64,000 nucleotides of DNA from Chiridota heheva. Taxonomy: Eukaryota > Echinodermata > Holothuroidea > Apodida > Chiridotidae. The stretch covers positions 442,001 through 506,000 of the forward strand of contig JAIGNY010000176.1 in NCBI GenBank assembly GCA_020152595.1, in the 5' to 3' direction. A program made the position numbers and the translations under genes. Under the pieces are notes generated by a model. The model was not told the origin of the DNA. It saw only the letters and a list, made by a program, of their open reading frames with translations, and did not search any database. Shown here piece after piece: positions 1 through 64,000 of the stretch (position 1 is the first letter of the stretch; each line of letters begins with the position of its first letter).

Positions 1-207
1 GCTCATGGTGCAATTACAATCTGACAATAACAACAAATGCAAATAATAAACAGAAGATAGTAATGATAGTAAAACAAAAGAATAAAAAAAAGCTTAGTCA
101 TTAAGTGAGTTTTTAAATCTTTCTTAAATCTATGGCGAGTGTGTGACTGCCTAATGAAAATGGGAGCTGATTTCAAAGATGAGGAACTGAAACAATATAT
201 GACCTAT

Positions 208-291
208 CCCCCAGGAATTGTCATATATATATATATGTATATACAATATATTGATATTGTATAATTATAATGATTATTACGATGTTTAATT

Positions 292-331
<40 letters not shown>

Positions 332-335
332 AATG

Positions 336-368
<33 letters not shown>

Positions 369-474
369 TATGTGTATATATATATATATATATATGTGTA
401 TATATATATATATGTGTATATATGTATATATATATATATATGTATGTATATATATATGTATATATATGTGTATA

Positions 475-547
<73 letters not shown>

Positions 548-553
548 ATACAT
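208..553. repeat. AT-rich microsatellite with interspersed TATG units
   Basis: A run of TA dinucleotides broken by TATG and TGTG variants, densest at 297-552. It gives long artificial Tyr/Ile reading frames on both strands, which are not genes. It ends sharply at a GC-rich patch near 560. Confidence 0.97.
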
Positions 554-559
554 AGCCTT

Positions 560-720
560 TGTCCTCTGCATATCATGCGGCGTGCCGCCCCTCTAGGGGA
601 CGAGGCACGGCTGCCAAGCGGCGGGCTTCACGCTGTCGTGCAACTGCGCCAAAGCCCGACACAGCTTCTTCCACTCACCAGGACTCCGCTTCGTGGACCG
701 GCAGAGTGAATGTCACGGCA
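560..720. other. GC-rich island of unknown nature
   Basis: About 160 bases that are clearly richer in G+C and CpG than anything within several kb on either side, directly abutting the AT microsatellite. On the minus strand one frame reads through much of it (with Trp-Lys-Lys-Leu and Ala-Trp-Gln-Pro stretches) before a stop, which suggests a short piece of a mobile or repeated coding sequence. I do not recognise the family. From 720 to about 1390 I see no gene, only A+T-rich non-coding sequence. Confidence 0.4.
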
Positions 721-1394
721 CTCACATCACGTTAGGGCAAACATTATATATTAACCTCGTTTGCCCTATAAACACTGCTACAGCAGGTAGCATACTTGAA
801 CTTGTTCGATTAAGCAACTTCTAAGTTGTTTGACTGACTAAGCTACAATTTTAGACAAAATTCGTTGAAACATTCATGAAAATATGTAATACTTTTCATG
901 AAACTGTTTTTTTATTGTAAATTATTTCACATTTAGAAATCAGAAATGGTGGAAAATTTTCTGTTGCTTCTTCAATCCCTATTCTTTCCATTGTAATTAA
1001 TATTTCATAATTTTAAGGACATTGTTTTAATTTCATTGATGCCGCCAGTGTCCCCCTTCCCTACCTCACTATATTAATTATTCTCCCCTCCCCCTCTCCC
1101 CATTCAATGTTGGCCGTTGTTACTGTTTTTCCTGGAAATGACATTGGGAAAGATATAAATCAACATTCAAAAGGAGGTAGGGGGTCACAATTTTGGAAAA
1201 AATATGAAAGAAATATAACACTATATAGTTCTCAAAATGCTGAATTGTTCCAACAGTTTTGTCCAAGATTGTAGGTCTTCAAGATAATATTTCTTCTTTT
1301 TTTCATTTCATGGTCATTTTTCCCACATTATGCAATATATACAAAATAGTGACAAAAACAAAACAAAAGTAAAATATATTTGAATTTTCAATAT

Positions 1395-1592
1395 AACAAA
1401 AACATAAGTTTCTGGCCTTGTTACCAGTATTACTAACACATTGCAATGGAAAAGGAGATATAACAAAAAACCTAAGTTTCTGGCCTTGTTACCAGTATTA
1501 CTAACACATTGCAATGGAAAAGGAGATATAACAAAAACATAAGTTTCTGGCCTTGTTACCAGTATTACTAATACATTGCAATGAAAAAAGAG
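1395..1592. repeat. About 70-bp tandem repeat, three copies
   Basis: Three near-identical copies of a unit containing AAGTTTCTGGCCTTGTTACC and ending in an A-rich stretch with GGAGATATAACAAAA. It sits next to the 3' end of the minus-strand LINE relic and could be part of that element's tail, which is inference. Sequence between 1600 and 1810 is A+T-rich and probably the LINE 3' untranslated region. Confidence 0.85.
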
Positions 1593-1814
1593 AGAGAAAG
1601 AAGTTCAGAACTTATTTCATAACTCTCCCCAAAACTTTTATGTAAATTAGATTACAACAAATACAACAGTAAAATAATGTCTTGTAAATATAACAGTGAT
1701 TTAATTGTTACTAATTGTACTAATGATGATGGAACTAATCACATGAATATATAACAAAAATAATATTGATTTTGTATGTCTCTATATACGTACATAATTT
1801 CACATATATAATTA

Positions 1815-2712
1815 TTTTTAAAGATCCTTTCACTACTACGTTGTTTCAGCTTATCCTTCAGTGAGTTCCATAGCTTAACTCCATAGATAGAAATACACAT
1901 TGTTTTTAAGGAAGTACGTGTAAAAACATGTTTAAAATTGTCATTTTGTCTAGTAAAATAATAATTATTCCCTTTAAAATTAAATAAACTTTACCAAACA
2001 GATTTGGTGGCAAAGACCTTCTCTTTGCTCTAAACATTATTATAGCAGTCTTATAATCAACCAAATCTTAAAGTTTTAAGGCATGCAAATCAATAAATAA
2101 CTTATTAGTATGTTCATTATACCTAGTCTTGTGAACTATTTTCAATTGCTTTCTTTTGTAAAACATAAATTGGATGGACACCTGATTTAATCGTATTACC
2201 CCAAACTTTAGCGCAGTAATTGATATAAGGAAATACAAGTGAACTATACAGTAATTTCATAGACTCCATTTCTAATATGTCTTTGATCTTATACATTATT
2301 GCAATACTTTTGGCCATTTTAGATTTTACTCTCTTAATATGATCCTTCCAATATAAACCACTCAATTATTATGCTCAAAAAATTTGTTGAATATACTCTC
2401 TCAGTAATGTGGTTATCTATACTTAGTATAATATTGTTGTGACATTGCTGTTAAAAAATAACATGAAATTTGTCTTGCTAATATTTAAAGATAATTTGTT
2501 CACCATAAGCCATACTTTTAATTTTTCTAATTCATTACAAACACTCTTACACAAACTGTCAATATCACTGTCTGAACTAAATAAATTAGTGTCATCTGCA
2601 AACAGTACAAATTTAGCAAGATTTGAGACATTACATACAGTATGTCATTTATGTATAATATAAATAATTTTGGTCATAAGATATACCCTTGGGGAACACC
2701 ACATCCAAGTAA
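1815..2712 (-). pseudogene. Degenerate CR1/Jockey-like non-LTR retrotransposon, reverse transcriptase C-terminal part
   Basis: Reading the minus strand from 2712 downward, three frames together give the order expected of a non-LTR reverse transcriptase. First comes a GVPQG block followed by LFILYINDI (about 2700-2640). Next is the catalytic FADDTN box (about 2615-2598). Then a thumb-like segment (2365-2123) has TLY-type LLYSSLVFPYINYC, VWGN and LQKKAI motifs. Last is a C-terminal WNSLKDKLKQ segment (about 1875-1840). An in-frame TGA replaces a Gly codon after GVPQG, and frames shift between blocks, so the copy is dead. The 5' part (endonuclease and fingers) is absent, typical of 5' truncation. 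Clade assignment is from motif resemblance only. Confidence 0.85.
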
Positions 2713-2784
2713 TTTGTAGTAGTGAATAGTATCCATGGAGGAAATACTCTCAACAAAGAAAACGATGATTTGAAGTTGTGAATA

Positions 2785-3295
2785 CTATCCACGAATGTGC
2801 TGTGTATGAATATGCTGTGTATGATTTAGCACAGCTGTATATTTTTTTTAATTGTTAATCCATTTTTCATGACAAATATTTAAAGAATGACAACTGATTC
2901 TTACACCTTTTGAATGCGTTGATAACTGATTGATTGTTTGCACATTATGTTTAAAATGTCAGGTGTGATATATTTTTTATTGGCCTTTTTCTTGGAAGTT
3001 CATGCTGTGTATTGATTACAATTTACCACACATTTTTCATCACAAATATTTGAAGAGCATTGCCTGATTCTTATTGCGTTTTGGATGATATCCATACTGT
3101 AGCATAAAAACATCATAATTCATAACTTTGAAAGATTTTTATAAAGGTCTCAATAGTAGACCATGAAATTAATTCACAAAATAGTGAATATAGTTTGATG
3201 CATATTTTTATCCAATGCATGCATATGTGGAAGTCATATGTGGCAACCTTTTCTGCTGCATTTGATTTTAGTGCCACCCATTACACAGTGTAATG
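2785..3295. repeat. Dispersed repeat copy, paired with 7305-7800
   Basis: This segment contains ATGCTGTGTATGA, GAATGCGTTG and GGAAGTCATATGTGGC landmarks in the same order as 7305-7800, with only scattered differences. A third, shorter copy covers about 6905-7240. No coding capacity is visible. The spacing suggests segmental duplication around the hAT-like insertion or multiple insertions of an unknown element. Confidence 0.8.
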
Positions 3296-3440
3296 AGTGG
3301 AACTTATCAAATCATACGTGAGCTCCCATATGTGCCTGTACAAAGGTTGTGTTAAAATGTATCTCCTCCTAGGTTTTAACAGTTTTGCTCTTGAAATTCT
3401 GGCTCAAACAAGATTTGTGTGTGCTTCATATAGCTTTTGT

Positions 3441-4116
3441 TTTGCTAAGAGATATTCTATGTATTTTTTTAATTAAAGCTCCCGAAAAGTTTTACTAAAG
3501 TATCAGATATCTTACATAATGGTGCTAAAAATAGCTAGCTGTAGACATAATGCTTCGCGTACCGTACATGGCTAGGTCCTCATGCATTCAGTGCATGTGT
3601 TTCCTATAAGCACTAGTATATTTACTACTTTGATTAAACATATCTAAAAGCTTGAAATTTGAGTGAATTACAGGATGATAAAAAAAATTATATCGGAGAC
3701 CTGAATCTGTGTGAAATTTTTGGGACGTGACTTTGTGTTAAGTTATATGCATGCAAAAAGCAATCGTCGAATGTTAAAATTCTTTTGCTAAGAGATATTC
3801 TATGTATTTTTTTAATTAAAGCTCCCGAAAAGTTTTACTAAAGTATCAGATATCTTACATAATGGTGCTAAAAATAGCTAGTTGTAGACATAATGCTTCA
3901 CGTACCGTACATGGCTAGGTCCTCATGCATTCAGTGCATGTGTTTCCTATTAGCACTAGTATCTTTACTACTTTGATTAAACATATCCAAAAGCTTGAAA
4001 TTTGAGTGAATTACAGGATGATACAAAATTCTATATCGGAGACTTGAATCTGTGTGAAATTTTTAGGACGTGACTTTGTGTTAAGTTATATGCATGCAAA
4101 AAGCAATCGTCGAATC
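3441..4116. repeat. Tandem duplication with 343-bp period
   Basis: Copy 1 is 3441 to about 3773 and copy 2 is 3784 to about 4116. Both start TTTGCTAAGAGATATTC and end near GCAATCGTCGAAT, with only a handful of substitutions. No reading frame is conserved. From 4117 to 4470 I see nothing coding. Confidence 0.92.
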
Positions 4117-4477
4117 TAATATGTGGCCAGAAGTAAAAGAGAATATCTCAAGCTTTCTAATGATACCTGAGTTTTAAGTTGTCAATGATTTTTTTACAGA
4201 AAAAAGTTGAAAACCATTTTCATTTTTAAGCATGTTTATTGAAATACAATTGCGAAAACTCAAATTTTGTTTGAAAGAAAATTGTTTTATCATTAAATGA
4301 GATATGATTCTTTACAATGCCCTATTTACAAGGCAAGCGACTGGTCTGTGGATTGACCCATATTGTTCTAAGTTGTAAGCATGCTTAAAACTTAAGCTGG
4401 AATTCTTGTATTTTGAGGGTAATTTGTATTGATTTGCCTTTTGTAATCGTACGTAATATTAAGCATAACTTACCTAC

Positions 4478-5522
4478 TAGAGCTGTGAACGTTTAGGGAT
4501 TTTAGTAAACGTGTACACGCCAAAAAAAGCGAGCGTGTATCGTGTACACGAGTTTAGTACCGTAATTTTTGGAAATACACCAAAATTATTCCAAAACTAC
4601 AAGGCGAAGTAAAAAAATTGCGCAACCAGTATGGCAAAAGTACTGACTGCATTGCCCAAATAGACGCTGAGTTTTGCTTCCCAAATCGTAAAAAGTTTAC
4701 TTGTACAGTATAAATCATCATTTTTATGGAAAATATGCATGGAAATTCAGTTTAGAAAGAACAGATAACTTCCTTTCAATGTTTATTTAAACTCAACATC
4801 GCATAACTTTTTTGTCCTATTTACTACGGCTTTCAAAGTTCTGTGAAAATCTTGCATACTGAGGCCTATGATATACCTCGCCGTAAAACATTTCAAAACT
4901 ACGCCACCACCACCAGGAAGTTCTGAAATATCAGTCCTCGAAAAAATGGCGCCATCTTTAAGCATGCAGAATTTCAGCTCTGTCAAAACCTTTTTCTGTT
5001 TATTTATTATGCAATATTTTTTCTTTCTTGCAAAATTTATTTGACTCATCAGGTAATATTTACATGTTAATGTACTGATTGTCACGATTCAAGTGTTTTT
5101 TTATTGATGAAACGGGCCTTGATTGCGTGGGATTTAAAGCCTTATGGCCTTTCGTTAGGCCTATTGTTAGTTTCACTGTTTACTGCTGCACATTCGCGGT
5201 GCATTTTACAAGCAAGATTACTCAGATTTCGGCGAAATCAAAGTGCATAAAATCCCCATTCATTGGTGATTACTGCTTATTTGTGATTCACACATTTAAA
5301 AAGGATTATGCTAATTGGGTTTACAGTTTGTATGAAATCATTGATTGGAATTTTGTCAGCTGAATGTGTGTGTGATTTGAATCATGAATATTGATTTTCA
5401 ACGGCAAGACACTAGGCCTAGGCTATAATGTTGAAAAACGATTACTCGCAATGAAGTATTTAGTAAACGTTTACAAGATTTGCGAGCGTGTAGCGTGTAC
5501 ACGCTAAACGGTCACAGCTCTA
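4478..5522. mobile_element. Non-autonomous hAT-like DNA transposon, complete, 1045 bp
   Basis: The left end reads TAGAGCTGTGAACGTTTAG and the right end is its reverse complement with one mismatch (CTAAACGGTCACAGCTCTA). The element is flanked by a perfect 8-bp direct repeat, TTACCTAC, at 4470-4477 and 5523-5530. Eight-base target duplications with TA(G)-starting short inverted repeats are the hallmark of the hAT superfamily. Subterminal GTGTACACG palindromes occur near both ends (around 4509-4550 and 5495-5503), probably transposase-binding-like sites. The interior has two modest open frames (4783-5085 minus, 5079-5363 plus) that do not resemble a hAT transposase, so I call it non-autonomous. 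Confidence 0.93.
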
Positions 5523-5530
5523 TTACCTAC

Positions 5531-6900
5531 AGTGTATATTATGGTAAGATTAATTTAATGATTTACCTGCTGGTTAAGAAACTAGTTAAGAGCTAAAAGT
5601 CCTCCAAAATCAAACTGCACAAGTTCAAAATTTACTTGGCCCAAGTTTTCTAAGCAGTAATTTTCTTGGATATCTGCTAGAAAAGTGATGCATACAGCAA
5701 AATACTGTAGCTAATTTTTTTTTAAATGTTGTGAAATTTATCTCTGTTTAGTTCAACCCAAGCATACATTCAAAAGCAGCGCAAGAAGAAATAACATTAA
5801 AGCTAAAGCTTTAGGCCCATGATCCAACACTTGCATGTGTTATCCTAATGTTGGGTACCCACAACAAAAAAGGATGAAAATGCTCAGGCTTTTGAGATGG
5901 AAAAATTCCTTGATAAAAAAGCAGGGTTGGTAAATGAACTTAAGCTAAGAACTACTGGAGCATGAACTCCAAAACGCTCAGACATCATGGAAGAGAGAAT
6001 GTCAAAATAAATTCACTACATGAGATCAAAAAGAAGACTGAAGCTGATCACATCTTATGTAATCCCGAAGTATGTGCAGTATTATGTGGAGGTAGAATTA
6101 AGATAGAGGACTGTTTATAATCATTTAAATAGCAAAGTAGATCAGTAGAACCATAAGGTTTCTTAATTAGGAACTTTTTGTGACATAGACATTGCCACTT
6201 TGTGATATTTCCCATGATGCTTTGCTTTACTACATGTAATGTTAAAGCCTTATGCAGTTTTATCAATTTCAAATTCTATTTACTGTACCTTCTGTGAAAA
6301 ATGTCTTTGCCTGGTGAAACTTACAACTCAGTGATAAACGTTCATTGCTTACATTGCTAAATATTATCCACTCCTTTTATGTTTACCAAGCCGTTTTTGA
6401 AATATGAAGAAAAATCATGAAAAAAGCTCGGCTTTTTGGCCTAAAACAAACATTTTAGAAATTCAAATATATGTAACAGTATAACTTTGTCATTGAGATT
6501 ACAGATTCTACTGAATAAACTTACACATTGCAAAATCTTACATTCTATGTAACACATTGGTCTCTCATTTAAACTTTCTGTACATTTTTGTTGCAAAATA
6601 TGAATAAACCGGCTGCATGACGTCTATTATCTAAGATAGTTTACAGGTCCTTAAAATAAGACCTCTCCCTGATTGAGAGTTGTCACAGTTCTTCATGTAT
6701 GGTAAAGCTTGTAGTAAAATGTTGTACAAATCTAAAACTAAGGAAAGGTACAAGTGCATCCTTCAAAGCTCAGGTAATTTGAAATCAACTGCCCCTACTA
6801 GCCCGTTTACTGCATATACATTCTCCAGTATTAAGCCCATTATCTATGCTAGCTTAAAATAGTCGAGCATGCTGTCCTTCCTACAGTCATATCACTTGTT
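5531..6900. other. No gene seen
   Basis: A+T-rich single-copy-looking sequence. The reading frames here (for example 6048-6272 minus and 6680-6862 plus) are short, lack recognisable motifs and have no supporting splice structure. Confidence 0.6.
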
Positions 6901-6904
6901 AAAA

Positions 6905-7850
6905 TTTAATTGGTTGTTTTCATGGAAGTTCATGCTGTGTATGAATTTGCACACCTTTCTATTTTTATTGTAAATCATCATCACAAAAATTTGAAGTGCA
7001 ATCGCTTTTAGGATGATATCCATACTCTGGTATCAACATTCTCATAATTCACAACTTATAGAGGTTTCAATAAAGTAGTCCAAGTATGATATTAGACCAT
7101 TCATTAATTCACAAGTAGTTAATACATTTTGAGTAATATTTTGTGTCCATATTTCATTTTTATTTTTATGAGCAGGATGAGACAGATTGGACTAAATTGC
7201 AAAATTAATTAAACACCATGAAAATTAGCAAAACTCCCATTGGAAAACTGTTGATTGTACATCTTGTTAAATATATAAGGTGTAATATTTAATTGGTCTT
7301 TTTCATGGAAGTTCATGCTGTGTATGAATATGCTGTGTATGAATTAGCACAGCTGTATATTTTTTATTGTTAATCCATTTTTCATCACAAATATTTAAAG
7401 AATGACAACTGATTCTTATACCTTTTGAATGCGTTGGTATCTGATTAATCGTTTGCACATCATGTTTAAAATGTCAGGTGTAATATATTTATTGCCTTTT
7501 TCTTGGAAGTTCATGCTGTGTATTGATTACAATTTACCACACATTTTTTCATCACAAATATTTGAAGAGCAACGCCTGATTCTTATTGCGTTTTGGATGA
7601 TATTCATACTGTACTGTAGCATAAAAACATTACATTATCATAATTCATAACTTAGAAAGATTTTGAAAGGTCTCAATAGTAGACCATGAAATTAATTCAC
7701 AAAATAGTGAATATAGTTTGATGCATATTTTTATCTAATGCATGCGTATGTGGAAGTCATATGTGGCAACCTTTTCTGCTGCATTTGTTTTTATTTTTTA
7801 AGGCATCAAGAGATAGATTGAGCTACATGTAAATTGCAAACTTCTATTAA
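6905..7850. repeat. Diverged dispersed repeat, second and third copies
   Basis: Two further copies of the repeat at 2785-3295. About 6905-7240 is more diverged. 7305-7850 is close and extends further to a segment with AGATTGAGCTACATGTAAAT. The copies share GGAAGTTCATGCTGTGTAT starts and internal CATCACAAATATTTGAAGAG. Non-coding. Confidence 0.8.
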
Positions 7851-7889
7851 AAGCCATGAAAATAGCTTAGTACCCAGTTAGCTTTATGC

Positions 7890-8765
7890 AACCTCAATAC
7901 CCCCTGCCCTACTCAATCTTAATTCGCCACCTGTCCTGGCCTCACCCTCTCCTGGTCTCACCCTCTCCTCAAGGCTACCTGACATAACCTCTATCTACTC
8001 TGCTGAAGCAAAGGTCATTCTCCTGGCCTTAAACTTCATGGAACTCTCCTTCCACCCCCATTTTGTAATCTTCTCTGACCATAAATCCATACTCACTGGC
8101 ATCCTCAACATGCTCTGGCCCAACCCTCTCATTTTACAAATCCTCAACAAACTTCATTCTTTCCTCTTGGGGAAGAAAATTATCTTTTTCTGGATCCCCA
8201 GCCACATCAGCATCCCTGGCAATGAGAGAGCTGACAGAGCCACCCACAAAGCTCTGTCAAATAACATTTCTCCTTTTCTAATTCCGCACTCAGACCTTTG
8301 TCTCTCCATCTCCAATTACATCAGTAAAACCCAGCAAGACTCCTGGAATCATGAAACTAGTAACAAACTTCACACCATCAAACCCAAACTTGGGACCAAC
8401 ACCCCCCGCACAGTCGCAATTGCAGGGAAGACGTTGTCACCTGCATCCTCCTCTGTCACTTCCCTCTCACCCACTCCCACCTCCTTTCCGACTCCCCTGC
8501 AACACCGAACGCTCCATCAAGCATATCCTTTTAACTTGTTCCCTATACATGTACCTGAACTCCAGGTCTCTTCCTCACCCACCTCAATCTCGGATCTATT
8601 AAAAAACAATCCTTTCTCCAACATTTTCCCAAATTCACCCTAGTTTCCCTCTTTTCTCCCTCTTAATCCTCCATATCCTCCCTGCCTAAACTCTTACACC
8701 CTAATTTTGTAATCACCCTGTTGGCACATTTGACTCTGACTGTCGCGGTGCCTTTAAACATCAAC
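7890..8765 (+). pseudogene. Non-LTR retrotransposon 3' fragment with RNase H domain
   Basis: The 8038-8643 frame carries the second half of a LINE-type RNase H: an Asp-containing FSDHKSILTGI block near residue 12, then IIFFWIPSHISIPGNERADR near residues 48-67, with the conserved His and Asp. It continues into the basic, Trp-containing C-terminal region of I/Jockey-type ORF2 proteins. After about 8400 the frame drifts and shifts occur. It is C-rich on this strand, unlike its surroundings, as is the 5' piece at 11.5-13.7 kb. It probably comes from the same element family. The reverse transcriptase itself is not in this piece. Confidence 0.85.
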
Positions 8766-8789
8766 AAACCAAACCAACATTTCTTGAAA

Positions 8790-11005
8790 TGATATGCTGA
8801 TGTGTATTAATGAAGTTTATTATTGATGTAGATTTATGTTGTGTATTACTGGTGTGTATTGATATGATGGTGTGTATTACTGGTGTGTATTGATATGATG
8901 GTGTGTATTACTGGTGTGTATTGATATGATGGTGTGTATTACTGGTGTGTATTGATATGATGGTGTGTATTACTGGTGTGTATTGGTATGATGGTGTGTA
9001 TTACTGGTGTGTATTGATATGATGGTGTGTATTACTGGTGTGTATTGATATGATGGTGTGTATTACTGGTGTGTATTGGTATGATGGTGTGTATTACTGG
9101 TGTGTATTGATATGATGGTGTATATTACTGGTGTGTATTGATATGATGGTGTGTATTACTGGTGTGTGTATTGATATGATGGTGTGTATTACTGGTGTAT
9201 TGTATTGATATGATGGTGTGTATTACTGGTGTGTATTGATATGATGGTGTGTATTACTGGTGTGTATATGATGGTGTGTATTACTGGTGTGTAATTATAT
9301 GATGGTGTGTATTACTGGTGTGTATTGATATGATGGTGTGTATTACTGGTGTGTATTGTATGATGGTGTGTATTACTGGTGTGTATTGGTATGATGGTGT
9401 GTATTACTGGTGTGTATTGATATGATGGTGTGTATTACTGGTGTGTATTGGTATGATGGTGTGTATTACTGTGTGTATTGATATGATGGTGTGTATTACT
9501 GGTGTGTATTGATATGATGGTGTGTATTACTGGTGTGTATTGATATGATGGTGTGTATTACTGGTGTGTATTGATATGATGGTGTGTATTACTGGTGTGT
9601 ATTGGTATGATGGTGTGTATTACTGGTGTGTATTGATATGATGGTGTGTATTACTGGTGTGTATTGATATGATGGTGTGTATTACTGGTGTGTATTGATA
9701 TGATGGTGTGTATTACTGGTGTGTATTGATATGATGGTGTGTATTACTGGTATGTATTGATATGATGGTGTGTATTACTGGTGTGTATTGGTATGATGGT
9801 GTGTATTACTGGTGTGTATTGATATGATGTGTGTATTACTGGTGTGTATTGATATGATGGTGTGTATTACTGGTGTGTATTGATATGATGGTGTGTATTA
9901 CTGGTGTGTATTGATATGATGGTGTGTATTACTGGTGTGTATTGATATGATGGTGTGTATTACTGGTGTGTATTGGTATGATGGTGTGTATTACTGGTGT
10001 GTATTGATATGATGGTGTGTATTACTGGTGTGTATTGATATGATGGTGTGTATTACTGGTGTGTATTGATATGATGGTGTGTATTACTGGTGTGTATTGA
10101 TATGATGGTGTGTATTACTGGTGTGTATTGGTATGATGGTGTGTATTACTGGTGTGTATTGATATGATGGTGTGTATTACTGGTGTGTATTGATATGATG
10201 GTTTGTATTACTGGTGTGTATTGATATGATGGTGTGTATTACTGGTGTGTATTGGTATGATGGTATGTATTACTGGTGTGTATTGGTATGATGGTGTGTA
10301 TTACTGGTGTGTATTGGTATGATGGTGTGTATTACTGGTGTGTATTGATATGATGGTGTGTATTACTGGTGTGTATTGATATGATGGTGTGTATTACTGG
10401 TGTGTATTGATATGATGGTGTGTATTACTGGTGTGTATTGGTATGATGTTGTGTATTACTGGTGTGTATTGGTATGATGGTGTGTATTACTGGTGTGTAT
10501 TGGTATGATGGTGTGTATTACTGGTGTGTATTGATATGATGGTGTGTATTACTGGTGTGTATTGATATGATGGTGTGTATTACTGGTGTGTATTGATATG
10601 ATGGTGTGTATCACTGGTGTGTATTGGTATGATGGTGTGTATTACTGGTGTGTATTGATATGATGGTGTGTATTACTGGTGTGTATTGATATGATGGTGT
10701 GTATTACTGGTGTGTATTGATATGATGGTGTGTATTACTGGTGTGTATTGGTATGATGTTGTGTATTACTGGTGTGTATTGGTATGATGGTGTGTATTAC
10801 TGGTGTGTATTGGTATGATGGTGTGTATTACTGGTGTGTATTGATATGATGGTGTGTATTACTGGTGTGTATTGATATGATGGTGTGTATTACTGGTGTG
10901 TATTGATATGATGGTGTGTATCACTGGTGTGTATTGATATGATGGTGTGTATGACTGGTGTGTATTGATATGATGGTGTGTATTACTGTTGTGTATGATG
11001 TTCAT
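8790..11005. repeat. 31-bp minisatellite, about 71 copies, with 310-bp higher-order structure
   Basis: The unit is two related half-units: GTGTGTATTACTG (13) plus GTGTGTATTGATATGATG (18). Units differ mainly at one A/G position (TATTGATATG or TATTGGTATG). Rare variants recur exactly 310 bases apart: GTATGATGTT at 10441 and 10751, and TCACTGGTGT at 10611 and 10921. This shows a recent duplication of a ten-unit block. The array separates the two LINE fragments. Confidence 0.97.
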
Positions 11006-11229
11006 ACCTGATGTGTATTTATGATGTATATTTACACTGTATTATTGATGTGTAATTTGGTGGTGTTTATTGTTGTGTATTATGTTTATAACTAATGTAT
11101 ATTTAAGTTGTATAATTGTGGTATTAATGATGATCTATCATTATTACTAGTAGTAGTAGTGCTGTCACATTTTCAGGTTAAATGCGATGTGTTGAGAGCA
11201 ACGTGACTTCTTTTCAATTCTCTTAAACT

Positions 11230-12240
11230 TTTCTTCCAATTACCTCACACTTTTCCACCTAAACCTTTGTTTTGCACCTTCATTTTGCGGGATTCTCTCT
11301 TTGGATGGGTGTCTGTTTTCGGTGAGATCGTTCTTTTTGTTTTTACCTCCCATTGTGACCAGGCCTTCACACCCTTTTCGATACCTGTAGAGTGGTTCTT
11401 ACATAGTACTTCCACGAATTTTTTCCTAGTTGCTTTGGGTCTCCCGGCACTTGGTATTTTATTCCATAATGACCAAATGCTTCTGCTTTGACCCTCTCTC
11501 TCCTCCCCGCGACCCACCTGCTACCTCCATTGACCATTCCTCGGCCCCAGTCCTCAAAATTTTAATCATTTAGGCCACCATTAAACCAGACAGTTTCAAT
11601 AGAGTTTCCCCCTTCCTTATGCACAAGGTACTCCATGGCCTTGTCAGGACTCTCCCCAAGGTTTCTACCCTTAGATTCGGCGATCTCTTGGTGCACTGCA
11701 CCAGGGACACTCAAGCCACCACCCTCCTCACCACCAAAACCCTAGCTAATACTGGTATCGACATAACAGTCACCCCCTCACCATTCTCTTAACTCCAGCA
11801 AAGGCCTTATCAGAACCAGAGACCTTGGCTACTTAACAAGTAAAGACCTCATTGAGGAACTTGCCAGCCAACACGTTACTGAAGACCACCATCTCATCCT
11901 CAAGAGAAACGGTGCCGAAACACCCACCAATACCATCTTCCTGACTTTTGCCGCACCAACTTTTCCCTCCCACATCACTGCCGGCTATATGAGAATCCCA
12001 GTTGCCCTCTCCATTCCCAACCCCCTCCGTTGTCATAAGTGCCAGAGGTATGGTAATGGGAAAAACTCCTACCGCAGCCAAGCGCGCTGTGGCAACTGGA
12101 GCCCTGGACCATGACAGCGCCTCCTGCACCAACACCCCACTCTGCACCAATTGCAACGGTACTCACCCAGATAACCATCCACCTTCTCAAAAGACTGCCC
12201 AACCTGACTTTAGGAAAAGCAGATAACAAAACTGAAAACC
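11230..12240 (+). pseudogene. I/Jockey-like non-LTR ORF1 (gag-like, zinc-knuckle) relic
   Basis: Reading across frames from about 11560, the sequence matches the ordered signature of non-LTR ORF1 proteins. It has a region with FNRVSPFLMHKVLHGL, then HHSLNSSKGLI, TNTIFLTF, and PNPLRCHKCQRYGNGK starting a CCHC zinc-knuckle tract. Further Cys pairs follow (RCGN, CTN, LCTNCNGTH) near 12080-12165. Several frameshifts and stops (for example after ILII and SPFS) show it is inactive. The portion 11230-11560 may be the 5' untranslated region; a minus-strand frame at 11245-11517 is not recognised. Confidence 0.85.
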
Positions 12241-12749
12241 CTTAATCCCATTACCACTTACTGAAAGCCAGGAAGAAACTCCTTGCTTCCCTCCACACCA
12301 AACCTTCCTACTTGAGCACAGTCTCCTCAAACACAAATACCGCCCCTCCCCTAACACAACTAAATCTGCATGCCCAAACCGACCTCACCTGGCTCTTCTT
12401 ACCCAGTCCTAAAGCCCATCACCATTGCCAACAACCAAACCACATCCATTACCCAAACCACTTTCACCACCACTTCTCTCCCCAACCTTCCTTCGTTTTA
12501 TAAGACCTAGCTCCACCCTCCCTTACCCCAACACTTCAAATGACATCAAACTCAAGCCAAACTGGCCAACAAACAACAAACAAACAACCAATCAAACAAA
12601 CAGCCTACCATCAAACCCCATGTATGACACTGAAAAGAACAGATTGTTCGATTACCGAACCACTAAACATACTTCTCGCCCAACTTTAAAAAACAACTGT
12701 TCCCAAAGAAACGGACAGATTCAAAGAAAAAACAATCAACCCAGACCCA

Positions 12750-13730
12750 ACAGACCTCCTTATGGCATGCAACACAAACAATTACAATAACACCCACATT
12801 ATACAATGGAACATCAGGAGCCTTAAGGCCAATTCAGAAGAAATTGACCTACTGGCCACCACCTTCAACCCGGTTGTCTTCTGCCTACAAGAAACCTTAA
12901 AAACCACTGACCATTATTCCCCTAATAACTTCTCTTGCTACCATAAACATCAAGAGGATGCCGACAGGGCCTGTGGGGCGTGTCCATTCTCGTTAGAAAC
13001 GATATCCCACACAGCCCTATTCATGTGAACACTAACCTTTAGGCCATCTTTATGTCTATCTCCCTCCACAAAACCTTCATTCTTTGCAATATTTATCCCC
13101 CTCCAACGCCAACATTCAGCCTACCAACAACCTCATCTCTCAGCTCCCCTCCCCTTTCATCCTTCTTAGTGACTTCAACGCCCACAACCTGGTGTGGGGC
13201 TTCAATACCACCACCCTCAGAGGCAAGCTCATCGAGAACACTCTTCGACAGCACAGCCTCTCCTTGCTCAACGCTAACTCCCCGACCTACCTTTACCCTG
13301 CCACAGGCTCCTCCTCACCTGTATTGACCTGTCTATCTGTTTCCCCAACCTTCTTGATTTTAGGTGGAAGGTCACTGCTGATCTCTGTGGTAGTGACCAT
13401 TACCTTCTTCTAATTCACTCCAACCTTCAAACCCCACAGAAAACACCCCCAATTGAACCTGAAGAAGGCTGACTGGCCCCTTTTCAAAACCATCTGTGAC
13501 TCTTGACCTTCCCCCCATCTCCTCGAGGGTGAGGATCCCATGTCAACTTTAGTAACATCCTTATCAACATCGCCAGCTGCTCCATTCCTAAAACCCCCTA
13601 ACCACCCCCAACTCCTGGTTCACCAATGACTGCAAAACTGCCATCAAGAACAGGAAAAAGGGCCCTCAGGAACTTCAAAACAAACCTAACCATCCACAAC
13701 CTGGTGCCGTTAAGCCCTGTGTATGACTTC
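12750..13730 (+). pseudogene. I/Jockey-like non-LTR ORF2 endonuclease domain relic
   Basis: The segment starting at 12762 reads IIQWNIRSLKANSEEIDLL then VVFCLQETLK. These are the Asn and Glu blocks of an apurinic-like LINE endonuclease. A second frame (13084 on) gives ILLSDFNAHNLVWG, the GDFNAH catalytic block, then a PTYLYPATGSSS region and a partly shifted SDH-type end (GSDHYLLLIHS across frames near 13390). It ends near 13730 before any reverse transcriptase. It follows the ORF1 relic in the correct order and orientation. Frame breaks near 13028 and 13330 show it is dead. Confidence 0.88.
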
Positions 13731-13763
13731 CACATATGCCGTTACATGTGGGTTTGGATTATG

Positions 13764-13850
13764 GGCTGTTTGTTAATTGGTTGTTTGTTGGCCAGGTTGG
13801 CTTGAGTTTGATGTCATTTGAGGTGTTGAGGTAGGGGAGGGTGGGGGTCT
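13764..13850 (-). mobile_element. Inverted fragment of the same LINE (ORF1-ORF2 spacer)
   Basis: This stretch is the reverse complement of about 12505-12607 with small differences, sharing the complement of TGACATCAAACTCAAGCC. It lies just beyond the truncated endonuclease, in opposite orientation. Such end inversion is known from twin-primed LINE integration, though rearrangement after insertion would look the same. Confidence 0.8.
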
Positions 13851-13915
13851 AAACAAACAAACAAGTATTATTAGTATTATTGTTATTGTTGTTGTTTTTG
13901 TCGCCGTCATCATGT

Positions 13916-13945
13916 TTGTATGTATGTATGTATGTATGTATTTAT
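13916..13945. repeat. (TGTA)n microsatellite
   Basis: Six or so TGTA units, followed by sequence related to the TGATGTATATT tails of the 31-bp minisatellite flank. Confidence 0.8.
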
Positions 13946-14093
13946 AATATTTATAACTGATGTATATTGTTGTTTATTATGTTTATCTATTTTGTGGGAA
14001 GTATGTTTAATCTGATCTGTATTTTTTTGTTTATAACTGATGAATAATGATGTTTAAAACTAATGTCTTATTTTACTTCCTTTCTATGTCTAG

Positions 14094-14232
14094 AGTAAAT
14101 ACTGCACTTACTAAGGGCTTTGAGAAGGATGTGGGAAGCAGAACGTCTTTCTATTGTTTCACCATGATAACATTATCCAATACATTGGCAGGAAGTAGGA
14201 AATTTGGTTTTAGATCTCCACCATACCAGGAA
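14094..14232 (+). CDS. ST6GALNAC1/2-like: ST6GalNAc-1/2-like sialyltransferase, exon with end of sialylmotif L
   Basis: This is an internal exon of a GT29 Golgi sialyltransferase that adds sialic acid in alpha-2,6 linkage to GalNAc of O-glycans. A pyrimidine-rich acceptor ends TATGTCTAG at 14093 and the donor is GAA|GTAAGT at 14232/14233. The exon carries one base of a preceding codon, then 46 codons. The peptide starts VNTALTKGFEKDVGSRTSFY, which matches the downstream end of sialylmotif L in ST6GalNAc-1/2 proteins (the family pattern is LNGA..KGYE.DVGT.TSFYGFT). The exon ends in phase 0. The preceding exon, with the N-terminal part of motif L and the membrane anchor, was not found in 1-14093, so it is probably upstream. 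The reading frame would close three codons into the intron, supporting the donor site. Confidence 0.92.
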
Positions 14233-14399
14233 GTAAGTTGAATTGTTACGAAAAGTAAATGCTCTAGTGTGGACACTTTGTTGTCTGGCCTGCGAAGCAG
14301 GATGAAGAGATAAGGATCATACTGTCGTCGCCGTCCACAAATGTTTAACATGAGCTCATTACTGAAGTTATGAATGGTGTACATTCATATAACTTGGCA

Positions 14400-15215
14400 C
14401 AGGGGTAGAGGACATTGGTAAAGTTCAAAGGAGCATGATTGGGGGGTTGTGTATGCATAATAATTAGCTTATTTGCATAATGAAAATTTTGTATCTGATA
14501 TTTCTTAAATTAAGGTGGGTGTAGTGATTTTGCTTACACAAATGATCATATATGTGAAAAGCATTGGTCACACTTAATGACGAGGTGTAGTGTGCATATT
14601 AAGTTATTTGGATAACAATAGACTGACTGTTTAGATGAGCATGATTGGAGGTTGTGTATACATACTAATAAACTTATTTACATAACAATGAACATATTTG
14701 TATCTATAATATCTCTTAAATTAAGGCGGGTGTGGTGATTTGCTTATACAAATGATTATTTATGTGAAGAGCATTGTTCACACTTAATGGTGAGGTATAG
14801 TGTGCATATTAATTGGATTATTTGCATAGCAATAGACTTTCGTGCGATTAACTTAAATTATGCATGGTGTACATTCAGGTGAAGTGGCACAGGGGTAGAG
14901 GAATAAATGAGCATTATTTTTTGTGGGGAGGGGGTTGTGTGTGCATACTAATTAGCCTATTTGCATAACAATGAAAATATATGTTTCTCTGATATTTCTT
15001 AAATAAGGGTAGGTGTGGTGGTGTTATTTACACAAACGATATATGTGAAGATAATTGTTTACGCTGAATGGAAGGTGATGTATGCCTATTAAGCAGGTTA
15101 TTTGCATAATAGATTCCATGCAGAATGTTAGATCTCTGCTCATAGAAATGCTCTGCTTCTATATTCACAAATCTGACTGCCACAGGTATGGAAAGCATTA
15201 GACCTTATGGATGAG
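14400..15215. repeat. Tandem diverged repeats of about 225 bp, three and a partial copy
   Basis: Copies begin around 14430, 14635, 14900 and 15200. They share an ATGAGCATGATTGGGGGTTG-like start, a TTATTTGCATAA segment and a TTCTTAAATTAAGG segment. The fourth copy is broken at 15219 by a transposon and continues at 17183. All are intronic and non-coding. Confidence 0.88.
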
Positions 15216-15219
15216 TATT

Positions 15220-17182
15220 ATGCTTGCATGGTTTTGCCCCGATGTGAAATCGGTCGGTTTCCAAAACAAAAACTGGTTTTAACTGGTCACTACATGCACT
15301 GTTATATAATAGCAGCTAATCACAGTATTTTCTGTAAATAATATTAAAAATGATAAGGTAGGCATTGATAACTGAAATATATTAATAAACTTTAATTAAG
15401 TTCAACCAAAAAAATAATAAAATCATTAATCATGCATACCTCTTCTGTTATTTTCAAGTTCAGTAATCATTCGTACTATGCTTTCACTTTAAATTGGCCC
15501 CATTTGTGCATCGTGGTAGCATTTTCAGTTATACTTAAGCCACCAAATTTGTATTTTCTTCATCAAAATGAAAAAAAATAAGTGTATTTCCTGCAATCTC
15601 TAAACGAATAATATGATTAGTGATTTGAATACATCATGATTGAAAATTAAACTGAATCACATTGTATTTGGTACTTAAACAGGACCTTGTTTCAGCAAGG
15701 AGCTATGAAAACATTTGTTTTTTACAACATAGGCCAGGCCTCGCACCTAAGTAAAATCAATTCTTCGGCACTCTGCAGATAAGATTTTTAGTTCTACATT
15801 GATTTGAAACATTTAACAATGGTAAGCAATATTTTTGGTCACTCAGAATTGTTTAAAATGGCAAAGCATTCTGTTTGTTTTTTTACTTGTGAAACGATAT
15901 GCAGAGCGCAATGCAGAGATAATATTATTAATTTATGCATACCCAACAGGTTATCACCTAACTGGTCCGCAAAAAACCTATATGAAGTCACTGCACTTCG
16001 AACCAATGAAATTATTTGAGCTTGTACCCCCAAGCAAATGATACCTGTCATGGGTCAATTACATACACGTGATTGAAACGGAAGATTTCATCGCTAGTGA
16101 GTAAACATAATTACAGAGGAACGGAAGAAATTTTTTAAAACAAAATGCATAAACTCCCTTGTTCTTTTTAAATCTAAACAATTTTGACCACGACAGTTAT
16201 TCAAAAGTATATTTTACACATGAAAATGAGATCAAATAGGAAAAGAAACTTTTTGAGAGATGAATGGTTGTTTTCTCTTGCGATCTAATTGTGAATCATA
16301 TACCAGCTTCTTGGAAAGTGTTACTGATAACAGGGGGATAATTTATCTTTGCATCGTGTTATTCCCGGGCCATAACGATCACGCAATTTTACTCCTCTAA
16401 ACCATGCTATTTATAGCGACTGTTTTTTCCAGAATCAAACTTTAAAAACTTTCGAAAATATGATACACAGCATCAAGGAACAAATTAAGGGCTAGTGAAA
16501 AAGATTTAAAATCCCGCTAATTTGTTGTTACTGGTGCGTGGGAAAAAAATTACACCTTGCGCTGATTTACATATACAGTGGGAATAAAGTTACCTTTTTG
16601 ACCAATGACGTCAGAAGTCACACTCGTCAGTCATGATATCCATTTATAAGTTTCATATCCAGGGGCCGTCATGTGATTGTAGTCTTGCACAGTGCATGTA
16701 GGGTGGGTTGATTGTGAATTTAAGAGTAAATAATCTTGTGATTTGCGATATTGTTATCGCCGGGATTTATAATGGATTAACAAAGTATTTTACAAAGACA
16801 AAAGGACTCGGGAGAAAATGTTAAAGACTTACAATAAAAGGGATTATATAGAAAGGAAGGTACAGTTGTTTTGTTCGTGGAAATATTAGTCCAGAAAAAA
16901 GAGATATTATCGAGCGGATTCGAGCCTGTTATTTATTACAGGTACATGTAATATTCATGACTGCATTTCCAAACATCCTCATTTCTCAATCGTCTTAATA
17001 ATTCAATCTGCATAAATATCACATATTTTCACAAATATATGAAAAAAAACTTCAAAATACATTCTTACACAAAGCATGAACTTTACAGTGATTTGGTTTT
17101 TTCGGTACGTCTGGTTTTTCCTTTTTTTTAAGACCGACAGAAACCGGTTTCAGTTACAAAACCAGTAGACCATGCAAGCTTA
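15220..17182. mobile_element. 1.96-kb TIR transposon with 9-bp target duplication
   Basis: Flanking direct repeats ATGAGTATT occur at 15211-15219 and 17183-17191. The inner ends carry inverted GCTTGCATGGT (left 15222-15232) and ACCATGCAAGC (right, 17169-17179), followed inward by related ACTGGTTTT/AAACCAGT and GGTTTC/GAAACC motifs. The insertion splits a copy of the 225-bp repeats whose other copies show the uninterrupted site. A 9-bp duplication is usual for Mutator-like elements, but no transposase is visible, so the superfamily is only suggested. The interior is non-coding and includes a TGACGTCA site near 16606. Confidence 0.8.
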
Positions 17183-17191
17183 ATGAGTATT

Positions 17192-17350
17192 GGGAGTTCT
17201 GTGTTCATTTATATTTGCAAACAATTTAAATACTTGTTTATGTATATATCTCCTAAAGTAGTGAGGATGTGGTCAGATAATACTAAGGTAAATTAAATAA
17301 AGTGTTGTGTTCATATTAATTTTGTTATTTGCAATAGCAATAAAGTTTTG
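17192..17350. repeat. Right half of the split 225-bp repeat copy
   Basis: Continues the fourth 225-bp copy after the transposon, with the TATATTTGCAAAC and CATATTAATTTTGTTATTTGC landmarks in the expected order. Confidence 0.75.
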
Positions 17351-17589
17351 TGGAACCTGTTCACAGCTAGGTCAGATATGTATGGTTGGGAAGGGGAAGG
17401 GGGGGGGGGTGTTTGTATTATTGATTACCTGGTTTGATGCTTACAATTGCCAACCATGGCCATAAAAGTCTGAATACTTTTTTTTAATCTATGTTACTTG
17501 TAAAAACATACATTGTTACTAAATGTAAAATGAGAAAATCAAAAGTATATCTCAGGCGAGACTTACTAATTTCAAATTTCTAGTGTGTG

Positions 17590-17815
17590 CTGCAGTGGTG
17601 AGTATGTGAAGGGCACTGGATTTGATTCCTTCTGGGAGCACTACATTGTGTCCTTGTCCAATCCACTCATCTGTAAAATGAGTACCAAGCACTGCTGGGG
17701 AGTTGATCTGCGATGTCCAAGGGGAATCATGTGTTGTCATCTGCTAATGCTTAAGGAAATTGGGATACGCACTGGCCCTGTGGGCATAATGGCTCGGATG
17801 GATTTAACTTGATGG
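17590..17815 (+). mobile_element. SINE-like repeat, plus orientation
   Basis: The segment carries GTGTCCTTGTCCAATCCACT, CTGTAAAATGAGTACC, a GCTGGGGAGTTGATCTGCGATG block and a terminal GGGCATAATGGCTCGGATGG. The same order of blocks occurs at 25430-25695 (plus), and its complement at 18685-18842 and 25050-25205. The structure resembles the conserved bodies of tRNA-derived SINEs in marine invertebrates. I recognise the pattern but cannot name the family. Confidence 0.75.
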
Positions 17816-18104
17816 TGTGGCTGCAGCAGTACCTTGTGAATGCTCATCAACTTTTGAACAGCAAAACCATAATGTTTTGGGTTTTCTGGTTGAGATTTTG
17901 AAAAGCCATTTAATGCAAGATGTGTGTGAAATTTTTTTTTTTTTTTTCGGGTTTATTGCTATGAATAGAGACTGGTGGATTCCCGTTTAACTTGTTGCCA
18001 TTAGCTCGTATGAACTTGCTGTTACTGTACCTTATAGAAACTTTTAACTAACTCCTGGTTTCCTTATAGCAGCTTGCTGGTAGCTCGTTGTAGCTTCAAA
18101 TGAG

Positions 18105-18620
18105 CTCGTTTCTGCAAGCTTGTATAGGTCCCAATTGAGAACTCTTTTCAAATAAACAACCTCGTAAAGGTCTCAATTGAGAACTTATTTCCCAATTGAG
18201 AGCTCATTTCAAGTGACAACCTCATAAAGGTCCCAATGGAGATCTCATTGTAAAATAACAGACCTCTTAAAGGTCTCAATTAAGAACTCATTTCAAAATG
18301 ACAACCTCATAAAGATCCCAATTAAGAACTCAGTTCAAAATGACAACGTTGTAAAGGTCCCAATTGAGAACTCATATCAAAATGACAACCTCGTAAAGGT
18401 TCCAATTGAGAACTCATTTCAAAATGACAACCTCGTAAAGGTCCCAATTGAGAACTCATTTTAAAATGACAACCTCGTAAAGGTCCCAATTGAAAACTTA
18501 TTTTAAAATAACAGACCTCTTAAAGGTCTCAATTAAGAATTTATTTCAAAATGACAACCTCTTAAAGGTTCAATTGAGAACTCATTTTAAAATGACAACT
18601 TCCTCAATTTTCCAATTGCA
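18105..18620. repeat. 42-bp minisatellite
   Basis: About 12 diverged copies of a unit containing TCCCAATTGAGAACTCATTT then CAAAATGACAACCTCGTAAA. CAATTG palindromes recur once per unit. The stretch 17350-18100 before it has no gene that I can see. Confidence 0.93.
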
Positions 18621-18684
18621 AGCTTACAGTGAGCTTAAAGCAAGCTTGTCATTTCTATAAAAGGTTATAATATCAAATTTAAAT

Positions 18685-18842
18685 CCAGAGCCATGGTGGA
18701 CATGTTGGTGTTTATCCCTGGTTTCCTTGACATAAACCGATGAGAGCACATGACTCAGAAGCCAATGTAGTCCATTGCAGGGTAACTCCCCAGCTGTGCT
18801 GGTACTGATATGACAGATGAGAGAACTGGAGCAAGTAGATTA
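18685..18842 (-). mobile_element. SINE-like repeat, minus orientation
   Basis: It is the reverse complement of the SINE-like body: GGTTTCCTTGACATAAACCG, GATGAGAGCACATGACTC, TCCATTGCAGGGTAACTCC and CAGCTGTGCTGGTACT. The same words form the unit of the satellite at 25.8-28.4 kb. Confidence 0.75.
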
Positions 18843-18845
18843 GTT

Positions 18846-19291
18846 TTTGGTTCCGATGCATTAGCATCAGGAACCTATGTAGTCATGCTGGCGTGTGTGT
18901 GTATGCATGTGTGTCTGTGACAGAAGCTTGTAAACACGATATCTCAAGAACCGTTTGGTGGATTTATATCATACTTGATATATGGATGTGTTGTGGTCTG
19001 TAGATAATCCCTGTTGTTTTTGGTGCTGATGTTGTAAATATTACTTAGGCAGGGCAAAATGTAAAATTCTGTTAATAAGCTTGTCAACACGATAACTCAA
19101 GAATCGTGCAGTGGACTTATGCTATAATTAGTATATGGATGTGTTGTGGTCTGTAGATTATTCCTATTTATTTTGGCGCTGATGTTATGAATATTAATTA
19201 GTAGGCGGGGCTAAATGTAAAATGCTGTTAAGAAGCTTGTAAACACCATATCTTTAAGATCATTAAGGTGGATTTCTGCCATACTTGATAT
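18846..19291. repeat. Dispersed GGTTCCGATG repeat family, left half of a split copy
   Basis: It begins TTGGTTCCGATGCATTAGC then ATCAGGAACC, a short inverted start. It contains about 160-bp tandem subunits: CTTGTAAACACGATATCTCA, ATGGATGTGTTGTGGTCTGT, then TGATGTTATGAATATTAATT. The third subunit is interrupted at 19291 by a 5-kb insertion and resumes at about 24305. Other copies lie at 29985-30160, 31774-32915 and 41411-42290. Confidence 0.88.
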
Positions 19292-20844
19292 ACACTCAAT
19301 CCGAAGAATAGTTAAGCTTTTATAAGCCTAATGTTGTTTAAAAAGTTAAGCATTCAAAAGCGGCTGTTATATAATTTTGTAAGACGTAATACCAACGTTA
19401 CCGCTTTGAATGCTTAACTTTTCAAAAGCAGTACAAGAGTTTTATAGTTTGGTGAAAATTGTGGACAGTTGTAGGTTTATTCCACGGCTAAAATACAGTA
19501 ATCGTGTGTTTTGGAGAGAAATTAAGTTTTAAATGACCTATAAAAAGAGCATACCAGTGCCTTTAAATTTGTCAATAATCTCAATAACTTGTTGGCTTTA
19601 TTTAAAGGAAATTTGTAAAGGACGCAGTCTTTGCAGCTTTTGGTAACTTTAATACGAAGATGAATGCGACTACTATAGACCCAGCTGAAATTTGGAACTC
19701 ATTACTTATTATTCCATATCTTTGAAATTTTACATTGGAACTTTGGCACTTTTATTTTATTATAGTTTGTTCTACTCTCTAGGTACAGTAGCACGAAATT
19801 AATAATGCATTAAACCATAAATTCAAAACAAAGCTTCAAAACAAAACAATATATTGTGGGGTTGCTTTAAATTATTATGGAAAGAAAGAGCTCCAACGAT
19901 ATCGGAACCACAGGGGCAAGGGGGTCACTTTCCCCTCGGTACCCCTTAATAGATTAAGGGGGACAGGAGGTGCCCTTTTGAAAGTTTAGGGAATTGGGCT
20001 GGAGGTTTCTTTTTGAAAGTTTGGGGGATTGGGCTGGAGGTTTCTTTTTGAAAGTTGAGGGTGGACCGAGGCAGGAGGTGCCCTTTTTAAAGTTATATGA
20101 AATTATTCTAGGTCAAATCTTGAAGCTTAAAAACAAATAGAAATCCACTCACTCACAAAGCATGCCATTTACCAGGGGTCATGATATCGAGGCCCGTGGT
20201 TGGAGGGGCATGGCCCCCAATAATTTTCTAAGCTGCAGTGTTTTTAAGCTGCAGTGGTTTTCAAAAGTAGACCTTTTCGCTCAATGGGCAATTGCCAACA
20301 TTGGTCATGGCTCCCCAATCTCAATCCCATAGGCGGGTGGGATTTGCCTACAGAAAGTGGGGGAAAAGTCAAAAGATTGGAGGAGGGGGGATCAGAAAGT
20401 CATGCTAAGAAACAACATCACCATACAAAAGTATACATATGAAAAAAAGTGGGGTTGGGGGTAGTCACCAGAAATCCCCCTTATACTTAAACCATAGGCC
20501 TACGGTAGGAACTGGATGCCAGGGGCAACATACCCCCTCACCCCACATTTTCGAAAACTGACATAAGTGCCCTTTTTGAAATCGAAAGTGCCCCTGATCA
20601 ATTACTGTCAAAGAACGTGCGCTCACTTGATTTTCTGCCCGAGTTCCTAATTCCGACACCTCTGACAAGCTCAAGCAAGACATGTAATTTTCAGTAGATT
20701 TATGAAAGGAATATGTCTCGACATTAAGTTCTGAATAAGCTTTAATTCCCTAATTTGTGTGGACTTGTAAAAGGGGAGGCCAGTGGGAAAAGGAAGAATG
20801 CAAAACATTTGAATACTGCAATATAAAGAGGAAATTCAGTGGCA

Positions 20845-20981
20845 TGACTAAACATTTTTGGTGTTTGTTGGGTGGGGCAAGGACCAATTTATCTTGGGGG
20901 CGGGCGAGAACCAAAATTTTGCCCGCCCCCAAGATAAATTGGTCCTTGCCCCACCCAACAAACACCAAAAATGTTTAGTCA
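20845..20981. repeat. Perfect 61-bp inverted repeat (hairpin)
   Basis: Arms 20845-20905 and 20921-20981 are exact reverse complements around a 15-base spacer (20906-20920). The arms include a GC-rich inner end (CTTGGGGGCGGGC). The exact match contrasts with the diverged terminal repeats of the 5-kb element that contains it, so it is younger or maintained. Confidence 0.97.
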
Positions 20982-22458
20982 GGGGGAGGTGGGATCTCTC
21001 AAAAGGAAGATGTCACCTTCCCGGTCGGTTACATACTTTCCTCCCTGTTAGGAAGTAAAATTAGGAGATAGATTAAAATTAAATTAAAAAAATTAAAGGA
21101 AAATGTGGTAAGATCGATGCATATGTTGGTACAATGCATTGTCCAGAAAAATTGAAGGAATTCTTCCAGAAATTGCAGGAATTTACACCAAAATGAAACG
21201 AACTTCCCCAAAAATTGATCAAATATAAAGAGAGATAATATGAATTTACTGATATACGTGGCTTTATGCATATCAACAGGTCAAAGGGACAACATCATAG
21301 GCGGGATTTGGGGGAAGCAAGGGGCACTGTTCCCTCACTTTTTTCCACAATTTATCGTTGGTAAGGTGAATTTTGTATCTTAACAAGTTTCTATGATTTC
21401 TTCCTTACATTTGACTTTGTCCCTCCCCCCCCCCCTCCCTACACACTAACACACTTCTGGTAGGCAAGTCCTATACCTATAGGCAGCATCTTCCCACCAT
21501 TGGCGGCAGTAAGAGGTGTTAGTTGGAGGGGCAAAACATGATTTGAGGGGCCAAACATGAACACCCTTTTTATTATACATGCACTTTAAGCATGTTTGTG
21601 TTTTTATTACAAAACATTGATTAGCAAATCAACTTGAAGGTTGTTGAAATTGGGGGGGGGGCAGTGTGGATACGGACCTTACAGGGTGACGAGAGTGGCC
21701 TAATTGTGGATTTCTGACCTTGTTGAAAAACTACCTTGCGTGCACCCCCGCCCCCTACCACTTTGCCGTTTTAGGTCAATGGACTACTGTAGTCTTTTCG
21801 ATTTTGTCTATAATTTAATTTCACCTAATTCAAATTTGATGCACATTTAACAAAGTTTAAAGGAAATGGGCAGACATTGTTTTAGTACTTTCCTGTCATT
21901 TCCATTATCATGATTGGATGTCACAAAAATTTGGGCGTATGCAAACATTCCCTGTTTGCATCCCACTTACAATATACGTCCAATTAAATTCCGGATCAGT
22001 GGCATATTAGATTTGACCAGCCTGCCACCAAGAGGGGGAAAATTGAAGGTGGTCTAGTGTTTATGCAGAAAAGTGGCTAATGCAACTTATAATCTGATCA
22101 TTGCACCCTACCTACAAACTTATTTATGGAAAACACCATATTAAATTCTTAACCAGTGGAGTATCCTGCTGGTGGAGCCAGAGGGGCAAACTTCATTGAC
22201 AAAAATTAGACTGGCAAAGCATTCAAGATTTACAGTCCAAACTTAAGGAATTTTGATCTGATTATTGTTTTTTGTCATTGTTGTTTTTTTTTAATGAGAA
22301 TTCGCTTGTGATAGAAGTTGAATCGAACATGTCAAATCATGACTGGCCCTTAAGCTGCAAAGTGAAGTCTTGGGCCCAGCCTGTGATTAAATACATGCTG
22401 TTTTATAAAAATACATGCATTTTTATAAGCATATTTACAAGCATGTGAAGAAAGACAT

Positions 22459-22562
22459 CCCCACAGTGGTGCATTCAGTGGGGGATCTTCCGTGATCGGA
22501 TACCTCACCATCCTCACAGTGGTGCATTCAGTGGGGGATCTTCCATGATCGGATACCTCACC
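22459..22562. repeat. Short tandem duplication of about 54 bp
   Basis: Two copies of a unit containing CACAGTGGTGCATTCAGTGG and GATCGGATACCTCACC, differing by one or two bases. A similar short duplication (TCCTGAATTGCACAACACCA) lies at 23175-23247. Both are inside the 5-kb insertion, whose remaining sequence shows no gene. Confidence 0.9.
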
Positions 22563-24304
22563 GTGGGGGATGGGGAAGAAGCCCAGATATTTGCCACCCC
22601 CAAAAGTGCACGACTTCAGTAAAATCAGCAGGAAAAACAGTGTTTGAAGTTGAAATCGAACATTTCTAATTGTACCTGGCCACTCTGAAAAGTGTTGAGG
22701 CCCCTAATGAAAAATAAGGATAGCTGTGCCCCTGAGGGGAATGGGAAACCTTTTCTCCGGTGAATTTCGTACGAATGTTTTATAAAGATAATGGGCTGAT
22801 TATCAACTATACCATAAGCCTCAGGTGTGTGACTGTATTACTTTAAACAGAAAGTGAGGGCGCAATTTTTTAGAAACTAAAATAATCAGGACAATTTTTT
22901 GCCCACATGGAGAGCTACCAAACTTCTCTAACATCAATGTTTACCAAGCAGTTACATAAGATTCATAAACATTCACATTTTATGACGTCAGGAGGTAAAG
23001 CATGTCAATGAATATTTGAAAAGTTAACCAAAAAGATGCCCTCACTTTCCGGTCTTGTCCTCCTTTAATGTATGAAGTATTTCGGCAAGTTGGAAAAAAA
23101 GTAAAGTCAAACTGTAATCAAGACAAAAAATGAAAGAGGCCGCCCACTGGCGGAAGCTCTTGGGAGGGTTCAAGCGTCCTGAATTGCACAACACCACGTC
23201 CTTCAGGGGTCAAGCATCCTGAATTGCACAACACCACGTCCTTCCTGTCGGTTTCACTTAACTCCTATATGTATGCACAACATTACGTGGGCTGAACGTC
23301 ATCAGAAAATGATTTTGGTAATATCTTTATTCTCCATCAACACTTAAAAAAAGTCTATTGATTAATTTGAGAAAAACAACATTTTTTGCAGCCAAATAAG
23401 TTTCTTGCAACCAAATAAGTATCTTGGAACCAAACAAATCCCAAAGAAAACCCAAAAGTCCAATTATCCATTCATACTTAAAGAAGATATTTTTATTTCC
23501 AAAGGAGTATGAAAAGCCAAATTGAGAGAGAAAAAGATTATCAGTTCAAGCCAAGTAACATTTTTTGCAGCCAAACAAGTCTAAGAAAAGCTCTTTTTTA
23601 TTTGGCTTCGAAAAACATATATACCAACGTGCTAACCTTGAAATTAAGAAACAATACTTAAAAGATACTGATATTAAAACAAACTGAAATTATTAAATGA
23701 GATGTCTCCTACTCCCGCTTAAAGTATTCTTGGCTTGTCCCCCCCTCCCTTCCCCCTTTCCTTGCATTTCGCAAACACACGTTGACAATTTTCCAGCAAT
23801 AATTGCACATGGTTTTGTGTTAAAGTTTGCCCCCTCTGGATGCTCAAGCTGGATAAACTGATCCCTCGCACCCAACCCTGAGCGATTTTTTCTTAACTGC
23901 CTAAAATATAGAATTGTCGGTATGGTTACAGCAATGATTTAATTGTAGTGTTAAGCTGTAAGCCGTCAAATAGCGCCCTTCTCAAATTTTCTTTAAATAA
24001 AGCCGACATCTTAGTTACAAATTCGAGGACACCAGGTTTGCTCTTTGATATAGTCCATTTTTTCAAGTTATTTCCTCTCCAAAAATGCACATAGTTACTG
24101 TATTTTAGCCATTGAATAAGCGTCTACAAATGTCCACAATCTTCACCAAAATTGTAATACTGTTGTACTGCTTCTGAGTAGTTAAGCTTTTAAAGTGGTA
24201 ACGTTGGTATTGTGTTACGAAATTATATTACAGCTGCTTTTGAATGCTTAACTTTTTAACTAACATTAGGCTTTTGAAAGCTTAACCATTATTCGGATTG
24301 GGTG

Positions 24305-24590
24305 TGCTATATGGGTGTGTTTTGGTGTGCAGATAATACCTATTGTTTTTGGTGCTGATGTCATCAATGTTAATGAGAAGGTGAGACTATAACTCATATT
24401 TCCACAAACCAATGTCAGATTTAAATCAAACTTGGTATGTTGATAAAAGCAAGGATGATACAGGATACCAGAATGTTGAGTTGTTGACCTCATCATTATT
24501 CATGTCCTACACTCAACGTGTAAGAGCACAACATTTAAAGATACATGATACAAAAATATATAAAAAATGATTATAATCCAAACCATTGGA
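24305..24590. repeat. Dispersed GGTTCCGATG repeat family, right half of the split copy
   Basis: It resumes the interrupted third subunit with ATATGGGTGTG, then ACAAACCAATGTCAGATTTA, AGCAAGGATGATACAGGAT and GTTGAGTTGTTGAC. These match 41870-42080 in order and orientation. Further on, ACGTGTAAGA matches 42230-42280. Confidence 0.88.
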
Positions 24591-25049
24591 AGCACGTCAG
24601 ATTTTTTTGTCTGGTTTTAATTTTAATTTAGTCTGAAAAAATAAAAGTAAAAGTTTGACTCAAACTACAAAATATTAGAACTTAGTCCAACCCCCAAAAT
24701 CTTGAAACTTGAAACACATTTATTGTTTTTTTTCTCTTTAGAAAATGTATAAAGACTCAGTAGGCAGTGTTCCTTGCATAAGCATTGATACAGAATCAAG
24801 TTAACTTTTTCATCTAGGAGATTTTTTTTCTCTGCATTTTGGGCAATTGTTTAAAAGGCCACTCCCACTCACCATTGATTTGGATGAAATGTTTATGCAT
24901 ATTTATTTTGTTCTCTATTTTGTTTTTGTTCTCTTTCTCAACAATTGTCAGAATAATGTAAATATTCTCTTTGCATAATTACTTTAATAAAAAGTGCATT
25001 AAAATGATAAACTTTTATTCTGAAAAAAGTGTTAAAATTCATACTAGTG

Positions 25050-25205
25050 CAATGAAGGCCTATCAGACTGGTGCTTATCCCAGGTTTCCTTGGTGTAAGC
25101 GGATGAGAGTACATGACTCGTGGACAGGAAGCATCGCAGGGTAACACCCCAGCACTGCGGGTACTTATTTGACAGCTGATATTCAACAACTGGAACAAGC
25201 AGTTT
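25050..25205 (-). mobile_element. SINE-like repeat, minus orientation
   Basis: Reverse-complement copy of the SINE-like body, with GGTGCTTATCCCAGGTTTCC, GGATGAGAGTACATGACTC and GCAGGGTAACACCCCAGC. Confidence 0.75.
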
Positions 25206-25429
25206 AGGGTTGTTGTTTTTTTTAGGAAATTTTGACTTCCAACTATAATATATCAGAATTCAGTCAAACCCTCCAAAATCTTGAAACTTGAAACAAAATC
25301 ATTATTTGTTTCTCTTTAAAAATGTAAAGACTCTAAATGGCAATGTTCCTTGTCTTGAGCATTGATACAGAATTGACTTTTTTATCAGACTTTTTCTTTC
25401 TGCATTTTAGACAATTCTATTTAAAATTT

Positions 25430-25695
25430 CTAGGGATTGCAGTAGCCCATAGTTTATGGGGTTGGTATCAAGATCAAATCTCAGCCAGGATGCTGTGCTG
25501 TGTCCTTGATCAATACACTTGATCTCATTTGCTCCTGTTCACTCAGCTGTGGAATGAGTTTTGGCTAGAAAGTTAACATGCGATGGACCGGTGACCCACC
25601 CTGGGGGTTAAAATACTCTCACCTGCTTAGCACCAGGATATAAGCACTGGTTATATTCAGCCCTTGAGGCTTGATGGGATTTAACTTTTTTTAAC
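25430..25695 (+). mobile_element. SINE-like repeat, plus orientation, longest copy
   Basis: It shows GTGTCCTTGATCAATACACT, GATCTCATTTGCTCC, CACTCAGCTGTGGAATGAGT, TGCGATGGACCGGTGACCCA, ACTCTCACCTGCTTAGC and a terminal CTTGATGGGATTTAACTT. It lies 130 bases before the satellite built from related sequence. Confidence 0.8.
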
Positions 25696-25824
25696 TATTT
25701 GAAAGGCCACTTGCACTCTCCAGTTGGATCAAATATGGGATGTTTATTTTTTGCAGTTGTCACCATATTTCTCTTTGCATAATTATCTTAAAAAGTGTAT
25801 TAAAGCTAGAGGTAGAACAATTTA

Positions 25825-28400
25825 TACAACGTAAGTGGATGAGAGCACCTGATTGACACTGAACCAGTCCATCACAGGGTAACTCTTCAGCTGTGCTGCT
25901 GGTACTCATTGATGAGAGCACATGATTCACACTGCCAGTCCATCGCAAGGTAACTTCCTCAGCTGTGCTGCTGGTACTCATGGATGAGAGCACATGATTC
26001 ACACTGTCAGTCCATCTCAGGGTAAGTCCTCAGCTGTGCTGCTGGATGAGAGCACATGATTCACACTAAACCAGTCCATCTCAGGGTAACTCCTCAGCTG
26101 TGCTGCTGGATGAGAGCACATGATTCACACTGAACCCAGTCGATTTTAGGTAGCTCCTCAGCTGTGCTGCTGGTACTCATGGATGAGAGCCCATGATTCA
26201 CTCTGCCAGTCCATTGCAGGGTAACACCTCAGCTGTGCTGCTGGTACCCTGGATGAGAACACATGATTCACACTGAACCAGTCCATCGCAGGGTAAGTCC
26301 TCAGCTGTGCTGCTGGATGAGAGCACATGATTCACACTGAACCCAGTCCATCACATGGTAGCTCCTCAGCTGTGCTGCTGGTTCTTATGGATGAGAGTAC
26401 ATGATTCACACTGCCTGTCCATTGCAGGTAACTCCTCAGCTGTGCTGCTGGATGAGAGCACATGATTCACACTGAACCAGTCCATCGCAGGGTAACTCCT
26501 CAGTGGTGCTGCTGGTACTCATAGATGAGAGCACATGATTCACTTTGCCAGTCCATGGCAGGGTAACTCCTCAGCTGTGCTGCTGGTACTCATTGATGAG
26601 AGCACATGATTCACACTGCCAGTCCATCGCAAGGTAAGTTCCTCAGCTGTGCTGCTGGTACTCATTGATGAGAGCACATGATTCAGTCCATCGCAGGGTA
26701 ACTCCTCAGCTGTGCTGCTGGTACTCATGGATGAGAGCACATGATTCACACTGCCAGTCCATCGCAAGGTAAGTTCCTCAGCTGATGAGCACATGGTAAA
26801 CCAGTCCATCTGATGCTGAGCACATGATTCACACTGAACCCAATCAATTTTAGGTAGCTCCTCAGCTGTGCTGCTGGTACTCATGGATGAGAGCCCATGA
26901 TTCACACTAAACCAGTCCATCGCAAGGTAACTTCCTCAGCTGTGCTGCTGGTACTCATGGATGAGAGTACATGAATCACACTGCCAGTCCAATGCAGGGT
27001 AACTTCCTCAGCTGTGCTGCTGGATGAGAGCACATGATTCACACTGAACCAGTCCATCGCAGGGTAACTCCTCAGCTGTGCTGCTGGTACTCATGGATGA
27101 GAGCACATGATTCACACTGAACCAGTCCATCTCAGGGTAACTCCTCAGCTGTGCTGCTGGTACTCATGGATGAGAGTACATGATTCACACTGCCAGTCCA
27201 TTGCAGGGTAACTTCCTCAGCTGTGCTGCTGGATGAGTGCACATGATTCACACTGAACCAGTCCATCGCAGGGTAACTCCTCAGCTGTGCTGCTGGTACT
27301 CATGAATGAGAGCACATGATTCACACTGAACCAAGTCCATCTCAGGGTAACTCCTCAGCTGTGCTGCTGGTACTTAGGATAAGTACATGATTCACACTGC
27401 CAGTCCATCGCAGGTAACTCCTCAGCTGTGCTGCTGGATGAGAGCACATGATTCACACTGAACGAGTCCATCACAGGGTAACTCCTCAGCGGTGCTGCTG
27501 ATACTCCTGGATGAGAGCACATGATTCACTCTGCCAGTCCATCGCAGGGTAACTCCTCATCTGTGCTGCTGGTACTCATTGATGAGAGCACATGATTCAC
27601 ACTGAACCAGTTCATCGCAGGGTAACTCCTCAGCTGTGCTGCTGGTACTCATGGATGAGAGCACATGATTCACACTGCCAGTCCATCGCAGGGTAGCTGA
27701 GGTGTTACTCATGGATGAGAGCACATGATTCACACTGAACCAGTCTATAGCAGGGTAACTCCTCAGCTGTGCTGCTGGTACTTATGGATGAGAGCACATG
27801 ATTCACACTGCCAGTCTATCGCAGGGTAACACCTCAGCTGTGCTGCTGGTACTCATTGATGAGAGCACATGATTCATGGATGAGAGCACATGATTCACAC
27901 TGCCATTCCATCAGCTGTGCTGCTGGTACTCATGAATGAGAGCACATGATTCATACTGCCATTCCATCGCAGGGTAACTTCTCAGCTGTGTTGCTGGTAC
28001 TCATGGATGAGAGCAGATGATTCACACTGCCAGTCCATTGCAGGGTAACTTCCTTAGCTGTGCTGCTGGATGAGAGCACATTATTCACACTGCCAGTCCA
28101 TCAGAGCGTAACTTCTCAGCTGTGCTGCTGGTACTCATGGATGAGAGCACATGATTCACACTGCCTATCCATCGCAGGGTAACCTCTCATCCCTGCTGCT
28201 GGTACTCATGGATGAGAGCACATGATTCACACTGCCAGTCCATCGCAGGGTAAGTCCTCAGCTGTGCTGCTGGTACTCATGGATGAGAGCACATGATTCA
28301 CACTGCCTATCCATCGCAGGGTAACCTCTCATCCCTGCTGCTGGTACTCTTGGATGAGAGCACATGATTCGCACTGAACCAGTCCATCACATGGTAGCGT
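25825..28400 (-). repeat. About 73-bp satellite derived from a SINE-like segment
   Basis: Roughly 35-40 copies, about 58-75 bp each. The unit runs GATGAGAGCACATGATTCAC, ACTGAACCAGTCCATCGCAG, GGTAACTCCTCAGCTGTGCT, GCTGGTACTCATG. Units alternate between long forms with TACTCAT and short forms without it, and between ACTGAACCAGTCC and ACTGCCAGTCC. Each word is found in the minus-orientation SINE-like copies at 18685-18842 and 25050-25205, so the array appears to be a tandem amplification of part of that SINE. It generates artificial open frames. Confidence 0.92.
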
Positions 28401-28709
28401 CCAGGGTATTTAATAACTTTCATTAGTCCTAAATCTTAGTCACTGAAATTCATGGGTAATTTTTCACCTGCTAGAATTTTATTGTGGGGCATGGAAAACA
28501 ATCCAAGCATTTTGGTCAGAACTTTCCATAGAAGTATTTCATCAATAAAATGAACTGTTTGATCATTCTATTACACCAAGTAATCAATCAATTATAGAAC
28601 CTACTTTAGCTTTTCTGCTTCCAAAGAATTTATGCTTTGCACAAGGTAAGGCCGCTTAATTTGTTTTTTGATCGCTTATGACATCTTGTCTTTTCTCAAT
28701 TTCTTGAAG

Positions 28710-28813
28710 GGAATCAGGTACCTTTTTTTTGCTGATAATTTGTGGACGTATACTTATCTGGGAGCTACATTTGCTGGGGAGACATTACCTAGAAGCACAG
28801 ATAAGTATCACAG
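28710..28813 (+). CDS. ST6GALNAC1/2-like: ST6GalNAc-1/2-like sialyltransferase, inter-motif exon
   Basis: The acceptor is TTCTTGAAG at 28709 and the donor is CACAG|GTAAAC at 28813/28814. The exon starts in phase 0, continuing directly from the exon ending at 14232, and ends with two bases of an Arg codon. The peptide begins GIRYLFFADNLWTYTYLGAT, corresponding to the VRYLHFLE..RDYEWLEAL segment that follows motif L in ST6GalNAc-1/2 proteins. The intron before it is about 14.5 kb and full of repeats. An alternative frame across the exon also stays open, but only this frame joins both neighbours in phase and matches the family. Confidence 0.88.
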
Positions 28814-29143
28814 GTAAACAATACCGAATTTGTTAACTTACGCAACTCATTGTACGTTTGTATGTACATACAAACCAGGGACAGGTCAACCAATGTTAAA
28901 GCATGCAGACTCTACAGGGAGATAGGGAGGGGTGTACTTATATGTATGTATATGCAATAAGACTGACATTTAATACCCCTTCTGATAAACAGTTTTAGTA
29001 CCGATACTATTCATTCTTAAATGTTCATGGCGGATGAGTTAAAAAAAAATGTGTGGTTTGGTTATCTGCATGCTCATTTGGGTTCATGCTTACATGTTGC
29101 ATATAGAGTTTATTTGTCAATTTTTTGTTTGTTTTTCTTTTAG

Positions 29144-29227
29144 GTCACCAATGAAGTTTCCTGTGAAGTTGACACCAGACATCGTTAAAATAATTCATCC
29201 AGATTTTGAAAGATATCTAAAATGGAG
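29144..29227 (+). CDS. ST6GALNAC1/2-like: ST6GalNAc-1/2-like sialyltransferase, pre-motif S exon
   Basis: A polypyrimidine acceptor (TTTTTCTTTTAG, 29143) and a GGAG|GTAAAA donor (29227/29228) bound 84 bases in phase with both neighbours. The peptide includes KFPVKLTPDIVKIIHPDFER and ends YLKW plus a split Ser/Arg codon. The HPDF.RY block is typical of the segment just before sialylmotif S in ST6GalNAc-1/2 (LLHPDFLRY-type). The intron upstream is only 330 bases. Confidence 0.92.
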
Positions 29228-29309
29228 GTAAAATTATTTTATTTTTTTGCTTCAAATTTTACTAAATTGCATCAGCAACGTTATATACTGTATTCAACCT
29301 AATAAGCAC

Positions 29310-29920
29310 CCATGCTCGGGGGATTCATACAGTACTGTTTGAACCGCTCTAGTGCAGACATACGCACAGGAACTAGCCCTACAATAACCATCACAAAACC
29401 GTTGTGAGTGTTAGACCCCAATTGAGACTTCAAATTACCTGTTAGGTTGGAAATTATTATTCGTTCATGATGGCGTGTGTATGTATGTGTGTATGCATTT
29501 GTATGCCATACATCTCCAAGGACCTGAACCTGTTTAACCTCGACCATCCGAACACTAAATTTCCATCCGAGAGCTCAAATACCGAAGAATTTGCATGCAA
29601 ATGCATTAGAGGGGGTCTAACGTAATTTTAAAAAGGTCTACGTTCAACATGATGTATGAATCTAAGTGATGGTGGTAGCACACGTGTCTGGTCAAGTCCT
29701 CACAAGCTTCTTGAATTTCAGAATGTGTGTGTTGGTATTACTATGCTGCTGAGGACCTAAACATGTTAAACAATCGATTGACTGAGGACTTGCAAACAGG
29801 CAAAGTACTTGAAAACCGATAGAGGACTTTCAATATGGGTCCTCGGAAGAATTTGCATGCAAATGTATCAGAAACTTCAAAGGTGGATTCTGTCGTAATT
29901 TAAGCTATGTTCTTCATTAG
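29310..29920. repeat. Two diverged copies of an intronic repeat with an octamer palindrome
   Basis: Two related segments (about 29400-29640 and 29660-29920) share AGGACCT..AC.TGTT, GAAGAATTTGCATGCAAATG and a CGTAATTTA end. The perfect 14-base palindrome ATTTGCATGCAAAT occurs at 29589-29602 and 29851-29864 and contains two overlapping octamer words. Confidence 0.7.
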
Positions 29921-29984
29921 AACCTTTTTATTTTTCATAATTTTTTTATCAAATCATATATGGCATACAAGTATATGTGTGTTT

Positions 29985-30160
29985 GTGACAGCCAGTTCGT
30001 AAACGCGATATCTCAAGAACGATGCACTGGATTCATGTCATGTTTGGTACACAGATAGCCCATGGTCTGTAGATGTGCCGTAATGTTTTGGATGATGATG
30101 TCATGCATATTAATGAGTAGGTGGGGCTTAAAGTAAAAATCTTGAAATGTCGATTTTTTT
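29985..30160. repeat. Dispersed GGTTCCGATG family, partial copy
   Basis: One subunit only: AACGCGATATCTCAAGAACG, TGGTCTGTAGATGTGCC, TGATGTCATGCATATTAATG, GTAGGTGGGGCTTAAAGTAA. The stretch 30165-30890 is intron without further recognised features. Confidence 0.8.
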
Positions 30161-30895
30161 CAACAACCACACATCTGTTTTCTATCTATATCCATGGAAG
30201 GGCATCCATATTTCAATTACAGACGACTGAAAAATATGGATTCAAGTTTCATACATGCCCTCTGGTTGCCAAATTACTAGTAAAAAAGACTGCTTAGGAG
30301 GGACTTTCACTGTCCCAGTAAATAAATCTTAAAGTATTCATTCATTGGTTAATCAATTTTCCATGTTTTGTCTTATTTGAAAAAATATTTTCAATTAATG
30401 AATTTTTTATCAATATTATCATTGTACATAGAGGGGGGAATGACCTCACTCACCCTTTAATATTATAAACTTCCTACAACAGTCATTTTTGTAATACATT
30501 TCTGAATAGAACAAGATGAAAATAGTTTCTGTACAGTTGTATTATCTTTTTGCCCTCTATCATACAAGAAGTAACATTTAAAGATATGTAGACATGTAGC
30601 AAAAACTTTGTATAAAATGTACTTACAAACCATGAAAACAGCATAAAGCCTCATCAAAATATGTTGAAAAGTCATTTTAAAACTCGGATACCTAATTAGC
30701 ATAAGTTGTGCATTTATTAACGTAAAAACTTAAAAATACCTTTGTCACCATTTAAAGATTGATCTGCTCGGTTTTAATGCTCCTCCATCTGGATAGAAAA
30801 ATTTATACTTGTCCATATACCTTTAAAACTTATCCATTTAAGGTTGACATTGTAGATTAGCAACACTCATATTTCTTTCTCTTTTGTCACCATAG

Positions 30896-30986
30896 CTGGG
30901 TAAACTCCACCCACCAACACAAGGATATCCACCGACCGACAACCGGAGCGATCATGTTGTTAGCAGCTCTCCACACCTGTGACGAG
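30896..30986 (+). CDS. ST6GALNAC1/2-like: ST6GalNAc-1/2-like sialyltransferase, sialylmotif S exon
   Basis: The acceptor is GTCACCATAG at 30895 and the donor is GACGAG|GTACCT at 30986/30987. One base completes the split codon, then 30 codons follow, ending in phase 0. The peptide includes HRPTTGAIMLLAALHTCDE, the core of sialylmotif S that binds donor and acceptor; the remaining YGF part is encoded by the next exon. The RPTTGA form and LAALHTCD are diagnostic of the ST6GalNAc-1/2 branch. A VNSTH sequon just before the motif is a possible N-glycosylation site. Two downstream exons (39678 and 49631) can both be joined to this donor in frame. Confidence 0.96.
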
Positions 30987-31131
30987 GTACCTGTATATCT
31001 TTAAAACTAAAATGGTTGTGTTATGCCATGTAAGCTCCTGTTGGGGTTTAGCATGTATCTAGATACCATTTAAAGGTGATGAGTGTTTGTGTTAGGTGGG
31101 TTATTTTGCATGCCATGGGTAAATTTTGTCT

Positions 31132-31215
31132 TAGTGGTCTAGTGGTCATATATAGCATCAGTTTGGCAAGCCAGAGGTTCCAGGTTCAATCCCTGGTGGT
31201 GAGTCTTCATTCACC
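31132..31215 (+). mobile_element. tRNA-derived SINE head or tRNA-like sequence
   Basis: A box-A-like TGGTCTAGTGG (31136-31146) and a perfect box-B GGTTCAATCCC lie at tRNA spacing, with a paired T-arm CCAGG..CCTGG. The anticodon arm does not fold cleanly and the sequence continues without a tRNA terminator, so a tRNA-derived SINE is more likely than a working tRNA gene. From 31260 to 31770 I see only A+T-rich intron. Confidence 0.6.
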
Positions 31216-31773
31216 AATATTTCACAAATGGCTGTGGACATCTCTATATAACCTTAGCTGTTGTGAAGGGAATGTGAAATACCCAGTTTACCCACGATAT
31301 CCAAGGGATGTAAAATACTTAATCTGATTTGGGAAACAAAAGTAAAATAGCCCTCCGAACGAATCTGGTGATAAGGGATTATAGCATCTTTAACTGTCTG
31401 TCCATCCATTCTTCCACATCCATTATACCACATGGATTGATCAACTATGGGCAACAAAAGATTTCTGCCCTTGGAAAGGAATTCCACCTATTTTTGTGGC
31501 TTGCTTGAAAGGCAGTTTATATAATGGAGACTCTACCCCAAAAGATTTTCCAACTATTTTTGCCTAGCATGAAAGAAATGTCAAACAACAGAGCCAGCCT
31601 GACGCCTCTAAAGAATTTGAATTTGTCTTGGGCATGAATAGAAATATAAGGCCCGTTGTCATAAGTGGACGCCCTTTCAATGTGAGTATACCGCGAGATC
31701 TCTGCCAGGTTCTTAACAATAGACCTTCCATAGCAACCCACGCTTATCCGCCGCGCGAAAGACGCTACCATTA

Positions 31774-32915
31774 TTGGTTCCGATGGGATAGCATCAGGAA
31801 CGTATGTATGCAGATGCTACCATTATTGGTTCCAATGCGAAATCAGCAGCAACCTATGCGGTTATGATGGCATGTGGGTGTGTGGGTATGTGTGGATGTA
31901 TGTGATGGTCAGCTCGTAATGATATCTCAAGAATGGTATTGTGGATTTCATGTCATATGTGGTATACCTACAGTCCATGGTCCGTAGATGTGGTACACTG
32001 TTTTTGGTGGTGATGTCATGCATATTAATGAGTAGGCGGGGATTGATAAAAAAAAGATTGAAATGCTTCTTATTTTGGGCGCATAATTTGTTTTGTTTAT
32101 ATTTGGTACAGTTATGATGTTAGCTAGTGTGTACATGTTCATGATATGAAAACGTTGAATTTCATTAATATGCATAGAAGGGAGGTGAGGGGTGAATATG
32201 ATTTTGCTGAAAAGAGCTTGTAAACAGATATCTAAAGAACGATAAACTGGATTCAAGTCATGTGGTACACAGATAGCTCATGGTCTGTAGATGTGCCCTA
32301 TTGATTTTGGTGGCGATGACATGCATATTAATTAGTAGGCGGGGCTTAATGTAAAAATCTCGATATGCCTATATTTTAACAACTGTATATAACTTTTTTT
32401 TCTTCATATTTGGTACAGTTATGATGTTTGCTTGTGTGTACATGTTCATAGTATAAAAACTTGAATTTCATTAATTTGCATAATGGGCGGGGCATAATAT
32501 GATTTTGCTGAAAAAAAGCTTTTAATCACAGTATCTAAAGAATGATAAACTGGATTCAAGTCATATGTGATACACAGATATCCCATAGTCTGTGGATGTG
32601 CCTCATTGGTTTTGATCGTGATACCTTGCATATTAATGAGTAAATGGGGTTTAATCTAAAATTCTTCAAGTATGATACATGAGCAAGCGTATGTCTTGTT
32701 TTACATCATACTTGCTATGATAATGTTAATTATTGTGCACATGCTAGTGTTGTCAATAGGTATGTCTATTTTACTGATCTGCATCATGCATGGTGGTCGT
32801 GGCTTATGAATAAATATCCTGGAACAAATATTTCATGATATGCAATGAAATGACAGTTAATACAAAACTTGCACATCAATCAGCATATGACATAAAGCAT
32901 CGGAACCACAAAACT
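31774..32915. repeat. Dispersed GGTTCCGATG repeat family, fullest copy
   Basis: It starts TTGGTTCCGATGGGATAGC and ends GCATCGGAACCACAAAA, so 11-base inverted ends (TGGTTCCGATG-type) bound about 1.1 kb. Inside are three to four diverged subunits, each with a GATATCTAAAGAACGATAAA-type start, a TGGTCTGTAGATGTG core and a CATGCATATTAATGAGTAGG end. A 52-base duplication of GCTACCATTATTGGTTCC occurs at the left end (31763 and 31815). No coding potential. Confidence 0.8.
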
Positions 32916-32929
32916 TTTTGGTTCTGGTA

Positions 32930-35511
32930 TTCACTACATAATGCAAACATGCACTTCCTGTTTCTCGTATGTGTGTGAGGTACTATTAAAATGAAGAAAT
33001 AAAGCAGTCACAATCATATCTTAAATATTGATATTTGTCCCGTGTTTTATTCAAACATAATGTGCTCTGAAAGGAATGAATTATTAACACGATAAGAAAA
33101 TTATATCTTTCCTGTATTTTCTTTGTCTGTCAAAAAACCTTCTGTTTCATGAGGAACAAAAACATAAACAACATGCTGCCAAGTTTGTTTGGAATTTAAA
33201 GAAACAAATATATGAAATATTCTGGAATTTCTTTTTGAAATTTATTTCCCTAATTGTGTTTCATTTGACTTGTTGGAATTGTTTACCATTATTGATGAAG
33301 AAATTACTACTGTGCTCCCTCTTGAACTGTATTTTCAACCATCCATGTGTAAATAAGTTATTTGCAACCACCTACCTGGTATGCGCAAGGCCACCTATTT
33401 GTTATACTTCTAGCCACGGGAAGAAAGTTCCATTGTACCATGGAATTAAAAGTGGAAAACTCGTAAGTATATCTCAAATTCCTTTCTTGAAAGTACATAA
33501 TTTTGGTTATTTTTCCTTCAAAATAGTTCTTTACACATGTCGGAAAATTATTAAGAAATTAAAAAACTCGGTTTGATGTGTACTTAAATCAAGTATGAAT
33601 ATCACCTCCCTGATGTATTTAGCGGTATCTCCATTAAAGTTCTCAATGAAGCTTGTCCATGTGTTGTTCAATAAACTGAGTTACCAGGGTCTGTGCCGGA
33701 TCTAGTTTCATGTGAAGTAATGTGAGAGTTTGAGGTATAATGAAATTTTTCAAACATTATGTTAGTATGTACACAAGCGGGAATTCTGCAAAAATTGATA
33801 GCTCGTGTGAATTTTCCGAGGTCCTCAGTGCTGGAAATACTTTGGAAGGTATGATGGGATTTTCCAAACATTGGTGTTTCAGATACATTTATATTTGCAT
33901 ATTTATTGACCAACCAAATGCAGTAAAGCTGGACATGAATACGATATTTTGCTGAGCTAGGATTGCCATAGAAAAATGTAAGCAAGCAGTGTAGCGCGGA
34001 TGTGAGGTACCTGATTAGAGGGGAGGGGGCGGGGGGCAGCCATAGGTGTATGAGAAGGCATTTTACAGGGGGCGGAAGGTGTTTGCCCTGAAAATTTTCA
34101 ACTTGCCCTGATTGTTAAATATTTGATCAGATTAATCTGTCAGAAGGTCAGTGGATTTTAAATAAATCTACGCTCATTTGGTTAAATTTGCTGGAAAAAT
34201 AAAGTGTCAGTGCCCTAAAAATGACATTTTATTGCTCAGGCAGGGGGTAGTGGGCGGGGGTTGCTTTCCTCCCAGAGCCCCTGCCTAGTATGCCTATGGG
34301 GACAGCATTGAGCAAGGGTGGTTGTGGCTACAGGAAGAGGGGTACATGTTAAAAATCATCCATCTTTTTTTCTTGGTATTTCTTGTCCCCATGCAGTTAG
34401 CTAGTAGAGTTTAAAAATATTGGATGTAATCAATAGCTTATACAAGTGTGTAATTAAAAATGCCACGGTCGTGGAGAACAAATTTTATTTATACAACAGG
34501 AGACGAGAAATTATATTTGGGGTGGAGAGGGGGAATATCCTTATAATGGGGGGGGGGAGGGGGAAACGGAGGGTATTCCTATAAATGTTATATATATATA
34601 ATATATATATATATCCCCGCTTTGTAAGTTCTTACAAAGTGGGGACAGATTTAATGCACCCCCACCCCAACACACATCTTAGGCTATTGTAAGCATATGC
34701 TTTTTAAATACATTTTAATCTCAAAATTTGGTATATACTCTATTAAACTTTCTCCTTGCCCACGCTGTGTGTTGGGAGTGTGCATGGCTTGGGGGAGGGG
34801 GAGACTCGCCAATAATTACGGCCTTGAGTGTTTGATAATTGTAATCCCGGGGACATACAAGCATAACTATGCTTCCTTCTTTGATATAAGTAAATATCTT
34901 TTTGAATTCCTATGGCAGACTTGACATGAAATGCGAGGAACAAGAGTGAAGAAAAGAACAAAATCGTGCAGAACGAAAAAAGAAACTCATTAATAAAAGT
35001 AAATATGAAGCAAATGTAAATTAGGAAACCACTGTTGCATGCTTAACAGTACAGAATTCAAATAAATGATACAAGAATAAAGTATACTTATCTACCTAAA
35101 AAGAAAGAAATGAGTCAGAATATACATTAGATTTTCATGGAATAAAAGAAGGAAATATGTCCAAACTTTTGTACACAGTAAACTTTAAAGAAACTTCACC
35201 ATTTCAATACTTCTTGAAAACAGAGGTGGGGGGGAGGAAGAAAGGGATTTCATGGTCATCGGTATTCACAAACTGAGGGCCTTTTATATGCAGCATACCA
35301 CAGTACCTCTGTTATTTAAGAATAGTGACAGTTGAAAAAAACTTGTAACAAAAGTTATAAGCTGTTTTGTATTCATTTTAATGTAGGAGTTAATGGAGGT
35401 TTCCACCATGTAACGGTTGATTACCGACGTTATAGGAGAACTAAGGTCAGTTTGATTGCAGCATATTCTGAACAAATACATTTTTGAAACAAAATTACTA
35501 ACATTAGCAAT

Positions 35512-35552
<41 letters not shown>

Positions 35553-37150
35553 AAAATGTTTGGCCATGACGTTTTTATGTTTTTTTTTTTTTGCATAGGA
35601 TTTCTAATTTGTTTACAGTTTTAGTTTCGCTACGGAAAAAGTGTAGGGCGGTTATTCGCGGGATACATGCTCTTTATAAGTATAGAATAAAAAAAAAAAA
35701 AAAATGAGTACACAATTGAGAGAAAAAGGGGGTAGGTTTTTAAGTTTAAATTTGCATATTCTTTTGGATAAAAAGCCATGCATGCTCCTTCACATTAAAG
35801 ATGTGAATTTATTTATTATATGAACATGTGTTTCTGCATCTCATCCACACCACAAACTGTCTTATCAGGGGCAGCGGAGCGTTCAAAATATTGGGGATTT
35901 GACAAGGTTGGGTGACATGTGATAACAATTTGGGGAGGCTAATTAGATTGAGTAACATGATACGTTCACCTAGAATTATTGGGCGGAAGCCTATACCCCC
36001 CTCCCCCCTCCAGCTCCGCGCCGCCTCTGCTGATTGCAAGTCGTCATTGATGATAGGGCCTACAAAATGAAGTAATAAAACCTTGATATGAATGCACAAT
36101 GTGAGTTTCATGTTACAAGCATGACCACTTTGATATTAAATTCAAATTGGTACTTCCCGTTTTTCTGTTTGTTCAAACTTAAGGAAACACTGAATTATTA
36201 ACATTCATCATATTCATGTAATGATAATTAATCCTCTGGTCCAACCTGATTATTCATTCACACATTGAAAATGAAAACAACTGTAACTTGATGGAAGGCG
36301 GGATTACGTAATTTCAGCTTTAATGTGGCTACTGATACGAAAAAAATCTGGGTCACTGTCAAGCTGCGTTAAGAGCAGTGATACGGTCTAATCTGCTGCA
36401 TTGTATAATTTAGTGCACTTGAAATAGCTTTTTCAGTGATTTAGCCAATTTATTTTCACCCAAATCAGCACATTAACTTGCTGATGGGGCTGATATGTAG
36501 TAATGATAAGTGTTTGAAGTTTTTATTTAAAAAAATCAAGAATGATTGTTTGTTGTCCGTAACTACACGTTGAATGTTTATGAATTCCTCAACTGGGATG
36601 ACAGATCACTGCGTAAGAATATTACCAAGTTTTGAGCATGAGCAGGCTATTACCTCATTAATTTATGTCAACTCGTGTTGATTTTGTGATGCGTAATCCA
36701 GTCGTAAAAACAATAACAATACCCAGCAAACATTTTATCCGTCCGTAAATGCAATTATTAGTGTTGAATTTATTGTTACTCTCTGAAGTAAATGTTAAAA
36801 GACATGGATGATTTTTATCACAATAGGTGTAAACGAGGATTTCTTCAATGATTTCATCACACATTAGTAGACTCTTAAAGCTGGAATACTTTTAACAATA
36901 GGCCAAAGGTCATGGGTGCCTATGAGTATTCTTGATTTCTTTACATTGTTACCTTGGTTTGATTCATGACTTGTGTGTTTCTGACCCTCAACATAAATTC
37001 TTCTGGGCCAACTATTACTTACTAGGTTTAAGTAGGCATTAATGATTTATTTAAAAAAAAAAACCCAGGTCCGAGGGGATTATAAAATCTTTGACATGGA
37101 GAGGAGAAGAAAGACATAACACATTTATAGGGATTTATATTTTCAGGATG
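32930..37150. other. Intron with no gene seen; G-rich and short hairpin patches
   Basis: A+T-rich intronic DNA. Frames such as 33235-33576 (plus) and 33668-33985 (minus) have no recognisable motifs. G-rich runs occur at 34018-34040, 34240-34262 and 34545-34562, an AT tract at 35514-35548 and an A run near 35688-35705. Confidence 0.55.
34615..34644. repeat. Short hairpin next to AT tract
   Basis: Arms CCCCGCTTTGTAAG and CTTACAAAGTGGGG around a TT loop pair with one mismatch. It sits at the end of an AT dinucleotide tract (34590-34614). It looks like a foldback end of a small repeat. Confidence 0.8.
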
Positions 37151-37189
37151 GTAAGGTAGGATTAACTTTTTTATTTCAGTTTATTCCTG

Positions 37190-37930
37190 CCCTCAAATGC
37201 ATCCCAAAATTTGATTGAACCTTTTTTAAGATGGGAAAGTACAAGGGAATCAACAAAACAGATGATTTTTTTGTTTCTTCTCGGATTAATTTTGACGATT
37301 GTTAACTCTTATACCGAGGCGGTCGTGTCCATCAATTATGTATATTTTCATGATGGCAAAGATCGCAGTTATATCGCGGCGGGCATGGTGAGGTAGTGAG
37401 TTTTCCTGAATAAACTTGTTTGTATTTTACTTTCTTCCTACCCTCATATCCCGAAATCTGTTGCAACAGATAAGTTAATATTTCTCCAAATATAACCTTT
37501 TTCATTATGGGTAAAACTAAATTGAAACTTTCCAGGGAATAAAGAAGACAAGACAGAAGATATCCCTCACTATTTTCTTTTTCAAATTTATTTTCAAGAT
37601 CGTTAACTTGTATGCCGCGACGGTCGCATCCATCAAATCTATATTTTCACAATAGCAAATTCTTATAGTATACCTATGGAAGCAGAAGAAACCGCGGTAG
37701 TCACGTCCTTCTAATCTGTTTATTATCATGTTGGCAAAGTTCTTTGCCGCCGCGGCCGCATCCGTCTGATCTGAAAGATTACACATGGGTTGAAATTTCT
37801 CATGCGTGAAATTACCCAGCTCAGAAATTGTGACACGCGGCACTGAGTGTGGATGGTCTATTGTTAAAAGTTACTTGTATAGTGACAGTCTGAAACTGCA
37901 TTGGCTGCAGTAATACCGCGGCCACCGCCA
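37190..37930. repeat. Diverged tandem repeats with CpG-rich CGGTCG words
   Basis: Three related segments share a sequence like GTTAACT.TATGCCGCGACGG, TCG.ATCCATCAA and TATTTTCA.GATGGCAAAG, at about 37295, 37600 and 37715. They are richer in CpG than the surrounding intron. The 37517-37843 minus frame comes from this repeat and is not recognised as a protein. Confidence 0.6.
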
Positions 37931-38194
37931 CTATGACAAGGGGCCTAAACAATAAGTACTACCTTGAATACAGTGGAATGAATAAACTTATAATAATTTC
38001 AAAATCAGTCTGGTGGATGAGGTGGTAGTACAGAGCATTTATTATGGGTGGAAAAAGAACATGGTGGGCAGGTGGATGGAGGAGGTATTGTGCTCAGGAC
38101 TGATGGGTAGGTAGAGATAGGATGAGGAGATATAAGATGGCCTGACGTGTGGGAGAGAGGATTTGGGAACAAAGTGAAGTGGCATGTGGGTCAT

Positions 38195-38540
38195 AAGGTG
38201 TGAGTATATGAAGGTGAGATGGCATGTTGGACAAAGGATGAGATAGCATGTGCCACAGAGGGTGGAATGGCATTTGGGACAGAGGGTAGGATGGCTTGTG
38301 AGCAGAGGGCGAGATGGCATGTGGGACAGAGGGTGGGACGGGGGATGGCATGTGGGACGGGGGATGGCATGTGGGACTGGGAATGGCATGTGGGACGGGG
38401 GATGGCATGTGGGACAGGGCGGGATGGCATGTAGGACAGGGTGGGATGACATGTGGGACAGGGGAATGGCATGTGCATGTGGGACATAGGGCGTGATGGC
38501 ATGTGGGACAGCATTTGTTGGCATGAGGGACAGAGGGTGG
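38195..38540. repeat. About 19-bp minisatellite (GGATGGCATGTGGGACAG)
   Basis: About 17 imperfect copies of a G-rich unit, alternating GGGACAGAGGGTGGGATGGC and shorter forms. On the minus strand it reads as Cys-Pro-Thr-Cys-His repeats in every frame, which is an artefact of the unit. 38540-39670 shows no other feature. Confidence 0.93.
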
Positions 38541-39677
38541 AAGGTGTGTTATCAGAGCTGTAAGGAGATTCATATAGTTTGTGATTTCTAGTTATATTAT
38601 CAATTGCACTTGTTATTACTAATTTTCTCACCCTACTTGCAAAATACAATTTTTGAGATGATATCGCTTCTTGGCTTGCTAATCTGAAATCCCTTCCCAG
38701 CATCGTTTTCTCACTAAAGCTTTTTCTTTGGGGCAAAGAAAAAGTTGATGTGGCAAATTTCCTTAACAGCAAAATGCATGTTGTGCATGGCACTGCAGAA
38801 CATTTAACTATGTGCAGCCTTAAATTCTTTATAAGTCACTATGCCGGAGTTTGTAGTGGGGTGTGGAGGGGGTTTGCTCTCTTGCCCAAGGGCTCGACAA
38901 ATCACCTAAGTGGGATAATTAAAAAGTATACGGCACCCACCCAGCAATTAAAAATCAAATGCTCTCCGGTAGTGCACCACTTTGACAAAATTTAAGGCAG
39001 TAAAAATAAAAGCAAGCTAGCAGGATTTAAATTACATGGTCCCACATGCAAGCAAAAGAATTTATGAGGTCTATTTTGGTAGCTAACAACAAGTCAAATA
39101 TAGAGCTCTACTCTAAAGGGCAGATGCAAAATTAGAGTTTGGAATAAAAATGGAAGTATCTTTTGAGCTTAAATCAGATGCACAAGAAGTTTCAAGCTTC
39201 TAGAGTAAAATCACAATTTTCAAAGCTAAACATTCTTGGAAGTTTTAACTTACAATTTGTACTGGTCAGATAACCAGTCTATACAAAATGATGGTTTTGG
39301 AAAAGATGTACACTTGGGACAACAAATTGCAATTTTCTGAAAGGTAAAGATGTCTAGGGCTTAATCCGGAATTCAAGTTAATTGTATTATACACAAAGGT
39401 TTTCACTTTTAGTCTAATGAATACCAGTCATTTCTAGTACACAAATCTGTTCTTGGTTTAAGCTTTATTATCCTCTCAATGGGATACAAAAATTGTTCTT
39501 TTTGTTTCTATTCTTAAAGAGAAGTTGATCTATTTAATAATTCTTACATGGGGTTGACTCCATGTCCACTGTCACTAACAGCTTGCAAAACTCATTTTCA
39601 TACTTGCCATTATTCAGACTCACTATGTGTTCTTTTTTTCTCTTTCCATATCTATGCCATCCCCATTCCATTCGCAG

Positions 39678-39854
39678 GTTAGCGTCTATGGATTTGGAGG
39701 GAGTTTCAAAAAATTCTCAGATCATTATTATGATAAAACTTTTAGCAGTCATTTGAGTTTTATGAATCATGATGATAACCAGGAGCAAGCTCTGTGGTAT
39801 TTGCTCGATAGTGAGAAGATTATCTCTCTTTACAAGAGGGACAAAAGGTACTAG
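39678..39854 (+). CDS. ST6GALNAC1/2-like: ST6GalNAc-1/2-like sialyltransferase, proximal terminal exon
   Basis: The acceptor CCATTCGCAG ends at 39677. The exon starts in phase 0 and encodes 58 residues to a TAG stop. It completes sialylmotif S with VSVYGFGGS, then gives motif III SDHYYD (about residues 14-19) and motif VS NHDDNQE (about residues 30-36) with the catalytic-type His, ending EKIISLYKRDKRY. This is the arrangement at the C-terminus of ST6GalNAc-1/2. It is about 60% identical to the exon at 49631 over 55 aligned positions. No AATAAA or ATTAAA was seen in the roughly 650 bases after the stop. An intron of 8.7 kb separates it from the motif S exon. Confidence 0.93.
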   Translation, partial: VSVYGFGGSFKKFSDHYYDKTFSSHLSFMNHDDNQEQALWYLLDSEKIISLYKRDKRY

Positions 39855-39929
39855 GACAGTTTTCTTTACCTTTATTCTTCTAAAGAGTTTGTTATTTTAA
39901 TGAGTCACCCGTTTCTATCTCATGAATTA

Positions 39930-40380
39930 TTTGGTGACTAATTAATGTTATGCGGAGCATTTGGCTACTAATTAATGTTATGCGGAGTATTTGGCTACTA
40001 ATTATTGTTATGCAGAGCATTTGTCAACTTTTTTCATGTTTGGGTTTATTTGTTTATTGATTTAATTCTAGTATTTGCAGGGCCTTCGGCCTGCGACTTA
40101 ACATGAAAATTGTTTTAAAACTAAAATCATGCAATACTACAGTAGTAACTACCAAGAAGATTAAGTGTGTATGGACATGTAGAGAATTTTTATTAACCAA
40201 AAAGAGCTTTAAATTCTGAACAGAGTAGTCTTCAAATTATGACAAAGGGATGAAAATTACTATATAAAAACACTTGCAAAGACTCTTACAAGAACAAATT
40301 ACTATATGAAAACACTTGCAAAGAACAAATTACTATATGAAAACACTTGCAAAGACTCTTACAAGAACAAATTTGACACT
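39930..40380. repeat. Two short tandem arrays after the proximal terminal exon
   Basis: Three copies of a 33-base unit (GGCTACTAATTAATGTTATG) lie at 39930-40025. Three partial copies of an ACTATATGAAAACACTTGCA unit lie at 40257-40370. They occupy what would be the 3' untranslated region if the proximal exon is terminal. 40380-41400 shows no gene. Confidence 0.88.
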
Positions 40381-41410
40381 TCAAAAATTGGGTAAACACA
40401 AACCCTTCAATTGATCAAAAAGGTGCAAGGTGTCACTAACCAAAAGGGGCATTTATGGAATGAAGGGCACTTAAGTGCAGGTTTGAATTAGGCACTTTGA
40501 AGGCAGGTTTGAGGGCACTTGAAATGTAAATAAGGGAATAATCAATACAACAAGAAGTGTCCCTGCATCTTGGGGCTCTGTAATCAGCATGAAAAGAAGG
40601 CCAAATAGTTTTAAAAAGTGTGTTGTTGTGAACAAAATGTACAAAAGGGGCAGCAGGGTGGAGGCAATGAGGGGCACGGTGGAAAACCCCTCTGAAAAAG
40701 TGAAACTGAGGGCCAGCAACATAACTCTGGACTGGATAAACTGTTTGAGAGCCAAAAAGCAATTACTTTTTCTCAGGTCAGCATGTTGAGCAGAACAAGT
40801 CTGTAAATAGTCACAATAGCACTTATAGTTTTTAAGTGACAACAAATTAAAAGTGTGTAGAATTTTTCAGCATGCAGAAAAGTGATGGATGTATGAACAG
40901 GAATACTGCTAAAATGATGTAATGTAGTTCTTTATATTTCCCAAATTTTAGATATCAAAGGTTCCAAATTGCCTTCCACTACTTAATCTACATCAAGGGT
41001 ATAATAATATCCATTTTCCTGTGCACTATAGCCAAATTCTCCCATTCAAAATATTATGGGGGGAAGGACTGAGAAACAATAGTTAGCATGAGCAATTTTG
41101 TAGTTGTCCCATTCTGAGGTCACAAAAAACTGCACAATTTATGCTAATTAGGTCAGTTTTAAAATGCTGTAAAATTGTAAATTTTTAGCTGATTTTGATG
41201 GGACTTTTGGTAGATTTGAAACTGCACTTCAGATCAATGAAAGTTTTGTAACACCAGTATTAATATAGTTCCTGTTAAATAACATGCACTTCTATTATGG
41301 GAATGTTCATTGGGTATGGATTTAACTAAGCTTTACACTTTCAGCATTTTTTGATATATTTTTTTAAATATTTTCATTCCTTTTTTTTTTTGATTTTCAT
41401 TTCATTTTTT

Positions 41411-42290
41411 GATTCGATGTGATAGCATAGGAACCTACTGTATGTAGTTATGCTGGGATGTGTATGTATGTATGGTATGTATGGGTGTACATGCATGTGT
41501 GTCTGTGACAGAGGCCTGTAAACACAATATCTCAAGATGTGGTGGATTTATATCATACTTGGTATATGGATGTGTTGTGGTCTGTAGTAATCCCTATTGT
41601 TTTTAGTGCTGATGTCGTGAATATTAATTAGTAGGCGGGACTAAATGTAAAATTCTGTTAACAAGCTTGTAAGCATGATATCTCAAGAACTGTGTGCTTG
41701 GATGTATGTCCTACTTGGTATATGGATGTGTTGTGGTCTGTAGATAATCCCTTTATTTTTGGTGCTGATGTCATGAATATTAATTAGTATGCGGGGAAAT
41801 GTAAATTTTTGTTAACAAGCTTGTAAACAAGATATCTCAAGATCATTAAGGTGGATTTGTGCCATGCTTGGTATTTGGGTGTGTTGTGGTCTGTAGAGAA
41901 TCCATATTGTTTTTGGTTCTGATATCATACATATTAATGAGAGGGCGGGATTAATTGTGAAATTCTGTTTGTGCTCATATTTCCACAAACCAATGTCAGA
42001 TTTAAATCAAACTTTGTATGATGCTGTTGATAAAAGCAAGGATGATACAGGATCCCACAGAATGTTGAGTTGTTGACTTAATCATTATTTATGTCAGGTG
42101 GAGGGAGCCAAATACAATTTGTCATTGGTTGTTGTGATTGTGGCTTATAGCTAAAGTCAAAAACCTTAGCACTTAAACAAGCAAAGAAATATACACTATC
42201 AAATGTACCAGTATAATGAATAAACTAAACGTGTAAGAATACAACATGTAAAGATATACTATAAAAGGGAAAAAATGGTTCTAATCCAAA
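41411..42290. repeat. Dispersed GGTTCCGATG repeat family copy
   Basis: It starts TTGATTCGATGTGATAGC and contains three tandem subunits (about 41510, 41660, 41815), followed by the unique tail with CCACAAACCAATGTCAGA and GATGATACAGGATCCC. This copy shows the uninterrupted form of the site that is split by the 5-kb insertion at 19291/24306. Confidence 0.87.
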
Positions 42291-42600
42291 GTTAAGTTTA
42301 AGTTTAGGTTTATTACACTTATATGGCGCATATATAACTTATTCTAATGCGCCTTACAAAATATACATATAAAGAAAATAAATACAAATGTGTAAATAAG
42401 ATAAGCATGAAATATAAAAGAAAAAAGAACACAAAAATGATGAAGAGGACTTAAAAGCACAATTAAATAAGTAAGTCTTAAGCAAGGTGTGGAATTGTTT
42501 AAGGGATTGAGCAGATTTGATTTAAAGAGGTAAGTCATTCCAAAGTTTTGGGCCAAAAAAGTTAGCATCGGAACACGTGATTCGTCACTCTGGCAGTAGA
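42290..42600. repeat. Possible dispersed repeat with GGCGCATAT word
   Basis: Starts AAGTTTAAGTTTAGGTTTAT and includes TTATATGGCGCATATATAAC and AATGCGCCTTACAAAATA. It looks like a transposable-element end often found near FGPKLWN-type frames. The 42344-42568 minus frame reads LAQNFGMTYLF, which may be a decayed trace of one. The call is tentative. 42600-44200 holds nothing I can identify. Confidence 0.4.
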
Positions 42601-44210
42601 TTTTAAAACAAAACTATTCCTTCAAACAAACAAAATAGTTTGTCAGTGAAGTTGAAATTATGGAGAACAAAATTGATTACACCATTTTAATATTTTTATT
42701 GTAAAAAGTTGCAAACGTTGAAATAAATATAATCCAGCGCTTGAAATTGTGGATGCAATTTGTCACATCCCTCAATTTTCATCAAGAGTTTTAAAAAATG
42801 TATCAAATCCTGATTGATGTTGGTTGTTAGTTCAGCGCTGGATGAACCTAATGGTTGCATGCTACCAGCAGAATAGGCATTTCGTATATCATTACAGCCC
42901 ATTATAATTTGAATAAAAGAAACGTTTGGTCGAAAAGAGAAAGCCCTTTTTTTCTTTCGTTTTTTCTCAGTAATTTTGGAATAATAAGCTCTTTTTAGAT
43001 TCAAAAAAAGAATGATTCCAGTATTCACTAGAAATGAATATGGTTGATTTGAACATATTAAAGATTATCAGTATCATCACATATTAAGAAAAGTGTTTTC
43101 AAATTTTTAGTGATTCAAGAATGATACGTCATTACATTTCGGCTGAGTGCTCATTGAATTGAAGATCAGGTTGTTTGTGAGACAATGTGCATATATTTTA
43201 TTCCACATTTTGACAGTCTTTTGTTTTCATATCTCAATTCTAGACACTCACTGATATCATGCATTTTGAATTTCCATGAAATTCCCCTATCCTTTGCATG
43301 CATTATGTACTGTTTGAATCGGACCCATTTTGCTTCTTCAGTCCAGGAGCATGCCTAATAACAGAAACTTGTACTTTTGAAGTCATGCAGCTGGATTGTT
43401 CAGATATTACAATCAACTTTCATTGTTTCTGATTTCATTCTTTGAATTATTCAATGGGAACCTCAAAAATATTATTTAAAAAAACATTTGAATTTTCAAA
43501 ATGACTGTTTCATGCCTAAAAACCTACAGTAGTTGTATTGTCTTGTTGTTTCCATCTAATATTTCGATAACTACTTGATAAGCATATAAAAATGAAGTGG
43601 AAAGTATTTAGCGATGACAGTAATGAAGGTATTTCATGACTTCTAATTTTCCCCATGTATGCAAAGATACTTTTTGCAGACGTATTTCAAATTTGAAATA
43701 TAACATTGCCCAAAGTTTTAATGTTAGGATAGCAAAGGATCATGGTAAATATCACAAAATGGCAGTTTCCATATACTAAAATGTTCCTCATTTTAGGAAC
43801 ATTTGGGTTCCTATTAACAGGCATACTCCTGGGCTGTTTATGAGCCTGCAATTTCATGTCATTTTCATGATCTTCATTCACTGTGCAACATGTTTAACCC
43901 CTTCAATGATGTTATAGTGGTGTTTGTGATTGAAGAGGAAATTTTTGTTTGACTAATACAGGCATAAACTCATGCCTGTTTTTGCTTTAATATTCTTACA
44001 TGCCGATGATGTATCACTTATCCTACTATCAACCCATCTTTAGCAGGGTAAGAGCTGTTTAGTGGATAGGTTGTAGTAACTCTTATGCATGCCATTTCAA
44101 AGTGTTTCCCCCCTGTTCTTTTGCATGCAATACTTTTTTCTTGCATTTTTGCATGTGAACTTCTGACAGTTATTACCTCCCACTTAAAAAGTTAATCAGT
44201 TTTTGACCTC

Positions 44211-44918
44211 TGATGGGGAGTGCTTGATGGATGGGGAGTGCTTGATGGATGGGGAGTGCTTGATGGATGGGGAGTGCTTGATGGATGGGGAGTGCTTGAT
44301 GGATGGGGAGTGCTTGATGGATGGGGAGTGCTTGATGGATGGGGAGTGCTTGATGGATGGGGAGTGCTTGATGGATGGGCAGTGCTTGATGGATGGGCAG
44401 TGCTTGATGGATGGGCAGTGCTTGATGGATGGGCAGTGCTTGATGGATGGGGAGTGCTTGATGGATGGGGAGTGCTTGATGGATGGGGAGTGCTTGATGG
44501 ATGGGGAGTGCTTGATGGATGGGCAGTGCTTGATGGATGGGCAGTGCTTGATGGATGGGGAGTGCTTGATGGATGGGCAGTGCTTGATGGATGGGCAGTG
44601 CTTGATGGATGGGCAGTGCTTGATGGATGGGCAGTGCTTGATGGATGGGCAGTGCTTGATGGATGGGCAGTGCTTGATGGATGGATGGGCAGTGCTTGAT
44701 GGATGGGCAGTGCTTGATGGATGGGCAGTGCTTGATGGATGGGCAGTGCTTGATGGATGGGCAGTGCTTGATGGATGGGCAGTGCTTGATGGATGGGGAG
44801 TGCTTGATGGATGGGGAGTGCTTGATGGATGGGCAGTGCTTGATGGATGGGGAGTGCTTGATGGATGGGGAGTGCTTGATGGATGGGGAGTGCTTGATGG
44901 ATGGGGAGTGCTTGATGG
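44211..44918. repeat. 18-bp minisatellite, 39 copies, two unit types
   Basis: The unit is GGGGAGTGCTTGATGGAT or GGGCAGTGCTTGATGGAT. The unit order from the left is 9 G-type, 4 C, 4 G, 2 C, 1 G, 12 C, 2 G, 1 C and 4 G, with a 4-base GGAT insertion inside the long C block near 44680. The unit is a multiple of three and lacks stops in two frames, so a 243-residue frame runs through it. I regard that as a by-product. Confidence 0.98.
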
Positions 44919-44929
44919 CTATAATTGTG

Positions 44930-45889
44930 GATAGTAATATTCCAATTGGTTAATGCTCAACAATGAATTCATGCCCTGCAAGGAAACCCACACAGTTAAC
45001 TTTCTGGCCTGTAAGAACATCAAAACAATTTATTTCTGGCTTGATGGGATTTCATATTGCCTAGAAGGAACTTGGAACAATTATTGTTTTGCCTTGGTGG
45101 CAAGAGAAAACTAAGGTTTAACTCACTATGACATGGAACAGAAGGAAGATAACCCCAATGCCATGAGAATACAAGTCAGAGAGATAGATTTAAAGATAGA
45201 TTAGAATTTGGGAGATGCCAATTGGTAGACTCCGGATTTATTTTGTCCAGGGTTGATTGTTTTGGGGATAATAATAATGAAAACCTGTTATGTGCCGGTA
45301 TCATCCAAGAGATGCCCATGGTGCAGCGACACAATGCAAAAAGATATAAGAACCAAATATTAACAAGAATAACCTTTAAAGAAAGTTATGGATGGGGTTA
45401 TGCAATAACAAGGTGCAATATCTTGGGTACACATTCTACTGAGTACTTTCTATGTATTGAAGGAATTGTCTTCATAAGATTATATTTCTCAAATATTTCA
45501 AACATTCTTTTTTTATCTTTCATTTTAAATATTTCATTATTAGAAAAAAAAATTCAGTAAGAATTGAACTTGTTGATTTTGCAGTATGTCTAATTTACCA
45601 CAGACTCTAAACAATTTGAACAGCTGCTTTTTTTGTTAGTTAAACTTATTCATTTACTTACCAAAGAATTGAAATAATTAAATTTACTAAGCTGTCAAAT
45701 CTGGTGAAATTTTACCTCTTTGATTGTACAGGCCCATCAAATAGAATGATATTAGTTAGTAGGTATTGTGTGGTATGCAAACTAAAAATAGTGGTATGTA
45801 AATTGAAAAGTGCTATGCAAAGGGAAAAGAGTGGCATGCACATTTAAAGAATGGTTTGCAAATTAAAAAGAATGGTGTGCAGTGAAAAA

Positions 45890-45890
<1 letters not shown>
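44930..45890. other. No gene seen
   Basis: Intron sequence. A 112-residue frame at 45222-45560 has no family resemblance and ends in a Phe/Ile/Ser-rich A+T stretch. Short GGCATGCA/GGTATGCA words repeat near 45770-45880. Confidence 0.5.
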
Positions 45891-46090
<200 letters not shown>

Positions 46091-46754
46091 AGGAAACGAA
46101 ATATTTATCAAGAATAATTGAAAAAATGATTGAAAAGTTTCCTGCAGATCAAGTTCTTGCAGACTGGTTGCTGTTTCCTTGTTGTATATTTCATTTGCAC
46201 GAATTGAACTAAGATTTAAATAGAAAATATGATTGTATCAATTTGAATCTGTAATATTTAAGCCATTAAGTGTGTAGGTGGTTTGCATGTGTGAGTTATC
46301 CTTATAATCTTTACCCATATTATATTATCCTCAACTTTAGTTGCTTGCTTGATTAATTCATTTCAATCCCCCCCTCTCCCCATCTACATACACACAATCA
46401 ACTTATCCTTGATATACAGTATCTCAGGCAGCTATGTAAGTTTAGGTGTGTGTAATACAATGGAAAAGTTAGTAGTGTCAGTATGTTGCCCCCTTGGCAT
46501 TCTAAGGGACAGAGTCCCAGGTTGTAGAGTGTCCTTAAAGACAAAGGTGTTCAATGAAGAAATAGGGAGTTGCAAATTGTCAACAGCAAAATGGGTGATA
46601 ATCTGGTTTTTGAGGGTTTTATTTGCTTTTCAAAATTGTTAAAGTATGATGGGTCACCCTTTTCATAAAATCCTGGATCAGCTTTGAAGAGCTGTGTAAT
46701 CAATTATGGATTAGCAAAATAACTTCATTTTTACAAGAATCTCTCAGGCCCTGA

Positions 46755-49280
46755 TAGACTGACAAGTTACCAATAGATTTACAAGTTGGTATTAGACTTA
46801 CAAGTTATCGATAGACTTACAGGTTATCAATGGATGCACAAGTAACTGATAGACTTACAAGTTATTGAGAGACGTACAAGTAATTGATTGACTTACAAGT
46901 TATCGAGAGACATACAAGTAACTGATAGACTGACAAGTTATCGAGAGACGTACAAGTAACTGATAGACTTGCAAGTTACTATTAGACTTGCAAGTTATTG
47001 ATAGACTTACAAATTACTGATAGACTTACAAGTTATCGAGAGACATACAAGTAACTGATAGACTTACAAGTTATCGAGAGACATACAAGTAACTGATAGA
47101 CTTACAAGTTATCGAGAGACATACAAGTAACTGATAGACTGACAAGTTATCGATAGACTTACAAGTAACTGATAGACTTGCAAGTTATCGAGAGATGTAC
47201 AAGTAACTGATAGACTTACAAGTAACTCGTAAACTTCCAAGTTACTATTGGACTTACAGGTTATTGATAGACTTACAAGTTACTGATAGGCTTACAAGTT
47301 ACTGATAGACTTACAAGTTACTGATAGACTTGCAAGTTATTGATAGACTTACAAATTACTGATAGACTTACAAGTTATCGAGAGACATACAAGTAACTGA
47401 TAGACTTACAAGTTATCGAGAGACATACAAGTAACTGATAGACTGACAAGTTATCGATAGACTTACAAGTAACTGATAGACTTGCAAGTTATCGAGAGAT
47501 GTACAAGTAACTGATAGACTTACAAGTAACTCGTAAACTTCCAAGTTACTATTGGACTTACAGGTTATTGATAGACTTACAAGTTACTGATAGGCTTACA
47601 AGTTACTGATAGACTTACAAGTTACTGATAGACTTACTAGTTACTGTTAGACTTACAAGTTATTGATAAACTTACAAGTTACTGATAGACTTACAAGTAA
47701 CTCATAGACTTACAAGTTATTGATAGACTTACAAGTTACTATTAGACTTACAAGTTATCGATAGACTTACAAGTTATTGATAGACTTACAAGTTAATGAT
47801 AGACTTACAAGTTACTGATAGACTTACAAGTTACTGATAGACTTACAAGTTACTGATAGACTTACAAGTTACTGATAGACTTACATGTTATCGATAGACT
47901 TACAAGGTACTGATAGACTAACAAGTTATCGATCTGCAAGTTATCGATAGACTCACAAGTTGCTGATAGACATACAAGTAACTCATACACTAACAAGTTA
48001 TCGAGAGATGTACAAGTTACTGATAGACTTAAAAGTTATTAAGAGACGTACAAGTAACTGATTGACTTACAAGTTACTGATAGACTTACAAGTTATCGAT
48101 AGACTTACAAGTAAATGATTGACTTACAAGTTATCAAGAGACGTACAAGTAACTGATTGACTTACAAGTTACTGATAAACTTACAAGTTACTGATAGACT
48201 TACAAGTTACTGATAGACTTACAAGTTATCGAGAGACATACAAGTAACTGATAGACTTAGAAGTTATCAAGAGACATACAAGTAACTGATAGACTTGCAA
48301 GTTATTGATGGACTTACAAGTAACTTATAGACTTACAAGTTACTGATAGACTTACAAGTTATCGAGAGAAATACATGTAACTGATAGACTTACAAGTTAT
48401 CAAGAGACGTACAAGTATCTGATTGACTTACAAGTTACTGATAGACTTACAAGTTATTGAGAGACGTACAAGTAACTGATTGACTTACAAGTTATTGATA
48501 GACTTACATGTTATCGATAGACTTACAAGTTACTGATAGACTTACAAGTTATCGAGAGATGTACAAGTAACTGATTGACTTACAAGTTATTAAGAGACGT
48601 ACAAGTAACTGATTGACTTACAAGTTACAGATAGACTTACAAGTTACTGATAGACTTACAAGTTATTGATAGACTTACAAGTTATCGAGAGACATACAAG
48701 TAACTGATAGACTTACAAGTTATCGATAGACTTACAAGTTAATGATAGACTTGCAAGTTATTGATGGACTTACAGGTAACTGATAAACTTACAAGTTATC
48801 AAGAGACATACAAGTAACTGATAGACTTACAAGTTATCGATAGACTTACAAGTTAATGATAGACTTTCAAGTTACTGATAGACTTACAAGTTACTGATAG
48901 ACTTACAAGTTACTGATAGACTTACAAGTTACTGATAGACTTACATGTTATCGATAGGCTTACAAGGTACTGATAGACTAACAAGTTATTGACCTGCAAG
49001 TTATCGATAGACTTACAAGTTACTGATAGACTTACAAGTTATTGATAGACTTACAAGTTATCGAGAGACATACAAGTAACTGATAGACTTACAAGTTATC
49101 GATGGACTTACAGGTACAGTAACTGATAGACTTACAAGTTATCGATAGACTTACAAGTTACTGATAGACTTACAAGTTATCGAGAGACATACAAGTAACT
49201 GATAGACTTACAAGTTATCAAGAGACGTACAAGTAACTGATAGACTTACAAGTTACTGATAGACTTACAAGATATTGATA
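46755..49280. repeat. 19-bp satellite, about 130 copies, with higher-order repeats
   Basis: The unit is GACTTACAAGTTACTGATA with frequent variants (TTATCGATA, GAGAGACATACAAGTAACT). Rare variants show block duplication: TAACTCGTAAACTTCCAAG at about 47223 and 47527, 304 bases apart (16 units). ACATGTTATCGATAG plus the GGTACTGATAGACTAACAAG block at 47883 recurs at 48943. The array ends about 350 bases before the distal terminal exon. 46100-46740 holds no gene that I can see. Confidence 0.97.
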
Positions 49281-49630
49281 GCACTTCATCGAGCATGAGA
49301 TCTGGTCACTTTTCGTGAAGAAAAAAAAAGGAAGCGCCCTAGAAACTAGTGTCCAAGATTTGCACAGTATGTTGAACTCTATCTCATGTACTGATATCTA
49401 AAGTTTAACATCCAGCCAGTTGTGCATAATTATGAGGAATATGATATTAAAACTTGTAAACAATTTGATCATTTTCAGATTTAAACCTGCAGTTGAATCA
49501 TGTTTTAGATTTTGGAAAATGAACAAAGTGACTGAAGTTGGCCTTAAAAGTTATGGTTGTGAAAGAGAAATCACTTCATGCTTTATAAAGTAATGCATTG
49601 TTTGTTTGTTTGTTTTTTTGCTCCAATCAG

Positions 49631-49798
49631 GTAAATGCATATGGATTTGGAGGGAGCTGGGCAAAATACTCGGACCACTACTATGAAAAACAGTATAAGA
49701 AAAAAGTACATTATGCAAACCACGACGACAACTCGGAAATGAAATTGTGGCATCTTTTGAACGAGGAGAAGATCATCAGCTTGTATACAAGAGACTGA
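49631..49798 (+). CDS. ST6GALNAC1/2-like: ST6GalNAc-1/2-like sialyltransferase, distal terminal exon
   Basis: The T-rich acceptor GCTCCAATCAG ends at 49630. The exon starts in phase 0 and encodes 55 residues to a TGA. It completes motif S with VNAYGFGGS, then gives motif III SDHYYE and motif VS NHDDNSE, and ends EKIISLYTRD. Key residues match the proximal exon (39678), but the stretches between motifs differ strongly: this exon has KQYKKKVHYA where the proximal one has KTFSSHLSFM, so it is far more basic. It can be spliced to the motif S exon at 30986 in frame. An AATAAA lies 142 bases after the stop. No second copy of the upstream exons was found between 39.9 and 49.6 kb. Confidence 0.93.
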   Translation, partial: VNAYGFGGSWAKYSDHYYEKQYKKKVHYANHDDNSEMKLWHLLNEEKIISLYTRD

Positions 49799-49939
49799 TA
49801 GCAGGAAGCCAAGAAATGGTTTACAAATTGTGTCATACAGGGGTCATAGCACCCTGAGTAATTAAGAAGCTTTGATGTTGGTCATTGTGTAGAATGATAA
49901 TTTTCGCATTCCGTTTTGATGTTTATTCAATATTTCACC

Positions 49940-49945
49940 AATAAA
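49940..49945 (+). promoter_or_regulatory. Poly(A) signal AATAAA of the distal terminal exon
   Basis: Canonical hexamer in CCAATAAAAATACG, 142 bases after the distal stop codon, followed within 40 bases by a T/G-containing stretch. It suggests a short 3' untranslated region of about 160 bases. Confidence 0.7.
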
Positions 49946-50621
49946 AATACGAAATTGTATATTGAAAAAAGCTTAAAGATAACTGATTTTATTATTGTAT
50001 GTATGTGAAAACTACAGTCTTTCAGAACCATCTATGCCCTGTAAAAGGACATGGGATAATGAGAATCGTGGGCGTTGGTTTCCATTTTGCAGGGGACAAA
50101 ATAACTTTTAATATGGGTGGGAGCGGTTATATTTGTTGATCATATAAAAGGCGCTTATATTTCTTGATCATATGAAAGGATTGCGCTCATAGTCTTTTAC
50201 ACCATTTCTGCTCTTACAGTTGAAGCTGAAACATACAGAAATTAATCACAGTTGTAGCAATCCCCTTTTTAATGAGAGACTTTCAAAGTTATTTTCTCTT
50301 GTTATATGTATCATCTTGCCTTTAAAAGACCTATAATATAAACCTTCTCTGTGAGAAACTGTCCTCGATTTTTTTTTTTGTACCCTTTGTATCTAAAAAA
50401 ATTGAAAGCATATTTAAAAAAGCATGCCAAGTCAATTGCTATTTTTTGTGTGTGATGGAGTTTTCTGTACATTTTTATGATGTAATTGATTTTTTAGTGA
50501 TGTAGGACATACCTAAGACAAACCAGCAAGTGTCTTTAAGCTACCTTTAAATGCCTTCTTCATGTGTGTCAGAAACGTGTCCTTCACACATCAAGTAAAT
50601 CTACAGAGCTTTCTAAACTAA

Positions 50622-50705
50622 AGGGGACCGATAGCTTAGTTAGATGCACTCCTGACCATATGTTAAAGGTTCTATGGTAGAATCCACCAACGACTAAAGA
50701 ATTTT
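50622..50705 (+). mobile_element. tRNA-derived SINE head
   Basis: GGGGACCGATAGCTTAGTTA with a box-A-like core and GGTTCTATGGTAGAATCC with a decayed box-B lie at tRNA-like spacing, followed by CACCAACGACTAAAG. This matches the head of tRNA-derived SINEs rather than a working tRNA, as the box B carries an insertion. 50710-51490 otherwise shows nothing coding. Confidence 0.55.
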
Positions 50706-51499
50706 CCAGAGACATGTAGATAGTGCTGCCATTAGGGGGTCAGAGGGGGGTCCTATGGGGCTTGGGTCATAAGGGCCTGTAAATTTCAAGAAAGGGAATG
50801 TATGTTCAAATCTAAGGAGGGGGGGGGGGGGCAAAACTTTTATTTTATTACTCTGTCCATACCAATATATAGGGCACAAACATTTGTGTGCAGCTATATC
50901 ACATTGCATACCGCATACTTTTTTTGCAGGTAATTGGAGCTCTGCTTTCCATCTTAGAAGGTACGACCGGTGCCTCTGTGTTTAAAGTATATAATTATAC
51001 AAGTTAATTGTATTGGTCGTTTTTAAGACTGCATGAGCTGACCAACTAGTTTACCTTATCAGTACCAATCAAAATTTGATATTGCTTATATGCTATGGGC
51101 AAGAATAGGTATACTATGTATAAATAATCAATTCATTGATAATCCATAGTAAAATATGGCAATTGTTAGTTTGGCATGTCAACTGGTAGTTGGGGTTGTT
51201 CCTGAGTTGCCACTTCTAAATACAAAGAAGCAAATAATGCCAATTTGAGGGACATTTTGACTGGGGGCTGATGAAAACAAATGGAGGGGAACTCTATATA
51301 ATCATATAGTATAGTATCGTATATAACCAATTTGGTCTGAGGCCATTTCCTACAATTTGTTCAAGACACTTCTCACTTAACAGCATGATTATGGTGAAAA
51401 TATTTCAGTTTTGTAGAACGTCTTGCTAGTACAAACCTACAAAAATTGTAGGATTTTGGAAGTCGAAAAGTTTTTAAGTTTTAATGAACATCATTGAAA

Positions 51500-51884
51500 C
51501 ATGTAAGTCGTGTGAACGTGCAAGTCATGTAAACATGCAAGCAGTGTAAACATACAATTTGTGCAAATTTTCAAGTTGTGTAAACATGCAGTTCGTGTAA
51601 ACATGCAAGTCGTGTAAACATGCAAGTCGTGTAAACTTGCGAGTCGTGTAAACATGCAAGTCTTGTAAACATGCAAGTCTTGTAAACATGCAAGTCGTGT
51701 AAGCATGCAAGTCGTGTAAACATGCAAGTCTTGTAAACATGCAAGTCGTGTAAGCATGCAAGTTGTGTAAGCATGCAAGTCGTGTAAGCATGCAAGTCGT
51801 GTAAGCATGCAAGTCGTGTAAGCATGCAAGTCGTGTAAGCATGCAAGTCGTGTAAGCATGCAAGTCGTGTAAGCATGCAAGTCA
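51500..51884. repeat. 17-bp minisatellite, about 22 copies
   Basis: The unit is CATGCAAGTCGTGTAAG, with AAAC/AAGC, CGT/CTT and other variants. Units get more uniform toward the right end, where seven near-identical copies lie. Because 17 is not a multiple of three, all three minus-strand frames read the same 17-residue Leu/His/Tyr repeat without stops; none is a likely gene. Confidence 0.97.
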
Positions 51885-52369
51885 GGGGTAGGGAGAATGT
51901 ATATCCACTGCATATTGCATATTTAGCTTTTTAAGGTACTCTTCAGTATAATTGATGTGTGTAATTGGTTACTTTGCATTTTTGTCAGAATTATGAAATG
52001 AATATTGTTACGGGTGCTTCTTTTAGCTGTTCATAAGTTTCAGAGTTATTGTTTTGATATCTTTGTTGTTGAAATCAGAGTATTTATCATGTACAGATTT
52101 TGAAAGAGGTCTTGTTATGTAAATGAATTATTGCGAGCTTTATGTTCATTGTTTTTGCCAATGCACCAATGAGTTCTGCAATTTTCATGTGTACAAAATT
52201 TCAAAAGATAATGACATTTTTTTAAAGTGTTTTTGATTTTCTTTATATTAAATTATTGTTGTAATTACGTGCTGTTGTGTATGGCTCATAGGTGACATGG
52301 CAATTTGGTTAATGATTGTATGCGGGTAAAACACTAAAATGCTGTCTAAATTTTATTTTTACCTTTATT

Positions 52370-52585
52370 TTGTCTGGCAAAGAATTTAATTTGTCTTGCT
52401 TAGCATTTATTTTGTCAGCTTAGCATTTGTTTTTGTTTGTTTTGTCAGATTCTTACAGATGTACCATCAATTTCTTTTGTGTTCTTACAATTTCTAATGT
52501 TTCTTCTTGTTCTGTCAATATCTTGTGTGTTCTATATATTTCTTGTGTGTTCTGTCAATTTCTTGTGTGTTTTGTCAAATCTTTT
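52370..52585. repeat. TTTGTCAGCTTAGC / CTTGTGTGTTCTGTCAATTT short repeats, left of DIRS insertion
   Basis: Imperfect repeats of TTCTTGTGTGTTCTGTCAAT. The same words resume at 55798-55880, on the far side of the DIRS-like element, which suggests that the element landed inside this array. 51890-52360 is plain A+T-rich DNA. Confidence 0.75.
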
Positions 52586-52600
52586 TAAACTTTAAATTAC

Positions 52601-53575
52601 ATGCGAACCTTCCAGTACGTGTCCCAACAGTTTTTTCCTAAGGTTGTAGTTCCTTCCCAGACTCCCACATTTCTGGGAGCAATCCTGGATTTCACACAAG
52701 GTCATATACGACCGACAGAGGAACAATTCTTAACCATGAAGGCTGGAGCCAATGTCCTCCTCTCACATCCGGCGTTGCCGGCGAGAGCTTGTCTGGTATT
52801 CGTAGGATACCTAGCCAGTTTGGTAGATGTAGTCCCATTGTGCAGGATTTACATGGAGATCTACAATTTAACCACTGGATCATTTCATCCCATCCAGGAC
52901 GGACCTCAAGTATTCCGTCCCCTGTACACAGGCAGTGATCCCCTATATATTGTGTGGTGCATCCACTCTCACCTGTTTACAGGGAGCTGTTTTCCACCCG
53001 TCAGACCTTTACTGTCAGTGGTGATGGGGTGGGAAGCACATTTAGGATGGTCCCAAATTGCAGGATTTTGGACGGGCACTTGGTACAGACAGCACATCAA
53101 TATGTGGGTAACTAGAGGCAGTGGGCCAGGCTTTTGTTCATTTTCTACCACAGGTACAGAGCAAGACTGTTCTGATATGCACAGACAACACCACAGTAGT
53201 GGCGTATATCAACACAGTGAGGCATGAGATTCAGGAGACTGGATCTTTGCCAAGTCCCTTCTGTCTTGGTACATGACAAACAAGGTCAGCCTTCAGGAGT
53301 TCCACATTCCAGGCAAGGAGAACACGATCGCAGATCTGTTATTTCACCTCCAGGGAGCCCCTCACAAATGGGGGCTCCTTCCGCAGATGGCCAACATGAT
53401 CTGGTTGAATTTCGGTCTCCCGGACAAAGATCTGTTCATGGACAACCACAAGCTGCAAACTTTTTATGCTCTGACCCCCAACCTGAAGGGTCTGGAGAGT
53501 TGACACATTCACGATCAGGTGCATCCACTTCATTTGCGTTAGTACAGAGAGTATTAAACAAGGCAATTTAGGTTC
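52601..53575 (+). pseudogene. DIRS-like reverse transcriptase/RNase H fragment
   Basis: The 52601-53227 frame has TFLGAILDFTQGHIRPTEEQ, the thumb/connection motif of DIRS and related reverse transcriptases. It continues with a VFVGYLASLVDVVPL segment and a decayed RNase H start, VMGWEAHLGW..HINMW. In another frame from about 53160 come CTDNTTVVAYINT-type residues, and at 53273-53503 EFHIPGKENTIADLL, the end of RNase H. At least two frameshifts separate the blocks, so it cannot make a working protein. Confidence 0.85.
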
Positions 53576-53679
53576 AGTGTCACATGTTGCTTCTGGTAGC
53601 TCCCAATTGGCCCTGTCAACTGTGGTTCCCTCAGCTGCTTAATCTAATCGCAGGTTTCCATACAAGCTTCTGGTCAGGG

Positions 53680-54790
53680 ACGACGTAGTCTCAATCCCGG
53701 GCTCCTGCAAACTGCACCACAATCCAAAAGCACTCCATTTGTCTGTGTGGCCTCTATCCATGAATACTGGTGTCACAAGGCCTGTTGGAAGAAGCTGCCC
53801 AAGTGGCAGCCCAAAGTCAGAGATCCTCCACTTTGGGATGTATTCTACCAGACTTGGAATGTCTTGAGACTGGTGCCAGAATAGATCGGTTTCTCCGCAT
53901 ACTGATGGTTTCTCCGTCTTGGTGACATAGTGGATTTCTTGTTCTGTCAGTTTAATCTGAATAAATCCATCAATACAATCAAGGGTTTTCGGACAGCTAT
54001 CCACCTGGGCTTTCCAGATGGATCGACAGTCACTGGTGCGTGGCCTCTGAAAGATTACTTACAGGAATGTTTTACAAAGACCTTTAGTTCGGATCCTTGC
54101 TCTCACATGGGACATGCAAGTAGTTTTCGAGACACTAGTACAGGCTCTGTTTGAGCCGCTTTCTGTGTGTCCACTTAAAGAACTGTCAATCAAAACAGTT
54201 TTTCTACTCTCCGCGGCCTCTGCCATATGCAGAGGTGCCATTCACATGCCTTCGCTTGAAGAAGGCCACATTCACTTTGAATCTGGGGGTGTACGGCTTG
54301 TACCCGACCCAGCTTTCTTGGCCAAAAATCAAACTTTAGAGTTTCTACCGGAACCGATATTCCTTCCGTTACTCTCTACATTTTCTGACACATCAGAGGA
54401 CAGGGCCTGGTGCCCCGTTTGATGTCTCAAACAATATATTAAACGTGCACAATCCATACCGAACGACGTAAAAGCTTTATTCGTGTCTTTACAAAATTTA
54501 CATCGCTCCATTTCAGGTGATACGATTTCGCGATATATTGTTTAAAGCAATCATGTTTAATAAATCCATGTTGTTCACGGAACTATCAGTTGAGGCACAT
54601 CAGGTATGAGGCATAGCTAAAACTACATCAATTGCGCTATTGGTGGGGTTCCCCTCAGCGAGATTCTTCACACTGCGGTATTAAAAACACCAGCCATGTT
54701 TGTCTCCGCATATCTGAAGATATACCAGACTAACAAGGCGGAGTTGCAAGGGCCGTTCTTTCCAGAAGAGGACCGTCCCTTTCATGAGGT
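53680..54790 (+). pseudogene. DIRS-like tyrosine recombinase fragment
   Basis: Frames in this interval read like the DIRS recombinase. An N-terminal core-binding part is broken by stops (53930-54060). Then comes a long intact part at 54114-54422 with ELSIKTVFLLSAASA followed by GGVRLVPDPAFLAKNQTLEF. The C-terminal box is spread across frames near 54590-54730, with an AHQV-type His-x-x-Arg region (altered here) and MFVSAYLKIY containing the expected Tyr. Stops and shifts show that it is inactive. Confidence 0.8.
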
Positions 54791-55488
54791 GAATATTTTT
54801 GTAATTTATTTACATTTTCTTGTTTCACTTACGATTCAACTTGTTAGTTTATTGACGTTTTGGGCATTTTTACTAACGAATTTTGGCTGCTGTTTCAGCA
54901 CGTTTGATTCATTTTATTTTACTAACAAAAATTTGTGTTGTTCAAGCACTTTTTATTTTGTTTAATTTTACTAAAGAAGCTTTGCTGTTGTTCGGGCAAT
55001 TTTTAGTTTGTTGTTTTATTAACAAAAATTTTGCCGTGTTTAGACACATCCTGTTTTGTTTATTTTTACTAATGAAATTCTGCCACTATTGTGGCAGTTT
55101 CTGTTTAGTTTACCTTTACAGACGGTTTTTCCCCTCATGTTTAACAAAACCGTCCCAGTCATCTGGTGAATCTTGTAAGTTTTTACCATGACATACTGGG
55201 CGTTGTTTACAGTTGAACTCTGTTCACTAACAACTTCTGTTAACATGCGTTTTCAGGCAACTAACCCATGTTTAGTCGACGTCTTGCCTTGGTTATTACT
55301 AACAGGTTGTTCCCTGTTCCTTTATTATAACTAGTATTGGTTTACTATTTTATAGTAATTCTTATTCAGAGGTTTTTATCTTAAGAGGATAAGGAATCTA
55401 ATCCTTTAAGTAGGATCAAACTAGTGCGAGTATTAGGACCAGCCTTTTGAAAATTGAGATTTGACCTGAACTCCCTTCCATTCCTCGG

Positions 55489-55782
55489 TTGCAATCTGAT
55501 TGCATATTTATAGCATGGAAGGTAAGATAAAACTTCAAGTAAATTTACCCTGTTAAGCGTGGCGGGAATATTTACGAGAGTTATACTTACCTTCCATGCG
55601 TCCTGGCCTGCCTTCCCTCTTGTCAGGCCTCGGTGGAATTTAAGTGCGGCATGTTAGAGGTATTATGAGGTTAGAGCTGATCTGGTAAATATGTTTTAGG
55701 TCGGTTAGAATCAGTCATTGGACCAGATTGCATATGTATAGCATGGAAGGTAAGTATAACTCTCGTAAATATCCCTGTTACA
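55489..55782. repeat. DIRS terminal direct and inverted repeats
   Basis: A perfect 32-base inverted repeat lies at 55568-55599 and 55741-55772 (ending GCATGGAAGGTAAGTATAAC in the right arm). A diverged direct copy of the right arm and its flank (GATTGCATATTTATAGCATG) is at about 55489-55556, against GATTGCATATGTATAGCATG at 55725. Such mixed direct and inverted ends match the split terminal repeats of DIRS elements. Confidence 0.85.
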
Positions 55783-56154
55783 CTTTGTGGGGTAAATTTC
55801 TTGTGTGTGTGTGGCAATTTATTGTCATGTCAATTTCTTGCATGTTCTGTCAATTTTGTGTCTTCTATCAATTCTGTCATGTTTGTTTTGTGAACATCTT
55901 TTTATCTCTTGGTTGTTAGATATGGTAGCTAATCACCACTTATCACTGTACATAAGAGTGTTTTATAGACTTGAAAGTGTTTCAAAATGTAATGAAAAGC
56001 TTTAAGTTTTGAACGATTATAGGTACTGTTGAATTGAAAGGCACGTATTTCATTTACATGCCCAGATGGCATGACAAGCAATTTTGTATGAAAATTTCAG
56101 AACAAAATACTTTAATCTTTTGTACATTGAACTTTGATGGTTTATGGATGTTAA

Positions 56155-56512
56155 AAGTTCTGTAGTCTATGAAAGAGGTCTGTAGCCTATGAAAGAGATC
56201 TGTTGCCTATGAAAGAGGTCTGTAGCCTATGAAAGAGAGAAGGTCTGCCTATGAAAGAGAGAAGGTCTGTAGCCTATGAAAGAGGTCTGTAGCCTATGAA
56301 AGAGGTCTGTACCCTATGAAAGAGGTCTGTTGTAGCCTATGAAAGAGAAAGGTCTGTAGCCTATGAAAGAAGGTCTGTTGCCTATAAAAGAGAGAAAGTC
56401 TGTTGCCTATGAAAGAGAGAAGGTCTGTTGCCTTTGAAAGAGAGAAGGACTGTAGCCTATGAAAGAGAGAAGGTCTGTAGCCTATGAAAGAGGTCTAGCC
56501 TATGAAAGAGCT
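56155..56512. repeat. About 20-bp minisatellite (CTGTAGCCTATGAAAGAGGT)
   Basis: About 16 copies with optional GAGAA insertions that lengthen some units to 24-26 bases. 55880-56150 and 56520-57260 contain nothing I can identify. Confidence 0.95.
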
Positions 56513-57267
56513 TAAAATTAGCAGTAGAACAGTCTTTCAAAATATCAGCTTTAACTTGCAAAGAAGGACAAATGAATATCTAATGACTGTTTTCAACATA
56601 TGCAAGGTTTGTGATGCACAATTGGAGGACAACTCAATATATTGATTACTTTCCTAACTTTTTGGCATGATAGCTAGAATATTATTTCTATTTGGGAATG
56701 GAAGAGATTAAAAAACTTTGTCATAATCTTTGCTCTAAAGAGTACTGGCAGAAGCAGGTTAACAAAAGGAAAATAAAATCAGGCTGCCATGTTTTACATC
56801 ACAAATTTGAATACATTTTTTAAAGATGCATATTAACACCTGAAATTGAAACAAAACAACTTTAAAATGCCAATTTTTCATCAAAAATATTTTTGTTTTG
56901 TTTTTTGCTTATTCTTGCATTTGATTGCATCGTTAATAGGTGCGGTTATGCTGAATAGTGGAATATTAATTTATTCTACAGCTTAACAGATTAATTTGCC
57001 TCAATTTCCATGTAATATCTGTAACCATTTGTAGATACAGCTCTCTCCAATAACTCCAAATAAAATTGTGTATTTCTCTCCAAGAGTTAAATTATAATTT
57101 AGAAAAGAAGTGCCTATTGTAATATGCTGTTCCTTAGTGGATGAAGTACTTACTGTATTAGGATAATCTCACACATTTAAACACAATTTGCCAATTTAAT
57201 ACATTGAAAGTTGCTCATATCACATGTATTTTGTACAGCTCATGTTGAGTTCAAAATGTTTCTATTT

Positions 57268-57693
57268 TGTGGCTGATATACCAATGTTGGCTGATATACC
57301 AATGTTGGCTGATATACCAATGTTGGCTGATATACCAATGTTGGCTGATATACCAATGTTGGCTGTTATACCAATGTTGGCTGTTATACCAATGTTGGCT
57401 GTTATACCAATGTTGGCTGAAATACCAATGTTGGCTGTTATACCAATGTTGGCTGTTATACCAATGTTGGCTGTTATACCAATGTTGGCTGTTATACCAA
57501 TGTTGGCTGTTATACCAATGTTGGCTGTAATACCAATGTTAGTTGGCTGTTATACCAATGTTGGTTGGCTGTTATACCAATGTTGGCTGTTATACCAATG
57601 TTGGCTGTTACACCAATGTTGGTTGTTATACCAATGTTGGCTGTTATACCAATGTTGGCTGTTTTACCAATGTTGGCTGTTATACCAATGTTG
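57268..57693. repeat. 18-bp minisatellite (GCTGTTATACCAATGTTG)
   Basis: About 23 copies. The first five carry GCTGATATACC and the rest GCTGTTATACC; a 4-base TTGG/GTTA insertion occurs twice near 57540-57570. The resulting 156-residue frame is a by-product. Confidence 0.97.
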
Positions 57694-57864
57694 AAATGAA
57701 AATATTAAATAACCAATGACTGTAAGCACAAAATCTTTAAAAAGAATTTCTTTCTGAGCTCTTGTTATCTCTTGTTTTAGGTTTTAAAGCCGAATTGTGA
57801 TTATATGAGCAAACATGTTTTGTTGAAGAAGAAGTCACCTACACTGCAGGCATTTTGTTAAAAT

Positions 57865-58395
57865 TGATGAATTTAGAGTGGTGTTAATAATTTCTTGTCA
57901 GTAATTGATTAATTTAGAGTGGTGTGAAACATTTCTTGTCAGTAATTGATGAATTTAGAGTGGTGTTATTAAATTTCTTGAATTCAGTGGTGTGAAAAAT
58001 TTCTTGATTGAATTTTGGTGTTATTAAATTCTTGTCAGTAATTGATGAATTTAGACAAATTTATTGTCAGTAATTGATGAATTTAGAGTGGTGTTATTAA
58101 ATTCTTGTCAGTAATTGTGAATTTAAAAAATTTCTTGTTAGTAATTGATGAATTTAGAGTGGTGTTATTAAATTCTTGTCAGTAATTGATGAATTTAGAG
58201 TGGTGCTATTAATTTATTGTCAGTAATTGATGAATTTAGAGTGGTGTTATTAATTTATTGTCAATAATTGATGAATTTAGAGTGGTGTTATTGATTTCTT
58301 GTCAGTAATTGATGATTGATTTTAGTCAGTAATTGATGTTATTGATTTCTTGTCAGTAATTGATGAATTTAGAGCAGTGTTATTAATTTGTCAGT
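57865..58395. repeat. About 41-bp minisatellite (GTCAGTAATTGATGAATTTA)
   Basis: About 12 copies of GTCAGTAATTGATGAATTTA followed by GAGTGGTGTTATTAATTTCT, with deletions in several units. Confidence 0.93.
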
Positions 58396-58544
58396 AACTG
58401 AACTACCTTAAGTAATTTGTTTATCGATAGTATAAGTATTAATTAGGAAAGTAATATAAAATGTATTTAAACTGGCTTTTATTTTCACCAAAAAGTTTAA
58501 ATTCTGAACAGAAGTTTTTAAAATACATCAAACCAGTCAATGTA

Positions 58545-58922
58545 TTTACAAAGTTATTGCTAATCAATGTTATTACTAATCAAAGTTATTGCTAATCAAT
58601 GTTATTGCTAATCATTGTTATTGCTAATCATTGTTGTTACTAATCAATGTTATTGATAATCATTGTTATTGCTAATCATTTGTTATTGCTAATCAATGCT
58701 AATTTTTGCTAATCAATCTTATTAATAATCAATGTTTTTGATAATCAAAGTTATTGCTAATCAATAATCACTGTTATTGCTAATCAATGTTATTGATAAT
58801 CAATGTTATTGCTAATCAATGTTTTTTATATTAATTCATTAATGTTATTGCTAATCAATGTTTTGATAATCAATGTTATTGCTAATCAATGTTAGTGCTA
58901 ATCAATGTTATTGCTAATCAAA
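58545..58922. repeat. About 16-bp minisatellite (TAATCAATGTTATTGC)
   Basis: About 23 imperfect copies, with GATAATC and AATCATTG variants. Confidence 0.94.
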
Positions 58923-59454
58923 AAATTTGAAGAAAATTTACTGTACGCAAAAGTTGTAAACTATGTGAGTGCTCAAAATTTCAAATGTAATTCTTTAAAT
59001 TTCTGTCATAAATTTCAGTCAGTGAAAATTATAACTGTTTTATCCTCCTAAACTTTGAGATGTATATGAGGAAGATTAATCATATTCAAGTGCTCCCATT
59101 CCAATCATTTTGATGAAGGATTGGAAGATTAATCATATTTTTCAAGTGCTAATAAACGCCCCTGTCATTTTTCATACTTTCAGGATTGAAACTTACCAAA
59201 TGTGACTCAAAAGGCTTAAATTAACAAGCAGAAAATATGCAAAGAGTATATTTTATTAATAATCCATGCACAATAATGCTAAAAACACAAAAAAATTTTC
59301 TGTTCTTTTGTGATGTCACAAAATGTAAATATAATTTGCATAAGTCATGATAATGCCTTCTTTAAATTGATAATGCTGTCAAACGCACCATTTTTAATCA
59401 CTCTTCATGAACTTTTTACTGCTTTCTTGGTTTATATAATATTTTCTTCTTATT

Positions 59455-60235
59455 TTAAGCTCAAGTTTTTGCTACCTGACCGTAGAATTTTTAGTAAAAC
59501 ATTTAATCCTTTACCAGCACTTTTTCGAAAATGAGCTTGGGAGGCGGAGCCAAAGATGGGGCACCCAAAATGGCGATGATATCACTGCATGGTAGAGTAA
59601 GGGTTAATCAGGGACTGATTAATGAAGGGTCCTCTGTCTTTCAAGCAGCAAAGTCGGACTTGTTCCGCTTCAGTGACTCGCTGGGCCACCCACCGGGATC
59701 ATTAAGAATTTTTAGCCCTTAGACCCCTCCAATCCGACACCCCCTATTTTCTCAAAATCAGGGGTAATGCACACCATTCAACCCGAGAGACTCTTCACAA
59801 TTCATTGACTAGCATCCAGCTATTGTTACACCATACACAACACAGGGGTAATCTATACCTTTTTATCAGATAGCATCTTCATAGTCTATTCACAGTTCAC
59901 TTGTTAGCAACCAGCTACTGTACACAATAGGTCATTCATTTTGGGGTCAACCTACATTACTGCTGTTCAGTGATACGAATCAGATTAGTCCTTGGCAGAG
60001 CCTAAATAAAAATATACATTATATGCTTGGGAGGACTTTGTGCAAAACCCATGAATGATTGATGGACCATTTTTATAAGGATGGTTATTTCATCATGGTG
60101 CTGCATATATTTTCGAATTGGCACACTTGTCGCGGGGCACCCAAAAGGCTGATAATATCGCCCAGTGGTAGAGTGAGGGTTAAGCTTAAGTTTTGCTACC
60201 TGACCAGTAGATCTTTTAGTGAAACTTGAGTTTAG
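59455..60235. repeat. Two copies of an unidentified dispersed repeat
   Basis: Both 59460-59610 and 60128-60230 contain GGGGCACCCAAAA, GGCGATGATATC / GCTGATAATATC, a TGGTAGAGT.AGGGTTAA word and a TTTTGCTACCTGACC word. In the first copy the order is TTTTGCTACC first; in the second it comes last. The 59700-59760 flank is C-rich. No gene is recognised in 59-62.4 kb. Confidence 0.65.
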
Positions 60236-62501
60236 GTATGGAATTCGTATATACCTGATCTAAAATTAAGTCTGTTTTTGGTCAAGAAAATTATGGATGT
60301 GATAATGGAGCTAATTCTCCTAAAAGATCAATATTTTGAGGAAAACATATAAACATTTTGTTTTCTTTAGTTTGTTTAGAATCTATTGAGGTTATAATTA
60401 GTATTCATAGATTGATATAGGTTGTATCCTGCCAGACAGTTGATGTGTGTGTGGGGGATTGAGGTGGGGTGCAGAGTAGTGAGATTACGATGCGGGAAGT
60501 GGGAGTACATGACACAGTCCTAATAATTGGCGATAATGGAACCGGGCTCCTCAAAAAGAGGAGTTATGTTACAGGATGAAGTCCTTTTTCCTCATAAAAA
60601 AGTTTATTACTTCCCAAATAATTTTGTTTCTGTTCATTAGAATTGGAGCTTTTGATTATTTTGGGATTAACTCACCAAACTAACAGCCAACATTTTATTT
60701 GTTGTCAAAGAGAATATAACTTAATTTTTACTTACAGAAATCTTTTAAACAATATTAGTCTCTTAGTCATTAAGGAAAATTGAAATTTGAGTATGTCAAC
60801 TGCCCTTAGAATTCTGAATGAAAATCATACATGGTTTGATTTGATAAGCTTTTTGTCAAGTTTCATGAACTTAGTGTTTTATGTGTGTCTCTATTAGTTT
60901 GTGTATTAGTAGATTATTTTAATATTATTGTTCATATGATATTGCATGTTATTTTACTTGTTAAAAGCAGGGCAACAACATTGGTTAAAATCATTTTAAA
61001 TAATGAAAATATAAGAAATTTCAATCTAAATCAGTTAAAAAAATGGAAAAACAAATGTTTTTTATAAAATTCACTTGTGGTGATGGATAATTAAAGTTTG
61101 AAAAATTGTTAATGTGTGGAAAGGTTTTGATGTATGAAACAGGACAGCTGAACATGTTTAAGGTATGCTTTTAATTTCTGTCACTGAAAACCATCATAGT
61201 GTTTTCTTGTTTCTGAATCTTTACCAAACCAGACATCATCTAGCTGGAATATATATGAGTTTTGGGTTTTTAAGATTTATATTTTTTGAAATTAAAGATT
61301 TTGTCACATCAGACATTTTTTATAAAATTCAAAGATTGAAGATTTTGAGCTACATGCATCCCATGTAAACACATCACAAAAATTCCATGTATTAAAAAAA
61401 GACTTAAAACAAAATTTAAGCCATTATTTAAAAACTGAAAGGGTTATGTTAAAAATCTTAGGCTGAGGCTGCTCTTTTCAATCCCACACAGTGTCAGTCA
61501 CAACCCAATGATATATATCACTTGAAGTTGGATCATCACTTTGCATTTGTAATACTGAATATTTATCATCTCTGTGAAAGAATTTAAAACAGAATTGAAT
61601 GAAATGAATATAGTATCAACAGTTATTCTTATATATATATAACCATATCATGCACTGGGTGCTGTCCAAGGTGTAAAGGAAAAACAGTATTTAAGATTTG
61701 AAGACTTTATATTGAAAAAATAAATTTCATCTTCTTTTTTAAATCACTGACTCGAGTGGATGCAGTACAAGATGATATGAAAGTGCCTGACAATGTGAAT
61801 TGTATCTTAAAGATGTGGCATAGGTTTAAAAAAAGTGAAGTAAAAACAGAATTAGTTTCAAAATTGTTTCCAATATCTTTTCAAATTGTTGGCTATTTAG
61901 TTTTAAAATTAGTAATTTTTTGTCCCACTGAAAATAATGGGAACAAGTGTGGATTTGTGTACCTTAATCTTTTTTTGCTGAAAGTTTTGTATTTAGGTAG
62001 AAAATGGGAGGCAACATCAGCTAAATGCTTCTAAACTGATTCAATATTGTAAAATAAGCAAAAAAGGAAATTAGCACACCAAAAAAAAAATAGAAGCTGT
62101 TAAAATCAAGTTTGGAATTGGGGCAATTTTCAGCTATTAGATAGTGTAAATAAGCAAGCAATTCATAATGTATTTAGTGAGCAAACCTCAATTTTGACAG
62201 CCATGAAATCTTACCATCAAACTAAAAAAGACATTTTCCATTGGCTGAATGTTTTTGTAAGAAATATGAATAATATGTTTAAGAGTTTAAGCTGCTGTCT
62301 TCTCTTCTTATTTTGAAGTTGATGCAGTGGTATCGAGAAACTGAAATCTGACTGTTAGGATGTAAAGACTTTTCTAACAGGTTTATGAGCTTGTGATAGA
62401 AGAGCAATAAGGTGTGTTTATCGACATTCAGATTTTACCATTTTTTTATAGGACCCTATGTGTTTGCATGACTTTTTCAGGAAAATGGTTTTCTGGAAAA
62501 G

Positions 62502-62662
62502 AGGAGTTTGCACTGAGGAAGCTAGAGTTACAAGTCAAGGGTGTGAGGAAATGGCACTCAACAATCATACCAAAGCAAGTCAAAAGAATGAGGTCAAATG
62601 GGATAATTGATATAGACTATCATTTTCATTTTCCATGTCCAAATGCTAATAGTTCATGTTGA
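62502..62662 (+). CDS. Possible terminal exon of an unrecognised gene
   Basis: An acceptor-like TGACTTTTTCAG (62490-62501) opens onto a frame that reads 53 residues, beginning right after it with GKWFSGKEEFALRKLELQVK, continuing with HSTIIPKQVKRMRSN and IDIDYHFHFP, to a TGA at 62660-62662. The composition looks more protein-like than nearby frames (charged and amphipathic, few A+T-driven residues). I do not recognise a family, no upstream exon could be linked, and no poly(A) signal is obvious. It may be chance. Confidence 0.25.
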
Positions 62663-64000
62663 ACAAACAATGGAAAGGATGAAACATTGACCATTAAATG
62701 CAGCCACATTTTCAGTAGTCTCCATATACATCACAATTTTGAGTTCGAAAATTACCAGAAAAGGGGGACAACATTTTGAGCTGGGGGTCCAGTCCCTACC
62801 CCCTGGTGAGTTATTAGTGAAACATAAAACACTTAAAAAGTTGCTGGTTTGGGGATAGAGATCAAGAAAGGTCAGAAGGCTTAACAAGTTACAGGAGATA
62901 GAGATCTAATGATATTCAGTTGTGTAATAGTAGGACTGTAGTCTTGGTGCTGATTGGTCACTTGGGCATGGACTTAACATCTCAGGGTCCAACCAGAATT
63001 GTAAAAACCCTTCAATAAGAAATAACAAACACACAAATCATAATAAGCATAGGGGGAATAGCCCACAAATTTTGTGACATAACATTAAAAGTTTCGTACA
63101 ATTTATATCAGAGAGATCTGGATCATGGCTCCCTTTGTTCACAATTGGCCCACTCTAAACTAGCTAGCCACAGCTCTCTGCAGTTACAAGTTCCTTCACA
63201 ATTGGCCCACACTAAACTAAGCTAGCCACCGCTATCTGCACTTACTAGTTCCATCTTACAGTGCAAGTCATGTTTACTTATAACTGATGAATAATCAGAC
63301 ATGTGCATTTCTTTGTAATAAGTTAAGAATATTTTTAAACATATCTTTATATTTGTAATTAAATCTGACTAATTATATATTGATTTTAATAGTGTAATAC
63401 ATGGTTATGGTGCAAATCAACATGTAATTGTTTTAATTAAGAGCATTGCAAATAGGAATATACATTCTGTTTAATTACAAAATTGAAATTGCTGAAATAA
63501 AAAAATAAAAAAATTCTCAGTTGTCCTTTCTTTTGATTTTATTGAATTGCTACAGTCATACTTTTCAATCTTACTTCACTAGCCTAGGTAGGATCTAGGA
63601 AGAGTTATTTACATATGGATTAAAGGGAATGGGCAAGTTGTTGCAAGCGTAAGATTCAGAAGGAAAAAAAATACAATTTTATAAGAAGAAAAAACCCAGT
63701 AACATTAAATGTAAGAATGAAGAGAATGAGTATTAAAATCATTTCTCTGCAGAGTATTTAATGATTGACTCTTATACATACACAGTTAATGCTCCCCCTG
63801 CCCCTCAAATATTCAGATGAGGAATATTCGGCATCATTGCATACATTTGGGCAAAAAAAGACAATGAAAAAGGTCCCAAAAGATGTGCAAACTAGATCAC
63901 TTAATGCTGCCCTTACATGTACTAGCAACTTTTAAGTGTGTATATATAAAATATAACTCCACCTTTGTTGTTAAACTAGGGAAGAAAATAAATGGAATTA
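62663..64000. other. No gene seen; one short duplication
   Basis: A+T-rich. A roughly 60-base tandem duplication with TTCACAATTGGCCCAC and CTAGCCAC words lies at 63135-63250. Otherwise there are no recognised features up to the window end. Confidence 0.5.

Follow-up and report, generated by a model that had tools for sequence, protein, structure and literature searches.

A sialyltransferase gene that probably has two alternative last exons, an ancient pair that would swap sialylmotifs III and VS, was found in the 64,000-nucleotide stretch of DNA analysed here (the window). It was confirmed from the sequence that a single echinoderm gene with two intact terminal exons, predicted to be of the ST6GalNAc1/2 type (GT29), spans the window. 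A search for mitochondrial COX1 gave no match, and Bindin served for the phylum. The exons through motif S, up to the donor at 30986, would be common to both transcripts, and a transcript would finish via either exon A (39678) or exon B (49631). The enzyme would thereby retain its donor-binding half with motif L and exchange the C-terminal half, where motifs III and VS lie. The features are listed below in window coordinates, except for the first, which is given on the contig of this gene (C168); C58 denotes another contig.

C168:441579-441686, just upstream of the window: motif-L exon (Pfam PF00777, 51.9 bits)
14094..14232, + strand: coding exon M1, end of the motif L region, RVNTALTKGFEKDVGSRTSFYCF... 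(tblastn; splice sites and phase read; frame open in both paralogs)
28710..28813, + strand: coding exon M2, GIRYLFFADNLWTYTYLGATF... (DNA conserved with the C58 paralog; splice sites read; frame joins)
29144..29227, + strand: coding exon M3, SPMKFPVKLTPDIVKIIHPDFERYLKW (tblastn; splice sites; frame joins)
30896..30986, + strand: coding exon S, sialylmotif S up to ...HTCDE (Pfam PF00777, 29.2 bits)
38946..45332, + strand: 6.4 kb last-intron block containing exon A (blastn colinearity; missing from the C58 paralog)
39678..39854, + strand: terminal exon A with motif III (DHYY), motif VS (HDDNQE) and stop TAG (sequence, PF00777, tblastn, genome search)
49631..49798, + strand: terminal exon B with motif III (DHYY), motif VS (HDDNSE) and stop TGA (sequence, PF00777, tblastn, paralogs)
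49940..49945, + strand: AATAAA at +141 from the stop of exon B, likely its poly(A) signal

When joined, the exons from L to S formed a single continuous reading frame. The spliced translation contained sialylmotifs L, S, III and VS in order, with the cysteines of L and S present in the alignment to 6apj; the motif names were assigned on this translation after the usual layout of the family. Vertebrate ST6GALNAC1 and ST6GALNAC2 (GT29) have the four motifs in the same order, and human ST6GALNAC2 was the best solved relative along the entire region compared, with either ending. The body spliced to A and to B aligned along human ST6GALNAC2 (6apj) with 207 and 214 bits, respectively, against 90 and 87 bits for the next-best, ST3Gal1 (8 PDB sequences matched per search), which places the gene nearer to ST6GALNAC2 than to ST3Gal, ST8Sia or ST6Gal. 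Exons S, A and B each exceeded the curated PF00777 (GT29) cut-off of 23 bits alone, with scores of 27.9 bits for A and 28.1 bits for B over the last 53 profile positions. Exon M2 was not matched by a human fragment used as tblastn query, among the matches listed.

The original prediction of two intact phase-0 terminal exons was borne out. Exon A has an AG acceptor and is open in phase 0 for 58 aa to a TAG ending at 39854; exon B likewise has an AG acceptor and is open in phase 0 for 55 aa to a TGA ending at 49798. The acceptor tracts were alike, with 13/17 pyrimidines in each. The donor of exon S, GAG/GTACCT in phase 0, is the splice donor common to both endings, and from 30986 (CDE/V) it joins either exon in frame. 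The intron beside this donor showed no special conservation (83–88% over 60 nt; 78–90% at the other donors). The two exons share 33 of 55 residues (60%, tblastn E ~2e-22), a similarity that is not due to chance, and the catalytic-type positions are kept as predicted, DHYY of motif III and the VS pattern HDDNxE being common to both. The segment between the motifs also differs in the way foreseen, neutral in A (DKTFSSHLSFMN) and basic in B (EKQYKKKVHYAN). The KKK of B was present in the terminal exons of both paralogs as well, so that the neutral/basic contrast sets A apart from the B-type endings. Behind one shared donor there are thus two homologous exons, equal in phase and each with its own acceptor and stop, which is the arrangement of alternative last exons.

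It had been claimed that no copies of upstream exons lie between A and B. By tblastn of the window with peptides from exons L, M1, M2, M3 and S of this gene (E up to 1), M1, M2, M3 and S each gave one match at 100%, and no second copy of the upstream exons was found in the window. The leftover matches in 30987-49630 were a partial M1 of 22 aa at 50% (E 0.032, 46310-46375), which lacked the KGFEKDVGSRTSFY core, and a pair of M3 matches of 9 aa each (E 0.30 and 0.79); these were taken as probable chance matches, and the search gave no support to another gene lying concealed between the two endings. A second set of upstream exons, which in the original prediction might have claimed exon B for another gene, does exist on the same contig. 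This nearest set lies ~40 kb downstream of B (C168:531.3-566.4 kb) and has its own terminal exon.

The presence of tandem gene copies on this contig fits another origin, in which A and B would be the endings of two ancient tandem genes joined by deletion of the upstream exons of the second gene. There would still be two endings today, and they would have arisen by gene fusion rather than exon duplication. The only blastn match of C58 to exon A, with the window as query, was 50 nt (39687-39736) within a B-type exon, which also fits; against this, no clear upstream-exon remnant was seen between A and B. Because synonymous sites are saturated (see below), even a simple exon duplication would by now have dissimilar noncoding flanks, so that fusion and duplication look the same. 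We regard the fusion as improbable.

Two colinear paralogs were found, the tandem copy (gene 2, C168:531.3-566.4 kb) and one on another contig (C58:709.8-730.6 kb). In both, 6/6 compared exons were intact, with the same frames and a B-type ending. The body protein was 91% identical to this gene in gene 2 and 83% in C58 (exon S, 28/30 and 24/30 residues kept), and exon B was 78% identical to C58:730444 and 69% to C168:566261. Body dS against the paralogs was 0.19–0.27 and alignable introns were ~20% different; for these reasons a haplotype or assembly duplicate was rejected for both C58 and gene 2. The six exons, the frames and the B-type ending were thus alike, whereas A was found in this gene only: an A-type exon was not found in the last introns of both paralogs (blastn colinearity, searches), and a genome search found no other A-type copy in the assembly. 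Since both paralogs are B-type without A, the body followed by B is the usual arrangement, to which this gene adds A as a further terminal exon within its last intron.

The age of the pair was estimated from the differences between A and B, which were found at 26.5 of 27.5 synonymous sites and 41.5 of 137.5 nonsynonymous sites (30%). Because nearly all synonymous sites are changed and only this part of the nonsynonymous ones, A and B are an ancient pair under purifying selection on average, and the dN/dS comparison that had been proposed pointed to long-term constraint. The pair is far older than the paralogs with their body dS of 0.19–0.27. A would have been in the ancestral gene and have been lost from the paralogs. 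The great age of A follows from the synonymous saturation and not from the terminal-exon tree (11 rows, 56 columns), in which 0/8 inner branches were starred, and A, B and the paralogs fell in one open fork with C2066, C2589 and two human rows. By codon maximum likelihood on four terminal exons, omega was 0.042 on the branch to A, and fixing it at 1 cost 17.8 lnL units; this omega is an average over a very long saturated branch (length at bound) and says little on recent time.

Recent time matters for the main rival explanation, that A is an ancient second ending which was once used and has recently fallen silent, and that B alone finishes the enzyme. The frame, the acceptor and all motif residues of A are intact, and neutral survival in this condition since the paralog split was improbable (0.4–10%). 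In simulations of a neutral A with d of 0.10–0.13 per lineage, which is half of body dS, the probability of an intact frame with 7 key residues was 0.05–0.10 without indels and 0.004–0.025 with indels at 10–15% of substitutions. A shorter neutral time fits the intact A better, with a probability of 0.12–0.31 (12–31%) at d 0.05. Silencing would also agree with the lack of A in the last intron of either paralog and of a canonical poly(A) hexamer near A, and terminal-exon decay was seen in this family: behind gene 2, at C168:567836-567931, there is a B-like exon that is truncated and interrupted by a TAG in frame. Taken together, we consider a silenced A rather unlikely, and the reading with two alternative last exons is preferred.

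The C58 counterparts of the two flanks of the 6.4 kb block are 2 bp apart, and the compared stretches at the block ends share nothing >31 nt. The 732 nt before exon A had no match elsewhere in the genome (1 candidate). Dispersed repeats begin ~0.3 kb after the A stop, at about 40147-40248 (best 40 of 736 candidates scored), 40394-40720 (best 40 of 2127) and 40780-41223 (best 40 of 5728), so that exon A sits within a repeat-rich intron. Transport of A by a mobile element is conceivable but unsupported: the upstream 732 nt matched nothing else and no other copy of A was found; the downstream flank is repeat-rich. After the exon A stop, neither AATAAA nor ATTAAA was found before an ATTAAA at +991. 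The gene 2 ending has ATTAAA at +331, and the C58 ending has no canonical hexamer to +1500; the missing hexamer was dropped as proof of a dead A, because the C58 paralog is also without one. The points counted against the two-endings reading were the A hexamer only at +991, the paralogs without A and the repeat-rich intron, together with the saturated branch behind the omega of A and the open fork in the exon tree.

The 3'-end signals would be accounted for if A were a cassette exon, spliced to B at 49631 from an AG/GT at 39847/39848, shortly before its own stop. Across the junction one would then read ...KRDKR followed by TAA, so that A would be the C-terminus and B would supply only the 3'UTR and the poly(A) site, in keeping with an A lacking a canonical hexamer and a B having one at +141. 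The AG/GT is in place, and reading across the joined exons by eye gives TAA. Nevertheless, the donor AAG/GTACTA is presumably weak by consensus, AG/GT sites close to stop codons are not uncommon as chance events, and other support was not found; a cassette exon therefore seems very improbable.

For the preferred reading with A and B as alternative last exons, it is suggested that both endings are transcribed and that two products differing in acceptor preference or regulation are made. The choice between A and B would be exclusive provided that A is terminal and has a 3' end to itself. A change of acceptor between the two enzymes is a fair guess, because motifs S, III and VS are described, in a passage of PMC8433944, as binding the acceptor or both substrates; the acceptor-binding regions of GT29 enzymes are called strikingly different in the same source. 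A section of PMC10225777 reports that the ST6GALNAC history in deuterostomes is not yet reconstructed.

Mutually exclusive terminal exons are a kind of system already known. PMC9013439 gives Drosophila pipe (pip), another glycan-modifying enzyme, among its UTR examples of mutually exclusive terminal exons, and the proposed A/B pair resembles this sulfotransferase in that respect. It differs in that pipe belongs to an unrelated enzyme family and has eight clusters, as against two exons here; moreover, that paper speaks of pip 3'-UTRs, whereas A and B are both coding. The same paper describes tandem exon duplication as homologous exons in one gene with exactly one per transcript (PMC9013439). 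Compared with mutually exclusive exons generally, the A/B pair is terminal, and its exclusion could be a matter of which 3' end is chosen rather than of competition between internal splice sites. Were both endings in use, a single gene would encode a pair of sialyltransferases that share the donor site and differ in the acceptor-side half, and so offer a natural swap experiment on what determines the acceptor of GT29 enzymes. The terminal exons of pipe encode variants of the C-terminal catalytic domain, and its isoforms reportedly have distinct functional specificities, as the title of a 2009 paper puts it. Use of both endings would extend this principle, that the last exon picks specificity, to echinoderm sialylation, and counts of sialyltransferase genes would understate the enzyme repertoire. 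In vertebrate ST6GALNAC1 and ST6GALNAC2, alternative C-terminal exons bearing motifs III and VS are not known to us, and the open-licence papers searched yielded neither these nor any other sialyltransferase case. Only tentatively can the idea be carried further, to two interchangeable acceptor-side halves kept since far before the paralogs, the glycoprotein to be sialylated being selected by splicing instead of gene duplication. The sialic acid pathway would then have a counterpart of pipe, possibly echinoderm-wide, with the terminal exons as an evolving specificity module, for which the omega of the gene 2 ending (below) may be a hint.

In the gene 2 ending, unlike A and B, Tyr replaces the His of motif III (SEYYY). 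Fast evolution of all B-type endings was considered, since terminal omega was 0.93 against 0.36 for the body (p 6e-5), and was rejected because the signal was that of the gene 2 branch. Omega was 2.28 on this branch and an ordinary 0.47 for B plus C58, in a post hoc branch split in which 2.28 was not tested against 1. In the four-exon model, freeing the gene 2 branch gave a lnL of -562.88 compared with -567.90 for one ratio, with omega of 12.2 on a very short branch. By Fisher test on NG86 counts, p was 0.002 for B–gene 2, 0.44 for B–C58 and 0.30 for gene 2–C58.

The gene model of the window gene, an ST6GalNAc1/2-type (GT29) sialyltransferase, extended from motif L to the C-terminus. It shared its upstream coding exons (L, M1, M2, M3 and S, together the body) between two candidate terminal exons, A and B.

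Coding exons of the window gene (window coordinates unless contig C168, which contains the window at 442001-506000, is named)
About C168:441505-441685, + strand, motif-L exon (L), just upstream of the window
14094-14232, + strand, coding exon M1, AG/GT borders
28710-28813, + strand, coding exon M2, AG/GT borders
29144-29227, + strand, coding exon M3, AG/GT borders
30896-30986, + strand, coding exon S with motif S, AG/GT borders, donor at 30986 (CDE|V) in phase 0
39678-39854, + strand, terminal exon A, can complete the protein behind donor 30986
49631-49798, + strand, terminal exon B, can complete the protein behind donor 30986

Spliced in silico, exons 14094-14232, 28710-28813, 29144-29227 and 30896-30986 formed a single open frame. 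The original prediction of terminal exons at 39678 and 49631 was confirmed, as each followed donor 30986 in phase 0 and was able to finish the protein. A alone and B alone passed the Pfam GT29 cut-off, and both retained motif III (DHYY) and the motif VS pattern HDDNxE. Sequence reading also bore out the 33 of 55 residues said to be shared (E about 2e-22, tblastn), and the contrast between a neutral III-VS interval in A (DKTFSSHLSFMN) and a basic one in B (EKQYKKKVHYAN), whose KKK was also found in both paralogs described below. The in-silico spliced body scored 207 bits with A and 214 bits with B against human ST6GALNAC2, and 90 and 87 bits, respectively, against ST3Gal1. Alignment along ST6GALNAC2 with either ending indicated that the ST6GalNAc1/2-type region is complete between motif L and the C-terminus.

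Using the gene's own upstream peptides (tblastn, E up to 1), M1, M2, M3 and S were each matched once in the window and the motif-L peptide had no match inside it. No second upstream exon set was detected between the S donor and B, where the only matches, three weak ones, covered 22 aa of M1 (E 0.032) and, twice, 9 aa of M3; the predicted lack of upstream-exon copies between A and B thus held. A PF00777 profile scan of the whole genome (1.10 Gb, 3744 contigs) gave 66 matches out of 87 candidates. A GFWPF/GFYPF-like stretch, which we take to be ST8Sia-like, occurred in 14 of 19 GT29 endings read in the assembly (G000), and this group looks expanded in the genome.

Two paralogs, a tandem copy (gene 2) and one on another contig (C58), were colinear with the window gene, with open frames in all six exons compared.

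Paralogs of the window gene
C168, downstream of the window gene, gene 2: motif-L exon at 531.4 kb, motif-S exon at 563.6 kb, terminal exon 566261-566428
C58, 709.8 to 730.6 kb, C58 paralog

The C58 ending was 78% identical to B and 54% to A, and that of gene 2 was 69% and 52% identical, respectively. A was absent from the complete last introns of both (searched at E up to 0.01). Because the paralog endings are B-type and lack A, body plus B is the common form, and A is an additional ending within the last intron of the window gene only. Window positions 38945 and 45333 were 2 bp apart in C58, and about 55 unmatched bp lay slightly further on in C58, so that a 6.4 kb block containing A is missing there. 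The gene 2 ending has SEYYY, as against His in motif III of A, B and C58; its branch, chosen post hoc, gave an omega of about 2.3, and the gene 2 body was 91% identical to the window gene. Behind this ending, at a distance of 1.4 kb (C168:567836-567931), lay a B-like terminal exon that was truncated and interrupted by an in-frame TAG. It was nearest B (81 of 96 nt, compared with 76 for the C58 exon and 68 for gene 2's own), and is read as a decayed second ending.

Pairwise comparison of the three bodies gave dS of 0.19-0.27 and dN of 0.045-0.098 (198-199 codons). In the dN/dS-type comparison proposed originally for the two exons, 24.8-26.5 of 27.3-28.0 synonymous sites differed between A and B-type exons, and 41.5-44.5 of about 137 nonsynonymous sites. 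Silent sites are randomised between A and B while amino acids are retained, and this near-complete synonymous divergence implied that the A/B split is far older than the gene copies. A two-ratio codon model (lnL -555.97) gave omega of 0.042 on the A branch and 0.905 within B-type exons; lnL was -567.90 with one ratio and -573.72 with omega of A fixed at 1. Since the A branch length was at its bound and both ends were averaged, the value of 0.042 bears on the past and not on today.

The main rival, that A was recently silenced, was considered less likely than alternative endings. In neutral-decay simulations started from present-day A, with seven key residues of our choosing, 0.10-0.13 substitutions/site since the paralog split left the open frame and these residues in 5-10% of runs without indels, and A intact in 0.4-2.5% with indels. 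Intact survival was 12-31% at 0.05 substitutions/site and about 1% or less at 0.20. Poly(A) hexamers were found behind B (AATAAA at +141) and gene 2 (ATTAAA at +331); behind A there was no AATAAA or ATTAAA before +991. As the C58 ending also had no hexamer to +1500, this is a weak sign against use of A. In another alternative, given a low probability, A would be spliced onward to B from AG|GT at 39847/39848, with TAA at the junction and the 3' end of B borrowed.

The original observation stood as anatomy, and its interpretation was supported in part: exon-level alternative endings are, with moderate confidence, the best reading, and use of both endings is proposed. Transcripts would carry the shared exons through motif S and then A or B as the last exon; if cleavage and polyadenylation followed the stop of A, the choice would be exclusive by itself. 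According to passages of PMC8433944, motif L mainly binds the donor, and S, III and VS the acceptor or both substrates. Altered acceptor preference would be the likeliest effect of swapping the ending.

A genome search with A gave eight matches and no second A-type copy among them: apart from A, it recovered three exons of the B type, the truncated exon behind gene 2 and three GT29 exons that are more distantly related. Because the window gene and gene 2 have the closest bodies, an ancestral A requires two losses (gene 2 and C58); a gain of A would require a donor gene, now gone. The 732 nt upstream of A had no other genome match. From about 0.3 kb past the stop of A onward there were dispersed repeats, and for each of the three listed below about 39 or more further places were among the 40 candidates scored per search, so that A may have arrived with repeat-rich DNA. 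Ancestral presence of A followed by loss from the paralogs is favoured, without proof.

Repeats in the window
About 40147-40248, 40394-40720 and 40780-41223, dispersed repeats behind A
8836-10996, tandem array, 31 nt units
44212-44918, tandem array, 18 nt units
46751-49286, tandem array, 19 nt units
7882-8643 and 13036-13413, retroelement protein fragments (RNase H, endonuclease-reverse transcriptase), intron upstream of M1

The 19-nt array spans 2.5 kb in the window, compared with about 0.23 kb matched in the C58 last intron.

The terminal exons of Drosophila pipe encode catalytic-domain variants. By the title of a 2009 paper, the pipe isoforms reportedly differ in functional specificity. Pipe is the nearest known case, but it is a sulfotransferase, and the present gene a sialyltransferase. 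Passages of PMC9013439 describe tandem duplicated, mutually exclusive terminal exons, with eight clusters in pipe, which is placed there among UTR examples. In the portions of the open-licence literature covered, no arrangement of alternative last, terminal or mutually exclusive exons was found for sialyltransferases, those of echinoderms included. We know of no precedent for such endings in the sialyltransferase family; the kind of arrangement is already known, and is new within this enzyme family as far as known.

Elsewhere in the genome, an exon of the Bindin family, which is characteristic of sea urchins and sea stars and is here taken to indicate an echinoderm, was observed at C2691:815819-816001 (PF02084, E 7e-34).
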